DNA of 64,000 nucleotides from Thermanaeromonas toyohensis ToBE (lineage in GTDB: Bacteria; Bacillota; DSM-521; Neomoorellales; Neomoorellaceae). This document shows, piece by piece, positions 1 to 64,000 of the stretch. The stretch lies in the NCBI RefSeq assembly GCF_900176005.1, contig NZ_LT838272.1, forward strand, positions 2,437,587-2,501,586, in the 5' to 3' direction. The translations under genes and the position numbers were made by a program. Under the pieces are notes generated by a model, which ran no database searches, was not told the origin of the DNA, and saw nothing but the letters and a program-made list of their open reading frames with translations. Every line of letters starts with the position of its first letter. Position 1 is the stretch's first letter.

Positions 1-20
1 AGTTTAGCTCCTACGGACAT
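1..20 (-). CDS. 5' end of an unidentified gene, cut by the window edge
   Basis: An ATG at 20-18 is followed by open codons reading M-S-V-G-A-K to the edge. A strong ribosome binding site (AGGAGG, six bases before the ATG) sits between it and the dsrN stop, so a further gene probably continues the dsr operon. Six residues are too few for any functional call. Confidence 0.45.
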
Positions 21-45
21 CTCGTTCCTCCTCTTGGAGTTTCCT

Positions 46-1452
46 TCACTTTAAAGAGGATATCCCCGACTGTACAGCTACCCAGGATACTAATTTTTCA
101 GCCCACCCTAGGTGGGCAGGAGCGAAGAGATGGGTATAACTGGCTAGGATCCCTTTATAGAGGAGGCCATCGAATTGGCCATCTATCCCCCAACCCCGCA
201 CCACCCTATAGGCGAAGTTGACCTTCTCCCTCCGGAGATTGACTACCCGTGAATGGTGAAACTCGTGCCCCTTAACCCCTGCTCCTTCAGCAAAGAAAGG
301 ATTACCTGGACAGGCTTTTAAGAAAGTGTACCCATGTCCCTGAGGTGTATCTTCCATTTGTACATCTAGAGGCAAGGCTCCCACCATCTCATACCATCGC
401 TCACCATATTTAATTCGCCTAGCTAGGTACATTAATCCACCACATTCAGCGTAAATAGGCAAACCTTCTTGGGCCGCCCGGCGAATATCCCGTCTTAAGG
501 AAGAATTTTCTTCCAAGTCACCTGCAAAAATTTCCGGAAACCCTCCTCCGATATATAGCCCGTCCACAGGGGGTAAATTAGCTTCTTTAAGGCTATCGAT
601 GAAAATCAATTCTGCGCCCGCTTGGGTTAAAGCCTCCAGGTTTTCAGGATAGTAAAAATGAAACACACGATCCCGCACTACTCCTAAACGTACTTTACCC
701 ACAGGAGCAATGCGCTTAGGTACTTCCTCACAGGTAATGGGCGGGGCTGTCCGGGCAATATCCAAGAGGTGGTCCAGGTCCACGTTAGCCTCTATCGCCG
801 CCCGGGTAGCTTCCAAAGCCCCATGCAACCTTTCGTTTTCCGCCGCAGGTACCAGCCCCAGATGGCGATCGGGTATCACATAACGCTCGTCTTTAGGCAA
901 AGCACCTATCACAGGTAAACCTGTGTACTCTTTAATAGCACATCTCAACATCTCTTCATGGCGGGGTCGCGCCACCCGGTTTAAGAGGATACCCGCCAGC
1001 TTAATTCGTGGGTCAAACTGCTTAAAACCCTGAACCAGCGCTGCTGCACTACGGGTCATTCGGGTAGCATCCAAAACTAATACCACCGGAGCTTCCAGAG
1101 CTAGAGCAATCTCGGCCGTACTCCCAGTACCTTTTAAATCCAAACCATCGAATAAACCCATGGCCCCTTCCACTATGGCTAGATCTGCTCCCTGACAACC
1201 TAGGAGAAAGGAATAACGCAACTGTTGAGGAGACATAAAGTATAAATCCAAGTTACGGCACGGTCTCCCAGCAGCCAGGGTTAACCAGCTCGGGTCGATA
1301 TAATCAGGACCCTTCTTGAAGGGTTGTATAGTAAATCCCCTTTTGCCCAGGGCGGCAATCAATCCTAAGGCTACAGTGGTCTTGCCGGATCGGCCATGGG
1401 GGGCGGCCAAAACCACCCGCGGGATAGTAATAGGTATTGTTGGGCTCCTCAA
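46..1452 (-). CDS. dsrN: DsrN, CbiA/CobB-type amidotransferase (sirohaem amidation)
   Basis: A glutamine amidotransferase related to cobyrinate a,c-diamide synthase. In dsr operons this family is DsrN, thought to amidate sirohaem for DsrAB. The N-terminal P-loop (GRSGKTT) and the C-terminal class I glutaminase domain with its nucleophile cysteine (AECGGLMYL) are both visible; length about 460 residues is normal for CbiA. It follows dsrB2 directly. The start is unclear. The frame stays open back into dsrB2, but the good Shine-Dalgarno GAGGAG lies after the dsrB2 stop, and the only start-like codons nearby are a TTG at 1452 that overlaps it, an ATA at 1437 seven bases after it, an ATT at 1431 and a GTG at 1416. 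The TTG is given here as the outer limit. A true cobyrinate synthase is the alternative, but the dsr context favours DsrN. Confidence 0.85.
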   Translation of the reverse strand: MRSPTIPITIPRVVLAAPHGRSGKTTVALGLIAALGKRGFTIQPFKKGPDYIDPSWLTLAAGRPCRNLDLYFMSPQQLRYSFLLGCQGADLAIVEGAMGLFDGLDLKGTGSTAEIALALEAPVVLVLDATRMTRSAAALVQGFKQFDPRIKLAGILLNRVARPRHEEMLRCAIKEYTGLPVIGALPKDERYVIPDRHLGLVPAAENERLHGALEATRAAIEANVDLDHLLDIARTAPPITCEEVPKRIAPVGKVRLGVVRDRVFHFYYPENLEALTQAGAELIFIDSLKEANLPPVDGLYIGGGFPEIFAGDLEENSSLRRDIRRAAQEGLPIYAECGGLMYLARRIKYGERWYEMVGALPLDVQMEDTPQGHGYTFLKACPGNPFFAEGAGVKGHEFHHSRVVNLRREKVNFAYRVVRGWGIDGQFDGLLYKGILASYTHLFAPAHLGWAEKLVSWVAVQSGISSLK

Positions 1453-1453
1453 A

Positions 1454-2518
1454 TTAAAATTTGAAGCGCAGGTTCTGTTTAAAATAGACACCGTTAATAG
1501 AATACTCTCCTTCCTCCAGGGCACTACCTCCTACTGCCTTAAGAAAACGGCCCCATCCTAATCGTTCGACAAAGGCCCCTAACCTTTCTCCCGGGCGTGC
1601 CCCCTTTATCCAGACTTCCAAAATACGGGTTATTTTCTCCTTGATTTCCGTGTAATCAAGGGATTTAATAGGCAAGAAAGGGAAGACCATACCAGCTAAA
1701 GAAGGTGTGGAACCCCCCCGGCCCCCGACCAAGATAGCTGCTCCCCGTTCTCCCTTTAGCTTTATCCCGGTGAGCACTGCCTGCATACATGAGCTGCAGC
1801 GCACACAGCGTTCCAGGTTTATAGTTACTGAAGTTCCTCTAGAAGTAGCTTTAGGCCGGATAGCTTTAGTGGGGCACCAGGAGACAAGTAACCCTATATC
1901 TTCATTAGCTCCTGCCAAAGCCTCATCATCTACCTCAGGAAAGCCCTGATATACCCCGATAATACCGATATCAGCTTCCACTCCTCCCCCACATCCATTG
2001 GGGCAACCGCTTATAGAGATCTTGAGCCAAGCTGGGAGACTAAAATCTTGAAAATACTGCCAAAGATGATCTCCTAAAACTTTAGCCAAACTAGGGGCAT
2101 CCAGAGCTGCATTTTGGCAGTGGACAAAGGAGGTACAACATTTTATCTGGTGAGCCGTTCTTCCTGTCCCACCCACCAGGAATCCAGACTGGTAGATTTC
2201 CTTTAGAAGCATGTCCAGTTTAACAGGATCTACTCCTACCAGCTCAAAGGATTGGCGAGAAGTTCGCCGGCCAACCAAGGCGTATTTACGGATCCAACTG
2301 GCCAACAAGCGTAAAGAAGAAGCGCTCAAAAGCCCATTAGGTGGCAAAAGTACCCTTACACTTAAAAGGATGCTCCCATCCCGCCCTACATGTTTAATAA
2401 CACCAGGTCGAACTATCTTGTGCCAAACCCAGTTGCCCGCCATTTCCTGGAGACAAGAAGGTAATTCGCGGCGAAAATCAGGCATAATCCCCGCTGGCAT
2501 TTCTCCCCATTCAGTCAT
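1454..2518 (-). CDS. second, divergent sulfite reductase beta-like subunit (DsrB2)
   Basis: A 354-residue sirohaem/[4Fe-4S] protein of the DsrB fold with an inserted ferredoxin domain (C215, C238, C241, C244). Its sirohaem-cluster cysteines are C128-X5-C134 and C172-X3-C176. The canonical DsrB at 6635-7693 instead has one cysteine (C129) plus the C166-C167-X3-C171 arrangement. DsrB2 therefore has the classical DsrA/assimilatory spacing and lacks the doubled cysteine. It overlaps the upstream dsrA2 by four bases (ATGA) and the pair forms one unit. It is clearly a DsrAB-family beta subunit; whether the pair reduces sulfite, or does another sulfur/nitrogen reduction, cannot be told from sequence. 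Extra divergent dsrAB copies are, from memory, known in Moorella. Confidence 0.85.
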   Translation of the reverse strand: MTEWGEMPAGIMPDFRRELPSCLQEMAGNWVWHKIVRPGVIKHVGRDGSILLSVRVLLPPNGLLSASSLRLLASWIRKYALVGRRTSRQSFELVGVDPVKLDMLLKEIYQSGFLVGGTGRTAHQIKCCTSFVHCQNAALDAPSLAKVLGDHLWQYFQDFSLPAWLKISISGCPNGCGGGVEADIGIIGVYQGFPEVDDEALAGANEDIGLLVSWCPTKAIRPKATSRGTSVTINLERCVRCSSCMQAVLTGIKLKGERGAAILVGGRGGSTPSLAGMVFPFLPIKSLDYTEIKEKITRILEVWIKGARPGERLGAFVERLGWGRFLKAVGGSALEEGEYSINGVYFKQNLRFKF

Positions 2519-3696
2519 AGGTTGGGGCCCTCCTTTATCCCTTCCAGGACATGTCCGGAAGGGCGGAAAACATTGCGCTTTGGTAATTCTACTACCTGAG
2601 GTTCCACCTTAAGCCCTAGCTCCCGCAAGATCCGGCTAGGGCCTAAGCGGGCTACAAAATCACCTACCCTTTCCTTACGTTTGGCCTGGTCTGCCCAAAG
2701 CTCTAGGAAAGCGCCAAAGAGATCACCTAAGGCAGGATAATCTTCCGGACCCCTGATAGGGAGGAAGGGCACCAGTACATAACCCACCATAGGACCCTGA
2801 GGGCCTCGGTGGCCATATTTACCCCCTACTACCCAGGCCACCCCGCGCTCTCTACCAGGTCGAATGGCTGGACACAAGTTTATGCAGGTCATGCAACGGG
2901 TGCAGGCCTCACCATCTATTTTCAGGTGTAAGGAATCGCCTTCTACCTGGAGGGCCCCCTCCGGGCAGGCGGCCATAAGAGCCTGCCAGTCTCCTCCCTC
3001 TTTTACCCATTCAGTCAGTAAGGATTCATCTATAACGGGTAGATCCCGGTAAACGCCGATAAAGGAATGATCCTTCTGCATCATGGCCCGGATGCAATCG
3101 TTAGGACATCCAGCCACCCCGCTCTTGCACTTCTGGGGAAAGCCTGGATACTGCTGATCCTCTATGAAACGCTGCCCTAGGTAGGTAGCTATTGCCGGGG
3201 CATCCACCAGGGCCATATCGCACCGTACAGGCCCACAACAAGCTGTAATACAGCGCAGGTCATCCCCTGTAGAGCCAACATCGTAACCTAAAGCATTAAG
3301 CTCGCGAACCAAAGGCACTATATTCTCCTGCGTAGTGTAAATTTCCAGAGTCCCACCAGCCGTAAAATGTACTAAGCCCTGACCATAGCGCTCGGCCAAT
3401 TCAGCCAAAGCTTCAAGAGTTTCTGCGCTCATCCACCCACCTGCTGGCCCAAGAATTCGTATAAAAGGAGACTCCTTCAAAATCTCGGGATGGCGGCTAA
3501 CCCTTAAAGAGGCCCCGGCCGGAAGCTCCGGGATAGAAAGGTAACCTCCTGGCCCAAAGGCGGAAACGCCTTCCTTAAGGCCGGTTTCATATATTTCCAG
3601 GGGGTACCGGCTAGAGGACAGTTCTTTTACATGACTGGGATACTGACCTTTTAGTAACTGGGAGCAAAAAAACAATTCTTTCTCCCTTTGCTCCAT
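2515..3696 (-). CDS. second, divergent sulfite reductase alpha-like subunit (DsrA2)
   Basis: A 393-residue DsrA-like protein. Counting from the chosen ATG, the sirohaem-coupled cluster motif is C153-X5-C159 and C197-X3-C201 (AGCPNDC). A ferredoxin insert follows (CPEGAL, then C-X2-C-X2-C-X3-CP). The frame extends to a GTG at 3720, but the ATG at 3696 has a GAAGGAG ribosome binding site seven bases upstream and gives a normal N-terminus. That binding site lies inside a small tandem duplication shared with the end of the preceding DsrC-like gene. It stands with dsrB2 downstream of a one-cysteine DsrC paralogue, so these three may form a specialised module. Its low similarity to the canonical DsrA in the same operon argues against a recent duplication. 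Confidence 0.85.
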   Translation of the reverse strand: MEQREKELFFCSQLLKGQYPSHVKELSSSRYPLEIYETGLKEGVSAFGPGGYLSIPELPAGASLRVSRHPEILKESPFIRILGPAGGWMSAETLEALAELAERYGQGLVHFTAGGTLEIYTTQENIVPLVRELNALGYDVGSTGDDLRCITACCGPVRCDMALVDAPAIATYLGQRFIEDQQYPGFPQKCKSGVAGCPNDCIRAMMQKDHSFIGVYRDLPVIDESLLTEWVKEGGDWQALMAACPEGALQVEGDSLHLKIDGEACTRCMTCINLCPAIRPGRERGVAWVVGGKYGHRGPQGPMVGYVLVPFLPIRGPEDYPALGDLFGAFLELWADQAKRKERVGDFVARLGPSRILRELGLKVEPQVVELPKRNVFRPSGHVLEGIKEGPNL

Positions 3697-3697
3697 T

Positions 3698-3728
3698 TTA
3701 ACACTCCTTCGGGTTAACACTCCTTCGG
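3698..3728 (-). repeat. 16-bp tandem duplication across the dsrC2 stop / dsrA2 ribosome binding site
   Basis: TTAACACTCCTTCGG occurs at 3698-3712 and again at 3714-3728. On the coding strand one copy encodes the last residues and stop of the DsrC-like protein (P-K-E-C-stop); the other repeats those codons as untranslated DNA and supplies the GAAGGAG ribosome binding site of dsrA2. Confidence 0.9.
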
Positions 3729-3968
3729 CATAGGTAACCCTGTTATCTTACTTATCTCTCCAATGGGGTTGCCCGGGAATAGCTTATAAATTTTCTTTTT
3801 CTCCCACCCGCTAAGCTTCATAAGGGTACGCAGGGTACAAATGGTCTTATGCTTCTGGTAATAAGCGTAACTTAGCTCTAGAAGATACCAATGTTCCTCC
3901 CCCAGGTGGATACCCCGCTCCCTGGCCCGAGCAGCGATGGTTTCCCTTTCGGTTGGAGAAAGCCCCAT
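3714..3968 (-). CDS. DsrC/TusE-like protein lacking the second redox cysteine
   Basis: An 84-residue DsrC-superfamily protein. The conserved C-terminal arm is recognisable (G-L-P-x-P), but the residue equivalent to DsrC Cys93 is Ser73 and only the terminal Cys84 remains; no residue follows that cysteine, where DsrC normally has one. It also lacks about 20 N-terminal residues of DsrC. Known DsrC-like proteins with only the distal cysteine (TusE, RspA types) transfer sulfur or regulate rather than form a DsrC trisulfide. The ATG at 3968 is chosen because AGGGGGG lies just upstream; the frame extends to 3998. It sits between canonical dsrC and the second dsrAB pair, which suggests it serves that pair. 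Confidence 0.8.
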   Translation of the reverse strand: MGLSPTERETIAARARERGIHLGEEHWYLLELSYAYYQKHKTICTLRTLMKLSGWEKKKIYKLFPGNPIGEISKITGLPMPKEC

Positions 3969-4012
3969 AACCATCCCCCCTGGGTTTAATTTTAACATAA
4001 GAACAAATAATT

Positions 4013-4042
4013 GAGGCTAGCTGAATAAAGCCAGCTAGCCTC
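4013..4042 (-). promoter_or_regulatory. 11-bp intercistronic hairpin after dsrC
   Basis: The arms 4013-4023 and 4032-4042 (GAGGCTAGCTG and its complement) pair perfectly around an 8-base loop, just after the dsrC stop. No long T-run follows on the minus strand, so it looks more like an mRNA end-stabilising or partial attenuation structure than a full terminator. Confidence 0.7.
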
Positions 4043-4055
4043 CCTGCTTTTAATT

Positions 4056-4373
4056 TTATACACACCCTGTTGGCTTAGGTAAACCGGCGATCTTGCACGC
4101 CCCCTTGGCCGGGCCACTAGGGAAAAGATCATAAATCTGTTTAAGGCTAAAGCCCGTCTCCTTACACAGCTTGCGAATCATGGGAGCAATACCAAACTGC
4201 TGGTAATACTGACGGAGGTAATTAATGACCTTCCAATGGTCCTCCGTAAGCTCTGTTACTCCCTCTGTCTCCGCCAGGGCTTTAGCTACCTCCTCGTTCC
4301 ACTTCTCTGGGTCCTGGATGAACCCATCTTCATCCACTTCAATTTCAATCCCGGCCAGAACCATTTTCGGCAT
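4056..4373 (-). CDS. dsrC: DsrC, sulfur carrier for dissimilatory sulfite reduction
   Basis: A 105-residue canonical DsrC. It carries sulfite-derived sulfur from DsrAB as a trisulfide between its two C-terminal cysteines and delivers it to the membrane DsrMK(JOP) complex. Both cysteines are present at the textbook positions 93 and 104, within G-A-C-K-I-A-G-L-P-K-P-T-G-C-V. The ATG at 4373 is preceded by a full AGGAGG site. It lies downstream of dsrK and is followed by a hairpin and a second DsrC-like gene. The contrast between the two paralogues is clear: this one is the respiratory carrier. Confidence 0.95.
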   Translation of the reverse strand: MPKMVLAGIEIEVDEDGFIQDPEKWNEEVAKALAETEGVTELTEDHWKVINYLRQYYQQFGIAPMIRKLCKETGFSLKQIYDLFPSGPAKGACKIAGLPKPTGCV

Positions 4374-4409
4374 AGGCCTTACCTCCTTCCGAAATTCCTA
4401 TTTTCTTCC

Positions 4410-4475
4410 TTAAAACTTCATCGGGGCATAAGGACAACCTTCTACCCCGTATTTCATTAACTCACCACGACTCAT
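4410..4475 (-). CDS. possible 21-residue peptide coupled to dsrK
   Basis: An ATG at 4475 overlaps the dsrK stop in an ATGA junction and opens 21 codons ending at TAA 4412-4410, just before the AGGAGG of dsrC. The peptide ends C-P-Y-A-P-M-K-F. The stop-start coupling is suggestive, but so short a frame may be chance or a leader keeping ribosomes on the message. No family is recognised. Confidence 0.25.
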   Translation of the reverse strand: MSRGELMKYGVEGCPYAPMKF

Positions 4476-5848
4476 CGTACAAGGGCGTTGGCGACTAACT
4501 CGCTTATTCCCGCGAAACGAACGGGAAGCTTATAGTAATTAATAAGGTCGCGGAATTGGCCCTTGCAGTTGGAACAGGCTAAAGCTACAATACTAGCCCC
4601 TGTAGCCTTAAGCTGTTCAGCTTTAATTTTACCATAAGTCTCCATACGGAATTTAAGAAAATTCCCCTTGGTCATTATGGCGAACCCGCTTCCACCCCCA
4701 CAGCAGTAGCTCATCTCCCGGTTAGGCTCCATCTCTCGGAAATCTTTACAGCAGGCTTTGAGGATCCGGCGCGGCTCTTCGTAAAGCCCACCTAATCTTC
4801 CTACTTTACAGGAATCATGGTAAGTCACCGGTTCAGGATTCTTCTCTGGGTCCACCTTTATCCTACCTTCCCGAATCCACTCGTCTATAAGTTCCAAAAT
4901 GCTTTTTACCTCAAAAGGCCTCTCAGAGGGAGGGATCAGTCTTAGTATGAGGAATTTAAAAGCCTCAAAGGCGTGGCCGCATTCACCCACCACCAGGGTT
5001 TTTACCCCTAGATCGAGGATAGTCTTAATTTGCGCCTTCAGTACCTTGGCGAACTCTTCATCGCTAAAAAATACCCCATAATTTACCACATCATTAATAC
5101 CTGTATCCGGGGAATTCAGAGTCCAATCCACCCCTGCAGCATGGAAGATCTCCGCCGCCCCCATGACTGTTTCGGCGAAGGCCAGGTAATCCCCGGCATT
5201 ATGCATAACCAGGTACTCGGCGCCCTTTTTATCTACAGGTATCTTTATTTTATATCCCCGCTGGTCCTCAATCTCCTCCTCTAGAAACTCGATTATATCC
5301 AGGAAAGCGGCTGTAGGAGTCCCTGTAGCGTTGCCCATCTCTAGCTGTTTGCGGGTACCTTTTTCTTTCAACTCATCTGGTGCAATCCCTATAGCATCAA
5401 AAATTTTCCTGGCCTCCCGTACAATAAGGCCGTTATCGATAGCTAAAGGGCAAGCATAAGCGCAACGGCGGCAGACTGTACAGCGGTATATGCTCTCCGC
5501 CAAAGCATCCAACTTATCTTCCGTCAGTTCCTCCGCCCCCACCAAGCCAGGGAAAAGTCTGCCCACCCAGGTGAAATAGCGGCGGTACACTCTACGAATT
5601 AAATCAGAACGCACAGCAGGGTGATATATTTCTTGGCGGCCGCTCGCTATATATACTGGGCATACCTCGGCGCAAGTACCGCATTTCATACATACCTCTA
5701 ACGAAAGTATATATGGCAGCCAGAAAGTCCAATTATCGCGCCGATCTAGGGACTTTTTCATCGCGGCCAGGAACTGGGGGACGCGGACTTCCTGTGCCCT
5801 TAAAATCTCATCGGAGAGGGCACGGAAATCATCTAGAACCTTTCTCAA
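4472..5848 (-). CDS. dsrK: DsrK, HdrD-like iron-sulfur subunit of DsrMK
   Basis: A 458-residue cytoplasmic iron-sulfur protein related to heterodisulfide reductase HdrD, the proposed site of DsrC-trisulfide reduction. There are two N-terminal [4Fe-4S] ferredoxin motifs (C-x2-C-x2-C-x3-CP, twice) and C-terminal CCG domains with the S-Y-C-C-G-G-G and A-C-S-N-C motifs that hold the catalytic cluster. It overlaps dsrM by four bases (ATGA), so the two are translationally coupled. With its dsrM it forms a minimal two-subunit complex beside dsrAB and dsrC; the larger DsrKJOPM is encoded at 50847-55964. Confidence 0.92.
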   Translation of the reverse strand: MRKVLDDFRALSDEILRAQEVRVPQFLAAMKKSLDRRDNWTFWLPYILSLEVCMKCGTCAEVCPVYIASGRQEIYHPAVRSDLIRRVYRRYFTWVGRLFPGLVGAEELTEDKLDALAESIYRCTVCRRCAYACPLAIDNGLIVREARKIFDAIGIAPDELKEKGTRKQLEMGNATGTPTAAFLDIIEFLEEEIEDQRGYKIKIPVDKKGAEYLVMHNAGDYLAFAETVMGAAEIFHAAGVDWTLNSPDTGINDVVNYGVFFSDEEFAKVLKAQIKTILDLGVKTLVVGECGHAFEAFKFLILRLIPPSERPFEVKSILELIDEWIREGRIKVDPEKNPEPVTYHDSCKVGRLGGLYEEPRRILKACCKDFREMEPNREMSYCCGGGSGFAIMTKGNFLKFRMETYGKIKAEQLKATGASIVALACSNCKGQFRDLINYYKLPVRFAGISELVANALVR

Positions 5849-6516
5849 TCCGCCTCACCCCACTTTACCCGGTGGTAACTAAAATACTTGGCAGCGAAAT
5901 GAAACATACGACCAAATGGTAAATACACCAAAAACAATTCTCCCAATAAGATCTCCCAGAGAAGGGAGGTCTTAGCAGGAAGCTCTGGAGAAAACGTTAA
6001 GACACCTAGTAAATATTCCCTGACCTCCGCGGTATGGGCGAAAAAGCCAGTAATAAGGCCCACCAATGAAAGAAGAAAAATAAGAAGTAAATTAAGGTAT
6101 TCCACGGGAGAAGACAACCGTTTTAGCTCCCTCTCCATCCTCTTAAGCCCTAACCATAAAGAACCCGCTCCTGCCAAAAGGCCTCCCAGAGTTCCCAGAA
6201 AGCTTGTAAAAGCGTCCGGGAATAGGCCGATAAGGAGCAGTAAAAACCACAAAAGGATAAAATATATCCCCCAGTGCATCAAAAGGGATGGAAACCATAG
6301 CTTGCGGTTGTAGGTATACAGGCTGCGCAATGTAAGGACTTCGCTAACCATCTCCTGCAGCCGACCTGCCGTAGTGCGGGGATAAGGAAAAAGCTCCCAA
6401 TGGAGATGCTTTGGTGCCCGTGACCAAAACAAGATTTTATAAAGGGATCCCGCCAGGCAAACCCCAACGGCTGCGTACGGTAATACTATTCCTATTAGAT
6501 AACCTAACCCTTCCAT
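5845..6516 (-). CDS. dsrM: DsrM, membrane cytochrome b-type subunit
   Basis: A 223-residue membrane protein of the NarI/DsrM type with about five hydrophobic segments, shorter than the 332-residue paralogue at 50847-51845. DsrM is thought to bind two b haems and pass electrons from menaquinol to DsrK. Histidine-bearing helices (LLMHWGIYF, FFAHTAEV, MFHFAAKYF) could supply haem ligands. It is coupled to dsrK by a four-base overlap and lies after the dsrB hairpin. Confidence 0.87.
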   Translation of the reverse strand: MEGLGYLIGIVLPYAAVGVCLAGSLYKILFWSRAPKHLHWELFPYPRTTAGRLQEMVSEVLTLRSLYTYNRKLWFPSLLMHWGIYFILLWFLLLLIGLFPDAFTSFLGTLGGLLAGAGSLWLGLKRMERELKRLSSPVEYLNLLLIFLLSLVGLITGFFAHTAEVREYLLGVLTFSPELPAKTSLLWEILLGELFLVYLPFGRMFHFAAKYFSYHRVKWGEAD

Positions 6517-6597
6517 CCCTCCGCCTCCCTTACCCAGCTAGCCCCCAAAGGGAAGGTTTAGACCCAAAGTTACCCCTGGCTGAGGCGACTTTAAGCC

Positions 6598-6630
6598 AGC
6601 CCGTCCCGGCTTAGTTTACCGGGACGGGCT
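6598..6630 (-). promoter_or_regulatory. 12-bp GC-rich hairpin directly after dsrB
   Basis: The arms AGCCCGTCCCGG (6598-6609) and its exact complement (6619-6630) pair around a 9-base loop, four bases after the dsrB stop. The minus strand continues TGGCTTAAAG with no U-tract, so it is probably a 3' stabiliser or processing boundary for a dsrAB transcript, or a partial block to readthrough. Confidence 0.75.
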
Positions 6631-6634
6631 TACC

Positions 6635-7693
6635 TTACCACCGGAACTGGGTAGTAGTTCTAAAGGTAGGTACGCTGAAGATAAAATCATCAATATGCTT
6701 ATCGGTGAAGGGAATATCCGCTAATTTAAAGAAAGTTTCCCAGCCTATCCTCTCGATCCACTCACCCATCCTCTCGCCTTTACGGGCATGGGTGGCCCAA
6801 ACCTCCACTAGTTTCTTAACTGCCTGTACCACTTCCGGCCAGCGCGGCGGATTATTGGGAAGGTAGGGGATGGCTAGGCGAGAGAACATAGGTGCCGTCC
6901 TGGCGTTGGAAACCTTACCACCCACCCAGATGGAAACACCATCATTCTCGGGATCCATAATCTGCATAGCCGGAGACATGGTGAAGCAGTTTCCGCAGTA
7001 CATACACCTTTCTTCATTGACTTCTACACTCTTGAGTTTCGGATTGGGCCGGATAGCACCTGTGGGGCAACTAGCCACCACAGTAGGTATTTCGCTCACC
7101 TTAGCCAAGAGCTCGTGATCAACTCGCGGGGGAGTCCGGTGGACACCTAAGATAGCGATATCCGAGCAATGGACGGCCCCGCACATGTTAAGACAACAGG
7201 CCAGGGAAATACGCAATTTAGCAGGAAGCTTTTCCTCCACAAAATACTCGTACAGCTCATCCATTACTGCCTTGACGATCCCCGAGGCATCGGTGGCCGG
7301 GGTATGACAATGGATCCAACCTTGAGTATGCACCATGTTGCTGAGGCAATTGCCGGTTCCCCCTACTGGCCATCCTTTAGCCCTCACTTCTTGGATGAGC
7401 GGCTCAATATTTTCTTTATTCGTGACCAGAAACTCGATGTTGTGCCGGCTGGTAAACCGGACATACCCATCGCAATATTTGTCGGCCAGGTCGCATACTT
7501 CGCGGATAAAATCGGTGCTCACCAGCCGCGGGGAACCTACTCGTATACTATATATTTCCTCCCCGCTTTCTGCCACATGTTTGAGTACCCCCGGCCGGAG
7601 TATTTCATGGTACTTCCAACGTCCATAATTTCTTTTAATTACAGGGGGAAGCATTTCCATATAATGGGGAGGGCCAAAATCGGTCCTAGGCAT
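6635..7693 (-). CDS. dsrB: DsrB, dissimilatory sulfite reductase beta subunit
   Basis: The 352-residue beta subunit of the DsrAB alpha2beta2 enzyme, which carries the catalytic sirohaem. Signature residues are [10 protein letters not shown] (C129) and L-A-C-C-L-N-M-C-G (C166, C167, C171), the known DsrB cluster ligands. A ferredoxin insert follows (CPTGAI, then C-x2-C-x2-C). It overlaps the dsrA stop by eight bases. No dsrD follows it in the next gap, where reductive-type operons usually have one. Confidence 0.97.
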
Positions 7694-8879
7694 TCCTTTT
7701 CACCTCCTCAGGCCACCAGAACACGTAAGGGTTGGCCCGCGGACGAAATACCATCTGCGGTGCCGGTGGTAGGCCTACTGCCTTAAGGAAGGTCCGCATC
7801 CCGACGCGGTAAATCAGCTCACCTATTCTTTCTCGGTTTTTACCGTTTTCGTCCCACCAGTCAAAGATTTTCCTAAGGAGATCCTTAAGTTCTGTATAAG
7901 GCGGCTTAAGCTCCATGAAGGGTACAATAACCCACCCTAAGAAAGCCGACTTAAGGATAGTAGCTTTTCCGCCTACTAGCAGGGTAGCACCCCTTTGCGC
8001 GCCCGGTCGCAGGGCCTTAGGCATCTTATTGATGCAGTGCATACAGCGGACACAGTCTTCTACCTTAAGCTTGAGTTCTTTGCGCTCGCTGTCCCAGGCC
8101 AGGGCCCGTGTGGGACACTTATCCACCACTTCTTCCTGGATGTCTAACCCACCCTGGGCATATTCCGCTATAGCGGCCTGATCTATCTGGATCGAGCCCT
8201 TCCAGGTACCTACAATGGCAAAATCTGCCCTGGCTATGGAAGCCACGCAGTCATTGGGACAACCCGCCACTTTTATCTTAAATTTATAAGGCCATTGCGG
8301 GCGGTGGAGGAAATCCTGGAATTCTAGCGTTAAGCTATGGCATACATCCAAAGTATCTATGCAGGAGAACTCGCACCGGGCCGGTCCTACACAGGCGCTG
8401 GGAGTACGGAGCCCGCCACCAGAGCCACCTAGATCGAAGCCAGCATCGCTCAAATCATCAAAACAGGGTTGGAGATTCTCTGTGGTAGTACCTAGCAGGA
8501 TAATATCTCCTGTGGAGCCATGGAAATTAGTCAAGCCACTACCATATTTATCCCAGATGTCACATAGCTCCCGCAGAGCCTTAGTGGTATAAAACCACCC
8601 GCTAGGTTGGTTAACACGCATGGTATGGAATTCCTTTACGTGGGGGAACTCCTCAGGTTTATCGGAATAACGGCCGATAACCCCGCCGCCGTAGCCCCTA
8701 ACCCCCACGATCCCGCCATGTTTCCAGTGACCAACTTTCTCAGCATAAGATAAATCTAGCTGGCGTAAAAGATCCCCTGCCGCCGGATGCTTCTCCGCTG
8801 CCCGCTTTATTTCCTTCACAAAGCTAGGCCACGGGCCCTTTTCCAGCTCATCCACACGCGGGGTTTGAGAATCAGCCAC
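7686..8879 (-). CDS. dsrA: DsrA, dissimilatory sulfite reductase alpha subunit
   Basis: The 397-residue alpha subunit. Sirohaem-cluster cysteines are C163-X5-C169 and C207-X3-C211 (AGCPNDC), with a ferredoxin insert (CPTRAL, then C-V-R-C-M-H-C). The motif [16 protein letters not shown] is typical of DsrA. The ATG at 8879 is preceded by a GGAGG-type site. With DsrB it reduces sulfite; absence of dsrEFH and association with dsrMK/dsrN suggest the reductive direction. Confidence 0.97.
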
Positions 8880-9004
8880 TTAAATTTCACCTCCACCCAA
8901 AATCTTAAAGGTAAAATAATAAAAATTTATAGTTCAGAACGGAACCCTATTTGCTCCATTTACTTTCCCCGTCTTCACCCCCTTAAGGTTTCAATTTATC
9001 CCTT

Positions 9005-9193
9005 TTAATATTCCTGTACTGTGACAGCCCCTGTGGAACAAACGGAAGTACAACTTTCGCAACCTAAGCACTCAGCTGGATCTCCGGTGACCTCAGCCTT
9101 TCCCTCTACCATAGATAGGATCTGAGCTGGACAAGCAGCCGCACACTCTCCACATCCGCTACATTTCTCTTGGTCTACATTAACTAGATACAT
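9005..9193 (-). CDS. 2[4Fe-4S] ferredoxin heading the dsr operon
   Basis: A 62-residue bacterial ferredoxin with two C-x2-C-x2-C-x3-C clusters (C-S-G-C-G-E-C-A-A-A-C-P and C-L-G-C-E-S-C-T-S-V-C). It is the first gene of the dsr transcription unit, 125 bp before dsrA, so it is a plausible electron donor to DsrAB. A good Shine-Dalgarno (AGAGGTGG) precedes the ATG at 9193. The gap to dsrA leaves room for a secondary promoter, but none is convincing. Confidence 0.9.
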   Translation of the reverse strand: MYLVNVDQEKCSGCGECAAACPAQILSMVEGKAEVTGDPAECLGCESCTSVCSTGAVTVQEY

Positions 9194-9227
9194 AAAGGTT
9201 CCACCTCTTCCAGGTTATTTCGTTTTC

Positions 9228-9276
9228 GTTATAGCAAGTACGTTTTTCTTTTTAACTAAAAGTTCCCCGCTATAAC
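9228..9276 (-). promoter_or_regulatory. candidate dsr operon promoter with inverted repeat
   Basis: On the minus strand an extended -10 (TGC then TATAAC, 9236-9228) lies about 35 bases before the ferredoxin ATG; the -35 is weak. The -10 is part of GCTATAAC (9235-9228), which is exactly inverted as GTTATAGC at 9276-9269, about 41 bp centre to centre, close to four helix turns. This could be an operator pair for a looping or upstream-binding regulator. Confidence 0.35.
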
Positions 9277-9356
9277 AACGTAGATATATTTCGACGCCGG
9301 ACTTAAAAATCCTGCTATGGATAAAAGAAATTACGGTATAATTAAAACGCCTCCGT

Positions 9357-9396
9357 AAAAAATTTTAAGGCCCCGGGGATCGCCCGAGGCCTTAAA
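9357..9396 (-). terminator. intrinsic terminator of the transporter operon
   Basis: On the minus strand TTTAAGGCCTCGGG pairs with CCCCGGGGCCTTAAA around a CGAT loop and runs into ATTTTTT. It lies just after the small membrane peptide gene and separates this unit from the dsr promoter. Confidence 0.88.
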
Positions 9397-9432
9397 CCCC
9401 AAAGCTTGAAGACTTCTTAAAAGCGTTTCACT

Positions 9433-9573
9433 TTAGATCATAGTATGGCTGATCCAGACCAGCAATACAAGTAATATTAACCCCAACCCTAAGCTATAAC
9501 TTATAAGCTTTTTCTCCACCGGAAGAAGGTCAAACCACTGTTCTTGTTCAGGCAAGGGTTTCTCCTGTGTCAT
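9433..9573 (-). CDS. 46-residue single-helix membrane peptide
   Basis: An ATG at 9573, fifteen bases after the transporter stop and behind a GGGAGG-type site, opens 46 codons to TAA at 9435-9433. The N-half is charged and proline-rich (with E-Q-E-Q-W-F-D), the C-half is one hydrophobic helix (L-G-L-G-L-I-L-L-V-L-L-V-W-I). A real terminator follows at once. The layout suggests a small accessory subunit of the YeiH-type transporter, as small partner peptides accompany some other secondary transporters. No family is recognised by name. Confidence 0.7.
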   Translation of the reverse strand: MTQEKPLPEQEQWFDLLPVEKKLISYSLGLGLILLVLLVWISHTMI

Positions 9574-9588
9574 AAACCTACCTCCCTA

Positions 9589-11052
9589 TCATGCCACCTT
9601 TGGCGGGGTTATCCCATGGAAGAATAGCCAGGAAATAATAAGACCTATCCAGATAATAAAGCCAAACAAGCATATAAGATACACCAGAGCCAGCCGGCCC
9701 ATACCTTCTTCTTTAAGTTTCTTAAAGTTGGACATTAAACCGATGGTAAAGAAGGTAAGGGCAAAGAAAATTCCCCGGAAGGTATCCGCTTGTCCCACTC
9801 CAGCATTGAGTAGCTTCAGGGTATCTTTACTTGCGCCAGAGCCGATGAGCAACACCAGGATGAAAAGGGCTGCATAACCAAGTACAAATTTGGGGAAACG
9901 CACCCAAATCTCCGAGGCAGAAACCTTTTCGCCTTCACGCCTCTCAATCTTCCAGGCCCAGATGATGGCTAGAAGGAAAGCCCAGATGGCGATAAAGATA
10001 TCGATGAATACCTTTACAGTAGTGGTAGCCATGAGCATCCAGCCCTCTTGCCACTTGGTCCCTAGGACTGTGGCTGCTTTAGCCCGGATCAAAGCGTCTA
10101 CCATAGCTCCACTAGCAGCCGCCGCACCATCAGTCTTAACCGCCAGACCCATCCAGGCACCCGCCACCATGGGTTCTTTATAAAGCCAAGCCTGGGCCAC
10201 GAAGGGAAGTATCAACAGCTCTACCACTGCGAAGATAATGACCAGCGAGGATACAATAACAGGCACCACCGGCCGGGCTTTGATGGCCGCCCCGGTAGCG
10301 ATGGCCGCAGAAACACCGCAGATGGAAATACCAGAGGCGAGGGGTGCGGCCCATTCCGGAGTGAACTTGAAATATTTGCGGGCGATGAAGTACACAAGGG
10401 GCCAGTAAATGAGATAAGCTTCGATAATGGCGCATAAACCGCGGAATACTACCTGCGCCGCTAGGCTCGTAGACTGGAGAGCATACAGGCCAACCCTAGC
10501 CCCCAAGATAACAATGGCTGTCTTCACAAACCATTCGGGCTTGGTGGCCTCTTGGAGGTACCGTGCAAAGCTAGGCCAGAAATTGCCTATTAGCAACCCT
10601 ACGATAAGGGCTACAATAAATCCAGACTCCCCAGTTAACCTTAAGGACCAAGGAATTTTCAACTTAGCTACCTGATCAGGGGTAGCAGCAATATAAGCAT
10701 TGTTACCGATCATCCAACAAGCATAAGTAATCCAAAAGATAATAGTAAATCCCGTGATGAAACGGCCGACCTTGCCGCCCATGGCGGCCACACCTATGCT
10801 CAATATCACCGTAATAAATACATAGGTCAAGATGAGGGATACGAACCCTGGTAACCCTTTATAAACATCAGAAACCGGCGACAAAGCTTTAGATATATCG
10901 ACCCACATATTAGTTTTTACTACCCAGCCGATGACATCTAAGCCCGCCACTTTAAGTAAGCCCAGAAGAAAGATAAAACCACCTATCCATACTGCCCACC
11001 AGTCCTCGGTTTTAAGTAAGGGTGACCTGGCTCCCTTTACTTCCTGAGACAT
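9589..11052 (-). CDS. YeiH-family (PF03601) putative sulfur-anion transporter
   Basis: A 487-residue integral membrane protein with about eleven to twelve hydrophobic helices. The central G-I-S-I-C-G-V-S-A-A-I-A-T-G segment and the A-V-K-T-D-G-A-A-A-A-S-G stretch are typical of the YeiH/Cons_hypoth698 family, usually annotated as putative sulfate exporter without firm biochemistry. It is longer than the common ~340-residue members because of an added N-terminal membrane region. Placed next to the dsr operon, it may move sulfite, sulfate or another sulfur oxyanion; this is inference. It has its own leader region and is followed by a 46-residue membrane peptide. Confidence 0.75.
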   Translation of the reverse strand: MSQEVKGARSPLLKTEDWWAVWIGGFIFLLGLLKVAGLDVIGWVVKTNMWVDISKALSPVSDVYKGLPGFVSLILTYVFITVILSIGVAAMGGKVGRFITGFTIIFWITYACWMIGNNAYIAATPDQVAKLKIPWSLRLTGESGFIVALIVGLLIGNFWPSFARYLQEATKPEWFVKTAIVILGARVGLYALQSTSLAAQVVFRGLCAIIEAYLIYWPLVYFIARKYFKFTPEWAAPLASGISICGVSAAIATGAAIKARPVVPVIVSSLVIIFAVVELLILPFVAQAWLYKEPMVAGAWMGLAVKTDGAAAASGAMVDALIRAKAATVLGTKWQEGWMLMATTTVKVFIDIFIAIWAFLLAIIWAWKIERREGEKVSASEIWVRFPKFVLGYAALFILVLLIGSGASKDTLKLLNAGVGQADTFRGIFFALTFFTIGLMSNFKKLKEEGMGRLALVYLICLFGFIIWIGLIISWLFFHGITPPKVA

Positions 11053-11538
11053 ACTCCCCCTCCTTCGTAATTTCTGTTGATTCCCTCAATACTCTTACCT
11101 CTTGACACACAAGCCGCCCTCCCAGAGCTTACCTTCTCCCATCCCCCTTTCCGCGTACCCCGGCTAAACTAACTTACTAAACCTTTAAGAAGCCTTTCCC
11201 TCACCTCCTTTAAAACTAGAACCCCGCTTAAACAAAAAACCCAGGGAGCTACCCGAAGTTACCTGGCCTTAAGCCTCGCGGGCTCTGCTCCACCGGGTTC
11301 CATTCGGTATAATTCTATTTTGTTTTGATTTAGCTAATGAAAGAGAATACAGGCGTATAAGTGATAATATAAAAGCCCATTAATCTTCTTGTGTCTACAA
11401 TCACAATACCCTTTTTATATTTCGACATATGTGAGGAAATTCCTGCTATCATTAAAAAACCATTAAGAAAAATTGTGGACCCCATAAAAATAATTAATGA
11501 TGTAGAAAGTAAATTAGAACCGAGACGGAAGTATAAAG
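11053..11538. other. 486-bp gap between mltG and the YeiH-type gene
   Basis: The gap holds a structured element at 11232-11299 (listed separately). Bases 11320-11530 are clearly more AT-rich than the surroundings, and a GTG-started 62-codon plus-strand frame (11391-11579) with no ribosome binding site runs into mltG; I regard it as non-coding. No convincing promoter hexamers were found for the transporter. Confidence 0.6.
11232..11299 (-). promoter_or_regulatory. structured RNA element ending in a terminator stem, 180 nt before the YeiH-type gene
   Basis: On the minus strand AACCCGGTGGAGC (11299-11287) pairs with GCTCCCTGGGTT (11249-11238), with one bulge and one wobble, and continues into TTTTTT. 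The stem encloses about 37 bases that can form a further hairpin (GCC-CGCGA-GGC), so it is a branched terminator rather than a simple one. It is either the end of the mltG transcript or an attenuator/riboswitch-like leader of the transporter. It matches no riboswitch consensus I know. Confidence 0.5.
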
Positions 11539-12603
11539 TTATTTTCCCTCCACAGAATGGGCCTGGTACCGGCGGATAGCTGCGTTATGTTCTTCCAGGG
11601 TACGGCTAAACTCGTGGGATCCGTCAGGGCGGGCTACAAAATAAAGATACTCAGTAGGAGCCGGATTAAGGGCTGCCAGCAAGGAAGCCTTACCTGGAGA
11701 AGCAATAGGTCCTGGGGGTAAGCCAAACACCCGGTAGGTATTGTAAGGTGAATCAATTTCTAAATCTTGATAGCTCAATACTGGCTTGGGTTCTTCCAGC
11801 AAATACTCAACTGTAGCACAAGATTCTAGCTTCATCCCTTTCCGGAGTCGATTTAAAAAAACACCAGCAATGAGGGGGCGTTCCTCGTCTAGCTTGGCCT
11901 CCTTCTCCACTAAAGAAGCCAAGGTCACCACCTGGAGAGTATTAAGTTCTAACCCTGGAGCCCGATAACGGATAACTTCGCTATATACTTCCTGAAAACG
12001 GTCTAACATCTTACGTATTATAGTTTCGGGCTTAGCCCCTACAGCTACACGGTAAGTGTCGGGAAAAAGAAAGCCCTCTAAATAATGGGGACTAGGGGTT
12101 ATACCAGCCAAGAACTCGTAATCATAAGGCTGGGCTACTGCCCGCCAGAATTCCGCCTGGCTCATTAAACCTTTAGCCTCCAGGAGCCGGGCGATCTGCT
12201 TCAAGTTATACCCTTCCGGGATAGTAAACTCCTCTTCCCAAATCCTCCCTGCCACTAGTTGCTCCAGAAGCGCCTTCAAATTGGTACCAGGTTGTAACCG
12301 GTACACCCCAGGTTTTAACTGTTGATCTGCCCCGCGCCAAAAAGCGTACAACCGAAAGGCCAAGGCGCTTTTTACCACCCCGCGGGACTTAAGGATCTCG
12401 CCAACCTCTCGGGCTGTGGCCCCAGGAGGAATGGTAACCTTGACAGGGCCGGCTCCTTGGTTTACCAGGGTAGAAGAAATAGTGGCTTGCCACCAGCCGG
12501 AAAGAAGGAGGGCTAAAACTACAGCCAGGCTGAGCAGGCTTATCTCAGGCCGTAGAGTTTTAACCCCAGACGTCCCTTTCCCATATTCTGGCAACTGTTC
12601 CAT
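11539..12603 (-). CDS. mltG: MltG endolytic murein transglycosylase
   Basis: A membrane-anchored lytic transglycosylase that cuts nascent glycan strands and sets their length. It has an N-terminal transmembrane segment (about residues 22-42), a LysM-like region (V-T-I-P-P-G-A-T-A-R-E-V) and the YceG catalytic domain with L-A-S-L-V-E-K-E-A-K, which holds the catalytic Glu, and S-P-Y-N-T-Y-R. The ATG at 12603 is chosen because GGAGGG lies six bases upstream; the frame opens at 12630. In most Firmicutes mltG follows DUF1292 directly; here about 4.3 kb of other genes intervene. Confidence 0.93.
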   Translation of the reverse strand: MEQLPEYGKGTSGVKTLRPEISLLSLAVVLALLLSGWWQATISSTLVNQGAGPVKVTIPPGATAREVGEILKSRGVVKSALAFRLYAFWRGADQQLKPGVYRLQPGTNLKALLEQLVAGRIWEEEFTIPEGYNLKQIARLLEAKGLMSQAEFWRAVAQPYDYEFLAGITPSPHYLEGFLFPDTYRVAVGAKPETIIRKMLDRFQEVYSEVIRYRAPGLELNTLQVVTLASLVEKEAKLDEERPLIAGVFLNRLRKGMKLESCATVEYLLEEPKPVLSYQDLEIDSPYNTYRVFGLPPGPIASPGKASLLAALNPAPTEYLYFVARPDGSHEFSRTLEEHNAAIRRYQAHSVEGK

Positions 12604-12690
12604 GGGGGTCCCTCCTCTTCCCGACCCCATTATAACAGCAGTGTAAGAAGCTTGTCAGCCCCTTTGTTCTTTTTATCTTTTAGCTTAGCC

Positions 12691-14151
12691 CTAGTTTGGT
12701 CCGTGACCGGATTTATCCGGTTGCAAAGTGGTACCTTCAGAGAAGCTTCTGGGAACCTGCTGGAGGTAGGTGCTTAGTTTCTGTTCCAGCCGCCCGCTCC
12801 CCAGGCGAATCACCTTAGGTAAAGGAGGATAATAATCCTGAGATACGACTTCTTCCCATATCTCTCCCCTGTTAAGCCAGCGACGTTTAACGCGAACGTT
12901 AATACCGGGCTGACCCTTTTTCTCTACTATCATACGCCCCAAGGGAAGGTGGGCATCTTCTATAATCTTACAGGGGGGAGGGATCTCCTTAAGCACCTCG
13001 GTCGTTACTTCTATAGAAGGTGCTTGTTGAGGCCCATAAAAAGTAAAAGCTAGGTAATCCTCCCCAACCTCAGCCTTAAGCCAAAACCAATAGGGGGTAT
13101 CGTTGCGAAGTTTAAGATCAATAAGCCCATAAGCCACGGTCGCGTCTAAACCCGGAGGGACATAGCTGACGCTTAGGCCATGAGGTTGCCGTTCTACCAC
13201 TGTAAGCCCGGCGCGGAGAGCCGCATTATAAAGGGTGGTGGATACCTGGCAAACCCCGCCACCTACACCAGGAGCGAATTCCAAGGATTCGATAACCAGG
13301 GCTTCCACGTAACCCCGTTCTGGAGTCCGGGGGCCCACTATCTCGTTAAAGGATATTTCCGCGCCCGGGGCCATCCATATACCGTCTAGGGCTTGAGCAG
13401 CTAGCCGTATATTATGGGCCCGGTTCTCCTCAGCCGGGTTAAAAAGGGTCCGATAGCTAGCCACAGGTTTAGTTATTCCCCGCCGAACTATCTCCTCCGT
13501 AGTGACCGCCGACATTAGCTTCGTTACTGGTATCTTTATGGATTCCCCAGAAGACCAGGGGGTTGGTGTCTTCAGCATAGCCCATAGTTCTTCAATATCT
13601 ACTATCCACCCCTCACGGGCTGGGACCACCTGGATTTTCCCTTTAGAATCCACCTTCAAACTAGCATCCTGCGGATTTTGGCGTAGGGCTCCTACCAAAT
13701 GTTCAAGCTCTATAAGAGCTTTATCTTTATCGTATCTATATACCACCTCTACTTCATACCTTCTACCAGGCCAGAGGAAACCTAATCTTTGCCGCCAGGA
13801 ACCATTCCGGCCTACAGCCCAGGCTCGGGCCAGGGTAGCCTCCACATCCAGGGTAACCCCCAAGGCGCCGTAGGTAGTAATGAGCACCCGGTCCCCCCAT
13901 ATCAATTTAACAGGCCGGGTGGCCTCCTCAAGGGCTTCCCTAATCAAGACCCGACGCCCCTCCTCTAGGGTGAGACCACCTAAATATAGGCTCCCAGCAT
14001 TCACTCCCGGGTAAATCCGGCCTGTTAAACACCTTAAGCCTAAAAGGCCTAGGCTTAGAACACCTAGGCTTAAAATACCTAAAATGACCCTTAAAATCCC
14101 TCTAGTCCGAATGACTTGGATAACCTTTTTCAACCCCATCCCTGCCTTCAC
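12691..14151 (-). CDS. VanW-family secreted/membrane-anchored protein
   Basis: A 486-residue protein with an N-terminal membrane segment, two peptidoglycan-binding-like (PF12229) segments and a VanW domain (E-I-S-F-N-E-I-V-G-P-R-T, then G-V-G-G-G-V-C-Q-V-S-T-T-L-Y-N-A), followed by a C-terminal G5-like stretch. The family is associated with cell wall and spore cortex functions, with no settled biochemistry. It starts at GTG 14151 behind AAGGA. The N-terminal membrane segment is encoded by short CCTAGGCTTA repeats. It lies next to mltG, consistent with an envelope role. Confidence 0.85.
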   Translation of the reverse strand: MKAGMGLKKVIQVIRTRGILRVILGILSLGVLSLGLLGLRCLTGRIYPGVNAGSLYLGGLTLEEGRRVLIREALEEATRPVKLIWGDRVLITTYGALGVTLDVEATLARAWAVGRNGSWRQRLGFLWPGRRYEVEVVYRYDKDKALIELEHLVGALRQNPQDASLKVDSKGKIQVVPAREGWIVDIEELWAMLKTPTPWSSGESIKIPVTKLMSAVTTEEIVRRGITKPVASYRTLFNPAEENRAHNIRLAAQALDGIWMAPGAEISFNEIVGPRTPERGYVEALVIESLEFAPGVGGGVCQVSTTLYNAALRAGLTVVERQPHGLSVSYVPPGLDATVAYGLIDLKLRNDTPYWFWLKAEVGEDYLAFTFYGPQQAPSIEVTTEVLKEIPPPCKIIEDAHLPLGRMIVEKKGQPGINVRVKRRWLNRGEIWEEVVSQDYYPPLPKVIRLGSGRLEQKLSTYLQQVPRSFSEGTTLQPDKSGHGPN

Positions 14152-14489
14152 GGGGTCCTTTTCTCATAATTATTCCCCCGTTGACCGGCAGGATACCATC
14201 GGACGTTCCGGATTACTTACTTTTCCCCGCCTCCCAAAACCTCGCAGGGACCTAAGGCCCGGTGAACAGCACTGGCCAAAATGGTTGGTATAACCATTGA
14301 AACCACTTGCTGTTTACTTGCGGGTTTCTTGGGTCTTTAGGGTCACTGATTTAATCTACATTTAAAGGGCCAGGATCACTCCGCTTTCACTCCGCTTCAT
14401 TTCCGCTTAACCCTGCTCTCGAAGGAGGACCTGGTCCGTGACCTTCAAGCAACCTGGTGCCCAAGTTGAATGGCTCATAGCGACTCACC
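14152..14489. other. 338-bp gap before VanW gene, no gene found
   Basis: GC-rich DNA with short hairpins (for example GGGCCTTAGGTCCC on the minus strand around 14250) and a tandem CACTCCGCTT motif near 14380-14405. Part of the plus strand (about 14355-14470) reads as an open, protein-like stretch without a start, which may be the relic of a lost gene or mobile element. I cannot name it. No promoter is convincing. Confidence 0.4.
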
Positions 14490-14912
14490 CTAAAACCTTT
14501 GTACTAAGAACACACCGAGAACAATTAACCCTGCTCCGATCCCCCGCATTAGGGTAATTTTTTCGCCGAGCAGTAAAGCGGCCAGGAGCAGAGCCAGCAC
14601 AGGGTATGAGGCTACTATCGGAGCTACCGAGGAAACCTTGCCTGCTTGCAGGGCCTTAAAATAAGCGAAATGCCCAATTACAGACGCGGCTAGCCCTTCC
14701 GCTATGAGCAACGCCCAGGTGCGTGCGTCAAAGGTTTTAAGATTTCCCAACCCGGCCGTGGCTGCCCCCCATAAGACAAGCACAACGAATACCCCCAGGG
14801 TACGCGCTAACAAGGCACTGAAAGGATCGCTCTTCACCAAACCTAGCTTAGCGAAGATGGGCCCCAATCCCCAGCATATCATGGCTAATAAAGCCCAGAA
14901 CACCCAACTCAT
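14490..14912 (-). CDS. EamA-domain small membrane transporter (half-length DMT)
   Basis: A 140-residue membrane protein made of a single EamA repeat with about five helices (W-G-L-G-P-I-F-A-K-L-G near the N-terminus, and A-P-I-V-A-S-Y-P-V-L-A-L-L-L). Full drug/metabolite transporters have two repeats; one-repeat members probably dimerise. The substrate cannot be predicted. It lies between the VanW gene and the sulfite reductase/TusA operon on the same strand. Confidence 0.82.
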   Translation of the reverse strand: MSWVFWALLAMICWGLGPIFAKLGLVKSDPFSALLARTLGVFVVLVLWGAATAGLGNLKTFDARTWALLIAEGLAASVIGHFAYFKALQAGKVSSVAPIVASYPVLALLLAALLLGEKITLMRGIGAGLIVLGVFLVQRF

Positions 14913-15066
14913 AGCTACCGCCCTCTTTTTACAATATTCGCCTTCAAGCCTCTCGCTTACTACTTCCCAGTCTTTAGTTACCCTTAGTTACCTACACCTT
15001 TAGATCCCAAAGACCTCATCTTTCATACCTACAAAGGACAACACGACGCCGCGCTAGCTCTAGACC

Positions 15067-15462
15067 TTATAGAATCTTCAAGGGCTCCTCTCTAACGTCA
15101 CCATCTACAATCCAAAAAGCGCGTAGTACAGGTTGTAATGGATCTCGAAGGGAAAGGATAAAGTAGAGGGCTTCGGGGTAAAAAGCGAGACGTACATCAG
15201 TAGGAGATGGGTAGGCTTCGGTAACAGGGTGGGAATGAAATATTCCCCTTACTTCCCAACCCTTACTTTCCACTTCCCGGAATATGCGGAGAAGTTCTTG
15301 GGGTTCTATAGTATACCGGATGGGGCTATGTTCAGCATTTGTCGCCGGATAAAAGGCTAAAATCTCTTCCCCTGTGCCGGCCAGTATACCGCAGGCCTCA
15401 TTAGGTAGGTTATTCTGGGCATGGGCGATCATTTCTTCTACTAATTTCCACCGCAGTTTCAT
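15067..15462 (-). CDS. JAMM/M67-family metalloprotease (Mec-like)
   Basis: A 131-residue JAB domain protein. The zinc/catalytic motif is intact: E in N-E-A-C-G-I-L, then H-S-H-P-x7-S-P-T-D. Bacterial members such as Mec+ remove C-terminal residues from ubiquitin-like sulfur carriers (ThiS/MoaD/CysO types) or release cysteine from them. It stands 21 bp after tusA and behind a sulfite reductase, so it probably acts in sulfur transfer to biosynthesis. No ThiS-like carrier or E1-like enzyme is encoded nearby, so its partner lies elsewhere. Confidence 0.88.
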   Translation of the reverse strand: MKLRWKLVEEMIAHAQNNLPNEACGILAGTGEEILAFYPATNAEHSPIRYTIEPQELLRIFREVESKGWEVRGIFHSHPVTEAYPSPTDVRLAFYPEALYFILSLRDPLQPVLRAFWIVDGDVREEPLKIL

Positions 15463-15483
15463 GTTCTGTACCTCTCCTGGGTT

Positions 15484-15723
15484 TCACTCACCCACCTTTT
15501 CTATAAGCAGCCGGAAAGCCCCACCCAGGTTCTCCACCGCTAAAACGCGATGACCTTCATCCTTTACACTGCGAGGAATGTTGCGAACCGGATCTCCGGG
15601 ATCCAGTAAAACTTCCAGCACCTGCCCGGCCTCCAAATCTTCTAAGGCCAGTTTAGTACGTACAAAATTCATAGGACAGGGGGTTCCCCGCAGGTCTAAA
15701 GAAACACTCGGTGTAGGAAGCAT
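15484..15723 (-). CDS. TusA-family sulfur carrier
   Basis: A 79-residue SirA/TusA protein (L-D-L-R-G-T-P-C-P-M-N-F-V). The persulfide cysteine is present, but the usual C-P-x-P motif reads C-P-M-N, a variant of paralogues that work with sulfur reductases rather than tRNA thiolation. The C-terminal strand pattern is normal. It is the second gene of the 15067-16705 unit and could accept sulfide or sulfane sulfur from the sulfite reductase product for use with the JAMM protease. Confidence 0.88.
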   Translation of the reverse strand: MLPTPSVSLDLRGTPCPMNFVRTKLALEDLEAGQVLEVLLDPGDPVRNIPRSVKDEGHRVLAVENLGGAFRLLIEKVGE

Positions 15724-15757
15724 CTCTTCTCACCTGCCTAAAATAAAATTTCCAATT

Positions 15758-16705
15758 TTAATCTTCATAAGCAGGGAAGGTAGCTGCTACCCCGCGGTAA
15801 AAGACACTCTGCCACCTTGGTTGTCTTAAGTCAACTTGGGAAAGCAGATATTGTCCAATGACTGGTTTAAGGGCGCGGCGTAAAATATTGATCCCCACCC
15901 GGTCTATAGTATCGCCTACCCTCTCTCCAGGCTGACCATGCTCCCGGTACCAATGGATTACCGTTTCGATCACCAGGAATATTAATTCATCAGGAACGAG
16001 GGAGGCTATAGGATAGGCCACGTGGGGGTGTCGGCCGTGCTTTCCACCCACATACACAGCATGACCACACCTACCAACTGTAAGGGCATCCGTAGGGCAG
16101 CTATGGAGACAGTCGCCACAACCTAAGCAACGGCGAGGATCCCGCCAGGGCAGATTATCCTTTAGATAAAGGGCTCCCTCCTGGCACACCTCTACACATA
16201 ACCCGCAGCCATTGCATTTGTCGGGGTTCAGGACCGGCTCTACTTCTCCTTGAAAACCTAGATCGTTTTCCCGGGACCGCATACAATCAGTTGGACAGCC
16301 AGAGAAGGAAATTTTAAACTTATGCGGGAGATCCCAGCCGAAGTAACGCTCGTTTACTTCTTGGGCCAGCCTTTGGGTATCCACCAGGCCATTAGGGTTA
16401 TATTCGCATCCACCACAGGCAGTGGGTACCCGCACCCGTTTTCCACAAGAAGCTAACCTTTGTCCCACAGCCGCCAGTTCCCGAGTAACAGCTTCTACAT
16501 CTTCTAGTTTCACATACAAAATCTCAGGCGACATGCGCACAGAAAAATGCACTACACCTTGGCCATATTTATCGGCCACATCAGCTATGGCCCGCAGCCT
16601 TTGGGAAGTAAGGCGTCCGCCAGGAGCCATACACCGGACGGTCACCATCTTCTTTTGCCGCTGGGGGATAAGCCCGCCGGCCTTGAGTTCTTCAGGAGAT
16701 AGCAT
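15758..16705 (-). CDS. small single-subunit sulfite/nitrite reductase-like protein with two ferredoxin clusters
   Basis: A 315-residue sirohaem reductase-like protein of the Dsr-like (COG2221) group, with one sirohaem domain half and an insert holding two [4Fe-4S] clusters (C164/167/170/174 and C193/196/199/203). The second cysteine pair of the sirohaem cluster is normal (S-G-C137-P-T-D-C141). The first reads T-A-C97-G-G-C100-E-Y-N, C-x2-C in place of the classical C-x5-C. The gene leads a tusA/JAMM operon with its own promoter and operator, so an assimilatory or sulfur-delivery role is likelier than respiration. Nitrite reduction is an alternative. Confidence 0.82.
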   Translation of the reverse strand: MLSPEELKAGGLIPQRQKKMVTVRCMAPGGRLTSQRLRAIADVADKYGQGVVHFSVRMSPEILYVKLEDVEAVTRELAAVGQRLASCGKRVRVPTACGGCEYNPNGLVDTQRLAQEVNERYFGWDLPHKFKISFSGCPTDCMRSRENDLGFQGEVEPVLNPDKCNGCGLCVEVCQEGALYLKDNLPWRDPRRCLGCGDCLHSCPTDALTVGRCGHAVYVGGKHGRHPHVAYPIASLVPDELIFLVIETVIHWYREHGQPGERVGDTIDRVGINILRRALKPVIGQYLLSQVDLRQPRWQSVFYRGVAATFPAYED

Positions 16706-16765
16706 TGAACTTTCCCCCTAGAGCCCCCTAAATATAGGTTAGGGCGAATGGAGTATGTTTAAATT

Positions 16766-16787
16766 AAGTAATTTAATTGATTTACTT
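16766..16787 (-). promoter_or_regulatory. 22-bp palindromic operator downstream of the sulfite reductase promoter
   Basis: The arms AAGTAA and TTACTT enclose an AT-rich centre; 9 of 11 base pairs across the dyad are symmetrical. It begins six bases after the -10 box and so covers the probable transcription start, where a repressor would block initiation. The cognate regulator is not identifiable in the window. Confidence 0.65.
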
Positions 16788-16793
16788 GGATTT

Positions 16794-16822
16794 ATATTAG
16801 GATATTGGACGAGACTTGTCAA
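16794..16822 (-). promoter_or_regulatory. sigma-A promoter of the sulfite reductase-tusA-JAMM operon
   Basis: TTGACA (16822-16817), a 17-base spacer and TAATAT (16799-16794) on the minus strand. A perfect -35 and ideal spacing; the start codon lies about 90 bases downstream. Confidence 0.85.
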
Positions 16823-16898
16823 GGGCCATAATAAATGTGAATCTAAAACTATCGCACGCTTTATAGCTTTAAGATTTAATGCAAAGGGGCCTCCACAA

Positions 16899-16935
16899 TA
16901 AAAGACCCGCTCTTTAAAAAGCAGCGGGTCTTATT
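16899..16935 (-). terminator. intrinsic terminator after the DUF1292 gene
   Basis: AAGACCCGCT and AGCGGGTCTT pair perfectly around an 11-base loop, then TTTATT on the minus strand. It separates the alaS-ruvX block from the sulfur operon. Confidence 0.87.
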
Positions 16936-16952
16936 TCTCCTTCTAGTTCTCT

Positions 16953-17237
16953 CTAATTATCTTCCAAAGTATCTTCCCAAATATCTTCCCCTTTTTGTAG
17001 CTTGCTCCAGGCTTCCGCTACCCTCTCCCATTCCTCCTCACTTTCGATCTCGCACAGCACTTCCTTACCTTCCTCATCCCAGCCAATCTTTAACACTAGC
17101 GCCTCGTCCTTCGTTTCCTCCACAGGAAGAAGAATCACGTACTGTTCCCCGTCTAACTCCAAAATGTCTACCACCAGAAACTCATGCTCCTGACCTTCCT
17201 CATCTTCCAACAAGATGGTGTTTTCTTGATCAGCCAT
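16953..17237 (-). CDS. DUF1292 acidic protein (YrzB-like)
   Basis: A 94-residue, strongly acidic protein of the DUF1292 family (L-E-D-E-E-G-Q-E-H-E-F, then E-G-K-E-V-L-C-E-I-E-S-E-E-E-W). The function is unknown; it is conserved in Firmicutes next to ruvX. It is the last gene of its unit and is followed by a terminator. Confidence 0.88.
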   Translation of the reverse strand: MADQENTILLEDEEGQEHEFLVVDILELDGEQYVILLPVEETKDEALVLKIGWDEEGKEVLCEIESEEEWERVAEAWSKLQKGEDIWEDTLEDN

Positions 17238-17269
17238 GTCCTCACCTCAAATTTTTAGGGTTGGCCTTA

Positions 17270-17695
17270 TCATACCCTATTCTGCCGCTGGCAGTCAAGA
17301 TAACTCTGGAGAATCAATACTGCCGCTAGGCGGTCGAGGACGCTCTTCCTACGCCGGCGAGAAAGATCGGCCGTAATAAGGACCTTCTCGGCAGCCGAAG
17401 TGGTGAGGCGCTCATCCCAGGGAACCACCGGTAGTTTTAACCGTTCCTCTAGGGCCTGGATGAAATCCAACACTTTCCGGGCCTGGGGACCCAAAGTCCC
17501 GTTCATATTGCGCGGCAGGCCTACCACCACACGTTCCACGTGATACTCTTTGGCTAACCGTAGAAGTGCTTCAAGATCTTCTTCTAGCTTGCCTCGCCGC
17601 CTAATGGTGGTAAGGCCTTGGGCTGTCCACCCCAAGGGATCGCTCAAAGCCACACCTATGGTTTTCTCTCCTACATCTAGACCCATGATCCGCAA
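17270..17695 (-). CDS. ruvX: RuvX/YqgF, Holliday junction resolvase-like RNase
   Basis: An RNase H-fold protein (pre-16S rRNA processing; putative Holliday junction resolvase). The motifs G-L-D-V-G-E-K-T-I-G-V-A and V-V-V-G-L-P and the D-E-R-L-T-T catalytic segment are present. The TTG at 17695 is chosen: AAGGTGG lies nine bases upstream and it gives the standard start M-R-I-M-G-L-D-V-G, about 141 residues. The frame extends back to 17779 inside the aldo/keto reductase gene, which is improbable. Confidence 0.93.
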   Translation of the reverse strand: MRIMGLDVGEKTIGVALSDPLGWTAQGLTTIRRRGKLEEDLEALLRLAKEYHVERVVVGLPRNMNGTLGPQARKVLDFIQALEERLKLPVVPWDERLTTSAAEKVLITADLSRRRRKSVLDRLAAVLILQSYLDCQRQNRV

Positions 17696-17699
17696 AGTT

Positions 17700-18647
17700 T
17701 TAAACCACCTTAAGACAGAAATCCCGGCAAGAGCTGGCACAGTACCCGCAAAGAATACATAGGTCCTCGTCCACCACAACCCTGCCTCCCTCTAATTTCA
17801 AAGCACTCTGGGGACACCGCTCAACGCAAGCGCCGCAACTCTGGCACCATTCTTCTATATGTAGTCTACGCTTTTTATTCTTTATTTCCTTAAGGATTTC
17901 CGGAGGCACCTCCTCTCCCAGGCACCAGGCTACGTTCGCCATAACCTCCTCAAGGCTTTGCATCCCCACGGCTACAGAATGGACAAAAGGTAAATTTAAC
18001 ACAAAGGCCAGGGCCTCCCGAGCTCTACCCACCAGATGACCCCCGCCTAAGGCTTTCATGGCATATATGCCCTTTCCAGCTAAAAAGGCCTCTTTTACAG
18101 CCGCCAGCATTTCCTCCCGGGTACCATCCAGTATCCCTAACCCTTCCATATTGATCAGAGGATGGAGAACATCGATCTCAGCGAACTTAAGGCTAGCTCG
18201 GGCAGCGGCTACCGCATGGGTAGAAATACCTACCGCTTTAACCAGACCTTTGGCCTTGGCTTCCAACAAAAAATCTAGGGCTTCTCGGTGCCCAGTCAAG
18301 GTCTGTTCTGATTCTTGTTCATGTAAAAGAAAGATATCTATAACTTCCCGATCCAGCGCCCGACGGGCTTCTTCTAAGCTTCTACTCATTCCCTCCCAGG
18401 TGTAAGCATAAGATTTGGTGGCTATAACTACAGGCTTAGACCATCCTTTTAAGGCCTCGCGGATATAAGGATAAGTCCCATAAATTTCAGCAGTATCCAG
18501 AAAATTAATCCCTAGCTCCAGCGCCCTTCGTATAACCCTGGCCCCTGCCTTGATCTCTAGCCGCGCCTGGAGTGGTCCTAAGGTTAAGGTACCAAAGCAG
18601 AGGCGCGAGACCTGGATCCCCGTCCTACCCAATTCGATATACTCCAA
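17700..18647 (-). CDS. aldo/keto reductase with C-terminal ferredoxin domain
   Basis: An NAD(P)H-dependent aldo/keto reductase of the iron-sulfur subgroup. The TIM-barrel part starts L-G-R-T-G-I-Q-V-S-R-L-C-F-G-T and carries D-T-A-E-I-Y with the catalytic Tyr and the following Lys (A-T-K-S). The last 50 residues form a 2[4Fe-4S] domain (C-Q-S-C-G-A-C-V-E-R-C-P, C-I-L-C-G-Y-C). A TTG at 18647 with AGAAGG eight bases upstream gives the standard M-E-Y-I-E-L-G start; a GTG at 18656 overlaps the binding site. It lies between ireB and ruvX, not its usual place, with a terminator before it. Substrate unknown. Confidence 0.87.
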   Translation of the reverse strand: MEYIELGRTGIQVSRLCFGTLTLGPLQARLEIKAGARVIRRALELGINFLDTAEIYGTYPYIREALKGWSKPVVIATKSYAYTWEGMSRSLEEARRALDREVIDIFLLHEQESEQTLTGHREALDFLLEAKAKGLVKAVGISTHAVAAARASLKFAEIDVLHPLINMEGLGILDGTREEMLAAVKEAFLAGKGIYAMKALGGGHLVGRAREALAFVLNLPFVHSVAVGMQSLEEVMANVAWCLGEEVPPEILKEIKNKKRRLHIEEWCQSCGACVERCPQSALKLEGGRVVVDEDLCILCGYCASSCRDFCLKVV

Positions 18648-18668
18648 AGGGGACACCTTCTTATACCC

Positions 18669-18702
18669 AATAAAAAAGCCTGTACTTTTAGCCAGGCTTT
18701 AG
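18669..18702 (-). terminator. intrinsic terminator after the 100-residue gene
   Basis: AAAGCCTG pairs with CAGGCTTT around a 10-base loop and runs into TTTTATT on the minus strand; the stem includes the stop codon region of the preceding gene. Confidence 0.8.
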
Positions 18703-19001
18703 GATCCGATAAGCTCAGCCAGTTTCTTTTCCCAATAGGCCAGCCGACCCTCGGCCTGGGAGAGTATTCTCTTATCTTCCTCAGTAAAGTACCCCTCCTC
18801 CGCTTTGGCCCTAGTCTCCTCTAAGTGGGCCCGGAGGATATTAAGCCCCCTCCGGTAAAGCTCCACGGCATAGCCTGCACGCTGGCGTTCGTGCCCCCAA
18901 GGGGAATTCCGCCAGTCACGGATGGCTGCCTTCAGGAGGTCGAAAAACTGTTCGCCCTCGGTATAAAGATTTACGGTTAACTCTAAATCTGAGAGGGCCA
19001 T
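18699..19001 (-). CDS. unknown 100-residue helical protein
   Basis: Not recognised. The protein is mostly helical and charged, with a long predicted coiled or bundle region (R-A-H-L-E-E-T-R-A-K-A-E-E, S-Q-A-E-G-R-L-A-Y-W-E-K-K-L-A). It has no cysteine cluster, signal peptide or membrane segment. It starts four bases after the ireB stop and ends at a terminator, so it is cotranscribed with alaS and ireB. Confidence 0.75.
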   Translation of the reverse strand: MALSDLELTVNLYTEGEQFFDLLKAAIRDWRNSPWGHERQRAGYAVELYRRGLNILRAHLEETRAKAEEGYFTEEDKRILSQAEGRLAYWEKKLAELIGS

Positions 19002-19005
19002 AAAG

Positions 19006-19254
19006 TTACTTATCCTCCTTTAGATAATTCTTAAGTAATTCCTCTAAAATCTCATCCCTTTCTACCCGGCGGATAAGGTTACGAGCCCCTCTATGGCTAG
19101 TAATATAAGCCGGGTCCCCAGAAAGAAGGTACCCCACAAGCTGATTGATGGGGTTATATCCTTTTTCTTCCAGAGCCGTCTTAACCTCCTGCAGCACTTC
19201 CCTTACCCTTATTTTTTCCTCTTTTTCCATTTCAAACATCATGGTTTCCTGCAT
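19006..19254 (-). CDS. IreB-family regulatory phosphoprotein (DUF965)
   Basis: An 82-residue IreB homologue, nearly full length. The family block [23 protein letters not shown] is intact, and the N-terminal T-M-M-F segment, which holds the threonine phosphorylated in Enterococcus IreB, is present. It lies directly after alaS, its standard Firmicute position. Confidence 0.95.
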
Positions 19255-19256
19255 AT

Positions 19257-22038
<2,782 letters not shown>

Positions 22039-22077
22039 TTAAGGTGCCCGTCCCGTCTACACACGCTTGCTTCGATT

Positions 22078-22653
22078 TTACTTCTCTTGAATTTCTCCTA
22101 AAACGCGTTCGAGGAGCTGTAAAGTAAGAGGTCCGGTGTATTTAAATTTTATAACCCCCTGGGCATCCACTAAATAACTTGTGGGAATGGCGCGAACTAA
22201 GTAATAATTTTCCGCTATGCCTTTCGTGTCCAGAACCACAGGAAAGGTGTATCCATTTGTTTCTAAAAACTTCTTTACTTCCGCCGGGGATTTCTCGCTA
22301 GAGGTCAAGTTTACAGCTACGACCTCGACCTTCCCCTTATATTTCTTAAAAAACTCCTGTATCTCTGGCATTTCCACCCGGCACGGCGGGCACCAACTTG
22401 CCCAGAAATTGAGGAAAACAGGTTTACCTTTAAGCTGGGAGAGGGTAATAACCCTCCCCTGTAAATCCGGCAAACTAAAATCCGGGGCCAGATATCCCAC
22501 CTCTGGCCGAACTTCACCTTTCCCAGCTTCCGGGTCGCTAGCCGGCTGTTGGACCGTTTTAAAGGCAGAGCGCCACAAGGAAAATCCTCCAGCACCAGCT
22601 AAGAAAAGAAGAACCACTCCTACCAATACTAACAATCCCGCATTGCGTCGCAT
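22078..22653 (-). CDS. resA: ResA/TlpA-like membrane-anchored thioredoxin
   Basis: A 191-residue extracytoplasmic thioredoxin with one N-terminal membrane anchor (about residues 6-26) and the active site W-C-P-P-C. The N-terminal G-Y-L-A-P-D-F-S-L-P-D-L block and the insert typical of ResA/TlpA are present. ResA reduces apocytochrome c haem-binding cysteines, receiving electrons from CcdA. ccdA lies directly upstream on the same strand, so the two form a functional pair for cytochromes such as the tri-haem DsrJ. Confidence 0.88.
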   Translation of the reverse strand: MRRNAGLLVLVGVVLLFLAGAGGFSLWRSAFKTVQQPASDPEAGKGEVRPEVGYLAPDFSLPDLQGRVITLSQLKGKPVFLNFWASWCPPCRVEMPEIQEFFKKYKGKVEVVAVNLTSSEKSPAEVKKFLETNGYTFPVVLDTKGIAENYYLVRAIPTSYLVDAQGVIKFKYTGPLTLQLLERVLGEIQEK

Positions 22654-22737
22654 AAAAAACTCCTTTCTGCCTTAACTTCTTCGCACCCTTTTAGCGCCAT
22701 ACCCAGTTGGGAGGCACTACAGCTAACTTTTGGGCAG

Positions 22738-23448
22738 CTAAAAAGTGAGCCAAGAGGCTAGCCGGCCCCAATTACCTGTCAATATAAGGAGACCCGCTCC
22801 CACCAGCACCCAGCCGCTTCCTTTAACAAGGCGGGGCATCCAATCTCCGTAGCGCTTTAAACCCTGGGCCAACCATCCCCAAAAAAGGGCTGTAACGAGG
22901 AAGGGAATGCCCAATCCCAGGGAATATGCGGCTAACAAGTAAGCACCTGCGCTTAAGCTTGCGCTATTTCCAGCTAATACTAAAATAGATCCCAATACAG
23001 GCCCGATGCAGGGCGTCCATCCAGCAGAAAAGGCCATCCCTAACAAGAAGGCACCTAAAGGCCCTACTTTCCGCGGCTGGAAATTAATCCTCTTTTCCAA
23101 GTTAAGAACTTTTAGCTTCAGTATCCCGGCCATATGGAGACCAAAAATAATCACTATTAATCCGCTTAGCTTCCGCAATAGGGCCTGATACTTAAGGAAG
23201 AGGGCACCTATAGCGCTGGCTGAAAGACCTAAGAGGATAAAGATTATACTAAAGCCTGTTACAAAAAGAAAGGCCCTCATCGCCACCGTTATCCTCACAT
23301 CCTTTGCTTCAATCCTACCCAGCTCAGCTACTGTGGTGCCTGCAAGATAGCTCAAAAAACTTGGAACCAAGGGCAGGACACAAGGCGACAGAAAAGAAAT
23401 TAAACCTGCTGTAAAGGCTACTAAGAAGGAAACAGGGGTAAAGAGCAT
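22738..23448 (-). CDS. ccdA: CcdA, thiol-disulfide electron conduit
   Basis: A six-helix membrane protein of 236 residues that passes reducing equivalents from cytoplasmic thioredoxin to ResA. The two helix cysteines are visible in L-S-P-C-V-L-P-L-V-P and G-W-T-P-C-I-G-P. The ATG at 23448 follows AAAGG; a TTG at 23457 is an alternative. An 18-bp tandem repeat lies upstream. Confidence 0.93.
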   Translation of the reverse strand: MLFTPVSFLVAFTAGLISFLSPCVLPLVPSFLSYLAGTTVAELGRIEAKDVRITVAMRAFLFVTGFSIIFILLGLSASAIGALFLKYQALLRKLSGLIVIIFGLHMAGILKLKVLNLEKRINFQPRKVGPLGAFLLGMAFSAGWTPCIGPVLGSILVLAGNSASLSAGAYLLAAYSLGLGIPFLVTALFWGWLAQGLKRYGDWMPRLVKGSGWVLVGAGLLILTGNWGRLASWLTF

Positions 23449-23463
23449 TATTATCAACCTTTT

Positions 23464-23499
23464 TTCGAGGATATTATTGTATTCGAGGATATTATTGTA
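23464..23499 (-). repeat. two tandem copies of an 18-bp unit upstream of ccdA
   Basis: TTCGAGGATATTATTGTA occurs at 23464-23481 and 23482-23499 without a gap. On the minus strand each copy begins TACAAT, close to a -10 box, so the duplication may double a promoter element; TTGTTG lies 17 bases before a TAATAC here. Confidence 0.7.
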
Positions 23500-23591
23500 T
23501 TAGTTCTCTATATATAATACAACAAAACTGCTCCAGATACTATATAAAAAGGGTTAGTTTTTCGTTTCAAGAAGGCAGGGCTTTTATGTTT

Positions 23592-26500
23592 TTAATATTT
23601 CTCTATCTCCACCCAGGCATCTAACTGGGCAGCGCCGGTGCCAATAAGATCGGAAAGTCCTCCTATTTTTAAGGCTGGGTCAGAAGGCAGTAAGTTATTG
23701 GCGGAGAAACCAGAATTCCGGGGGCCCGCTAGCCCCGCCTCTTCATGTTGAGGTTCCCCTAAAATTATAGCCCGGTCGCTATAATGGCTGGGAGGCAGGG
23801 GCTGGCGCTGGCCATCAATTTCAATAGGAGTGGCCCCATAAGAATAAGTCCCATAGTTATAGGACGTGCCCACTACTCCTGGGCGTATGCCGGAGGTTAC
23901 CAGGACCCGGCCGACGGCTTCAAAGTACCTTGATTTTATACGTACCCTATCGCCCGTCTTTAACCCTCGCGGGAGAGCATCCGCGGGATTTATCCAAATA
24001 TAGTTTTCCCGCTGGATTTCTCTGAGCCAGGCGTCGGCTATATTCCGGTGGGTTCCGATATGGCGCGCCTTCCAGCTGATGAAAAATAGCGGCAGTACCT
24101 TTTTCATTTCCTCTCCATTGTAACTTCTTACGGGTTCTAACCTTGGCAGGCCATCAAAGAAACGGCCAGAATAAGAATCCCGCCCCGCAGCGACACCCTC
24201 ATCATAAAAGTTAGCCTGGCCGGCAAAGCGGTATTTTAAGTGCTCCCCTATATACTCTTTTCCGGGCCTTTCGAACCGCCCACCCCGGTTTAGGACATAC
24301 ACTACTTTCCGCCACTCCTCAGGCTTTACGGCTTTCTCCCAGAGTTCGGGTTTAAAGAAGGGGCCTAGAGCTTTGCGTCGGGTCTGGTAGAATATTTCCA
24401 TTTCCTCTTGGCTGGCATCCGGCACCGGCTCCTCATCGTAGGCGATATTAGCCACCATTTTAAGATAAAAGTCCTCGCTCCGGTCTAGAGAACTGCCATC
24501 CGGAAAAGCGCCTGGTCCTACCCCGGGAAGGTTCATCTTCTTTAAGATCTCGATAAATACATCTTCTATAGAGCGGGCCTCAGGTACGACCCGGGTTACC
24601 GGCTGCGTCACGTGCGAGACTTTGACTTTCATATTGGGATAAATAGCTTCGCGTTGCCAACGCTCCAGGTAACTTAAATCCGGTAAGACAAAATCAGCGT
24701 AAAGGGCAGTTTCCCCCATGACTACATCAGAGACCACCAGGAGCGGTATAGCTTTCTCGTCCTTTAAAATCTCAGCCTGGAGCCACCCCTGGGGCATGGA
24801 AAGGGGAATGGACATAGAGTAGATAAACAGGGCCTTAAGGGGGTAAGGGTAACCTTCTTTAGCGCTGGGCAACACCTCATAGGAGAGGTTTACCCCGAAG
24901 GGATACCAGGGCCTTCGGGCAGGGTAGCCATCCCGTTTAAAAAGAGAACTCTTTTCATAAAAAGCTCCTCCCCGTACTAAAGATACGCCCCAGGGCTTAA
25001 GGCCTTTAGGCACCTTTAACAGATCATAACGCGGCCCGGTAAAATCTCGGTATTTAGCTCCGGTAGTAATACTTCCTCCCTTCCAATCATGGTTACCGAT
25101 CAGATGATTTAAAGTATTAATAGCCCGCATGGTGTAATACCCGTTGGTATGCATGGCAGGCCCCCGGTAGACCATCATGGCCGCGCGCTTCCCATGGGAA
25201 GTCCACTCCCTGGCAAGATTAACAATATCCTGCACAGATAGGCCACAAATCTTAGCGTATTCCTCTAAGGTCTTCTCCATCACCCTTTCACGGTAGAGGG
25301 TAAATACCGATTTAACTTTTATGCCCTGGATCTCCATATCCACTTCCAGCGTGCCCTCGCGTGCTTCAGTATGGGGAACGGGTTTCCCCTTCTCGATAAC
25401 CACAAACTGCTCTCCACCGATACCCAAGTCCTTAGCTCTCAGTTTGGGCCGACGAGGGTCGCTTAAATTTACCAGGTGGGTGGCATCGGTCCAGGTAGGT
25501 TCGTTATCTTCCTGAGCCGCCTTTGGATTAGGATTTAGCAGGTACCTTTCATCATAACGTTTATTTTCTATAATCCAGCGAGCCATACCCAAAGCTAGAG
25601 CCGCATCAGTCCCGGGTTTAATCGGCAGCCAAAGGTGAGCTTTCTCTGCTGTCTTGCTGTAGCGCGGGTCTACCACGGCTAGCTTCATGCCTCGGGCCAG
25701 AGCATTGGTAAGAGCGGGGGCAAGCCAAGTGGGCCCTTTGTTGGCTACCGCGGGGTTGGTCCCCCAGATGATTACAAATTCGGCATGATCGAGGTCGGGA
25801 TACAAGCGATCTTTACGTGTAGTCCCGCCTGAAAAAGAGCGAAAATTGCCAATGACGCTGGAGGCGCCGCAGATACCGCCGTGATCTATAAAACTAAGGC
25901 TCCCCAGGCCCTGCTGCCATACCCGGGTGCGCATAAAGTCGCGCCGGTCCCCGCCCAGGCACACGATCTGGTTGGCTTTAGGCCCTAAGTCTGGGTGCCG
26001 GGTATCGATTAATACCTCACGATATTTTTGGTCGAATTCTTCTTGAGGCATCTCACCTTTCTTAACTTTCTCCCAGTCGCTCATTACTTGTTCCTGGGGG
26101 GCATAGCCCCAAAGTTCTTTTAAGCCGGGGGTGCCCAGATCAGGGCTGCCGAACACGATCTCGTTAATAGCTTCTTCCCAAGAAATGGTTTTAAAACGCC
26201 CGCTTCCCCGGGGTCCCACCCTTTTAAGAGGTTTCTGTAGCCGGAAGCGGTCGTAGACCGTCTGAATCCCCGCCTGGCCTTTAAGGCAGGTGCGGCCGCC
26301 CCGAAAGCTCCTCCCTTCCCGACCCAGCTCATCCTTCCCTTGGGCTGCCTGGGCAGGAGAAGTCTCATAAGGCAGGGGGCCGAAAGGTATAGTATTAAGG
26401 GGGCTATAGGGGTTACCAGCTATCTTGCGGACTATAGAAGGTACAGGAAAATCCCCGGGTGCTTTGGCCAAAAGGACCTTGATGCTGCAGAAAGTATTGC

Positions 26501-26741
26501 ACTGGTGGCACATGGTGTAGAGTACATCTGTGGCAGTATACTCCTCTAACTCCTGGTATAGCCCGTGGTCTTGGATAGAGGACCATGACCCTTCCTGAGA
26601 GATACGGTAAAGATCTTCCACTAAAGGTGCAGCTAGGGCCAGCCCGCCGGCGAGACAGGCACCCTTAAGGAAAGAACGACGGGAAATTAAACCCTTTTGC
26701 CCTTCCATATCCCCCAAATTCACCTCTTTTTTGTGCTTCAA
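23592..26741 (-). CDS. TtrA-like molybdopterin oxidoreductase, catalytic subunit
   Basis: A 1049-residue complex iron-sulfur molybdoenzyme catalytic subunit, exported by Tat (R-R-S-F-L-K-G, residues 21-27). The N-terminal cluster is C78-x2-C81-x3-C85 with C152. The bis-MGD domains include V-V-D-P-R-Y-S-K-T-A-E-K-A and a candidate Mo ligand cysteine in G-G-I-C-G-A-S-S. Size and the NrfD-type partner point to tetrathionate reductase; thiosulfate, polysulfide or arsenate as substrate cannot be excluded. It overlaps the NrfD gene by four bases. The start at 26741 is TTG; an ATG at 26708 also keeps the Tat signal. Confidence 0.8.
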   Translation of the reverse strand: MKHKKEVNLGDMEGQKGLISRRSFLKGACLAGGLALAAPLVEDLYRISQEGSWSSIQDHGLYQELEEYTATDVLYTMCHQCNTFCSIKVLLAKAPGDFPVPSIVRKIAGNPYSPLNTIPFGPLPYETSPAQAAQGKDELGREGRSFRGGRTCLKGQAGIQTVYDRFRLQKPLKRVGPRGSGRFKTISWEEAINEIVFGSPDLGTPGLKELWGYAPQEQVMSDWEKVKKGEMPQEEFDQKYREVLIDTRHPDLGPKANQIVCLGGDRRDFMRTRVWQQGLGSLSFIDHGGICGASSVIGNFRSFSGGTTRKDRLYPDLDHAEFVIIWGTNPAVANKGPTWLAPALTNALARGMKLAVVDPRYSKTAEKAHLWLPIKPGTDAALALGMARWIIENKRYDERYLLNPNPKAAQEDNEPTWTDATHLVNLSDPRRPKLRAKDLGIGGEQFVVIEKGKPVPHTEAREGTLEVDMEIQGIKVKSVFTLYRERVMEKTLEEYAKICGLSVQDIVNLAREWTSHGKRAAMMVYRGPAMHTNGYYTMRAINTLNHLIGNHDWKGGSITTGAKYRDFTGPRYDLLKVPKGLKPWGVSLVRGGAFYEKSSLFKRDGYPARRPWYPFGVNLSYEVLPSAKEGYPYPLKALFIYSMSIPLSMPQGWLQAEILKDEKAIPLLVVSDVVMGETALYADFVLPDLSYLERWQREAIYPNMKVKVSHVTQPVTRVVPEARSIEDVFIEILKKMNLPGVGPGAFPDGSSLDRSEDFYLKMVANIAYDEEPVPDASQEEMEIFYQTRRKALGPFFKPELWEKAVKPEEWRKVVYVLNRGGRFERPGKEYIGEHLKYRFAGQANFYDEGVAAGRDSYSGRFFDGLPRLEPVRSYNGEEMKKVLPLFFISWKARHIGTHRNIADAWLREIQRENYIWINPADALPRGLKTGDRVRIKSRYFEAVGRVLVTSGIRPGVVGTSYNYGTYSYGATPIEIDGQRQPLPPSHYSDRAIILGEPQHEEAGLAGPRNSGFSANNLLPSDPALKIGGLSDLIGTGAAQLDAWVEIEKY

Positions 26742-27958
26742 GCTTTAATATCAGAAGGCGCTAACGGAAGTAAATATTCCCCTACAATATAAAGGAGAAT
26801 TCCTAGAGAAATAATCCCTAAGGAAGACAGTACTTCGATTAGGCTTGGGTAGTACCTGCCTATAGGGAGCCCCTCTAGGACAGGTACTAAAAGAGCCGGC
26901 AGCACAATATTGACCCGCACGGCCACAATGCCTAATACCACGGAAACGCCAGCTAGGGCGAGGGCCTTGCTAGAATGGCGGGCTGAGGAATAAAGGAGTA
27001 CCAGGGGTAACACAAACACAAGGAGAATCTGGCCCACCCAGAAATAAAATGATAATGGACCTGTGAAAAGGGTATAAAGGCTTTCCATTTCTTCGTGGCG
27101 CAGGCTATAAAGCGGGATCAGGAACTCGTAAAATTCAAGGCCGAGATCGATTAATAAGAAGCCGGCCAGAAATTTGGCGAGGGCCTGGCTAATTTCTAGA
27201 TCTTCCGGCTCGTTTTTCTTTTTCCCGGTTAAAATTTGGATTACTAAGAGAAAAGCGGTACCAGAGACCAGGGCTGAAAGGATGAAAATGACTGGGAATA
27301 GGCCTGTGTTCCAATAGGGCCGGGCCTTAACAACAGCAAACAAAGTCCCCGTGCCCCCGTGAACCCCGATAACCGCTAGCGGTATCCCCACTATCCCCAA
27401 AAGGCGCATGAGCTTCCGGTCGCGTTCCAAGCTTTTTTCGCTTAAATCATCATCATTCCAGGTAAACAAACGGGCTATTAGCCCCATCAAACCTCTTTTC
27501 TCGCGCTGCTGTACCAAATCTTTCCGCATGGCCAGGTAAAGTTCGGCCAGCAGGAGCAAAATATAGACCATATAAAAATGCACTTCCCAGGCCAGAATGC
27601 TCGTTGTGTTCCAGAAGCGCAAAGTTAACCAGAAACGCTCTATATGGCCTAAATCTAAAAGAATAAAGGTTAGGGCCACCACCATAGAAAGTACAGCCAG
27701 GAAAAGGGCCCGACGGCCCACCTTTTCTAAATTGTGCTGGCCAAAAACGTAGACCAGGCTGGAGAGGAGAAAAGCGCCAGCGCTAAGGCCGACAAAATAA
27801 ATGTAAAGGATAACCCATAAACCCCACGGTGTGATGGAAGATAGGTGGGTAACCCTTAAGCCCTGGGCTACCCGCAGTATTATGGCTATAGCTCCTACCA
27901 GCAAAAAGCCCCCAAGGAGCACTTTGGCTGCCAAAGATAAACTTGCACTTGCCTTCAC
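26738..27958 (-). CDS. NrfD/TtrC-like membrane subunit
   Basis: A 406-residue polytopic quinol-interacting protein of the NrfD family with about nine to ten helices. The N-terminal T-P-W-G-L-W-V-I-L-Y-I-Y-F-V-G-L-S-A-G-A block is typical. It anchors the exported catalytic and iron-sulfur subunits and links them to menaquinol. It is the middle gene of the B-C-A operon. Confidence 0.88.
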   Translation of the reverse strand: MKASASLSLAAKVLLGGFLLVGAIAIILRVAQGLRVTHLSSITPWGLWVILYIYFVGLSAGAFLLSSLVYVFGQHNLEKVGRRALFLAVLSMVVALTFILLDLGHIERFWLTLRFWNTTSILAWEVHFYMVYILLLLAELYLAMRKDLVQQREKRGLMGLIARLFTWNDDDLSEKSLERDRKLMRLLGIVGIPLAVIGVHGGTGTLFAVVKARPYWNTGLFPVIFILSALVSGTAFLLVIQILTGKKKNEPEDLEISQALAKFLAGFLLIDLGLEFYEFLIPLYSLRHEEMESLYTLFTGPLSFYFWVGQILLVFVLPLVLLYSSARHSSKALALAGVSVVLGIVAVRVNIVLPALLVPVLEGLPIGRYYPSLIEVLSSLGIISLGILLYIVGEYLLPLAPSDIKA

Positions 27959-27984
27959 CAGAACTCCTCCTTATAAAGCTTGCC

Positions 27985-28686
27985 TTATCTTAAATAATAC
28001 ACCCGCGGGCTAGTCCCCAATTCCTCGCGTAACCGGAAGGCGCGGGGGCTAGCTACCAGCTTGGCGACCGTGCTTTCGGGATCGGAGAGGTCGCCAAAAT
28101 AGCGGGCATCGCCTATGCAGGTTTCCACACAAGCCGGTTCCTCACCGCGCTTTAGGCGGTGGAGGCAAAAGTGGCACTTGCGCACATTCCCCACCGGGCT
28201 TTTTTTCTTATCCCGCTTTTGAGGCGCGCGACCATACTCGCTAGCTTGCAAGGCAGAATACCCCAGCATTTCTCCGTCATAATCCCAGCCAAAATCGAAG
28301 GACCGGGCGCCATAAGGGCAGGCGGTCATGCAATATCTACAACCTATGCACCGGTCATAGTCGATGACCACAATTCCATTAGAAAGCTTGTAGGTGGCGC
28401 CTACAGGACACACCTGTACGCAGGGTGGCTTATCGCACTGCATGCAGGGCCGGGGAATATTTATTCTTTTTACCCTAGGGAATTCGCCTTCTTCCTGCTC
28501 AAGGACCACGTTATAGGAAACGCCGGGCGGGGTGCGGTTTTCAGCCTTGCAGGAAACTGTACAAGTGTCGCAGCCGATACACTTGGCCAGATCAATAACC
28601 ATGGCCCATTGCGGCTTTCTTAAACTTGTGCTTTCTTTATCAGATGCTTTCTTACTCTCAAGGCTCAAAGTTTTCCTCTCCTCCAT
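27985..28686 (-). CDS. TtrB/DmsB-like four-cluster iron-sulfur subunit
   Basis: A 233-residue electron-transfer protein with four cysteine groups ([37 protein letters not shown] and C-H-F-C-L-H-R with C-V-E-T-C). It wires the molybdoenzyme to the NrfD subunit. No signal peptide is seen, so it would be exported with the Tat-borne partner. It is the first gene of its operon, just after a sigma-54 promoter. Confidence 0.9.
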
Positions 28687-28765
28687 TTAGTTTTTAATGA
28701 CTGGGTGGATAGAGCTTAATATCACGAGACTGCCTATAAAAACCTCCCCTAACCTCTGCAGTTAA

Positions 28766-28784
28766 TTAGCAAAACTCATGCCAA
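28766..28784 (-). promoter_or_regulatory. sigma-54 (-24/-12) promoter of the tetrathionate reductase-like operon
   Basis: The minus strand reads TTGGCATG, four bases, TTGCTAA. The invariant GG and GC are separated by exactly ten bases, as required for RpoN. It lies about 80 bases before the first gene of the operon and immediately downstream of a gene for an NtrC-type activator with a GAFTGA loop. Confidence 0.88.
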
Positions 28785-28786
28785 AT

Positions 28787-28840
28787 AAAAAACCTCCCTT
28801 ATAGCCGCATAATCGCTTAACTCCTTGCGACTTAGGGAGG
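28787..28840 (-). terminator. intrinsic terminator of the regulator operon
   Basis: CCTCCCT (28840-28834) pairs with AGGGAGG (28799-28793), with an inner GTCGC/GCGGC stem, and runs into TTTTTTATTT on the minus strand. It ends the M48/binding-protein/kinase/regulator transcript just before the sigma-54 promoter. Confidence 0.8.
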
Positions 28841-28886
28841 GGTAAAGCAGGACAAAATGTCATAGGCTTTGCCATATTGTCAGGGA

Positions 28887-30224
28887 TTAATTCCCTAGAC
28901 CATACTCCGCAATCTTGCGGTATAGATTCCGGAGACTAATACCCAAAATCTGAGCTGCCCTAGTCTTGTTACCCCCGGTTGCCCGCAAGACTTGTAAAAT
29001 ATGCTCCTTTTCTACTTCCTCTAAAGTTCGCAACCGCTGATCTCCTCTGGTACATGAAGTGTTCCAACCATAAAACAAGTGTTCTGGTTTGATAGGCCCT
29101 TCTCCAGCCAGAAGAAGGCCCCTTTCTATTAGATTGGCCAGCTCTCGAACGTTCCCTGGATAATCATAAGCCAGCAAGGCTTCCATGGCTTCCTTACTGA
29201 CAGGGGGTGGTTCCTTATGAGGAGAAAACCTGCGTAAAAAATATTGCACAAGGCAAGGGATATCCTCCTTTCGCTCCCGTAAAGGTGGCAGGTGAATAGT
29301 AATTACGTTAAGTCGATAATACAAATCTTCCCGGAAACGACCTTCCCTCACTTCTTTTTCGATACAGCGATTGGTTGCAGCCACCACCCGCACATCCACT
29401 GAACGCAAACGGTTATCGCCTACCCGCCGGAATTCTCCTGTTTCTAAGAAACGGAGAAGTTTAACCTGCAAAGCTTGATCCATTTCCCCAACTTCATCTA
29501 AGAAAAGGGTGCCTCCTTCAGCTGCCTCCACCAACCCAGGCTTATCCGTCAGTGCTCCGGTAAAAGCACCTTTGACGTGTCCAAAAAGCTCACTTTCCAG
29601 TAGCTCCCGAGGTAGGGCTCCAGAATTAACAGGTATAAAGGGCTGGCCGGCCCGGCGGCTCCAGGCATGTAAATTTCTAGCCACCAGTTCCTTCCCGGTC
29701 CCGGTTTCACCTTGAATCAATACGGGCACCTCACTAGGGGCCACTTTTTGTATCAGTTCTAAAACTTGCCGGATGGCCGGGCTCTGGCCAACAATTACTC
29801 CACCTTCTTCGGGCCATAATGCCCTTATTAACCCTGCGTTACGGGTGAGTATATACTTTTTCTCCAGCGCTTTTTCCAGAACAATTTCCAGTTCTTTTAA
29901 GTTACAGGGCTTGGTCAAGTAATCATAGGCACCAAGCTTCATAGCCTCTACTGCTGTCTCTATCGTCCCATAACCTGTAAGTATAAGTACCTGGAGGTCG
30001 GGCTGGAGCTCCCGGGCTTTACGCAGAAGCTCAAGGCCATTCAGGTCGGGCATTTTGAGATCAAAGATCGCTACATCAAAAGTCCGGACTTTAAGCTCAT
30101 CCACGGCTTGCTTTCCTCGGGTTAATCCCACTGCCTGGTAGCCCCGGCGCTTTAACCGCTCTACCAGAAAATCACAAAAATCCTTCTCATCATCTACTAC
30201 AAGAACTGCTCTCTGCCCCTTCAT
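28887..30224 (-). CDS. NtrC-family sigma-54 response regulator
   Basis: A 445-residue regulator: receiver domain with V-V-D-D-E-K-D, the phospho-acceptor in A-I-F-D-L-K-M-P-D and K in L-T-K-P; AAA+ domain with Walker A G-E-T-G-T-G-K-E and the sigma-54 loop G-A-F-T-G-A; C-terminal Fis-type helix-turn-helix ([17 protein letters not shown]). It overlaps the kinase gene by four bases. The adjacent -24/-12 promoter makes the tetrathionate-reductase-like operon its obvious target. Confidence 0.93.
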
Positions 30225-32056
30225 CCATTTCCTCCCCTCTGTCGGGCAGGTAGATAAACCTTAACTGTTGTTCCCTGCCCCAGCGAGCTTTCCACTACCA
30301 TCCTTCCTCCCAACTCTTGGATAATACCATAACAGATAGACAATCCTAAGCCCGTTCCCTGCCCCACCGGCTTGGTGGTAAAAAAGGGCTCAAAGATCTT
30401 CTCCAGATTTTCTGGCGGGATACCCTTTCCTGTATCTATTACAGAAATCTCTATCTCCTGGCCCTTCTTTATAGCCTTAATACATATTTTGCCTTCTTTT
30501 TCTATAGCTTCCACCGCATTAGTAAGGAGGTTAAGGAGCACCTGCTCTAATTGTAATCGGTCCGCATATACTTCCAGGTCCTCCTCTATCTTAAGGGTTA
30601 GCTCGATACCCTTCTTCTTAAGGGTATAATCCATCAAAGAGACTATTCCTTGCACCAGTTCATTGATTTTAACCCATTCCCTTAAGCCAGGTGCAGGCCG
30701 AGCGAAGTCTAGAAGCTTCCGGATAATACTTGTACAACGGGCCACCTGTCTCAGTACCGCAGTCAGGTAGGCTTTCCATTCCCCCTCTTTAAAGCAGGTA
30801 GTTCCTCCCTCTTCCAAGCGCTCCAGGAAATCTTCCGTGTAGGCTGAGACAATGGCCAGGGGATTATTTATTTCATGGGCCACCCCAGCAGCCAGGCGAC
30901 CTACAGCGGCTAGCTTGTCCGTCTGCCGGACTAAAGCCTCCATTTTAGCCTTTTCTCTTAGCTCCCTGCTCATATAGTTAAAGGTCTCCTGTAGGCTAGC
31001 CAGCTCCCCCACACTGGACATAAGATTAACTTCTACAAAGTTACCCCTGGCTACTTCTAGGGCTGCTCTGCCTAACTCCTCAATGGGCCTGCTAAAGTGC
31101 CAAGAGAGATAGGAATTTAAAAGCAAAAGTAAGGCTACCACCACGGCCAGTAAGGCGAGCAGATGCCAGGCTGCAGTTCTTACAGGGGCCATAGCCCAAC
31201 TTACGGGGTATTCTATTATTATCCCCCACCCCAGATCCCGTAAAGGTATAACCGCTCCTAAAACTTCCTGTCCATCGTGGGAAACATACCGGGTAGGAGG
31301 CTTCTTCCCTTGAAGGAAATCTCGCACTGCAGGGTTTCTCCGAACACCAAGCTGGCGTAACACTAAACTGAAATCCTGATGCCCGATAAGCCGTCCTGTA
31401 GAATCTATAAGGTAAATAGTCCCCCCTTGTTGAGCATGGGCTTTAGTTATACTATCCATTATACCCTTCAAGCTTACCTTAGCCTTAAGCCCTCCCACGG
31501 GCCAGCCCCTGGACAAATCCCACAGGGGGACAGCCAGGCTAAACAAGGGTCGGCCATCTTCTTCTATCTCTACCGGCCCATAATAACGTTCCCCTCGTCC
31601 CACCCTTTCAATTAATTCTCTATCATAGAAGAAGCGTTGCTCTCCCGGTACCACCAGGTGGCGGCGGGAAGCCCTGGCCAGCTCTTTTCCCGTTAGTTCA
31701 ACTACACTAACCTCCTCAAGATAAGGGGATAAACGGAGTATAGAATAAAGAATACGTTCTGTCTCCTTAAAGGGCATTTCCAAAAGTTCTTTTCCGTATC
31801 TTATAGAGAAAGCCTGGAGAAGCCCCTCTTGTTGTGTCGTTAAATTGAAAATATCGTTGGCTATGGCTTCAGCAGCTACCCTGTTCTGTTCCTCTATGGA
31901 TTTCTCCTGCCATCTGCCTACCAGGTTTAGGTGGTAGGCCCCCAATAACAAAAGGGGTAAAACGGAAATAAACACACCTGCTACCAGTAGGCGAAACCGT
32001 AGCTGTCTCCAACGCTTAACTCTAGGGCTTCCCGTAACCAACCCCTCCACCTTCAT
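30221..32056 (-). CDS. membrane sensor histidine kinase
   Basis: A 611-residue kinase: N-terminal membrane helix, extracytoplasmic double-Cache-like sensor (about residues 45-275), second membrane helix (about 287-310), HAMP linker, phospho-accepting H in [10 protein letters not shown]-box [11 protein letters not shown] and G-boxes D-T-G-K-G-I and G-T-G-L-G-L-S. It overlaps the upstream binding-protein gene by 35 bases, so start choice is uncertain. The signal is probably a sulfur oxyanion. Confidence 0.92.
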
Positions 32057-33062
32057 TTCCTACTATTATCCGATCGACAAATTTTAAATCCTCCGGGTGA
32101 AGCTTAAGCCCCAACGTCCGGGCCGTATCTAAATTTACTACTAGCTCTAACCGATCAGGGGTCTCTATGGGAATAGTAGCAGGATCCTGCCCCTCTAGGA
32201 TCTTATTTACCAGCCGGGCAGCCTGCCTTCCCTGGTCCATAAAAGGGCATCCGTAGGCGGATAAGAGTCCAGCCTCGGCATCCGCTACATTAACCCCCAT
32301 AATTGGCCAACCTAAAGATTTCCCTGTGCGTCCGATTAATTCGATAGCTTCCCCTTCTTCTAACAAAAAGCTAGAGGTTAAAAGCATCCCCTCTGCCTGT
32401 CTGGGCTTCAAGACAGAAAGAAACTTTTTTAATTCCTGTATAGAACTTACAGAAGCGACTTGTAAACTTACGCCTAGCTGGCTGGCCGCCTGCTTAAGAC
32501 TCGGAAGGCTTTGTATCCCTGGAGCTACTCGAGGATCGACTAAGACCAACACGCACCGGACAAAAGGTAGGAGGCGTACCATGAACTCTAGCCTTTTGAC
32601 CGCTAGTTCAGTATGAAAATTATCCACCCCTGTCATATATGAAGGTCTAAATCCCCCTTTAACTGAGGCGGCGCCCATAAATACCACAGGTACAGGCTTA
32701 TTCTGGATAGCTTCTGCTAGGGCCTGGGCCTCCAGCCTCCCCCCTGCCACTAAAACATCTGGTCTTTGGGCAGCCAACTCTAAGGCTAAAGAATAAACCT
32801 GCTCCCAACTTCCTTCTGCATTTTTAATCAGGTAGGTGATATCCCTTCCTTCTACGTATCCTAGTTCAGCCAGTCCTAGCTTTAATCCTTCTAACTTACT
32901 TGTTCTAGATACATTGGCTAACAACACCCCGACACGTTTAGTTCTCAGATATTGCGGCCGTTCCTTATAAATCCCTACTTTTATGGCCAGCAGAATCACC
33001 GAAAGTATTAAAACCCCAGCTATTATAATGCTTGTTACCCACCAGGGCTTGTTAATTTTCAA
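32022..33062 (-). CDS. membrane-anchored ABC-type substrate-binding protein (PF04392), probable signal receptor
   Basis: A 346-residue periplasmic-binding-fold protein of the PF04392 family (R-V-G-V-L-L-A-N, G-R-D-I-T-Y, A-E-A-G-L-L-S-A-Y-G). It has an N-terminal membrane helix and no lipobox. No ABC permease or ATPase is nearby; it is fused in order to a kinase and a regulator, so it is probably a ligand-binding sensor rather than a transporter part. It starts in an ATGA overlap with the M48 stop. Confidence 0.85.
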   Translation of the reverse strand: MKINKPWWVTSIIIAGVLILSVILLAIKVGIYKERPQYLRTKRVGVLLANVSRTSKLEGLKLGLAELGYVEGRDITYLIKNAEGSWEQVYSLALELAAQRPDVLVAGGRLEAQALAEAIQNKPVPVVFMGAASVKGGFRPSYMTGVDNFHTELAVKRLEFMVRLLPFVRCVLVLVDPRVAPGIQSLPSLKQAASQLGVSLQVASVSSIQELKKFLSVLKPRQAEGMLLTSSFLLEEGEAIELIGRTGKSLGWPIMGVNVADAEAGLLSAYGCPFMDQGRQAARLVNKILEGQDPATIPIETPDRLELVVNLDTARTLGLKLHPEDLKFVDRIIVGNEGGGVGYGKP

Positions 33063-34321
33063 TTCTTTTCTCCTCCCTTTAAAGCTGCCTCGATCCTACG
33101 CCAGGGGGCGGGATGGGAATAGGTAAGCCATTCGATAAAAGCTGAAGGAGCTACCTCCTGCAGATTACGCCGGGCCAAATCCACGTGCAGTTCTACCATA
33201 ACCGAAGGGTTTCTAGTAAGTTCCAAGGCTACCCGGTCGGCCTCGGCCTCTTGCCTCCGGGAAAAGGCATTCTCTACCGGTTGGGCTAAAAACGAAATAA
33301 GTTGGAGAAAGACCAAAGTAATGACTAAGAAATGCGGTGGATAGGGCCGGCCTGGTATTATTTCGCCCGGCGCTGTGAGCCGCAAAATATCATATAGTAG
33401 AACAAAGAAAATAAACCCTCCTACCATCCCCCATAGCAACCCCTTTACAATATGGCCCTTCTTCCAGTGGGCCATCTCGTGAGCCACCACTGCTTCTACT
33501 TCTTCCGGGGAATAGTCACGCAAAAGATTATCATACAGCACTATCCTTTTAGTCTTACCCAGGCCGGTGAAATAGGCGTTGGCTTTAGTGGTGCGCCGGC
33601 TAGCATCCATAACCCAGACTTCTTTTACTTTAAGGCCCGCCCTCTCTGATAGAGCCACTACCATAGATTTTACCGGCCCCTCCTTTAGCGGCTCGAAGCG
33701 GTTAAAAAGGGGGGCCAGCACCACCGGCCACAAAAAGGTTTCCACCAAGAGCCATACCGCAAAAAAAAGCCCGGCGGCTACCCACCAGGTAAAAGGCCAG
33801 CGACCAGTGGACCAAAAGAAAAGCAGCGTCCCAGTACCCGAAAGCAAAAGATCTATTCCGGAAGCCTTTATATAATCTACCCACCAGGAAGCTAGGGTTT
33901 GAGTGGAAAACCCCCAACGGTGCTGGAGTATAAAGCCACTGTAAAAAGCAAAGGGGAAATTGACCGCTTTAAGAAGTAACCAAATAGATATAAAAAATAA
34001 GCCTGCGGCTAAGTAATACCGCTGGCCGGACCAACGTAAGGCACCCGAGGACAAAGCCGCCGCCCGGCCGCTCCACCAAAGCCACAGGAGCAGGCCAGTT
34101 TTAGCCAGGTAGGCTAAAAGACTACTAAATCTCATCACCTGCTGGTAGCGCCGGGCGCGTTCCACATCCAGGGAGGTAAAATATTGCCATACTAAGGAAG
34201 GAACTGGCGTAGGGAGGATAAGGAAAAAAAGATATAAAGTTATAAGTAGCGCCACCAACCCCAAAAGCAAACCCCACAAGATGCTGGCTTTGGCCAATTC
34301 CTTCCCCATCCTTTCTGTCAT
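33059..34321 (-). CDS. M48-family membrane zinc metalloprotease (Ste24/CAAX-like)
   Basis: A 420-residue membrane protease with several N-terminal helices and the zinc motif V-V-A-H-E-M-A-H-W-K-K-G-H, plus E-A-D-R-V-A-L-E as third ligand. Ste24-type enzymes cleave membrane or prenylated proteins; bacterial substrates are mostly unknown. It is four bases from the sensory operon and 33 bp after deoC. Confidence 0.88.
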   Translation of the reverse strand: MTERMGKELAKASILWGLLLGLVALLITLYLFFLILPTPVPSLVWQYFTSLDVERARRYQQVMRFSSLLAYLAKTGLLLWLWWSGRAAALSSGALRWSGQRYYLAAGLFFISIWLLLKAVNFPFAFYSGFILQHRWGFSTQTLASWWVDYIKASGIDLLLSGTGTLLFFWSTGRWPFTWWVAAGLFFAVWLLVETFLWPVVLAPLFNRFEPLKEGPVKSMVVALSERAGLKVKEVWVMDASRRTTKANAYFTGLGKTKRIVLYDNLLRDYSPEEVEAVVAHEMAHWKKGHIVKGLLWGMVGGFIFFVLLYDILRLTAPGEIIPGRPYPPHFLVITLVFLQLISFLAQPVENAFSRRQEAEADRVALELTRNPSVMVELHVDLARRNLQEVAPSAFIEWLTYSHPAPWRRIEAALKGGEKN

Positions 34322-34354
34322 AAATTTATTACTCCAACATTACCTACCCTCAGT

Positions 34355-35029
34355 TTACTCTGGTGCTTCCTGGTAAATACTTAGCCCTGAACTCGTTCCC
34401 AGCCGGTTAGCCCCAGCTTCTAGCATTTTAACCGCATCGGAATAGGTGCGGATACCACCAGAAGCCTTTACTCCGGCCTTATCCCCCACCACCTGCCGGA
34501 TAAGGCGGACATCTTCCACTGTAGCGCCAGGGCCATTAAAACCTGTACTCGTCTTGATAAAATCTGCCCCTTCTTCTAAAGCTAACCGGGTGAGGATAAG
34601 CTTTTCTTGTTCCTCTAGAAGGCAGGTCTCAATAATAACTTTGACAACTGTATCTTTATTTTTGGTTTTGGCCGTTTGGATAATCTCTTTTAACTCACGC
34701 CTTATATAATCCTCTGCCCCGCTTTTAAACAGACTTAAGTTTATAACCATATCTATCTCTGCGGCCCCATTATCTATGGCTTCGCTGGCCTCCAGAACTT
34801 TATTTCTAATGGTGGTAGCGCCCAAGGGAAAACCTACAACCGTACAAACTCTTATCCCAGATCCTTCTAAGAGCTTAGCCGCCCAAGGTACATAGCAAGG
34901 ATTAAGGCAGACGCTAAAGAAACCGCACTCTAATGCTTCGTTGCAAAGCCTCTCTATATCCCTTTGAGTAGCCACCGGCTTAAGCAGAGTGTGATCGATT
35001 ACCGCGGCTATTTTTCTTTTATTCCACAT
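34355..35029 (-). CDS. deoC: deoxyribose-phosphate aldolase
   Basis: A 224-residue class I aldolase splitting 2-deoxyribose-5-phosphate into glyceraldehyde-3-phosphate and acetaldehyde. The Schiff-base lysine (V-K-V-I-I-E-T) and second lysine (G-V-K-A-S-G-G-I-R-T) segments are intact. It ends the nucleoside catabolic run deoB-pdp-deoC. Confidence 0.96.
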   Translation of the reverse strand: MWNKRKIAAVIDHTLLKPVATQRDIERLCNEALECGFFSVCLNPCYVPWAAKLLEGSGIRVCTVVGFPLGATTIRNKVLEASEAIDNGAAEIDMVINLSLFKSGAEDYIRRELKEIIQTAKTKNKDTVVKVIIETCLLEEQEKLILTRLALEEGADFIKTSTGFNGPGATVEDVRLIRQVVGDKAGVKASGGIRTYSDAVKMLEAGANRLGTSSGLSIYQEAPE

Positions 35030-35103
35030 GCTAAAAGTTCCCCTTTCTAGTTTAAAATGCCTCTTTTCTTTAGGATTAGCGGTGCCGCTGGTTTGTTTCT
35101 CCT

Positions 35104-36408
35104 CTAAGATACCTCTTCCAAGATAAGGGGTAAAGGCGGAAGAGGAGTAGAAGATAATTTAATACATGCTTTAAGTTCCTCTAGAGCGACCTTTAGCCTG
35201 TTCTCATCATTAGCATAAACAGTGACGATGGGCTTCCCTTTATCTATCCGGTCCCCCACTTTACCACCTAGCACCAGCCCTACTGCTAGATCTATCTTCT
35301 CCCCTTTCTTTTCTCTCCCGGCACCCAATTTCATGGCTACCTGTCCTAACCTTTCAGCTGGGAGCTCAGCTAGATAAACCTCTTCTTTAGCCAGCCAGCT
35401 CTCTTTAAAGCGGGCCTGGGGTAAAAGATTTAGATCTTCTACTACTCGCCCCTCTCCCCCTTGGGCTAAGATAAACTCTCGGAACTTCTCTAACGCTTTC
35501 CTACTTACTAGGGCTTCTTTTAATTTCTTTTTGCCTTCCTCTTTATCCTTAGCCTTGCCGCCCAGCACTAGCATAGCGCTTCCCAGCTCCAAGCAAAGGT
35601 TTATTAGATCTTGAGAGCCCTCGCCGCGCAAGACCTGTATGGCTTCCGCTACTTCTAAACTATTGCCTATGGCTAATCCCAAAGGTTGGTCCATATTGGT
35701 GATGTACGCTATTGTTCTACGACCCACAGAACGCCCTATCTCTACCATAACTTGGGCGAGCTTCCTGGCGGAAGGCAAATCCTTCATAAAGGCACCTTGC
35801 CCCACTTTAACATCCAAGACTATCGCATCCGCACCAGCGGCAATCTTCTTACTCATTATGGAACTCGCTATAAGAGGGATGGAATCCACCGTAGCCGTGA
35901 CATCCCGCAGGGCGTATAATTTCTTGTCTGCTGGGGTCAGTTCTTCAGTTTGGCTAGCTATAGCTATCCCATACCTTTTCACATTTTCTTTAAATTCTTC
36001 TAGGGAAAGCTCTACCTTTAATCCTGGTATAGACTCTAACTTATCTATAGTACCTCCTGTATGCCCTAGCCCCCGGCCGGATAGTTTAGCTACCGGTACC
36101 CCGCAAGAAGCAACCAAAGGCGCAAGCACCAAAGTAGTGGTATCCGCCACACCCCCTGTACTGTGTTTATCCACTTTTATCCCTGGGATAGAGGATAGAT
36201 CAAGCCTTACTCCCGAATCCACCATGGCCAGGGTTAAATTTACTGTCTCCTCTATATTCATACCCTGAAAATAAATGGCCATGGCCAGCGCTGCCATCTG
36301 GTAATCAGGTATCTCGCCGGAGGTGAAGCCTTTAACAATAAACTCAATCTCCTGGCGGCTGAAAACCCCTCCATCCCTCTTTTTCTTTATTAAGTCGTAC
36401 ATCCTCAT
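35104..36408 (-). CDS. pdp: pyrimidine-nucleoside phosphorylase
   Basis: A 434-residue phosphorylase that splits uridine/thymidine to base and (deoxy)ribose-1-phosphate. The signature K-H-S-T-G-G-V and [16 protein letters not shown] are present, and the length fits the bacterial Pdp/DeoA family. It overlaps deoB by four bases. Pdp (broad specificity) rather than DeoA is preferred because this is a Firmicute. Confidence 0.93.
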
Positions 36409-37586
36409 AATAATCCCTCCAATGCTTCTAGAAAGGACTTCCCATACGGGGGAGGTTGGACCTTAAAATTCTCGGCTATGGTAGCTGCTACATCGGCATA
36501 AGTTTCTCGGGCACCCAGATCTATACCCTGCCGCCAAGAAGGGCTATAAGCTAGCAAGGGTACATACTCGCGGGTATGGTCTGTCCCAAAAGCTGTAGGA
36601 TCGCAGCCGTGATCAGCAGTTATAAACATAAGATCATTATAATTTAATTCCGCCATCAAAACTGGAAGGTTTTGATCAAAAAACTCTAAGGCTTGAGCAA
36701 AGCCATAAACGTCTCGTCGATGTCCATAGAGGGTATCAAAATCTACCAAGTTAGTCCATATTAAACCTCTTTTCATCATCCGCAGGGCCTTTAAAGTAGT
36801 CTCTATGCCTTCCTTATTTCCTGAGGTATGAAGGCTATAGGTAATGCCCCTTCCCGCAAAAATATCCTCTATTTTACCTATACCATATACTTCTAATCCA
36901 GCCTCTTTAAGGTTATCTAAAACTGTGGGTCGGGGAGGGGGAAGAGAAAAGTCCCTTCTTCCTTCCGTCCTCACAAAACTCCCTGGCTTTCCTCGAAAAG
37001 GCCTGGCTATTACCCTAGCGACCATATGCTCTCCTGTTAATATTTCTCTGGCTACCTGACAAAGCCAGTAAAGCTCTTCCAAAGGGATTACCTCTTCATG
37101 GGCAGCAATCTGAAACACACTATCAGCAGAGGTATATATTATAGGAAAGCCTGTCTTAATATGGAACTCTCCTAATTCCTCGATTATTTCCGTGCCTGAG
37201 GCAGGTTTATTACCCAAAGTTTTTCTCCCTGTTCGCCTTTCAAACTCCTTTATAATTTCTTTGGGAAAACCGGCTGGGTAAGTAGGAAAAGGTTTTGTAA
37301 GCCAAAGCCCGGCTAATTCCCAGTGCCCAGTTGTGGTATCTTTCCCGGCCGATTTTTCGGCCATCTTGCCATAGGCCCCTATAGGATTTTTACTTGGAGG
37401 TATACTCGGTAGCTGAATTATATGGCCTAGACCAAGACGTTCTAAATTTGGTAGTCTAATCTTAGTTATTGCAGAGATATGCGCCAAGGTATTAACTCCA
37501 ATATCTTTATAGCGAAAAGCGTCGGGTAATTCTCCTACTCCTACGCCATCTAGCACTATTAATAAAACTCTTTGGAACATAGGCAC
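36405..37586 (-). CDS. deoB: phosphopentomutase
   Basis: A 393-residue alkaline-phosphatase-superfamily mutase converting (deoxy)ribose-1-phosphate to the 5-phosphate. Metal-site motifs [22 protein letters not shown] and T-A-D-H-G-C-D-P are intact. It is coupled to pdp by overlap. Confidence 0.97.
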
Positions 37587-37601
37587 CCCAGCGTTTCTTC
37601 T

Positions 37602-38321
37602 TTACCTCTTTCGCACTACATAAAACCTAAATTTAGTAGCATTAAAGTAGTTAGAGGAATATAAAATAGGTGTATTAGATTCGTCAAAATGTACTTGTTC
37701 TAAGAGAAGTAGGATATCTCCCTTTTTAAACTTCAACTTTTTTTCCGCCACAGTTTCATGTTTTAACGGTATAATCTCCGCTAAAGCATGCGTGATTCTA
37801 ACATTGCAGAAGGATTCCAGAAAATCGAAAAGGGATTCTTCAACTTGAGGTAGTGTAGGGCCAATAATACTCTCTGGCAATCTATCTATACAATAAACTA
37901 CGGGTATACCATCAGCTGTCCTGACTCTCTCTATCCGGTAGATTAAACTTCCTGGATTTATACCTAGATACTGAGCCTCATTATCCCGCGCCGGGACTTT
38001 TTCTACTTTAAAATCTAGAGTCCCAGGAACTCTCCCCTGCCTTCTTATAAGGGAAGTGACGCTAAAAAGTTCTTCCAGTCCACCTTCAATTAACGGTCTT
38101 CTTTTAACAAAGGTACCCAGGCCTTGGTGTTTAATAATAAGACCTTCTTCTTCTAAAATCCGCAAGGCCTCGCGCAAGGTTACCCTGCTTACCCCGAAGC
38201 TTTTAGCTAATACCGTCTCTGAAGGCAGCTGTTGCCCCTCTTGCCACTCCCCTCTTTTTATCTTCTCCTTGATTTCTCTTAGCACAATTTCATAAAGCGG
38301 TCTCCTATCAACTAACGCCAC
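37602..38321 (-). CDS. GntR/HutC-family regulator
   Basis: A 239-residue repressor with an N-terminal winged helix (S-E-T-V-L-A-K-S-F-G-V-S-R-V-T-L-R-E-A-L) and a C-terminal UTRA effector domain. It lies inside the nucleoside transport/catabolism run, between a permease gene and deoB, so it is the best candidate for the regulator that binds the palindromes at 43128, 44354 and 44634, with a nucleoside or sugar phosphate as effector. Confidence 0.9.
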   Translation of the reverse strand: MALVDRRPLYEIVLREIKEKIKRGEWQEGQQLPSETVLAKSFGVSRVTLREALRILEEEGLIIKHQGLGTFVKRRPLIEGGLEELFSVTSLIRRQGRVPGTLDFKVEKVPARDNEAQYLGINPGSLIYRIERVRTADGIPVVYCIDRLPESIIGPTLPQVEESLFDFLESFCNVRITHALAEIIPLKHETVAEKKLKFKKGDILLLLEQVHFDESNTPILYSSNYFNATKFRFYVVRKR

Positions 38322-38344
38322 CTTAAGAAACCACCTCCTCCGTT

Positions 38345-39259
38345 TTATCCCTCATCGCGGCCATAAGGTATTCCATCAGCAGCCGGTGGCCTGGCTTTAA
38401 GAAATACGCCCGCCAAGACTACCAGAGTTAAAACATAAGGGATCATTTTGATAAATTGGTAAGGAACAAAGCCGCTCTCTACCACTCGCAGGCTTAAAGC
38501 TTCCGCAAACCCAAAAAGTAAAGCTGCCCACATAGCTCCTACTGGCGACCAATTACCAAAAATCATAGCCGCCAGTCCTATATAACCCTTGCCCTGGGTC
38601 ATCCCCTCTACATACATGCCTGTGTGCTCGATGGAAAGATAGGCCCCGGCCAGGCCAGCTAAAATCCCGCTAATGAGCACGCCGCTATAGCGGAACAGAT
38701 ATACATTGATCCCCAGAGTATCGGCAGCCAAGGGATTTTCGCCCACTGAGCGCAGCCTCAATCCAAACACTGTCTTTTGAATAACCCAGTAACTTACAGG
38801 GACCAAAACAAATCCTAGTACTATCAGGGGTGATAGGTTGGTAAAGAGAACACCAAGATAGGGTATCCTATCCAGCAATGGAATATTTAGGGGGCTAAAG
38901 CTATCTACATGGGGGCTCATGGTCGCTTTCTCAAAAAGGGCAAGGCAAGAAAACCTGGCCGCCCCATAGGCCAAGATATTTAAAGCCACGCCACTCACGA
39001 TTTGATCCACCCGGAAAGTCACGGTGACCAGGGCATGGATAAAGGCTAATACCACAGAAGCAAAAATGGCCAGCAGCACTCCCACCAAGGGCCCATAATA
39101 ATAGGTGCCTACCGCGCCCCAGAAGGAGCCCGTAATCATCATCCCTTCCAGTGCTATATTAACTATCCCACTCCGTTCGGAATACACTGCTCCTAAGGCT
39201 GCTAAAAGAATAGGGATGGTTAGCCGTATAGATGAAGCCAATAACTCCACGATGCTCAT
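38345..39259 (-). CDS. nucleoside ABC transporter permease (NupQ-like)
   Basis: A 304-residue BPD_transp_2 permease with about eight to nine helices (E-R-S-G-I-V-N-I-A-L-E-G-M-M; V-G-E-N-P-L-A-A-D-T-L-G-I). These motifs belong to the BmpA-dependent nucleoside importers. Three bases separate it from the second permease gene. Confidence 0.9.
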   Translation of the reverse strand: MSIVELLASSIRLTIPILLAALGAVYSERSGIVNIALEGMMITGSFWGAVGTYYYGPLVGVLLAIFASVVLAFIHALVTVTFRVDQIVSGVALNILAYGAARFSCLALFEKATMSPHVDSFSPLNIPLLDRIPYLGVLFTNLSPLIVLGFVLVPVSYWVIQKTVFGLRLRSVGENPLAADTLGINVYLFRYSGVLISGILAGLAGAYLSIEHTGMYVEGMTQGKGYIGLAAMIFGNWSPVGAMWAALLFGFAEALSLRVVESGFVPYQFIKMIPYVLTLVVLAGVFLKARPPAADGIPYGRDEG

Positions 39260-39262
39260 ATC

Positions 39263-40378
39263 TTAAGCTGCCTCCTTCTTTTCCATCCGCCGGATGTAGC
39301 GGCCCAAAACCTCAGAAACCACTACAATGCTTAAAATCATAATGCCTTGAAGGATAATAACGGTATCCATGGGAACTCCTTCAAAAGCCTGCACTCCCTC
39401 AGCCCCCCGGTTTAAGAAAGCAAAAAGTATAGCCGCCAGAATAATCCCTAAGGGGTGATTTTTGCCCATAAGGGCTACAGCGATCCCGGTAAACCCGTAG
39501 CCTTTAGGGAAATCAAGATCTAGATAGCCAAAATAAGAAAGCAAATCGCTTAAGCCCGTCAAACCCGCTATAGCCCCGCTTAAAAGAAAGGCTTTTACAT
39601 AAATGGAGGTAGGATTTATCCCCGCTGCTTCTGCAGCAGCAGGGTTTAACCCTACAGCCCTTAATTCATATCCAAAAGGTGTGCGCCATATTAGGAAATA
39701 CACGCCTAATGCTGTAAGCAAAGCAAGAGGGAAGAACCAGTTAAGATATACATGCTTAGGCAAATCTATGCCGAAAAGGGCCAAGAAACTATGCATCTTG
39801 GGCATCAAAGCTGTAGGAGCTAATTTAGGCATTCGTACTAAAGAGCTCCCCACACCAGGAGCCAATCCTGGCTGCTTGTCTAAGAATATATCGGCAATAA
39901 AATAGTGAATCAAAGCTAAGGAAATATAATTTAACATAATAGTGCTTATCACTTCATGTACCTGTCGCTTCACCTTTAAATAAATAGGAAGAATGGTCCA
40001 CAGCATACCGCCTAAGCTGGCCATTAAGATAACAAGCGGCAGATGTAGCTCAAAGGGCAATCCTTTTATACTAAAACCGGCTAGGGCAGCCAAAAAAGCA
40101 CCTATTAAATACTGGCCTTCTACTCCAATATTAAAAAGTCCCGCCTTAAAGCCTACAGCTACTGCCAGGCCTGAAAAGATTAAAGGGGTGGCCCCAAACA
40201 AAATTATGGCTATACTATCCAGCCGGCTAAAGCCGAAGGTAAACATGGTAGAGTAAACTTTTAAAGGGTCCTTTTTGATTAATAAGATAACCAGTGCTCC
40301 TATAAAAGTGGCCACTAAAATAGCAAGCAAAGGAGCAGTTAAGTGGAAAAATAAATACTTGGCCTTTTTAAGCTTCAT
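39263..40378 (-). CDS. nucleoside ABC transporter permease (NupP-like)
   Basis: A 371-residue BPD_transp_2 permease with F-K-A-G-L-F-N-I-G-V-E-G-Q-Y and A-V-G-L-N-P-A-A-A-E-A-A-G-I. It pairs with the permease at 38345-39259 and overlaps the ATPase gene by eleven bases. Confidence 0.9.
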   Translation of the reverse strand: MKLKKAKYLFFHLTAPLLAILVATFIGALVILLIKKDPLKVYSTMFTFGFSRLDSIAIILFGATPLIFSGLAVAVGFKAGLFNIGVEGQYLIGAFLAALAGFSIKGLPFELHLPLVILMASLGGMLWTILPIYLKVKRQVHEVISTIMLNYISLALIHYFIADIFLDKQPGLAPGVGSSLVRMPKLAPTALMPKMHSFLALFGIDLPKHVYLNWFFPLALLTALGVYFLIWRTPFGYELRAVGLNPAAAEAAGINPTSIYVKAFLLSGAIAGLTGLSDLLSYFGYLDLDFPKGYGFTGIAVALMGKNHPLGIILAAILFAFLNRGAEGVQAFEGVPMDTVIILQGIMILSIVVVSEVLGRYIRRMEKKEAA

Positions 40379-41915
40379 CAGCTAGTCTCCTCACTTTCTC
40401 CTCCTGCGACTTCAACTTGGCACCTAACATAAAATGACCAATCTCTTCTATGCTAACTTCTCCGGGGACGAACTCGGCCACGAGTTCTCCATTATACATC
40501 ACGCCCACCCGGTCGCTAAGGGAAAGCACCTCGCTTAAATCAGCTGAAACGAGCAAAACAGCGCATCCTTTTTCCCTAGCTTTTAAAAGTTGCTGGTGAA
40601 CAAATTCAGTAGCTCCTATATCCAAGCCTCGCGTGGGTTGGGAAGCAATAATTAGTTGCGGTTCCCAATCTAATTCCCGTCCCAAGATTACCTTTTGCTG
40701 GTTTCCTCCAGATAGGTTCCTTATGGGCAATTCCATAGAACTTAAGCGCACATCAAATTTCTTAATGATTTTATCAGCATACTGCCGAATAGAAGCAAAC
40801 TTTAAAGAAAAGGGGGAGGAAAAAATACTCAACCGGTGTCTCCCAAGGATGGCATTTTCCCATACACTCATCGGAAGGATAAGTCCTCTATGATGGCGAT
40901 CTTCGGGTATATAGCCCGTACCTAGGGATTTTATCTCGGCTACTGTCTTGTTATTAACTGCCTGGCCGGAAATTAAAATTCGGCCTTCCACAGGTTTCTT
41001 AAGGCCCACCAGGGCTTCTACCAGTTCCGATTGCCCGTTCCCTTCAATTCCCGCAATACCATATATCTCCCCATCCCTTATGCTAAAACTTACTCCTTTC
41101 ACGGCAACGCGGCCTGAACTGCCTAAAACAACTAGCTTCTCTACTTTTAGCCTTTCCTGACCTGGCTTAACCGGAGCTTTGACCAAATTCAAAAATACGG
41201 GACGGCCTACCATCATCTCCGAAAGCTTTGCTTTATCTGTATCCTTAGCTAGAACTGTCCCCATAAGCTTCCCCTGGCGCAATACAGAAATCCGATCAGC
41301 TATCTCTAAAACTTCTTCCAGCTTATGGCTTATAAATATAATAGTCTTGCCTTCGTTTTTAAGATGCCTAAGATTAACAAAAAGCTCCTTTACTTCCTGA
41401 GGAGCTAAAACGGCCGTGGGCTCATCCAGTATCAATATCTTAGCTCCCCGGTAAAGAACTTTTAGAATTTCCACCCTTTGCTGCTGACCTACAGAAAGGT
41501 TTTCTACCCGAGCATTAAGATCCAAGGCAAACTCGTAACGCTCACACATCTCTTTTACCTGCTGGTAGGCCGCTTTTTCTTTTAAGACCCCTACCGTAGC
41601 AACTTCTGCCCCCAAGATAATATTCTCTAAAACTGTAAACCGAGGGATTAACATAAAATGCTGATGCACCATACCGATGCCCAAACTTATAGCTCTCCGC
41701 GGGCTAACTATATTAACTTTTTTGCCCTCTAGATAAATCTGGCCTTTATCGGGTTGGTAAAGCCCGCATAAGATCTTCATCAAGGTGCTTTTACCCGCGC
41801 CATTTTCCCCTACTATGGCATGGATTTCACCTTTGGCTATCTCCAGGGTAATATTATCATTGGCCACAATACCAGGAAATCTCTTGGTAATCCCTTCTAA
41901 CTTGATGCTTATCAT
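40368..41915 (-). CDS. nucleoside ABC transporter, double ATPase (NupO-like)
   Basis: A 515-residue tandem ABC ATPase. The first half has Walker A G-E-N-G-A-G-K-S-T, signature L-S-V-G-Q-Q-Q-R and Walker B I-L-I-L-D-E-P; the second has degenerate Walker A G-I-E-G-N-G-Q-S and signature L-S-G-G-N-Q-Q-K, as in RbsA/NupO. It energises import through the two permeases. Confidence 0.92.
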   Translation of the reverse strand: MISIKLEGITKRFPGIVANDNITLEIAKGEIHAIVGENGAGKSTLMKILCGLYQPDKGQIYLEGKKVNIVSPRRAISLGIGMVHQHFMLIPRFTVLENIILGAEVATVGVLKEKAAYQQVKEMCERYEFALDLNARVENLSVGQQQRVEILKVLYRGAKILILDEPTAVLAPQEVKELFVNLRHLKNEGKTIIFISHKLEEVLEIADRISVLRQGKLMGTVLAKDTDKAKLSEMMVGRPVFLNLVKAPVKPGQERLKVEKLVVLGSSGRVAVKGVSFSIRDGEIYGIAGIEGNGQSELVEALVGLKKPVEGRILISGQAVNNKTVAEIKSLGTGYIPEDRHHRGLILPMSVWENAILGRHRLSIFSSPFSLKFASIRQYADKIIKKFDVRLSSMELPIRNLSGGNQQKVILGRELDWEPQLIIASQPTRGLDIGATEFVHQQLLKAREKGCAVLLVSADLSEVLSLSDRVGVMYNGELVAEFVPGEVSIEEIGHFMLGAKLKSQEEKVRRLADEA

Positions 41916-41995
41916 AAAGGCATCCCTTTCACTATATTTAATTGATCGAGGTGGTGGGAAGACACCCCCACCACCTCACTATCTTGGAAAACTTC

Positions 41996-43096
41996 CTATT
42001 TAGAAAGCTTATTCTCAAACTCGCTTAATTCTTGCTTACTAGCAGGAACCTTTATTTCACCTGTTTCGATCTTCTTCTTTAATTCTTCCAGTTTCCCCTT
42101 TATATCTTTGAGCATTTCCTCGTTATACTGATTAACCGCATACCCTACTCCATTCTCAGCTATGCCAAAAATACGATATCCGCCTTTAAATTTATTTTCC
42201 AAGGTAGCCTTAATGGTATCATATACCGCGACATCTACTCTTTTGAGCATGCTCGTCAAAATGTAAGGCCTCTGATCCGGTTTAGCGGTTAACGACTGGT
42301 CGGAATCGACACCTATGACTAATTTCTTTTGGGAGGCAGCCGCCTCTATCACCCCTACCCCTGAAGCGCCGGAGGCATGATAAATAACATCAGCGCCGTT
42401 CTTAATCTGGGAAAGGGCTAATTCTTTACCTTTAACAGGATCCTTAAAAGCTTCACCAGTGGTACCTATATAGTCGGAAAGGACTTCGATCTTCGGATTT
42501 ATATATTTAGCTCCTGCAATATAACCTGCTTCAAATTTTTCAATAAGAGGTATCTTCATACCCCCGATGAAACCTATTTTATTGGTCTTAGTCTTTAAGG
42601 CAGCAGCAGCCCCCACCAAGAAGGAACCCTCGTTTTCTTTAAACAATAAACAACTGACATTGGAATCTTCTTTTAAATCAGGTATATACCCGTCGATTAA
42701 GCCAAACTTTGTCTGGGGAAATTCATTAGACACTTTTTTGATATGATCAGTAAACATAAACCCTACGCCGAAAATTAAATCGTACTTATCCTCGGCTAAA
42801 AGGCGTAACAGCTGCTCCCGGTTTTCTCCTCCTGCGGAAGGTTCTAGATATTTAATTTCGATTTTATCCCCAAAATCCTTCTTGGCTTTTTCTAAACCTG
42901 CATAGGCAGCATCATTAAAGGAGAGGTCCCCACGGCCACCCACGTCAAAAACAAGCCCCACGCGTAAAGGTTTGGTCCCTTTGGCTCCTTCTTGAGAAGA
43001 GCCCTGATTGGAGGCAGTTTTCTGGCCGCAACCAGCTAGTATAACACTAACAATAAGCAACAAGACTGTTAACCAACCAACTAGCTTTAATCGCAT
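41996..43096 (-). CDS. BMP-family nucleoside-binding lipoprotein
   Basis: A 366-residue BmpA/Med-like binding lipoprotein: signal peptide with lipobox L-A-G-C (Cys23), and the PF02608 fold (L-R-V-G-L-V-F-D-V-G-G-R-G-D-L-S-F-N-D, I-G-F-I-G-G, Y-H-A-S-G-A-S-G-V-G). The family binds purine nucleosides. It is the first gene of the importer/catabolism run, preceded by a palindrome at 43128-43151. Confidence 0.92.
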   Translation of the reverse strand: MRLKLVGWLTVLLLIVSVILAGCGQKTASNQGSSQEGAKGTKPLRVGLVFDVGGRGDLSFNDAAYAGLEKAKKDFGDKIEIKYLEPSAGGENREQLLRLLAEDKYDLIFGVGFMFTDHIKKVSNEFPQTKFGLIDGYIPDLKEDSNVSCLLFKENEGSFLVGAAAALKTKTNKIGFIGGMKIPLIEKFEAGYIAGAKYINPKIEVLSDYIGTTGEAFKDPVKGKELALSQIKNGADVIYHASGASGVGVIEAAASQKKLVIGVDSDQSLTAKPDQRPYILTSMLKRVDVAVYDTIKATLENKFKGGYRIFGIAENGVGYAVNQYNEEMLKDIKGKLEELKKKIETGEIKVPASKQELSEFENKLSK

Positions 43097-43127
43097 CTCT
43101 TCCCACCCTTTTCTTTTTTAGTTTAAC

Positions 43128-43151
43128 AAGATTTTAGTTTACTAAAATCTT
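43128..43151 (-). promoter_or_regulatory. palindrome upstream of the nucleoside importer operon
   Basis: AAGATTTTAG and CTAAAATCTT, exact complements, flank TTTA. The core TTAG-N4-CTAA is shared with the two operators at 44354 and 44634, which suggests a common repressor. No T-run follows, so it is not a good terminator. Confidence 0.5.
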
Positions 43152-43223
43152 CCACTACCCATTTTACTTTAAGCCCTGCTTTTTAGCTCACTTTCCCTTC
43201 CCTTCACCCCCTTCTAAATTGAG

Positions 43224-44321
43224 TTATATTTTAAGAGGATAAGTACCGTAATCTTTAGCCGCTTCATACATAGCTAAGATGTTTTCTACCGGAGTATCAG
43301 GTTGGATATTATGGGTAGGTGCAAGTATAAATCCGCCTCCTTTTCCCGCCTGCTTGATGCGCAATTTAACCTCCTCTTTCACCTCTTCAGGGGTGCCCTG
43401 CGGGAGCACTCCTTGCACGTCAACACCACCGAAAAAGGCTAGCTGATTACCATATTTCTCCTTTAAGAAAGCCAAATCCATACCTGCGGCCTGGGGCTGA
43501 ATAGGGTTTAAAACCTCCACTCCTACTTCAATGAGGTCTTCAATAATGGGCATAATAGAACCGCAGGAATGATAAGCAATGATAATCTCCTTATTTACAG
43601 CCTTTAAAGCATCGATTATTTTCTTTTGCCGCGGTTTAAATACTTGGCGATATAAAGCAGGAGAAATAAGCATACCCCGCTGGGTTCCAAAATCATCTCC
43701 CAAAAGAATAACTTCAGCCCCTAGCTCAATTAACTTGCGCCCTACCGTAATATGAAAATCCAATATGCGATCTATCAGGGCTTCAACATATGGCTTTTGC
43801 CAAAGAAGATCTACCAAAAACTTTTCCAGGCCCACCAGGATCCAAGCTAGTTCGAACATAGTTACTTCCAAAATTCCTATAATAGCGTAATCATTTCCAT
43901 ACTTTTTAACCATCTTTTCTGCTACTTCAAACCGGCCAGGAGCCAGAGGCTCCGGAAACTCGTAAGCATTAAGATCAGCGATACTCTCTACCTCGCTAAG
44001 GGGACGTACGACAGCCTCTGTGTAGTACCCCACCTCCCGGAACTGTATCCCCCATTCATCTATAAGATGGCCATTGGGAAGGCGCTTGGTAGGCTTACTC
44101 CGGTCCCGACCAGGACCTATAGCAACGGCATCATTGCCTAAAGCAAGGAGTATCTCGGTATAAGATAACCGATCGGAAAGGAAGGCATCTACAGGTTGGC
44201 TAGGTAGCCCCATTATTTCTCCTAACTTTTGAGCTACCTGGGGTGTTAAGGTAGCAAAAATGGGAACCCTATCTGGCTCTTGCCTCCTGGCCGCTTTTAA
44301 AAACCTAGCTTTGGGTTTCAC
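43224..44321 (-). CDS. UroD-superfamily protein (uroporphyrinogen decarboxylase/methyltransferase-like)
   Basis: A 365-residue URO-D fold protein. Such proteins outside haem operons are often cobalamin-dependent methyltransferase subunits (MtaA/CmuA type). H-S-C-G-S-I and P-T-H-N-I-Q-P-D-T-P are present; the first is a plausible zinc-site segment. True HemE N-terminal arginine motifs are not evident. It is transcribed away from the double 5'-nucleotidase gene, and both promoters carry the same operator, so its role may be linked to nucleotide or methylated-nucleoside use. The substrate is unknown. Confidence 0.75.
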   Translation of the reverse strand: MKPKARFLKAARRQEPDRVPIFATLTPQVAQKLGEIMGLPSQPVDAFLSDRLSYTEILLALGNDAVAIGPGRDRSKPTKRLPNGHLIDEWGIQFREVGYYTEAVVRPLSEVESIADLNAYEFPEPLAPGRFEVAEKMVKKYGNDYAIIGILEVTMFELAWILVGLEKFLVDLLWQKPYVEALIDRILDFHITVGRKLIELGAEVILLGDDFGTQRGMLISPALYRQVFKPRQKKIIDALKAVNKEIIIAYHSCGSIMPIIEDLIEVGVEVLNPIQPQAAGMDLAFLKEKYGNQLAFFGGVDVQGVLPQGTPEEVKEEVKLRIKQAGKGGGFILAPTHNIQPDTPVENILAMYEAAKDYGTYPLKI

Positions 44322-44353
44322 TGCTTGTCGCTCCCAAACACAAGATGGTTATC

Positions 44354-44402
44354 TTGTTAGTTGTCTAACAACATTATAATATTTTTTATCACACAGGCTC
44401 AA
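44354..44402 (-). promoter_or_regulatory. promoter and operator A of the UroD-like gene
   Basis: Minus strand TTGAGC (44402-44397), an 18-base spacer and TATAAT (44378-44373), followed by the palindrome TTGTTAG-N4-CTAACAA (44371-44354). The operator would cover the transcription start, so repression is expected. Confidence 0.8.
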
Positions 44403-44603
44403 AGTTAAAGGAAGGTTAAGTACTAAAGTTACCTGCTTCTTTTTTATTTTAACTTCGAATTAAGCTGTCTACCTTATCGAAATACCTAAGGACAAATTTC
44501 TTGTGTCTTTCATTAAAAATAATCAAATATCTAAGAGAAAGAAAAAGAAAGGTTTAAAGGTAAAAAAAGGAGTAAAATTGTGGTACTTATCTACTTGTAG
44601 CTT

Positions 44604-44651
44604 TTGTAAGCAAAGGATTAAGTCAATATAATATTGTTAGACAGCTAACAA
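44604..44651 (+). promoter_or_regulatory. promoter and operator B of the 5'-nucleotidase gene
   Basis: TTGTAA (44604-44609), a 17-base spacer and TATAAT (44627-44632), followed by TTGTTAG-ACAG-CTAACAA (44634-44651). Same arms and same placement relative to the -10 box as operator A. Confidence 0.82.
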
Positions 44652-44754
44652 CTGGTTAGGGTTAACTTAAAACAAGTCCGGGAGGTGGGATAGATAGGAA
44701 CAAGGGGTAATAAACATTAGGTATAATTTCGCTTAAAAAGGGAGGGAGACGTTT

Positions 44755-47700
44755 ATGCTTTTAAAAAGATCAAAATTAATTTCTCTGTTAATTATTATTG
44801 TATTGTTTAATCTTTTCTCCATTTCCCCCCTGCCTTTGCTGGCCGAGGAGCAAAACTCTTCTTACGAGCTTGTTATTTTAGCCACCACTGACCTGCATGG
44901 TAATATTTACCCTTGGGATTACTACAAAAATGCTCCCGCTAATTACGGGTTAGCAAAAATAGCTACTCTCGTTAAAGAAATCCGAGCTAAATATCCTAAT
45001 GCCCTGCTTTTCGATAATGGCGATTTAGTCCAAGGGACCCCGTTAGCTTATTATTATGCCCGAGTGAACCCGCTAAAGGAAAATGAAGTTCACCCCATAA
45101 TTGCTGTTATGAATTACATAGGGTATAATGCAGCTACTATTGGCAATCACGAGTTCAATTATGGGTTACCCTTCTTGGAGCAAGTCATCAAAGGTGCCAA
45201 GTTCCCTTATGTTTTGGCTAATGTCTATAAAAGCGGGACCACTATACCCTATTTCACTCCTTATACCATTATCGAAGTACCCTTAGGTAAAGATAAAGTA
45301 AAGGTAGGGGTAATTGGGTTTACCCCTCCAGGAATAATGATATGGGACCGGGCTAACCTGGAAGGGAAAGTTGAGACCGGGGATATTATAGAAGCAGCTA
45401 AGCGCTTTATCCCAGAAATGAAAGCTAAGGGAGCCGATGTTATTGTAGCTTTGGCTCATTCTGGAATAAGTGGCACTTCCAGTTACGATGAAAAAGCTAC
45501 AGGTTTAGGAGTAGAAAATGCCGTTAAGCTATTAGCCCAACAAGTAGACGGTATAGATCTAATAATTGCGGGACATAGCCACCAGGAAATCCCGGGAAAG
45601 GTTTTGCCTAATCCTCTGGTAGGCAATACCTTAATCCTGCAACCGGGTTATTGGGGTAACAATCTAGCGTGGGCAAAATTGACCCTAGAAAAAACAGAAA
45701 CAGGCTGGAAAGTAATAGAGCGGAACGGTAAACTGCTCTCCACAAAAGACATAGGACCAGACCCGGAAGTTCTAAGCATAGCTCGCGAAGCTCACGAAAA
45801 AACCCTTAAGTTTGTAACTACACCTTTAGGAAAGACCGAAACACCTATCACTACTTATTCTGCCAGGTTAGCTGATACAGCCGCTATCCAGCTCATAAAT
45901 GAAATCCAGATGGAGAGGGTAAAAGAAGCTTTAAAGGGGACCAAGTATGAAAATCTGCCCATCATCTCTGCCGCAGCACCCTTTAAAGCCGGTCGCAATG
46001 GGCCTACAGACTTTACTGATATACGTCCTGGTCAAATTACCATGGCTGATGTAGCTTCCCTTTATATTTACGATAATACTCTGGTAGCCATTAAAATTAA
46101 TGGAGCTCAGCTTAAAGCATGGTTAGAACACGCGGCGGAAAATTTCCGACAAGTTGTACCTAGTTCAGGAACAGAAGCTTTGATTAATACCAGCTTCCCT
46201 GCTTATAATTTCGATCAAATTGATGGAGTGAGTTATGTAATTGATATTACCAAGCCCGTTGGGGAACGCATTGTTGAACTCACTTATAATGGCCAGCCGG
46301 TTACCCCACAGCAAGAATTCATTTTAGTAACGAATAATTACCGCGCCGGCGGCGGGGGTAATTTCCCAGGTACAGGCAAAGAGGCTGTTATAGTTTATGA
46401 TCGTCAAGAAGAAACCAGAGTGCTGATCGCGGACTTCATTAAAAAACATGAGTCTATCAGCCCCTGGCCAGATTATAACTGGCGTATTAAGGAAAACTTT
46501 TTAAACCACTGGGCAGCTAAGCCAGCCACTACTTTGCTTAATCGTGGAATTCTTCGTGGAGATGCTGAAGGCCGACTTTTCTTAGATAAGCCAACCACGC
46601 GGGCTGAATTTGTCACTTTACTTATCCGCTCTTTGGGGGATCGGCTGTTGGATGCTTCCAATCCCTTCCAAGACATAAAGAACCACTGGGCGGAAAAATA
46701 TATCACCACAGCAGCAGCTCTAGGTATTACTAGCGGTATCGGCGAAGGCAAGTTTGGCCCCGATAACTTCATCACCAGGCAAGAAGCTATAAGTATGATA
46801 ATTAGAGCACGGCTACAACCAGGGGAACTGGATAACCAATCTACAACTGCACTTTCCGCCTTTAAGGATGGAGATAGGGTTGCTCCGTGGGCTATGCGTG
46901 CCTTATCCTTCGCCATTGAACATGGTATTTTGGGAGGTTATGAAACCGGTGAGCTACGGCCAGAAGCCCCCTTGCTCCGGGGCGAAGCAGCTAAGATAAT
47001 TTACCTTAGTATCCCTGAGCTTCTGCCGCCGAATCAAGCTAAGCTTACGTTAATCACCCTCAACGATTTTCATGGCCGGCTAGAAGAGGATCCGAAAAAG
47101 GCAGCTGGTGCACCTTTAGGGGCGGCTAGACTGACTACAGCTCTATTAGGGGAAAAATGGCTTAATCCGGGAGGAGTTCTCCTCTTAAATGCTGGTGATA
47201 CTTATCAAGGTACCCCCATTTCCAACCTTGTATATGGCCAATCAGTGAATGAATGGCAAAACCTAGTAGGATTTAATGCTATGACCATTGGAAATCATGA
47301 GTTTGATTGGGGAGTAAAAGTTCTTAAACAGAGGATAAAAGAAGCAAACTTCCCTGTAATTGCAGCCAATATTTATGATAAGACTACCAACCAGCCGGTT
47401 GACTGGATCAAGCCAACTGCTATCCTCCAGGCAGCAGGCGTCAAAGTTGGAATTATAGGAGCTACCACCCAGGAAACGGCCAGTATCGTTATGCCTGCTA
47501 ATGTGGAAGGACTTAAGTTCCCCAACCCGGCTTCTCGCTTTGATGAGCTGGTATCGGAGCTAAAAGGGGGCGGGGCAGAGGTAGTTATAGGCTTAACCCA
47601 TCTGGGTTCCGAGGTAACCTCTACCGGGGAATTAGCAGGTGAAGCTAGAGATGTTTTGGATCAAATGAAGGACCACCTTGATGCCTTAATTACTGGCCAT

Positions 47701-48564
47701 ACTCATCGCGAGATAGCTACTATTTATAAAGGCACTCCAGTAGTTCAAGCCCTTTCCTATGGCAAAGCTTATGGAAAAATCGAGCTTTATTATGATAAAC
47801 AATTGAAAAAGGTGGTACGGGCTAGTGTAGAGGTAATTAAACCCAGTCCTACCCTGTATCCTAATCCTGAAGCCAGCTCCTTGGTACAAAAGTGGAAAGA
47901 GGTTATTGGGCCAAAAGTTAATACTGTTATAGCTAGAACAGTCGTGCCATTAAGCAAAACCTTTACTTCTGCAGGAGAATCAGTCCTAGGGGATCTAATT
48001 GCCGACGCCCAGCGTTATACTTTAGGTGCCGACATAGCTATCATGAATGGTGGCGGCATCCGGGCAGATATTAACCTGGGAGATATAACCTGGGGCGAGC
48101 TCTATAGCGTACAGCCCTTCGGGAACGTTCTTTTCAAGGTCCCCTTAACAGGGGCCCAAATCAAGCAAGTATTGGAAGAAGGTATAGAGAATTACTATCG
48201 CCTTTACAATAAGCTACCCCGTGGGCATTTACCGGTGCAGGTATCCGGGATAAAGTTTACCTGGGACTATAACAAGCCTTTTGGGCAAAGAATCATCCTC
48301 ACTTCCCTTAAGCTAGAAGATGGTTCTCCTTTGGATCTAAACAAGACTTATATTGTCGCTGTCAATGAATTTGTGGCCACAGGAGGAGATGATTTCAACA
48401 CTTTTAAGACCCTATATGAGGCAGATAAAAAAGGATATTATGCACGGTACTATACCGGGATAGTAGATCTAGACGCTTTGATCGCCTATCTACAAAAGCT
48501 TCCTCAGCCAATAAAATATAACCTGCAAAACCGCATTGCGGTGGTTAACTTCCCTGGGCCATAA
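44755..48564 (+). CDS. surface-anchored double nucleotidase: CpdB-like + SLH domains + UshA-like
   Basis: A 1269-residue secreted protein. Signal peptide (about 1-30); a CpdB/YfkN-type metallophosphoesterase with its nucleotidase C-domain (about 35-575; T-T-D-L-H-G-N, N-G-D-L-V-Q-G-T, G-N-H-E-F, G-H-S-H); two to three S-layer homology repeats (about 590-755); and a second, UshA-type 5'-nucleotidase (about 765-1265; N-D-F-H-G-R, G-D-T-Y-Q-G-T, G-N-H-E-F-D, G-H-T-H-R-E, N-G-G-G-I-R-A-D). It resembles Bacillus YfkN, but the wall-binding SLH repeats sit between the enzymes rather than at an end. It would degrade extracellular cyclic nucleotides and nucleotides to nucleosides for the Bmp importer. 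ATG 44755 follows GGGAGG. Confidence 0.92.
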   Translation: MLLKRSKLISLLIIIVLFNLFSISPLPLLAEEQNSSYELVILATTDLHGNIYPWDYYKNAPANYGLAKIATLVKEIRAKYPNALLFDNGDLVQGTPLAYYYARVNPLKENEVHPIIAVMNYIGYNAATIGNHEFNYGLPFLEQVIKGAKFPYVLANVYKSGTTIPYFTPYTIIEVPLGKDKVKVGVIGFTPPGIMIWDRANLEGKVETGDIIEAAKRFIPEMKAKGADVIVALAHSGISGTSSYDEKATGLGVENAVKLLAQQVDGIDLIIAGHSHQEIPGKVLPNPLVGNTLILQPGYWGNNLAWAKLTLEKTETGWKVIERNGKLLSTKDIGPDPEVLSIAREAHEKTLKFVTTPLGKTETPITTYSARLADTAAIQLINEIQMERVKEALKGTKYENLPIISAAAPFKAGRNGPTDFTDIRPGQITMADVASLYIYDNTLVAIKINGAQLKAWLEHAAENFRQVVPSSGTEALINTSFPAYNFDQIDGVSYVIDITKPVGERIVELTYNGQPVTPQQEFILVTNNYRAGGGGNFPGTGKEAVIVYDRQEETRVLIADFIKKHESISPWPDYNWRIKENFLNHWAAKPATTLLNRGILRGDAEGRLFLDKPTTRAEFVTLLIRSLGDRLLDASNPFQDIKNHWAEKYITTAAALGITSGIGEGKFGPDNFITRQEAISMIIRARLQPGELDNQSTTALSAFKDGDRVAPWAMRALSFAIEHGILGGYETGELRPEAPLLRGEAAKIIYLSIPELLPPNQAKLTLITLNDFHGRLEEDPKKAAGAPLGAARLTTALLGEKWLNPGGVLLLNAGDTYQGTPISNLVYGQSVNEWQNLVGFNAMTIGNHEFDWGVKVLKQRIKEANFPVIAANIYDKTTNQPVDWIKPTAILQAAGVKVGIIGATTQETASIVMPANVEGLKFPNPASRFDELVSELKGGGAEVVIGLTHLGSEVTSTGELAGEARDVLDQMKDHLDALITGHTHREIATIYKGTPVVQALSYGKAYGKIELYYDKQLKKVVRASVEVIKPSPTLYPNPEASSLVQKWKEVIGPKVNTVIARTVVPLSKTFTSAGESVLGDLIADAQRYTLGADIAIMNGGGIRADINLGDITWGELYSVQPFGNVLFKVPLTGAQIKQVLEEGIENYYRLYNKLPRGHLPVQVSGIKFTWDYNKPFGQRIILTSLKLEDGSPLDLNKTYIVAVNEFVATGGDDFNTFKTLYEADKKGYYARYYTGIVDLDALIAYLQKLPQPIKYNLQNRIAVVNFPGP

Positions 48565-48586
48565 TGCAAGGATCTCTATTATAGGA

Positions 48587-48634
48587 AATTAAGGGATCAA
48601 TAGGATAAATCCTCATTGATCCCTTAAATTTTTT
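48587..48634. terminator. bidirectional terminator between the nucleotidase gene and psuG
   Basis: AATTAAGGGATCAAT (48587-48601) pairs with ATTGATCCCTTAAATT (48615-48630) and runs into TTTTTTC on the plus strand; AATT/TTTCC on the other. The right arm contains the psuG stop codon. The genes are convergent. Confidence 0.85.
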
Positions 48635-49562
48635 CTTTACAACTGCTATAAAGTTTGTTGAGTTCTACCGCTATCTTAGCCCCCACAGAAGCATTATTTT
48701 TGACAAGCTCTATATTGGCTCTAAGGCTCTTACCCCCTGTTATTTCTGCTACTTTCTCTAGCAAAAACGGGGTGAGGCCTTTCCCTTTTATTGCCAATCT
48801 TTCTGCTTCCACCAGGGCTTCTTCTATAACCTTACTTATGTAATTTTTATCGAGAGCGTATTCTTTAGGTATGGGGTTGGCTATTACAATACCTCCCGTT
48901 AGCCCTAAATCCCACTTTGTCTTTATCACTCTAGCTGCCTCCACCTCGTCTGCCAATACATAGTCCACCTTGAGGCCGCTCTCCCTAGTATAAAAGGCGG
49001 GAAACTCCTCTGTCCTAAAGCCTAGCACCGGAACCCCGTAGGTCTCTAAATATTCAAGGGTTAGGGGTAAATCCAGTATCGCCTTGGCTCCTGCACATAC
49101 AACTGCCACGCTGGTTTTAGCTAGCTCCTGCAAATCTGCCGAAATATCGAAAGTCTGAGGCCCCCCTTTATGGACACCCCCTATCCCTCCGGTGACGAAT
49201 ACTTTTATCCCGGCCAGGTGTGCAGCAATCATGGTCGCTGATACGGTGGTGGAAGCGCACAATCCCTTGGCTATGACTACGGGTAAGTCCCTGCGGCTTG
49301 CTTTTAGGACCCTATTAGAGGTAGCTATAAATTCGAGCTCTTCGTTTGTTAAACCTATCTTTATCCTTCCCTCGATAATGGCAATTGTGGCGGGGACAGC
49401 CCCGCTATCCCTTATAATCTCTTCTACTATTTTTGCTGTTTTTACGTTTTCAGGATAGGGCATACCATGGGATATTATGGTGGATTCCAAGGCCACTATA
49501 GGTTGCCCCTGATCTTTGGCCTTCCTCACTTCTTCTGAGAAAACAAGGTAGTTAATCCCCAT
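48624..49562 (-). CDS. psuG: pseudouridine-5'-phosphate glycosidase
   Basis: A 312-residue PsuG that reversibly joins/splits uracil and ribose-5-phosphate. The family segments A-L-E-S-T-I-I-S-H-G-M-P, V-T-G-G-I-G-G-V-H-K-G and F-P-A-F-Y-T-R-E-S-G are present. It starts three bases after psuK, which makes its substrate, and extends the nucleoside salvage theme. Confidence 0.96.
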   Translation of the reverse strand: MGINYLVFSEEVRKAKDQGQPIVALESTIISHGMPYPENVKTAKIVEEIIRDSGAVPATIAIIEGRIKIGLTNEELEFIATSNRVLKASRRDLPVVIAKGLCASTTVSATMIAAHLAGIKVFVTGGIGGVHKGGPQTFDISADLQELAKTSVAVVCAGAKAILDLPLTLEYLETYGVPVLGFRTEEFPAFYTRESGLKVDYVLADEVEAARVIKTKWDLGLTGGIVIANPIPKEYALDKNYISKVIEEALVEAERLAIKGKGLTPFLLEKVAEITGGKSLRANIELVKNNASVGAKIAVELNKLYSSCKEKI

Positions 49563-49565
49563 AAT

Positions 49566-50660
49566 CTATATTACTCCTTTGACTGTACTCTTTAGCCTTT
49601 CTTCGCTCAAAAAAGGATTCACAGTATAGGGCGAGGAAATGGTTAGCGCCGCTGCTGCTAGGCCGAATTTCACCGAAAGGCGCAAGGTATAGCCATTGAA
49701 AAGGCCATACACCAGGCCAGAAGCAAAAGCATCTCCTGCCCCGGTAACATCTATCACTTCAGCTTCATAAGGTCTGATAAACTCTTCTCCTTCTTCAGAG
49801 GCAAGATAAACGCCTGTAGCTCCCAAAGTTACAATTACGGTTTTAACCCCCTTCTCACGTATGATTTTAGCCAGCCTCGGCACTTCCTCCCCAGGCGAGA
49901 CATCTAAAATAGCTGCTAATTCGCCTCGGTTAGGAGTGATATAGTCTATTTTATCTAATATCTCCCTTACTTTCCTCGCTTTTTCTATCGATACAGGATC
50001 AACCAGCAAGGAGATGTTTTCTTTACGGCATATCTCGGCTACATATTTCATGCTATCAGTTGGTAGGTTAGTATCCATGATTACTAATTCGCTATTCCTA
50101 ATTAGTTCCCTCTGCCCTTCCAGGTATTTAGCATCGCACTCTTCTAATACTTCCATCTGCGCTATACCGATCTCCATTTCTCCTTTAGCATCGAGCATGG
50201 CCAGAAAAACCCCTGTGGGTCTGGTAGGTGAGATTAGAACGTGTTCCACATTAACGCCAGCCCTCCTCGTCTCTTCCAATATTTTCCTTCCCTCGCCATC
50301 ATTGCCCACTACAGTCAACAGCGTAACAGGTACCTTTAACAGAGCAAGGTTGTGAGCGATATTCCGCGCTACCCCACCCAGGCTTATATCCACTTGGCCG
50401 GGATTGGAAGTATGCCTGATAAGCTCCTTAAAGGGGCGCCCTTTAATATCGATATTTGCTCCACCTATTACTACAACTCCCTTACTTTCCTTTACCACAT
50501 ACCCCCTTCCCAATATAAATCCTTTCTTCATAAGATTAGCAATATGGCCCGCAATAGCAGAACGGCTAAGGCCTAATATATTCGCCAGCTCTTCCTGGGA
50601 AACCATGGGGTTTCGTTTTATCAATTCTAATATTTCTTTTTCCCTTCTAGTTAGAGACAT
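49566..50660 (-). CDS. psuK: pseudouridine kinase (PfkB family) with N-terminal helix-turn-helix
   Basis: A PfkB-fold kinase whose first ~55 residues form a winged helix (S-Q-E-E-L-A-N-I-L-G-L-S-R-S-A-I-A-G-H-I). The kinase part has G-G-A-N-I-D, G-G-V-A-R-N-I-A-H-N and the catalytic D-V-T-G-A-G-D-A-F-A-S-G. With psuG adjacent, pseudouridine is the likely substrate. The fused DNA-binding domain suggests it may regulate its own operon. The ATG at 50660 follows GGGAG; the frame opens at 50693. Confidence 0.9.
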   Translation of the reverse strand: MSLTRREKEILELIKRNPMVSQEELANILGLSRSAIAGHIANLMKKGFILGRGYVVKESKGVVVIGGANIDIKGRPFKELIRHTSNPGQVDISLGGVARNIAHNLALLKVPVTLLTVVGNDGEGRKILEETRRAGVNVEHVLISPTRPTGVFLAMLDAKGEMEIGIAQMEVLEECDAKYLEGQRELIRNSELVIMDTNLPTDSMKYVAEICRKENISLLVDPVSIEKARKVREILDKIDYITPNRGELAAILDVSPGEEVPRLAKIIREKGVKTVIVTLGATGVYLASEEGEEFIRPYEAEVIDVTGAGDAFASGLVYGLFNGYTLRLSVKFGLAAAALTISSPYTVNPFLSEERLKSTVKGVI

Positions 50661-50707
50661 ATCAGCTGCTCCCAACAAAAGTTTGTTTTGCAAACAATTG
50701 TTAGTAA

Positions 50708-50736
50708 ATTATAAACCAGGCCAGATAACCTGTCAA
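50708..50736 (-). promoter_or_regulatory. consensus sigma-A promoter of psuK-psuG
   Basis: TTGACA (50736-50731), 17 bases, TATAAT (50713-50708): a perfect consensus. The start region downstream contains AACAATTGTT and GTTTG/CAAAC symmetry (50677-50706), including a TTGTTAG half-site like the operators at 44354/44634, so repression is likely. Confidence 0.9.
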
Positions 50737-50754
50737 GAAATATTGGCCCTTTTT

Positions 50755-50790
50755 CCAAAAACAAAGCGCTGGTCTCCAAACCAGCGCTCT
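50755..50790 (-). terminator. terminator of the dsrKJOPM operon
   Basis: AGCGCTGG and CCAGCGCT pair around an 8-base loop and are followed by TTGTTTTT on the minus strand, about 60 bases after the dsrM2 stop. Confidence 0.85.
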
Positions 50791-50846
50791 TAAAGGGGGC
50801 TAACTAGTATATGTCCCACATACCTCTAGTATATAATCCTCTTCCC

Positions 50847-51845
50847 CTAACTTGCCTCTTTTTCCACAGGTATACCCGCCATTTTCATCTTCTCCCGGAA
50901 TTCTTCCTCATACTCCTCGTAAGTATGCACCTTTACCGGGTAATTCCAGGGATTGATATGCCTTACAGCCCGGCTGTTGTTAGGCAGGTTCCGGGTAGGG
51001 GTTAAGAAGATCCCAGCCATATGGACCAGTTTACTAAAGGGGAAATAAGCTGCCAGGGCGCAAACCAGGAAGAAGTGGATGTAAAAAAGTACCCCGATAC
51101 CCTCTGGAACCCGGGGGTGGAAGGTAACCAACCCCAGGGCCAGTTCTTTAACAGCAGTCACATCCACGCCTAAAAAATAGCGCATGAGAACACCTGAAAG
51201 GCCTATCCCTAGGATTAAAAAGAGAGGGGTATAATCCGCAGGCAAGGAAATATAACGGACATGCGGGATAATAAGCCTTCTAAGCAAAAGATAAGTTACC
51301 GCAGCAAGGAATAATATATCTGTAATATATACAGCTCGTAAACTGATGCGGAAAAATCCATCTATCCCCTCAAGAAAAGAAACCCACCCGGGCACCGGGT
51401 CAGTAAAAAATCTTAAGTGCCGGAAAAGGATAATAAAGAAAGACCAATGGAACAAAAGCCCACCCAGCCATAACCACTTTTCCCAGTGATAGGTAAGCCG
51501 CGGTCCTTCCCTGAGTTCTGCCTTAGTATTGCGGAAAAGGGAACGGAAAAGGAAAACTTCGGAAGCCACCCTGGCAGCTGCACCTAAAGCAGTAGAGGGA
51601 TTATCCAAAAAGCTAGGCTTAATCCAGGGCAGCGATTTTTGCTGGCCACCTGTGGTGGGTATACGGAAGGGTACCGGTGAACTACCCCACTGCAAGATGC
51701 GGTACACCATCCCTCCGAGGAAGGTGGCCAGGGCTACATAGGGTACTACAACCCCAAAGAAGAATTTAAGCTTTAACACTTCTACCCCTATAACGGCCAC
51801 TAGGATGAGAGCCAAAACGATCCCTAGCGAAAAGACAATATCCAT
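50847..51845 (-). CDS. dsrM: DsrM, cytochrome b-like membrane subunit of DsrMKJOP
   Basis: A 332-residue NarI/DsrM-type membrane protein with about six to seven helices and histidines suited to b-haem binding (L-L-F-H-W-S-F-F-I, L-V-H-M-A-G-I-F). It is the last gene of its operon, whereas dsrM usually comes first; dsrKJOPM here is a rearranged order. A shorter DsrM is encoded at 5845-6516. Confidence 0.9.
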   Translation of the reverse strand: MDIVFSLGIVLALILVAVIGVEVLKLKFFFGVVVPYVALATFLGGMVYRILQWGSSPVPFRIPTTGGQQKSLPWIKPSFLDNPSTALGAAARVASEVFLFRSLFRNTKAELREGPRLTYHWEKWLWLGGLLFHWSFFIILFRHLRFFTDPVPGWVSFLEGIDGFFRISLRAVYITDILFLAAVTYLLLRRLIIPHVRYISLPADYTPLFLILGIGLSGVLMRYFLGVDVTAVKELALGLVTFHPRVPEGIGVLFYIHFFLVCALAAYFPFSKLVHMAGIFLTPTRNLPNNSRAVRHINPWNYPVKVHTYEEYEEEFREKMKMAGIPVEKEAS

Positions 51846-51859
51846 TTCCCCTTACCCCT

Positions 51860-53017
51860 TCAAACAGTTTCTTCTTTAACAGAAATAACTATCTTATAAA
51901 GCACAGTAAGTATGAAAAAGCCTGTAGCCCATACACCTAAGGTAATTAAGGCTTCCGGTAAGGTAGGAGCATATTCTCTGACTTTCTCCAACGGATTGGG
52001 GATAAAACCAGCTATAACTAAGGCCAACCCCTTCTCAATCCATAGGGAGACAAAGGTGGCCGCGCAGGCCAGAAGAAGCGTACCCTCCTTTTGGCGAGTA
52101 CCTGGGATCACCAGGAGAACTATAGCCAGAGCAGCCAGCACAGCAAAAATCCACATGAAGGGTACTAACTTCCCATGGCCTTCCAAGCCAGCAAAAAGGT
52201 ATCTTAAGGTATACATCCCATGGGCCGGTACTTGGCTATAAAAGGCAGTAAATAATTCCAGACCTACAAAAAAGGCCGTAACAATCATGGCATAAGCCAC
52301 AATAGCGGAAAGCTTTTCGATAGCCTCTTTTCCAGGATCAAAACGGCTAAATTTTTTAAGGATAAAGCAAAGGATAATAAGCAGGGCCGGCCCGGAAGCA
52401 AAGGCCGAAGCTAGGAAACGGGCCGCCATCAGGGCCGTAAGCCAGTAATGCCGTCCTGGCAGTCCCGCATACAAGAAGGCGGTTACCGTATGGATGCTGA
52501 TAGCCCAAGGGATGGAAATATAGGTTAGTACTTTAACCCACTTGGGAGGCGCCACTTCCTTGTATTCTGCCTCTAGCACATTCCAGCCGATGATGAGGTT
52601 TAAAAGGAGATAGCCGTTCAACACAATCATATCCCAGAAGAGAATGGAGTTAGGTGTAGGGTAAAGGAGGACATTAAATAAGCGCATGGGTTTACCCAGG
52701 TCTACCACTACGAAGAGAAGACACATAAGGATAGCGGATACTGCCAGGAATTCCCCCAAGACAGTGATCCTGCCAAAGGCTTTCACGTTATGAAGATAGT
52801 AAGGTAGAACCACCATCACGGCCGAAGCCGCCACTCCCACAAGGAAGGTGAACTGGCCGATATAAAGGCCCCAGGAGACGTCCCGGCTAAGACCAGTAAT
52901 GGTAAGACCCTGCTTAAGCTGCCAGAGGTAGCAGGCCAAGCCTACTCCCATTAAGGTGAGCAAGAATATAATCCAGCTCCAATACCTGGGGCTCCCTTTT
53001 AAAGCTTTCCCCAACAT
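51860..53017 (-). CDS. dsrP: DsrP, NrfD-like quinol-interacting subunit
   Basis: A 385-residue NrfD-family membrane protein with about ten helices (D-V-S-W-G-L-Y-I-G-Q-F-T-F-L-V-G; Q-V-P-A-H-G-M-Y-T-L-R-Y-L-F-A-G-L). In DsrMKJOP it joins the periplasmic DsrO/DsrJ to the quinone pool. It lies between dsrO and dsrM. Confidence 0.92.
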   Translation of the reverse strand: MLGKALKGSPRYWSWIIFLLTLMGVGLACYLWQLKQGLTITGLSRDVSWGLYIGQFTFLVGVAASAVMVVLPYYLHNVKAFGRITVLGEFLAVSAILMCLLFVVVDLGKPMRLFNVLLYPTPNSILFWDMIVLNGYLLLNLIIGWNVLEAEYKEVAPPKWVKVLTYISIPWAISIHTVTAFLYAGLPGRHYWLTALMAARFLASAFASGPALLIILCFILKKFSRFDPGKEAIEKLSAIVAYAMIVTAFFVGLELFTAFYSQVPAHGMYTLRYLFAGLEGHGKLVPFMWIFAVLAALAIVLLVIPGTRQKEGTLLLACAATFVSLWIEKGLALVIAGFIPNPLEKVREYAPTLPEALITLGVWATGFFILTVLYKIVISVKEETV

Positions 53018-53069
53018 GGCTTCCCTTCCTCCAAAACCTTTTTCTTTCTAAATTCTAAGACACTACACC

Positions 53070-53891
53070 TTAAGTCAAGGCATAATAAACCTTCGGCCGG
53101 GTACCCAGCTCAGGCTTGCGCTGGATGTTAAAGGAGGAGCGCAATTTTTTCCGTATCTCAGAATTCGGATCCTCCAGATTCCCGAAAATAAGAGCACCCA
53201 CTGGGCAGGCCTCCACACATATGGGCTTTAACCCGGCATCTATCCTTTCCACGCATAGATTGCACTTCTCCACTACCCCTTTTTCCCGGGTGGGGAAGGA
53301 AGGGTTTATCTCCTTTATAAAGGGCCGGGGATCCCGGAAATTAAAGCTTCGGGCACCGTACGGACAGGCCGCCATGCAATACCTGCATCCGATGCACCGG
53401 TGATAGTCCATCATCACAATGCCGTCCGCTCGCTTATAAGTAGCCTTAGTGGGACAGACTCTTACACAAGCCGGGTTATCACAATGATTACATAGTATTA
53501 CTACGGGTTTTTCTCGTAGGGCCTCTGGCAAGTACTCATGCTCCTGTTCTGGGAAGACATTGGCGAAAGGCTCCTTCCATATCCATTTAATCTCTTCTTT
53601 CGGAGTAGGTATCTCAGGGATGTTATGACCTCTTCTACAAGCCAGGATACACTCTAGGCAGCCTTCCCTCGACCAACATTTTTCCATATCCACCAACAGG
53701 CCCCATTTGATCTCACTTGTCCCAGCCCGGGATGAAACAGAAGGATTCCCTGATTGGCTCGCTACAGCCAACTTTCCTGTAAGGCTCCGCTCTCCTTCCC
53801 CAGCGGCAATACCCTTAACCGCCGGAAACACAAGAAGGACTAACCCGCAAGCACCACCGATCTTAAGAAAATCTCTCCTGGTCGTCCTCAT
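53070..53891 (-). CDS. dsrO: DsrO, Tat-exported iron-sulfur subunit
   Basis: About 273 residues with a Tat signal (R-R-D-F-L-K-I-G-G) and four cysteine groups ([40 protein letters not shown] with C-V-E-A-C-P). The ATG at 53891 follows AAGGGGAAA, two bases after the dsrJ stop; the frame extends upstream into dsrJ, which is not credible as a start. Confidence 0.93.
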   Translation of the reverse strand: MRTTRRDFLKIGGACGLVLLVFPAVKGIAAGEGERSLTGKLAVASQSGNPSVSSRAGTSEIKWGLLVDMEKCWSREGCLECILACRRGHNIPEIPTPKEEIKWIWKEPFANVFPEQEHEYLPEALREKPVVILCNHCDNPACVRVCPTKATYKRADGIVMMDYHRCIGCRYCMAACPYGARSFNFRDPRPFIKEINPSFPTREKGVVEKCNLCVERIDAGLKPICVEACPVGALIFGNLEDPNSEIRKKLRSSFNIQRKPELGTRPKVYYALT

Positions 53892-53893
53892 GG

Positions 53894-54292
53894 CTATTTC
53901 CCCTTTGACTCTAGATGGCAACTCCAGCAGTCAGGTTTCACTTCCAGGTAGTTATGGCACTCGTCGCAAAACTGGGCCTTGTTGGAGTGGCAAGCCAGGC
54001 AAGTATTCTGAAGGCTCATGGTGTATTCCTTCCCGCTCGTAGATACGTAAACCCTCTCCCCCTGGCGAACCACCCTGTCTCGCCACTCGTTCAAAAGCCT
54101 CATATGATTGGCCCGCATATAGGAGGTAGGCTCCACACACTCCTTCACGCCCATTTGCTTTATAGCCGGGGTGTCGAGGTTAGGAGTAGGTGTCGTAGCC
54201 GCCCTTCCGGCGTTATACCAGAAAGGGAAGGTAAAAAGGACAATAAATACACCTACTCCCACAAGTATATACTTAAAATCAGGCGCCCTCAT
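53894..54292 (-). CDS. dsrJ: DsrJ, tri-haem cytochrome c
   Basis: About 132 residues: an N-terminal membrane anchor (about residues 8-26) and three C-x2-C-H haem sites (C-L-A-C-H, C-D-E-C-H, C-W-S-C-H), exactly as in DsrJ. The ATG at 54292 follows AAGGGGAG; the frame extends to 54361 inside dsrK. It is the extracytoplasmic redox partner of the complex and the main visible client of ResA/CcdA/ResB in this window. Confidence 0.94.
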   Translation of the reverse strand: MRAPDFKYILVGVGVFIVLFTFPFWYNAGRAATTPTPNLDTPAIKQMGVKECVEPTSYMRANHMRLLNEWRDRVVRQGERVYVSTSGKEYTMSLQNTCLACHSNKAQFCDECHNYLEVKPDCWSCHLESKGK

Positions 54293-54323
54293 CTTCTCCC
54301 CTTCCTTCCAACCTGGCTCACCC

Positions 54324-55964
54324 TTAGGTGTTCCTCCCTTCATGGGCCATTTCCACTTCATGCCCTCCCTTTTCTTCTAGCGGTTCACCCCGCAAGGTGG
54401 TGGTGCGCTCTTTTTCCCCTTTCATCACCAAGGCATTGCCTAAAAGCTCATGCACACCGGCCACCGCCACCCCCGGTACCCAGTAATCCATAAGGGCTGG
54501 TAGCGCCGCCCGGTCTATAGCGCAGATACAAGCTAGAAGGTTAACCCCGTATTTATCGTGTACGTATTTTACCGCGTTAGCTCGGGGGAAACCGCCCCGC
54601 ATCCGCATTTCCAAGTTCTCATCAGCGTTAAGGCCAGCCCCGCTCCCGCAGCAGAAGGTATTTTCCCGGATGGTATTCTCTGGCATCTCATAGAAATACC
54701 GGCACACGTGCCTTAAGATATAGCGGGGTTCCTCGAAAAACCCCATAGCCCGGGAAGGATTACAGGAATCATGGAAGGTCACTTTAAGGTGATCATTACG
54801 GCTGGGATCTAGGTTAAGTTTCCCATGGCGGATAAGATCAGCAGTGAACTCACAGATATGCACCATCTTAGTGGACTTGGCATTCTCAAATTTAGTACCC
54901 GTGATGGGGGAGACAGGTTCCTCCAGGAAATCAGCCGGGCCGTTCATGGTATCCATGTACTGGTGGATCACCCTCCACATATGGCCACATTCCCCGCCCA
55001 GGATCCATTTCACACCTAGTCTTTTGGCCTCGGCGTACATCTTGGCATTGAGCCTCTTCATCACTTCATGGGAAGTAAACAGCCCGAAGTTGCCACCTTC
55101 AGAGGCATAGGTGCTCAAAGTATAATCTAGGCCTATCTCATGGAAAAGCATCAAATACCCCATGAAGGTATAGATCCCTGGATCAGCGAAGACATCACCA
55201 GAGGGGGCGATGAAGAGTATTTCGGCACCTTTCCGGTTGAAGGTGGGCTCCACCCTGATCCCCGTTATATTTTCAATCTCATCCACGCAGAACTCCACCA
55301 TATCCCGGAAAGCATGGGGCTCAATACCCACGTGGTTTCCTACCCGGTAGCAATTAGCTGCTGAGGCCACCGTCCAATCAGGATAGCAGCCCAAAAGACC
55401 TAAAAGTTCGCGCCCCAGCATAGTTATCTCCGCTGTGTCTATCCCGAAGGGGCAGTAGAGGGAACACCGGCGGCACTCAGTACACTGGTAAAAGTAGTAA
55501 TACCACTCTTTTACTACCTCTACCGTGAGATCCCTAGCGCCCACTAGCTTTCCCAGGATTTTTCCCACAGTGGTAAAATCCCGGCGGTAGATGCTCCGCA
55601 AAAGCTCAGCCCTTAAGACCGGCATATTCTTGGGGTCACCGGAGCCGAGGAAAAAGTGACATTTGTCTGCACAAGCCCCGCAACGCACACAGATATCCAG
55701 AAAGAGCTTTAAGGACCGGAACCTCTCCAGCCGTTCTTTTAATCCTTGTAACAGAATCTCTTTCCAGTTTTCCGGAAGCTTCCAATCTTCTTCCTCCGGC
55801 GACCATTCCCGGGGGTTGGGAAGCCCTAGAACCTCCAAGTTTTTGGGCTTAGCAGCATACAGCCAGGTACCCCGTCTGAATTCCACCGGTGTATCCATCC
55901 ACCTGGTCTGGGGCGGTTTATAATTTATCTTCATCAATTCTTCTGGCTTACTAAGCCTGGACAT
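54324..55964 (-). CDS. dsrK: DsrK of the DsrMKJOP complex
   Basis: A 546-residue HdrD-like iron-sulfur protein: two ferredoxin motifs (C-V-R-C-G-A-C-A-D-K-C, C-T-E-C-R-R-C-S-L-Y-C-P) and CCG domains with G-G-E-C-G-H, F-H-D-S-C-N, T-F-C-C-G-S-G-A-G and C-I-C. It is about 90 residues longer than the DsrK at 4472-5848, through extensions at both ends, and matches the DsrK of sulfate reducers. First gene of the dsr K-J-O-P-M unit. Confidence 0.94.
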   Translation of the reverse strand: MSRLSKPEELMKINYKPPQTRWMDTPVEFRRGTWLYAAKPKNLEVLGLPNPREWSPEEEDWKLPENWKEILLQGLKERLERFRSLKLFLDICVRCGACADKCHFFLGSGDPKNMPVLRAELLRSIYRRDFTTVGKILGKLVGARDLTVEVVKEWYYYFYQCTECRRCSLYCPFGIDTAEITMLGRELLGLLGCYPDWTVASAANCYRVGNHVGIEPHAFRDMVEFCVDEIENITGIRVEPTFNRKGAEILFIAPSGDVFADPGIYTFMGYLMLFHEIGLDYTLSTYASEGGNFGLFTSHEVMKRLNAKMYAEAKRLGVKWILGGECGHMWRVIHQYMDTMNGPADFLEEPVSPITGTKFENAKSTKMVHICEFTADLIRHGKLNLDPSRNDHLKVTFHDSCNPSRAMGFFEEPRYILRHVCRYFYEMPENTIRENTFCCGSGAGLNADENLEMRMRGGFPRANAVKYVHDKYGVNLLACICAIDRAALPALMDYWVPGVAVAGVHELLGNALVMKGEKERTTTLRGEPLEEKGGHEVEMAHEGRNT

Positions 55965-56091
55965 CCTTTCTCCACCCTTTTCCCCATAAAGATTACTTTA
56001 TGAAGGCCCGCTTTTACTTTAATAAAACCAAACTACCTACGGTAGCTATTTTTCTTAAAGGCTAAAAGCCTAACTGTTCACGCCAATACTT

Positions 56092-56190
56092 CGCTTTAAG
56101 TTTAATACGTTCCTTTATTGACTTATTTCATCAGCCGAAAGCTTTTCTAGGTCTACCTCCGCTTTAAGTTTAATACGTTCCTTTATTGAC
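56092..56190 (-). repeat. 31-bp direct repeat from duplication of the 3' end of the RsbRD-like gene
   Basis: The same 31 bases (beginning CGCTTTAAGTTTAATACG on the plus strand) occur at 56092-56122 and 56160-56190. The right-hand copy contains the last codons and stop of the RsbRD-like gene; the left copy is untranslated. The offset is 68 bp. Confidence 0.85.
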
Positions 56191-56676
56191 CCGCTCCCAA
56201 AGCTTTTGAACCTGATTCTTTATTTCTTTTACTCGTATCTCATGTAGCTCCTCCCGGCATCTGGTATACACATCGAAGGCCAAAAGTAGTAGCCTATCCA
56301 CCAGTGAATAAGTAAATTCCAAATCCTCCCAAGACACCCGTCCTTCCCCTATCTCAGGTTTCAATTCCTGACGTAAGGCCTCTTTCAATAGCAACACAAA
56401 ACCTATGGCCTCGCCAGGTGAAAAATCCTGGACCGCCCGGATGCGAACTATTCTATCCATATAGGGATAAAGTTCTTTTTCACTTGCCCCCTTAAGCCAA
56501 CCCTCATACAACCCTTCCAACCCTTCCCGCAAGGCCTGGCCTACTGGGTTAGCAAAGGGATCATTTTCTTGAATCAAAAACTTAGCTGTATCTGCGGGAT
56601 AAGTGTTTACCACTAAATAGAACCACCTAGCCACGATCTCTGGCTTTTTTTCTGCTAATATTTTGGGCAGCTTCAT
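56170..56676 (-). CDS. RsbRD N-terminal-domain protein associated with dsr genes
   Basis: A 168-residue, all-helical protein like the N-terminal domain of RsbRD stressosome proteins (E-I-V-A-R-W-F, D-P-F-A-N-P-V-G-Q-A-L-R-E-G-L, F-S-P-G-E-A-I-G-F-V-L-L-L-K). From memory, such a protein stands before dsrMKJOP in many sulfate reducers; the function is unknown, perhaps haem or signal binding. The ATG at 56676 follows GAAGGAA. It lies 205 bp before dsrK on the same strand. Confidence 0.75.
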   Translation of the reverse strand: MKLPKILAEKKPEIVARWFYLVVNTYPADTAKFLIQENDPFANPVGQALREGLEGLYEGWLKGASEKELYPYMDRIVRIRAVQDFSPGEAIGFVLLLKEALRQELKPEIGEGRVSWEDLEFTYSLVDRLLLLAFDVYTRCREELHEIRVKEIKNQVQKLWERVNKGTY

Positions 56677-57053
56677 GCTTCTATTTCCTTCTCTTTTTAG
56701 CGTTTTCTTGAGGAGCACTCTTCTGTTTTTCTCTATCTATTTTTCTTTTCTATTTCTTACCAAGCTCGTCTTCTCTATACCGCCTCTTTCTTCTCCTTAT
56801 TTCTATAAATTTTTAACAAGGGAAGGATGCTTTTTCGTTCTCACTGGAACTACTTCTGTTATTTTTAAATTTCATTCGCTATTTCTTTTTAAATTCCTGC
56901 CAAGGGACCTAAATTTTTGTGAGAGTAAGTAATAGAACAAACTTCCGCTATCCTTAACTTAAACCGAGCCATTCCTTATTTATTTTCTTGACTTAGAAGG
57001 GTATGTTAAGGTTATACTCAGAGTAGTTCACTTTGTCCTAACTGGTGGTTAAA
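56677..57053. other. 377-bp divergent region between the RsbRD-like gene and resB
   Basis: AT-rich. On the plus strand TTGACT (56988-56993) and TATACT (57013-57018) could be the resB promoter, but the 19-base spacer is long. No equally good promoter was found for the RsbRD-dsr unit on the minus strand, and no sigma-54 site was seen there. Confidence 0.45.
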
Positions 57054-58025
57054 ATGCGCTTTTTATCCTCCATGAGGCTGGCCATATACCTTCTTTTAAT
57101 CTTAGGAGCCCTAGCTGCTGCTGGCAGCCTTATCCCCCAGGGTCAACCCCCTGAATTCTACCGGGCTTATTACGGAAACCTGTTAGGAGGACTTCTGTTA
57201 CGGTTCTCCTTGCACGACGTTTACCATAGCTGGTGGTTTATTACTCTGGGGGGACTGCTAGGAATCAATCTCCTCGTCTGCACAGCCCGCCGGGTAAGAC
57301 AAGTAAAGGGTATAAGGGGATGGGGATCCCTACTCCTACATGTTGGCGTGCTAGTAATCCTTGTGGGAGCCATACTTTCTGGGGCTTTAAAAAGAAGCGT
57401 TTATGTGGAAATGGGCGTGGGGGATAGCCTAGATCTTACTTCTTACGGTTTTCCTAATACAACCCTTACCGTAGAAAACTTTAAGATAGAATATTATCCT
57501 AACCTAGAGCCCAAGCAATACATAAGCTATGTAACCTTGAAGACCGCCCAAGGCAAGCAAACTAAGAAGGAAATTAAGGTTAACTATCCCCTGGAATTTG
57601 TTGGGTTTAAAATATATCAGGTGAGTTACGGCTGGCTCCTAAAAGGCCAAGTGGTATCCAGCGATAAAATAATCCCCTTTGAATTGCCAGATAAAAAAAG
57701 CCTTCCTCTAGATGAAACTAAGGGTATACGGTTACTTTTTATGTTTCTCCCCGACTACGATGAAGAAAGTGAAAGGTTGGAAACTCGTTCTCCTTTACCT
57801 CGTAATCCCCGCTTGGCCTCTGCTCTAATGAAAGGACACGAGATATTGGAGATAACCCTTATCCGTCCAGGGGAAACAGCTAAACTTAAGGAGTACTCTG
57901 TCACCTTTTCTGGCTACCGGTACTATACAGGCTTAGAAATAAAAAAAGATCCGGCTCTATGGATACTGTATGCCGGTTTTATATTGCTCCTAGGTGGCCT
58001 CGCTATGAGATACCTTTTTAGGTGA
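57054..58025 (+). CDS. resB: ResB-like cytochrome c biogenesis protein
   Basis: A 323-residue ResB-family protein with three N-terminal helices, a large extracytoplasmic part (about residues 115-295) and one C-terminal helix. Motifs S-M-R-L-A-I-Y-L-L and Y-P-L-E-F-V-G-F-K-I-Y-Q-V-S-Y are typical. With CcsA/ResC it forms the system II haem ligase; no ccsA lies next to it in this window. The ATG at 57054 follows GGTGG; a GTG at 57045 is less likely. Confidence 0.88.
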   Translation: MRFLSSMRLAIYLLLILGALAAAGSLIPQGQPPEFYRAYYGNLLGGLLLRFSLHDVYHSWWFITLGGLLGINLLVCTARRVRQVKGIRGWGSLLLHVGVLVILVGAILSGALKRSVYVEMGVGDSLDLTSYGFPNTTLTVENFKIEYYPNLEPKQYISYVTLKTAQGKQTKKEIKVNYPLEFVGFKIYQVSYGWLLKGQVVSSDKIIPFELPDKKSLPLDETKGIRLLFMFLPDYDEESERLETRSPLPRNPRLASALMKGHEILEITLIRPGETAKLKEYSVTFSGYRYYTGLEIKKDPALWILYAGFILLLGGLAMRYLFR

Positions 58026-58035
58026 GATGACCTTT

Positions 58036-58383
58036 TTAAGAGCGTATCATAGTAAGAAGCATTTTAAAATTATCCAGCGCCCGAAGGGCGTGAGGCTGGT
58101 TGGCAGGCATAATTATGGCTTCCCCGCTTTTAAGCCTGAAGGGCTGACCCGCTATGGTAATCTCTACTTCCCCCTCCAACACCTGTACCAAAGCATCATA
58201 AGGAGCTGTATGCTCGCTTAAGCCTTGCCCAGCGGCAAAGGCGAATAAAGTTACTGTCCCCGCCTTTTTATCGATAAGGGTCCGGCTCACAATGGAACCT
58301 TCCTGGTAACTTACCAACTCCCTTAAGTTGGCCACTCGGGCTTCTAAACTTTGAGTTGCTGACTGGTCCATATTATGATGCAT
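58036..58383 (-). CDS. small cupin protein
   Basis: A 115-residue single-domain cupin (E-H-T-A-P-Y-D-A-L-V-Q-V-L-E-G-E-V-E-I, then P-A-N-Q-P-H-A-L-R-A). Metal-binding histidines are partly conserved. Such proteins are common in anaerobes and have no assigned substrate. It has GGAGGG before the ATG and its own promoter, which lies at the broken edge of the NrfD remnant. Confidence 0.87.
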   Translation of the reverse strand: MHHNMDQSATQSLEARVANLRELVSYQEGSIVSRTLIDKKAGTVTLFAFAAGQGLSEHTAPYDALVQVLEGEVEITIAGQPFRLKSGEAIIMPANQPHALRALDNFKMLLTMIRS

Positions 58384-58429
58384 CTTTTTCCCTCCTAAAT
58401 ATCTAGGTCTTGGTATTCAATCTGTTTAC

Positions 58430-58438
58430 ATTATATCA
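58430..58438 (-). promoter_or_regulatory. extended -10 promoter of the cupin gene
   Basis: TGA-TATAAT on the minus strand about 50 bases before the cupin ATG; no good -35, as expected for an extended -10 promoter. Confidence 0.5.
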
Positions 58439-58445
58439 TTACTCC

Positions 58446-59249
58446 CCGGTGCCCGCCGCCATCATTATTAACATAGCCTTACCCCGCAGGAAAAAGGAGT
58501 GCAGCGTCGAAGATGAACATGAAGAGTTAACGCGCTCGGGCGAAGAAGAAAACGGCGGGTTAACCGTTGCGGGAATCGTACTGGTATTGGCCATTATTTT
58601 AAGCAGCAGTTTCCTCTTTGCTTTAAACATAGCCAAGCCTTTCTGGAATACAGCCATCTTGCCTCTCCTGTTCTTAGGCGCGGCTATAACTTCTGGCGGG
58701 GCTTTGTTGACCATCCTCACCAGCATTCTGTGGCCCGAAGATAAAACCCTTCTAGCGCTACTTAAACAAGTGGTTCTGTATTCTTTAGCCCTTACAGCTT
58801 TTATAGAGTTTAGCGAGATTTTCCTGGCGGTTAAAGGCGATATCCCGGAACATTATGAAGTAGCTCGCTCTCTGCTCGTAGGCCGCTATGCTTGGCCTTT
58901 TGGGTTAGGGGTAGTGTTCCTAGCCTTTGTGCTGCCCGTTAGTTTGCTGCTCCCTCTCCAGTCGGGTGGGGCCAAGACTTTGGGGGGCTGCATATCTATA
59001 CTGGCCGGTTTTTTCACCTTACGGTTCTTGTTTGTGGTACCTGCCCAGGGGGTTGCCGTCCTTAAGGGCTTGGAAAACGCTATTATGGAACCACGCTATT
59101 CCTACGACTATCTTCCCAGTATAGGAGAATGGTTAATTGTAATCTTCCTTTGCGGCCTGGTAGCAGCCGTAGTGCTAGCGGGCCTGGACAAACTTAAAGA
59201 ATTCAGGGTGGTAGGAGAAGGGAACAAGGAGGCGAAAATAAATGCCTAA
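58446..59249 (+). pseudogene. NrfD-like membrane subunit, 5' truncated
   Basis: The frame corresponds to roughly the last 230 residues of an NrfD-family protein: the K-P-F-W-N-T-A-I-L-P-L-L-F-L block matches A-R-P-Y-W-N-T-G-L-F-P-V-I-F of the intact copy at 26738-27958. The first half, with four to five helices, is missing and no ribosome binding site precedes the frame. The break lies near 58440, beside the cupin promoter. It overlaps the next gene by eight bases as in an intact operon, so this is the relic of a second molybdoenzyme operon whose ferredoxin gene is gone. Confidence 0.75.
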
Positions 59250-61582
59250 GGGCTTGCTTATGAACCGGCGACAGTTCCTTAAAACTTCCGCTCTTTTAGG
59301 AGGCTCGGCCATCTTGCTCTCTAAGGTGGAAAAGGCATTTAATGATGTAGCCGAAGCCTAAAGCAGAGGCGAATACCCTTTGGGCAAGCCAGAGAGCTAT
59401 ATAGCTACTGTCTGTTTGCAATGCAATACAGGGTGCGGGATAAAGGCCAAAATCTATGACGGTGTAGTGGTCAAGATCGATGGGAATCCCTTAAACCCCT
59501 GGACCATGCATCCTCCCCTGCCTTACCAGTCCAATCTAGAAGAGGTAGCCAAAATAGACGGTGCCATATGCCCCAAAGGTCAGGCCGGTATCCAAACTTT
59601 ATACGATCCTTACCGCCTCCGGAAAGTCCTAAAACGGGCAGGCAAACGGGGGGAGAACAAGTGGATTACCATCCCCTTTGAACAGGCAGTGGAGGAAATA
59701 GTTAACGGCGGTTACCTGTTTAAAAACGTCCCTGGAGAGGAAAACCGTTATGTGCCGGGGTTGAAGGACATATTCGCTCTGCGCAACCCTAAGCTAAGTA
59801 AAGAGATGGCCAAGGACGTAAAAAAGATCTGGAGCAAGGAATTAACCGTAGAGCAGTTTAAGGCTAAGTATAAGGATCATTTGAAGGTCCTGATAGACCC
59901 AGATCACCCAGATTTGGGACCCAAAAATAACCAGTTAGTATTTATGTGGGGCCGCCTTAAGAAAGGACGAGAAGAATTTATCAAACGTTTTGTCCAGGAT
60001 GGCTTCGGCTCGGTGAACACCCACGGTCATACCACTGTGTGCCAAGGCTCCCTTTATTTCCTGGGCAAGGCCATGAGTGAACAATATGTATTTAACGAGA
60101 GCGACGGGAAGATGAAATGGACAGGCGGGCAGAAATTTTACTGGCAAGCTGATCTCCAACATGCGCGCTTTGTGCTCTTTGTAGGTGCTTCGCCTTTCGA
60201 GGGCAACTACGGGCCTTCTCACCGTGTTCCCGGGATTACCGAGGGGCTGGCCAGTGGTCGCTTAAAATACGCCGTTATCGACCCCCGTTTTTCCAAGACT
60301 GCAGCTAAAGCCTGGAAGTGGTTGCCCAACAAACCTGGCACCGAAGCCGCCCTAGCCTTGGCTATAATCCGCTGGATGATCGATAACCAGCGTTTTAACG
60401 AAATGTATGTGCGCAATGCCAACAAGGCAGCGGCTAAGGTTGATGGTGAGGCTTCCTGGACTAATGCTACCTGGCTGGTGAAGATAGAAAACGGGAAACC
60501 GGTGAGATTCTTAAGAGGTTCGGACTTAGGATGGCCCAAGCAGGTTAGAGAAGCTGAGGTAAAGGGACAGAAGGTAAAGTATGAATTCGATCCCTTTATA
60601 GTCCTGTCTGCCGGTCAACCTGTCCCCTGCGACCCCAACGATACTGATAACCCTGTCGAAGGAGACCTACTGGTAGATACCAGTTTAAACGGGCACCAAG
60701 TTAAAAGCGCCTTACAACTCCTTTACGATGAAGCGAGGAAAAAATCCTTTGCCGAGTGGGCGGAAGTTGCCGGGGTCAACCCTGCTGACCTGGAGGAGGT
60801 AGCAAAAGAATTATTAACGTCCTACGGGAAAGCGGCGGCAGTAGACGTGCACCGGGGAGTATCCCAGCATACCAACGAGTTTTACAATGTTTTTGCCTGG
60901 ATGTGTGTTAACGTTTTATTGGGTAATTTTAACTGGGCAGGGGGTATGGTAAAGGCAACAACTTACGATCACTTTGGAGAAAAGAAAGGAAAACCTTATA
61001 ACCTCAAGGAGCTTAACCCGGGCAAACTCTCTCCTTTCAGGATAAGCATTATTCGCCATGAGGTGAAATACGAAGAGACTACCCTGTTCAAGGGATACCC
61101 GTCTTTACGACCCTGGTATCCCCTTTCCAGCGACGTTTACCAAGAAATCATACCTTCTATAGGCGACTCTTACCCTTATCCAGTCAAGGCCCTATTTCTT
61201 TACATGGGATCGCCGGTGTACTCCCTGCCGGCCGGCCATGCCAACATAGAGATACTGCGCAACCCGGAAAAACTCCCTCTTTTTGTGGCCATTGACATCA
61301 CCGTGGGCGAAACTTCTATGTACGCTGATTATATTTTCCCTTACGGAAATGATAAGGCCGGGCACAATGGCTTTCAGCCTCGGTTTCGGTCACTGGGCTT
61401 ATGGAGCTAGCGACATAGTAGTCGACGGCAAGGTCATAAAGGGAGACTCTCGAAGGGCGCGCGGGGTACACGCCAACGCTGCCATGCGCATCGACCCCGT
61501 GCTTAAAAACATGTGCTTGATCGATTTCCCCGGTGGCAGCGCTGTATTCTACGACACCCTGGTCAATCTGGTCAAGGTGTAG
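59242..61582 (+). pseudogene. decayed TtrA-like molybdopterin oxidoreductase
   Basis: A Tat signal (N-R-R-Q-F-L-K-T-S) starts at ATG 59242 or 59260, but codon 40 (59359-59361) is TAA, in frame with the remainder, which begins with an intact cluster motif (C-L-Q-C-N-T-G-C). The frame runs to a TAG at 61408-61410. Homology to the paralogue at 23592-26741 stops at Y-A-D-Y-I-F-P (about 61343) and resumes in another frame at I-R-P-G-T-M-A-F (to 61582), so about 270 codons are deleted with a frameshift. Three independent lesions mean it is not functional. Confidence 0.85.
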
Positions 61583-61926
61583 AGGGTTGGAAGTGAAGCT
61601 TAAGACTTAAGCTAAAAAAGGCTGTTAGCAGGCCCAAAAACCTGTGACGGCCGTATAGGGTTGGAAGCTTAAAACCCCGCTAAGGAAGGTTGCCCTGTCA
61701 GGAAAGGTTGTCTGACTCCTGAATTCTTAAGTTGGTGTTCCCCGCAGGCTGGCTGTGAAGGATAAAGAGGGAGACAGTGGATGCACTGCCTCCCTCTTAC
61801 GTCGTGATCATGAAGTTGTAAGACCGTCCAGTTCCTTTCTACTTGGTAACAACGTCCACGAAGTAATCCTTCTAAAACGAGAATAGTTTACACTTAATAG
61901 TATACATCTTTCCTTAGTTCCACAAG
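61583..61926. other. 344-bp gap between the pseudogene and cas3
   Basis: It contains a perfect short palindrome (AGCTTAAG, A, CTTAAGCT at 61597-61613) and a strong hairpin at 61765-61798: 15-base arms beginning AAGAGGGAGACAGTG with one mismatch and a 4-base loop. Only a weak T-run (CTCTTTATCC) follows on the minus strand, so it may end cas3 transcription weakly. No CRISPR repeats are present. Confidence 0.6.
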
Positions 61927-64000
61927 TTACACAAACCAGGCTTCGTTTAGCTCCTCCCTAGACACTATAGAAAGACCAGTATCCTCCCGATATAAAGTAT
62001 CTTCACTTAAACGTAGTATCGTCCGACCGGGAACACAACGTCCAATTTCCGCAGCCACTTCCAAAGGAACCTGAACCACAAAGTGATTCATCAGTCCCAT
62101 AAAAGCTTTCCTTTCGGTAAAACTCAAGCTCCCCAAAAAATCTTTTCGTACATATAACTCCCATATATCCTCAGGTTGAGAAATGCCAAACCTTCTCATA
62201 ACAACTTCCATTGCCCTATCGAGCTTGCCCCACCATCGTGGTACAAAAATTCCACAACTTGGGACCTCCGGCCCAAACGGATGAACATCCCGTAAAACGG
62301 AATGGTAGCCATAAGCTGCTTTTAAAAGTTTCTGTAAGACAGCCTGGTGGGTGTTGCGTCGGAAACACTCCTTATAAAACTCTCGTACCACCTGAGACGC
62401 TTCGTTCTCAGAAAAGGTAGGATACCAAGTAAGGCATAGGTCAGTAACCTGCCTTTGGTCTCCATCTCGATAAACATATGGTCGTGTGTCGGTTTCGTTT
62501 CCGCGGAGAAGTTTGATTACGTATAATCTTCCTATTTCCTCTTCTCCATGACGGTTGCATCTGCCAGCGGCCTGTACTACAGAAGGAATAACTGGCAAGG
62601 CACGTATCACTACACGGAAACTCAAATCTACCCCAGCTTCCAGCACTTGAGTACAAACTACTATAACCTGTAAGCCCTTGTTTACCGCGTTTCTAATCTC
62701 TTCTATACGGTCCTTTTTATGCAAAGGGGTGAGCCTGCCAGAAAGGAAATAAACGACCTCACTACCAAGCTGGTCTTTTATTATTGAATATACTTCTGAC
62801 GCATCTTTAATGGTATTACATATCACAGCTACAGAACCGCAAGATCTATATGCTTCGATGGCTTTACAGGCAAAGTACTCTTCATCTCCTTCCCCCAGCG
62901 TTTCCACCCTAAAGCGTGACACTACTGGCTGGGCTATACCTAAAGACACAACTTCTCCGAAAATACCTCCAGTCAATTCTGGAAGAGTGGCGGTTGTCAA
63001 CAGGACCTTGAGATTCAACTCCGCGGCTGCAGCTTCCATAAGGGCCAAGAAAAGATTCCAAACCCCAGCACTTATAATTTGCGGTTCATCTACAATTACA
63101 AAAGAATTCTTTAGCCCCTGAAGCCGCAAAGTGTGCTGGGCCCGAGCAGGGAAAAGGGCGGCAAAGAGTTGATTGAAAGTGGTAACCACCACCGGGGCCT
63201 GCCAAGAATCCAGTACTATATCCTCGTCTCTTTCTAGATCCTCGGCTTTTTCTTCTCCAAGCTTTTCGAACGACGAAAGATGATGATAGGTCATCACATC
63301 TAGGCCAGTGGCACTTTGGATTTCCGCTGCCGCTTGAGATAATATAGAAAGATAAGGGGCCACGTAAACAATACGCCGACATAACTTTCGCTTAACGGCC
63401 TCCAAGGCCACCGTCAGAGAAGTTAACGTTTTACCGTATCCTGTAGGAAGCTCCAGAGTAAATAAGTTACTGCCCTGCTCCTTCACAAATGTCTCTGCTG
63501 CCTTGTTTCGCCATCTTCCCCTAGCCTCTAGTAAAAACTCATCTGCTCCCGCCGCAACCAAAGCTTCTCGCCGAGCGCGGCAGAACTCTTCTATCTTTTG
63601 CAAAGCTTCGTATGCCATCTCGGAACTAATAGACTCATATGGTTTCTCTTCACCTAGGATGCAACCAGCGGCATGGAACCGATCAGCAGCAACCAAGCGC
63701 GAGTTTTCTATCTGCAAGCATAGTCGAGCCGCTTGGGCATATGGATTATTCCTTTCCACTAGCCTACCGACATAACGCTGCACATCACTGGACCATTTCC
63801 GCCAACGTAAGGTAATAGCCTCCAGCTTCCTTTCAAGGGTAGCAAGAGACAATTCACCTGCTTTACATAAGTCCTCTAACTCCGGAAAATACTCTACCGC
63901 TAGGGTTAAGATCCCCTTTAGGTCGCAATCTTGCAGATCTCCAGGCATGAATCTTCTGATCCAAGGTGGATATTCTTGCCCTGTGTCAGGTATGTCCCCA
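61927..64000 (-). CDS. cas3: Cas3 helicase (type I CRISPR), N-terminus beyond the window
   Basis: A superfamily 2 helicase of the Cas3 type, which unwinds and degrades target DNA recruited by Cascade. Walker A L-P-T-G-Y-G-K-T, DExx box V-D-E-P-Q, motif III T-T-A-T-L and motif VI Q-A-A-G-R-C-N-R-H-G are all present. An ATG lies at 63948, but the frame stays open upstream to the edge, so the nuclease HD domain, not seen in the 691 visible codons, is expected outside. It would be the last gene of a cas operon entering from the right. The subtype cannot be set from this part. Confidence 0.88.
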   Translation of the reverse strand, partial: GDIPDTGQEYPPWIRRFMPGDLQDCDLKGILTLAVEYFPELEDLCKAGELSLATLERKLEAITLRWRKWSSDVQRYVGRLVERNNPYAQAARLCLQIENSRLVAADRFHAAGCILGEEKPYESISSEMAYEALQKIEEFCRARREALVAAGADEFLLEARGRWRNKAAETFVKEQGSNLFTLELPTGYGKTLTSLTVALEAVKRKLCRRIVYVAPYLSILSQAAAEIQSATGLDVMTYHHLSSFEKLGEEKAEDLERDEDIVLDSWQAPVVVTTFNQLFAALFPARAQHTLRLQGLKNSFVIVDEPQIISAGVWNLFLALMEAAAAELNLKVLLTTATLPELTGGIFGEVVSLGIAQPVVSRFRVETLGEGDEEYFACKAIEAYRSCGSVAVICNTIKDASEVYSIIKDQLGSEVVYFLSGRLTPLHKKDRIEEIRNAVNKGLQVIVVCTQVLEAGVDLSFRVVIRALPVIPSVVQAAGRCNRHGEEEIGRLYVIKLLRGNETDTRPYVYRDGDQRQVTDLCLTWYPTFSENEASQVVREFYKECFRRNTHQAVLQKLLKAAYGYHSVLRDVHPFGPEVPSCGIFVPRWWGKLDRAMEVVMRRFGISQPEDIWELYVRKDFLGSLSFTERKAFMGLMNHFVVQVPLEVAAEIGRCVPGRTILRLSEDTLYREDTGLSIVSREELNEAWFV

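Follow-up and report, generated by a model that had tools for sequence, protein, structure and literature searches.

The worked-out relative of the operon described here is reportedly the protein-thiocarboxylate pathway of Wolinella, whose parts are a sulfite reductase, TusA, a JAMM peptidase, a carrier and an E1. The operon of a sister genome departs from that pathway in having CysK rather than MetY, and the copy considered here has neither carrier nor E1. A sulfur-assimilation neighbourhood, class 4e, was described by Iyer, Burroughs and Aravind (2006; PMC1779556) in the part of their article that bears on this gene set. Like it, the present operon keeps genes for sulfite reductase, SirA/TusA and JAB together, and a genome of the same genus also has the ThiS and rhodanese-free E1, as a fusion. 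Unlike it, the present operon contains no ThiS/MoaD-like carrier or rhodanese-free E1, and, in place of the O-acetylhomoserine sulfhydrylase or other sulfur-assimilation enzyme linked in that class, it has no cysK or metY; cysK is found in the same-genus genome and in a second one from the same order. The F420-dependent sulfite reductase (Fsr) is the best match to the reductase in both fold and sequence, sharing the four sulfite-binding Arg/Lys residues, an equivalent of R388 and two inserted 4Fe-4S motifs, but the present enzyme lacks the F420 domain and has CX2C in place of CX5C. Thermus TtuABC with its JAMM is matched by the carrier, E1, TtuA-like protein and single JAMM of the present genome, except that here the JAMM lies in the sulfite-reductase operon, 375 kb off. 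I propose that the operon is the remnant of a known bacterial sulfite-to-cysteine operon with a ubiquitin-like sulfur carrier, its functional steps all predicted ones, and that the new element in it is a clade of sulfite reductases with the motif CX2CXnCX3C.

The window is a stretch of 64,000 nucleotides from the one-contig, 3,334,024-base genome of Thermanaeromonas toyohensis (G000). Matches to Pfam profiles bear out the three-gene set of the initial annotation, all on the minus strand: a siroheme sulfite reductase (SiR) of 315 aa and CX2CXnCX3C type (15758..16705; NIR_SIR 105 bits, NIR_SIR_ferr 65 bits, and Fer4; two 4Fe-4S motifs), a TusA-like sulfur-transfer protein of 79 aa with a CPMN motif (15484..15723; PF01206, 81.1 bits, cut-off 28.6), and a JAMM (Prok-JAB) metallopeptidase of 131 aa (15067..15462; PF14464, 78.9 bits, cut-off 25). 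TusA falls below the cut-off of the TusA equivalog NF001423 (22.2 bits against 78). The JAMM is the only PF14464 match in a search of its own genome, and its metal motif is complete (E22, H76-S-H78-P, S86, D89). An assignment as haloarchaeal desampylase (NF041370) was rejected at 80.3 bits against a cut-off of 130.

The AF2 model of SiR (pLDDT 92.3) best matches the fold of the F420-dependent sulfite reductase 7npa (E 1.5e-27, TM 0.80, 32% identity). In the account of the enzyme MjFsr given in PMC10229431, sulfite is bound by R355, R423, K460 and K462, and R388 is named there as a trait of assimilatory enzymes; alignments with 7np8 place these at R24, R92, K129 and K131 of SiR and at R57. None of the five varies over 38 rows, and in the four sulfite-binding residues and the R388 equivalent SiR resembles the assimilatory, Fsr-like type. 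It is predicted to reduce sulfite. AsrC (TIGR02912) was tried as an identity and rejected, at 122.5 bits against a cut-off of 324. The closest relatives of SiR within its own genome are four matches of 26-34% identity, all in the dsrAB region of the window, where two dsrAB pairs (1454-3720 and 6635-8879) differ in the layout of their cysteines; the second DsrB has CCX3C without the usual first pair. Moorella also has two dsrAB copies, according to the relevant passage of PMC10504309.

It is at the siroheme-linked cluster that SiR departs from its relatives. The canonical motif, as PMC10229431 gives it where it treats the cluster, is CX5CXnCX3C, with CXnCCX3C in DsrB. SiR has instead C97-x2-C100, N103 and C137-x3-C141, the codons for C97, C100 and N103 lying at 16417-16415, 16408-16406 and 16399-16397 of the minus strand, so that the unusual C-x2-C first pair remarked upon earlier is real. 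Across 110 SiR sequences, C97, C137 and C141 are invariant, while position 103 is occupied by Cys in 79 sequences and by Asn in 31. Cys stands at position 100 in every one of the 31 sequences with Asn103 and in 6 of the 79 with Cys103; none of the 110 lacks Cys at both positions. The Asn103 sequences form one clade (SH-aLRT 99; 30 rows after a duplicate was dropped), also when the motif columns are masked, and by label it spans 10 phyla, mostly as metagenome assemblies. The simplest reading is that in this clade the fourth cluster ligand has been relocated from position 103 to position 100. Asn103 could instead leave a cluster site with three cysteines, or some other residue could serve as the fourth ligand, for which C87, a Cys in 105 of the 110 sequences, offers itself. 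The spacing of the motif is in any case not rigid, since four sequences of the Thermoanaerobacterium type (L035, L036, L037, L086) have CX4C, a motif shorter by one residue. In those parts of the literature that deal with the motif, including the pertinent passages of PMC10229431, PMC3448663, PMC6286981 and PMC10504309, I found no CX2C sulfite reductase, and the statement is meant for those passages only.

How common is the company that SiR keeps? A protein search finds relatives at E <= 1e-40 in 58 of the 398 genomes of the phylum. For neighbourhoods I took the best 80 loci from at least 594 stretches (at least 586 of them confirmed) in named genomes, counting a gene as a neighbour if it lay on the same strand as SiR and within 6 kb; because only the best 80 of at least 586 were kept, the counts are biased towards near relatives. 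In this best 80, the neighbours are TusA (64), JAMM (41), ThiF (39), ThiS (36) and CysK/MetY (36), with all five present at 23 loci and JAMM without ThiF at 7. The 41 of these best 80 that are flanked on either side by 4 kb or more give TusA 35, JAMM 25, ThiF 24, ThiS 23 and CysK/MetY 21, with all five at 17 and TusA together with JAMM at 25. The initial annotation had allowed that no other genomes might share the three-gene set; in fact TusA and JAMM stand together beside SiR at 40 of the best 80 of at least 586 loci. The partners are also found fused: SiR to TusA (L078, L129), CysK to TusA (L069, L073, L080), JAMM to SiR (L056, L058) and, at one locus (L030), ThiS to ThiF. Even so, the module is loosely held within the clade, as the JAMM query finds no match in the genome from another family of the same order (G285), and in G019 SiR is present with its partners absent from the SiR locus. 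A pathway taking sulfur from sulfite to a carrier, as first suggested for the window, is thus supported by the neighbourhoods and fusions of relatives, but that the window genome runs the whole of it is not supported, the dedicated carrier, E1 and CysK having been deleted.

Some neighbours were noticed by eye. In L130, a thioredoxin-like gene (8079-8396) separates TusA from ThiS, and a thioredoxin-reductase-like gene (9871-10785) follows JAMM, the two together suggesting a relay of electrons or sulfur. The window has a YeiH-like transporter (Cons_hypoth698; 9589-11052), and a similar-looking gene adjoins SiR in L054 (1-1280); it may be the pathway's transporter for sulfite or sulfate.

Upstream of the operon, a promoter of the form TTGACA-N17-TAATAT (16794..16822, minus strand; -35 at 16822-16817, -10 at 16799-16794, 10 of 12 matches) is present as first described. 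Such a match is not evidence by itself, since the scan finds 4 promoter-like sites over 2.9 kb where shuffled sequence gives 2.5, but the block alignable with the same-genus genome (G162, an assembly of 140 contigs) starts at the -35 box. The 22-bp palindrome of the initial annotation (16766..16787) is likewise there, as AAGTAA-N10-TTACTT, imperfect, with 9 of 11 pairs matching. When the 130-nt upstream region is shuffled with its dinucleotides preserved, 81 of 2,000 versions hold a palindrome as good, so that the element would be weak alone; what argues for it is the conservation of the site. Its inner 20 bp are identical in G162, where the outer A/T pair is C/C, and its core AGTAA-N10-TTACT recurs in G285, as AGTAAGTAGACCAACTTACT, in the corresponding position just downstream of TTGACT-N17-TATAAT. 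The core turns up in 16 of 20,000 shuffles of the G285 region, a recurrence noticed before the test was made.

The initial annotation had seen here dedicated repression and had looked to a regulon sharing the palindrome. With as many as 3 mismatches allowed, the 20-mer has one site each in the window genome and G162 and no further copies in either. The core has 3 sites in the window genome (1 for the reversed control), two inside ORFs and one intergenic, hence no regulon, and with 0-1 mismatches it has no copy near SiR in most other loci. A fair reading is that the palindrome is a candidate operator with a single target, probably acting on this operon alone; the operator-like site is conserved, but to say that it shows dedicated repression was too strong. 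As to regulators, the ThiS-ThiF-JAMM-SiR-TusA cluster of L077 is preceded by an Rrf2-like gene (3743-4192), a candidate regulator type, and has two copies of the core, each with one mismatch, before thiS (5360-5399). The window genome has two Rrf2 matches above the Pfam cut-off, one of them beside an iscS-like gene.

Where, then, is the ThiS-like partner? At the syntenic site of G162, between the same flanking genes, the order is SiR-TusA-[ThiS-ThiF fusion, 378 aa]-CysK (312 aa)-JAMM. The window and G162 are 92% identical by blastn from the -35 box to shortly beyond the TusA stop, where the alignment ends at CCCA. A second block, at 89%, restarts 2,176 bp later in G162, with 21 bp of cysK still to come. 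The junction, placed by blastn of the window against L139 and by the gene order of L139, lies at 15478..15481 on the minus strand, with CCCA common to both edges. Missing from the window between TusA and JAMM are thus about 2,176 bp, which in G162 hold the ThiS-E1 fusion and the greater part of cysK; and since the leader of the window JAMM matches the last 21 bp of that cysK, the leader is a cysK remnant. The gene order of G285, SiR-TusA-ThiS-CysK, makes loss in the window lineage the better polarity. On the evidence of the aligned DNA, then, a single deletion removed both the ThiS-E1 fusion and cysK from the window genome. Searches of the window genome with both found no equivalent of the fusion and no dedicated cysK elsewhere. 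The fusion has a sole E1-family match, 56% identical, at 2,079,350-2,080,123, and there are still two cysteine synthases, with 66% and 62% identity to the lost CysK, both of which have counterparts in G162. The search for the partner proposed at the outset therefore ended in a deletion, with the partner kept in G162 as a ThiS-E1 fusion.

The relatives suggest how the intact operon would have worked. SiR would reduce sulfite, TusA would take or relay the sulfur, E1 (ThiF) would adenylate the C-terminal glycine of the ThiS-like carrier so that this could take up the sulfur in thiocarboxylate form, CysK or MetY would pass the sulfur to an activated amino acid, and JAMM would release the newly made cysteine or homocysteine from the carrier. 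I consider it likely that the window locus is a shortened assimilatory module of this kind, one that has lost ThiS-E1 and cysK. In it SiR and TusA most likely still supply cysteine, feeding the two remaining CysK paralogues through free sulfide or TusA-bound sulfur, while JAMM would either be on its way out or act in trans, its substrate then being the TtuB-like carrier at 2.079 Mb. A bolder idea, which I hold to be rather improbable, is that the cross-phylum clade of SiR ligates its catalytic 4Fe-4S cluster through CX2CXnCX3C, as a third pattern beside CX5CXnCX3C (assimilatory enzymes and Fsr) and CXnCCX3C (DsrB), and hands the reduced sulfur atom to TusA instead of only releasing it as free sulfide; the thiocarboxylate carrier could then be done without, as has happened here. 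A 2026 paper (PMC13188885) reports that four assimilatory sulfite reductases directly form zero-valent sulfur, a product that would suit TusA as acceptor. Elsewhere in the window (23592-26741) is a tetrathionate/thiosulfate-reductase-like molybdoenzyme, its best NCBIfam match, TtrA, below cut-off; it is a possible internal source of sulfite.

If JAMM has found other work, the obvious place is the Ttu-like set at about 2.078-2.080 Mb, which comprises a ThiS-like protein of 65 aa, an E1 of 267 aa and a TtuA-like protein of 302 aa. JAMM would there serve a TtuB/TtuC/TtuA-like tRNA-thiolation set by freeing the carrier from proteins, with SiR and TusA giving the sulfur. The set holds the only E1-family match to the fusion in the genome, JAMM is the only Prok-JAB, and deletion of the Thermus JAMM, as summarized in the section of Shigi's review devoted to it (PMC3980101), makes TtuB conjugates aberrant and lowers thiouridine by about 50%. 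The TtuA-like protein matches NF049949 (tRNA m5U54 2-sulfurtransferase) at 306.5 bits, but this is below the cut-off of 450, and 375 kb separate the set from the JAMM operon. G162, moreover, has a Ttu-like set as well as the dedicated operon; before the deletion, then, JAMM had not been dedicated to Ttu. I regard this role as possible but doubtful. The eight ThiS-family matches of the window genome, sorted by eye from translations, are otherwise one in a thiamine operon and six (L021, L022, L023, L024, L025, L027) ThiS/MoaD-like genes beside aldehyde-ferredoxin-oxidoreductase-like genes.

Alternatively the whole operon may be decaying, SiR and TusA being kept for sulfite detoxification or dispensable beside the two dsrAB sets, and JAMM a passenger. 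Carrier, E1 and cysK are gone already, two dsrAB pairs lie in the window, and the changes that can be polarised between window and sister number 5:1 in JAMM (2 unclear), against 6:8 in SiR (2 unclear) and 2:3 in TusA; JAMM may be under relaxed constraint, on counts that are very small. But all three frames are intact, dN/dS against G162, which covers the time before the deletion as well as after it, is 0.14 for SiR, 0.27 for TusA and 0.26 for JAMM (0.02 for the neighbouring EamA), and the promoter and the palindrome core are conserved. General decay seems to me unlikely. That the three-gene form is ancestral and G162 gained ThiS-E1 and cysK by insertion, an idea to which five loci with SiR, CysK, JAMM and TusA but without a nearby ThiF (L062, L065, L066, L067, L072) lend something, is scarcely credible, given that G285 has ThiS and CysK ordered as in G162 and that the window JAMM leader matches the 3' end of cysK.

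The shortened assimilatory module is ordinary in kind and informative in detail, combining a documented deletion that took the carrier out of a carrier pathway with a clade of SiR whose ligand, judging by the alignments, has apparently shifted. The siroheme-cluster motif has served in two papers, in the passages concerned with it, for checking or screening DsrA sequences. The SiR clade, found in 10 phyla and including anammox planctomycetes and Methanoperedens, departs from that screening motif at the first cysteine pair. The question raised at the start, where the ThiS-like partner is, has its answer: it is gone by deletion here and survives in a close relative. The window genome and G162 are thus a natural before/after pair for the requirement for the carrier.

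Follow-up and report, generated by a model that had tools for sequence, protein, structure and literature searches.

Divergent promoters and predicted operators in the intergenic gap

The window, that is, the whole 64,000-nt stretch of DNA analysed here, contains a UroD-like gene (43224-44321, minus strand) and a surface nucleotidase gene (44755-48564, plus strand) that are separated by a 433-bp gap (Table 1). This gap holds two divergent sigma70-type promoters, each with the palindrome TTGTTAG-N4-CTAACAA 1 nt past its TATAAT box. The initial annotation had described identical operators behind the -10 boxes of two divergent promoters, and both were located at these positions, facing opposite genes. 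In gene direction, both read TATAAT-N-TTGTTAGACA[A/G]CTAACAA, and the two promoter-operator copies form a 25-nt inverted pair (92%). The operator-bearing promoters were the best two among six promoter-like sites in this stretch.

Table 1. Genes and predicted regulatory features at the locus (window positions)
Feature	Position	Strand	Evidence or remark
Operator 1, NupR-type, TTGTTAGTTGTCTAACAA (TTGTTAGACAACTAACAA in gene direction), predicted	44354..44371	-	Over UroD/nup promoter start
Operator 2, NupR-type, TTGTTAGACAGCTAACAA, predicted	44634..44651	+	Over nucleotidase promoter start
Sigma70-type promoter of UroD-led operon, TTGAGC-N18-TATAAT	44373..44402	-	Orthologous operons have the same TATAAT-G-TTGTTAGA junction
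Sigma70-type promoter of nucleotidase gene, TTGTAA-N17-TATAAT	44604..44632	+	
24-bp perfect palindrome AAGATTTTAGTTTACTAAAATCTT in UroD-Bmp gap, no T-run; not a NupR site	43128..43151	.	Motif ranks
UroD-superfamily protein (365 aa) that leads the operon; not HemE, probably a methyltransferase	43224..44321	-	Pfam URO-D 2.6e-36
Bmp/PnrA-like nucleoside-binding lipoprotein	41996..43096	-	Pfam Bmp 1.2e-75
Importer ABC transporter ATPase	40368..41915	-	Gene order shared with orthologous operons
Importer permease 1	39263..40378	-	Gene order shared with orthologous operons
Importer permease 2	38345..39259	-	Gene order shared with orthologous operons
GntR/HutC regulator, Bacillus NupR orthologue, proposed repressor of both promoters	37602..38321	-	GntR + UTRA domains; 57-62% identical orthologues, same operon and operator
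Phosphopentomutase (deoB-like)	36405..37586	-	Metalloenzyme superfamily; 59-68% identical to operon neighbours of orthologous regulators
Pyrimidine-nucleoside phosphorylase (pdp)	35104..36408	-	PYNP_C, Glycos_transf_3
Deoxyribose-phosphate aldolase (deoC)	34355..35029	-	DeoC
Surface-layer nucleotidase: CpdB-like 2',3'-cyclic phosphodiesterase/3'-nucleotidase, SLH repeats, UshA/5'-nucleotidase module	44755..48564	+	Profile matches

A genome-wide motif search, which the initial annotation had called for, returned two copies of the exact pattern TTGTTAG-N4-CTAACAA from the 3.33-Mb genome, and both lie within the 433-bp gap; about 0.01 occurrences are expected by chance (3.3e6/4^14). Degenerate matches numbered 52 genome-wide and 58 in a reversed control, showing no excess beyond the two operators. 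A scan of the genome with an 18-nt sequence model returned zero matches and missed the two known operators as well, so it carries no information on further sites. The near-palindrome TTATTAGTGTGCTAATAA was considered as a further genomic operator and rejected, as it sits within a coding region. The regulon visible in this genome consists of two promoters. An RNA hairpin in place of a DNA operator is unlikely, because the transcript start, judged by position, would fall inside the palindrome, so that a leader hairpin of both arms would not be expected. Separately, operator 1 is adjoined by another perfect palindrome of 7-N4-7 form, ACAAGAT-AACC-ATCTTGT (window 44340-44357, minus strand), which would fold as a hairpin in the UroD leader immediately ahead of the ribosome-binding site.

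The GntR/HutC regulator and the nup operon

The candidate regulator contains a GntR winged helix (PF00392) and a UTRA domain (PF07702), both above cut-off, and is encoded within a Bmp/ABC nucleoside-transporter operon whose gene order is common to clostridial and bacillar orthologues. Orthologues were found in a phylum sample and across the Bacillaceae, nearly always adjoining a Bmp/ABC nucleoside importer. In the closest of them (57-62% identity, family f67), the operon runs Bmp-ABC-permease-permease-GntR-(136-164-aa ORF, cdd-like)-deoB-pdp, and four genomes have TATAAT-G-TTGTTAGATGTCAGACAA in its promoter, while the operator shows one or two changes in two others; the operon promoter of genome G098 reads TTGTTAGACGTCAGACAA. 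In more distantly related orthologues, the 7-N4-7 layout past the -10 box is retained, and G350 shares the CTAACAA half of the window operators. These sites are a sample from several hundred genomes. In a tree, the window GntR protein groups with the orthologues and is by path nearest to f67, at a level of resolution that leaves its exact placement unsettled. None of 17 genomes of the same family as the window's carries the operator at this locus or a close GntR orthologue, so that the nup operon (window 34355-43096) may be either a gain here or a loss elsewhere.

Three motif tests addressed the relation between the operators and the orthologue sites. In a matrix of 15 orthologue sites built without the window, the operators ranked first and second among ~128,000 positions (16.7 bits); the seed of this matrix was the closest orthologues, picked after the window had been seen. 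As a guard against this choice, an unseeded EM run was performed on the orthologue promoters, and it again placed the operators first (20.4) and second (15.5), the next match scoring 11.3. With a matrix of the sites of Bacillus thuringiensis NupR confirmed by EMSA (PMC9430930), operator 1 ranked first and operator 2 sixth. The B. thuringiensis upp site GTAAGACAACTGAC matches GTTAGACAACTAAC at 12 of 14 bases. Compared with the orthologue sites, the window operators have greater symmetry (CTAACAA versus CAGACAA) and, at 16.7 bits, score below most of the training sites, which range from 15.6 to 28.6 bits and mostly exceed 20. Third among the NupR-like matches of the window is ACGGTCTAACATCTTACG (11998-12016); it lies inside an ORF (11539-12630) and is probably due to chance. 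In another genome that carries an orthologous regulator (G391), a NupR-type site, TTATTAGACGTCTGACAA, is found right where an ORF encoding a 273-aa protein begins (L289:2602-2619), a possible further regulon member.

The TTAG-N4-CTAA cores of the operators are simple, and A+T-rich palindromes are bound by many regulators, so the likeness to NupR sites might be coincidental and the operators might belong to another protein, such as the PsuK HTH domain or a protein of MarR or CRP type from an unlinked locus. PsuK (window 49566-50693) does have an N-terminal winged-helix domain. However, the orthologous GntR operons share the sequence, the spacing and the position past the -10 box at their promoters, the operators came out on top in the three motif tests, and the psuK promoter itself lacks a site, so that this explanation appears highly improbable. 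Instead, we consider it very probable that the GntR/HutC protein uses both palindromes as operators, as the initial annotation had proposed, within a model in which two units are repressed; this confidence pertains to the regulation and not to the function of the UroD-like protein.

Two other elements had been linked to the same regulon. The 24-bp palindrome ahead of Bmp exists and shares the 8-base TTAG-N4-CTAA core with the operators, but it ranked 507 or worse with both matrices and was rejected as an operator of the GntR regulator; it could separate UroD from Bmp. The psuK half-site was likewise rejected: it ranked 899 or worse, and the window contains 13 TTGTTAG heptamers in all, against ~8 expected by chance. 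Other short palindromes lie past the -10 box of the psuK promoter, for example TTGTTTGCAAAACAA, suggesting separate control.

The operon in the window is ordered UroD-Bmp-ABC-permease-permease-GntR-deoB-pdp-deoC and is closely spaced from Bmp onward. In the orthologous operons, the conserved promoter stands directly ahead of Bmp, or of GntR where GntR leads, whereas in the window it precedes the UroD-like gene, and Bmp comes 127 bp after UroD. Neither a promoter-like nor a terminator-like site was found on the minus strand of this UroD-Bmp gap. On the sequence evidence, the simplest reading is that the left promoter would be the nup-operon promoter, with UroD inserted as the first cistron, and UroD and Bmp would then be carried on one transcript. 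Placing the UroD promoter in a nucleoside regulon is supported, but UroD does not read as a unit of its own next to a Bmp operon under different control.

Surface nucleotidase and a proposed two-unit repression model

The product of the plus-strand gene is a 1269-aa protein with two Metallophos domains, two 5_nucleotid_C domains and SLH stretches, and it scored 641.8 against the CpdB model PRK09420, above the cut-off of 486. Four f67 genomes carry the NupR-type site ATATCAGATGTCAGACAA, which was upstream of a similar nucleotidase gene in all three of those whose surroundings were opened (1225 aa in G104). In G350, an SLH-nucleotidase region and the Bmp operon next to it each have a NupR-type site right past the -10 box. 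Together, these site patterns suggest that nucleotidase and importer share a regulator in at least three lineages. The proposal of one nucleoside-scavenging regulon is therefore well matched by the predicted operators at the nup-operon and nucleotidase promoters, and membership of the nucleotidase gains from the reappearance of NupR-type sites at nucleotidase genes in two other lineages.

We propose that a GntR/HutC dimer would sit over the start site of each promoter and repress both units, to be released by an inducer that signals abundant nucleosides. The first unit would be the nup operon from UroD to deoC, including the regulator's own gene, and the second the surface nucleotidase, which would make nucleosides from extracellular nucleotides and 2',3'-cyclic nucleotides and so feed the nup-operon importer. 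The UroD-like gene would be an accessory insertion downstream of the nup promoter and ahead of Bmp. The assignment of the operators to this GntR protein has comparative support; repression, autoregulation, co-transcription and the inducer are parts of the model reached by inference.

The closest characterized system is NupR (NagR2) of B. thuringiensis, an autoregulated GntR/HutC repressor of nucleoside uptake that is encoded in a nucleoside-transporter operon (PMC9430930). Its sites, for example GGTCAGACATCTTACGT and GAAGTAAGACAACTGACGA, are similar to the window operators. B. thuringiensis NupR controls nupC permeases and the nup operon, whereas the second target in the window would be the surface nucleotidase, and the window operon begins with a UroD-like gene. 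Zinc is reported as its effector and a purine riboswitch is present in the leader (PMC9430930); in contrast, no Rfam match, and no riboswitch like that of nupR, was found in the window leader or elsewhere across 34000-52000. The Bmp/ABC operons of thermophilic clostridia (L215-L230, L092) have the same Bmp-ABC-permease-permease-GntR order, deoB and pdp, and a similar promoter-operator junction, but they lack the UroD-like gene, and in most of them GntR is followed by an additional ORF of 128-164 aa (cdd-like), which is absent from the window.

The UroD-like protein

The UroD-like protein matches Pfam URO-D and has the same fold as uroporphyrinogen decarboxylase, which would allow a second such enzyme or another tetrapyrrole enzyme. 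Against this, it scored 32.6 bits with the hemE equivalog model (cut-off 302.95), its operon lacks haem genes, and both its sequence and its fold are nearer to methylcobamide:CoM methyltransferase; we give a tetrapyrrole function almost no credence. Its AlphaFold model (pLDDT 90.4) had as best PDB fold match 4ay8/4ay7, a methylcobamide:CoM methyltransferase (TM 0.72 and 24% identity with 4ay8). The protein is not HemE, and its model is closest to methylcobamide:CoM methyltransferase.

It shares with MtaA/MtbA and the corrinoid O-demethylases the fold, the H-x-C motif (H251, C253) and, for some homologues, a corrinoid-cassette context. However, it falls far under the model cut-offs for the MtaA/CmuA subfamily (111.8 against 235.4 bits), MtaA and MtbA. 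The S-methyltransferases of the UroD superfamily have His-Cys-Cys zinc ligands (PMC10418091), whereas the position of the third Cys is here a His, in an APTH motif, and the full ligand set is thus not present. Unlike in those systems, no corrinoid protein adjoins the gene, nor does an activator; since the genome has eight B12-binding_2 matches, a partner corrinoid protein acting in trans is possible.

The best relative of the protein is 47% identical. Its homologues occur in two settings: beside corrinoid and pterin-binding proteins in methyl-transfer cassettes, and in operons with sugar or ribose-type transporters and kinases. In one case (L097:1-3752, G017), the UroD-like gene, 40% identical, comes immediately after an IF-2B-family gene and two phosphorylase-superfamily genes, a gene group that resembles methylthioadenosine salvage. 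The sugar and ribose-type transporters and phosphorylase-superfamily genes suggest carbohydrate or nucleoside substrates, and a methyl-transfer role is plausible, in agreement with predicted fold, family and gene context.

Nevertheless, none of the other nup operons examined contains the gene, it has no close relative, and the importer genes elsewhere work without it. It could therefore be a chance passenger behind the nup promoter with a function unrelated to nucleosides, such as use of another methyl donor, a reading to which we give somewhat less than an even chance. Its intact frame directly behind the promoter-operator, and the recurrence of homologues in sugar or ribose-type transporter operons and once by phosphorylase-superfamily genes, argue the other way. 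A corrinoid-dependent zinc methyltransferase with its partner corrinoid protein encoded elsewhere, which would demethylate methylated nucleosides or their sugars and pass the methyl group to one-carbon metabolism, is the reading of its function that we favour, though at clearly less than even odds. Its narrower form, a corrinoid-dependent demethylase acting on methylated nucleosides, such as the 2'-O-methyl ribonucleosides released by RNA turnover, or on their sugars, seems rather unlikely. Overall, demethylation of methylated nucleosides or sugars is a fair hypothesis, with a passenger gene about as likely. In the literature searched, we found no published work linking UroD-family proteins to nucleoside operons.

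Together, these observations would extend the NupR regulon, known from Bacillus, to thermophilic clostridia and suggest a recurrent coupling, through this regulon, of nucleoside import with a secreted nucleotidase. A UroD-superfamily enzyme under a nucleoside repressor would point to a concrete substrate class for a large family that recurs in sugar and nucleoside uptake operons. If the protein is indeed a nucleoside demethylase, a nucleoside repressor would govern how this anaerobe obtains one-carbon units from the RNA that it scavenges.
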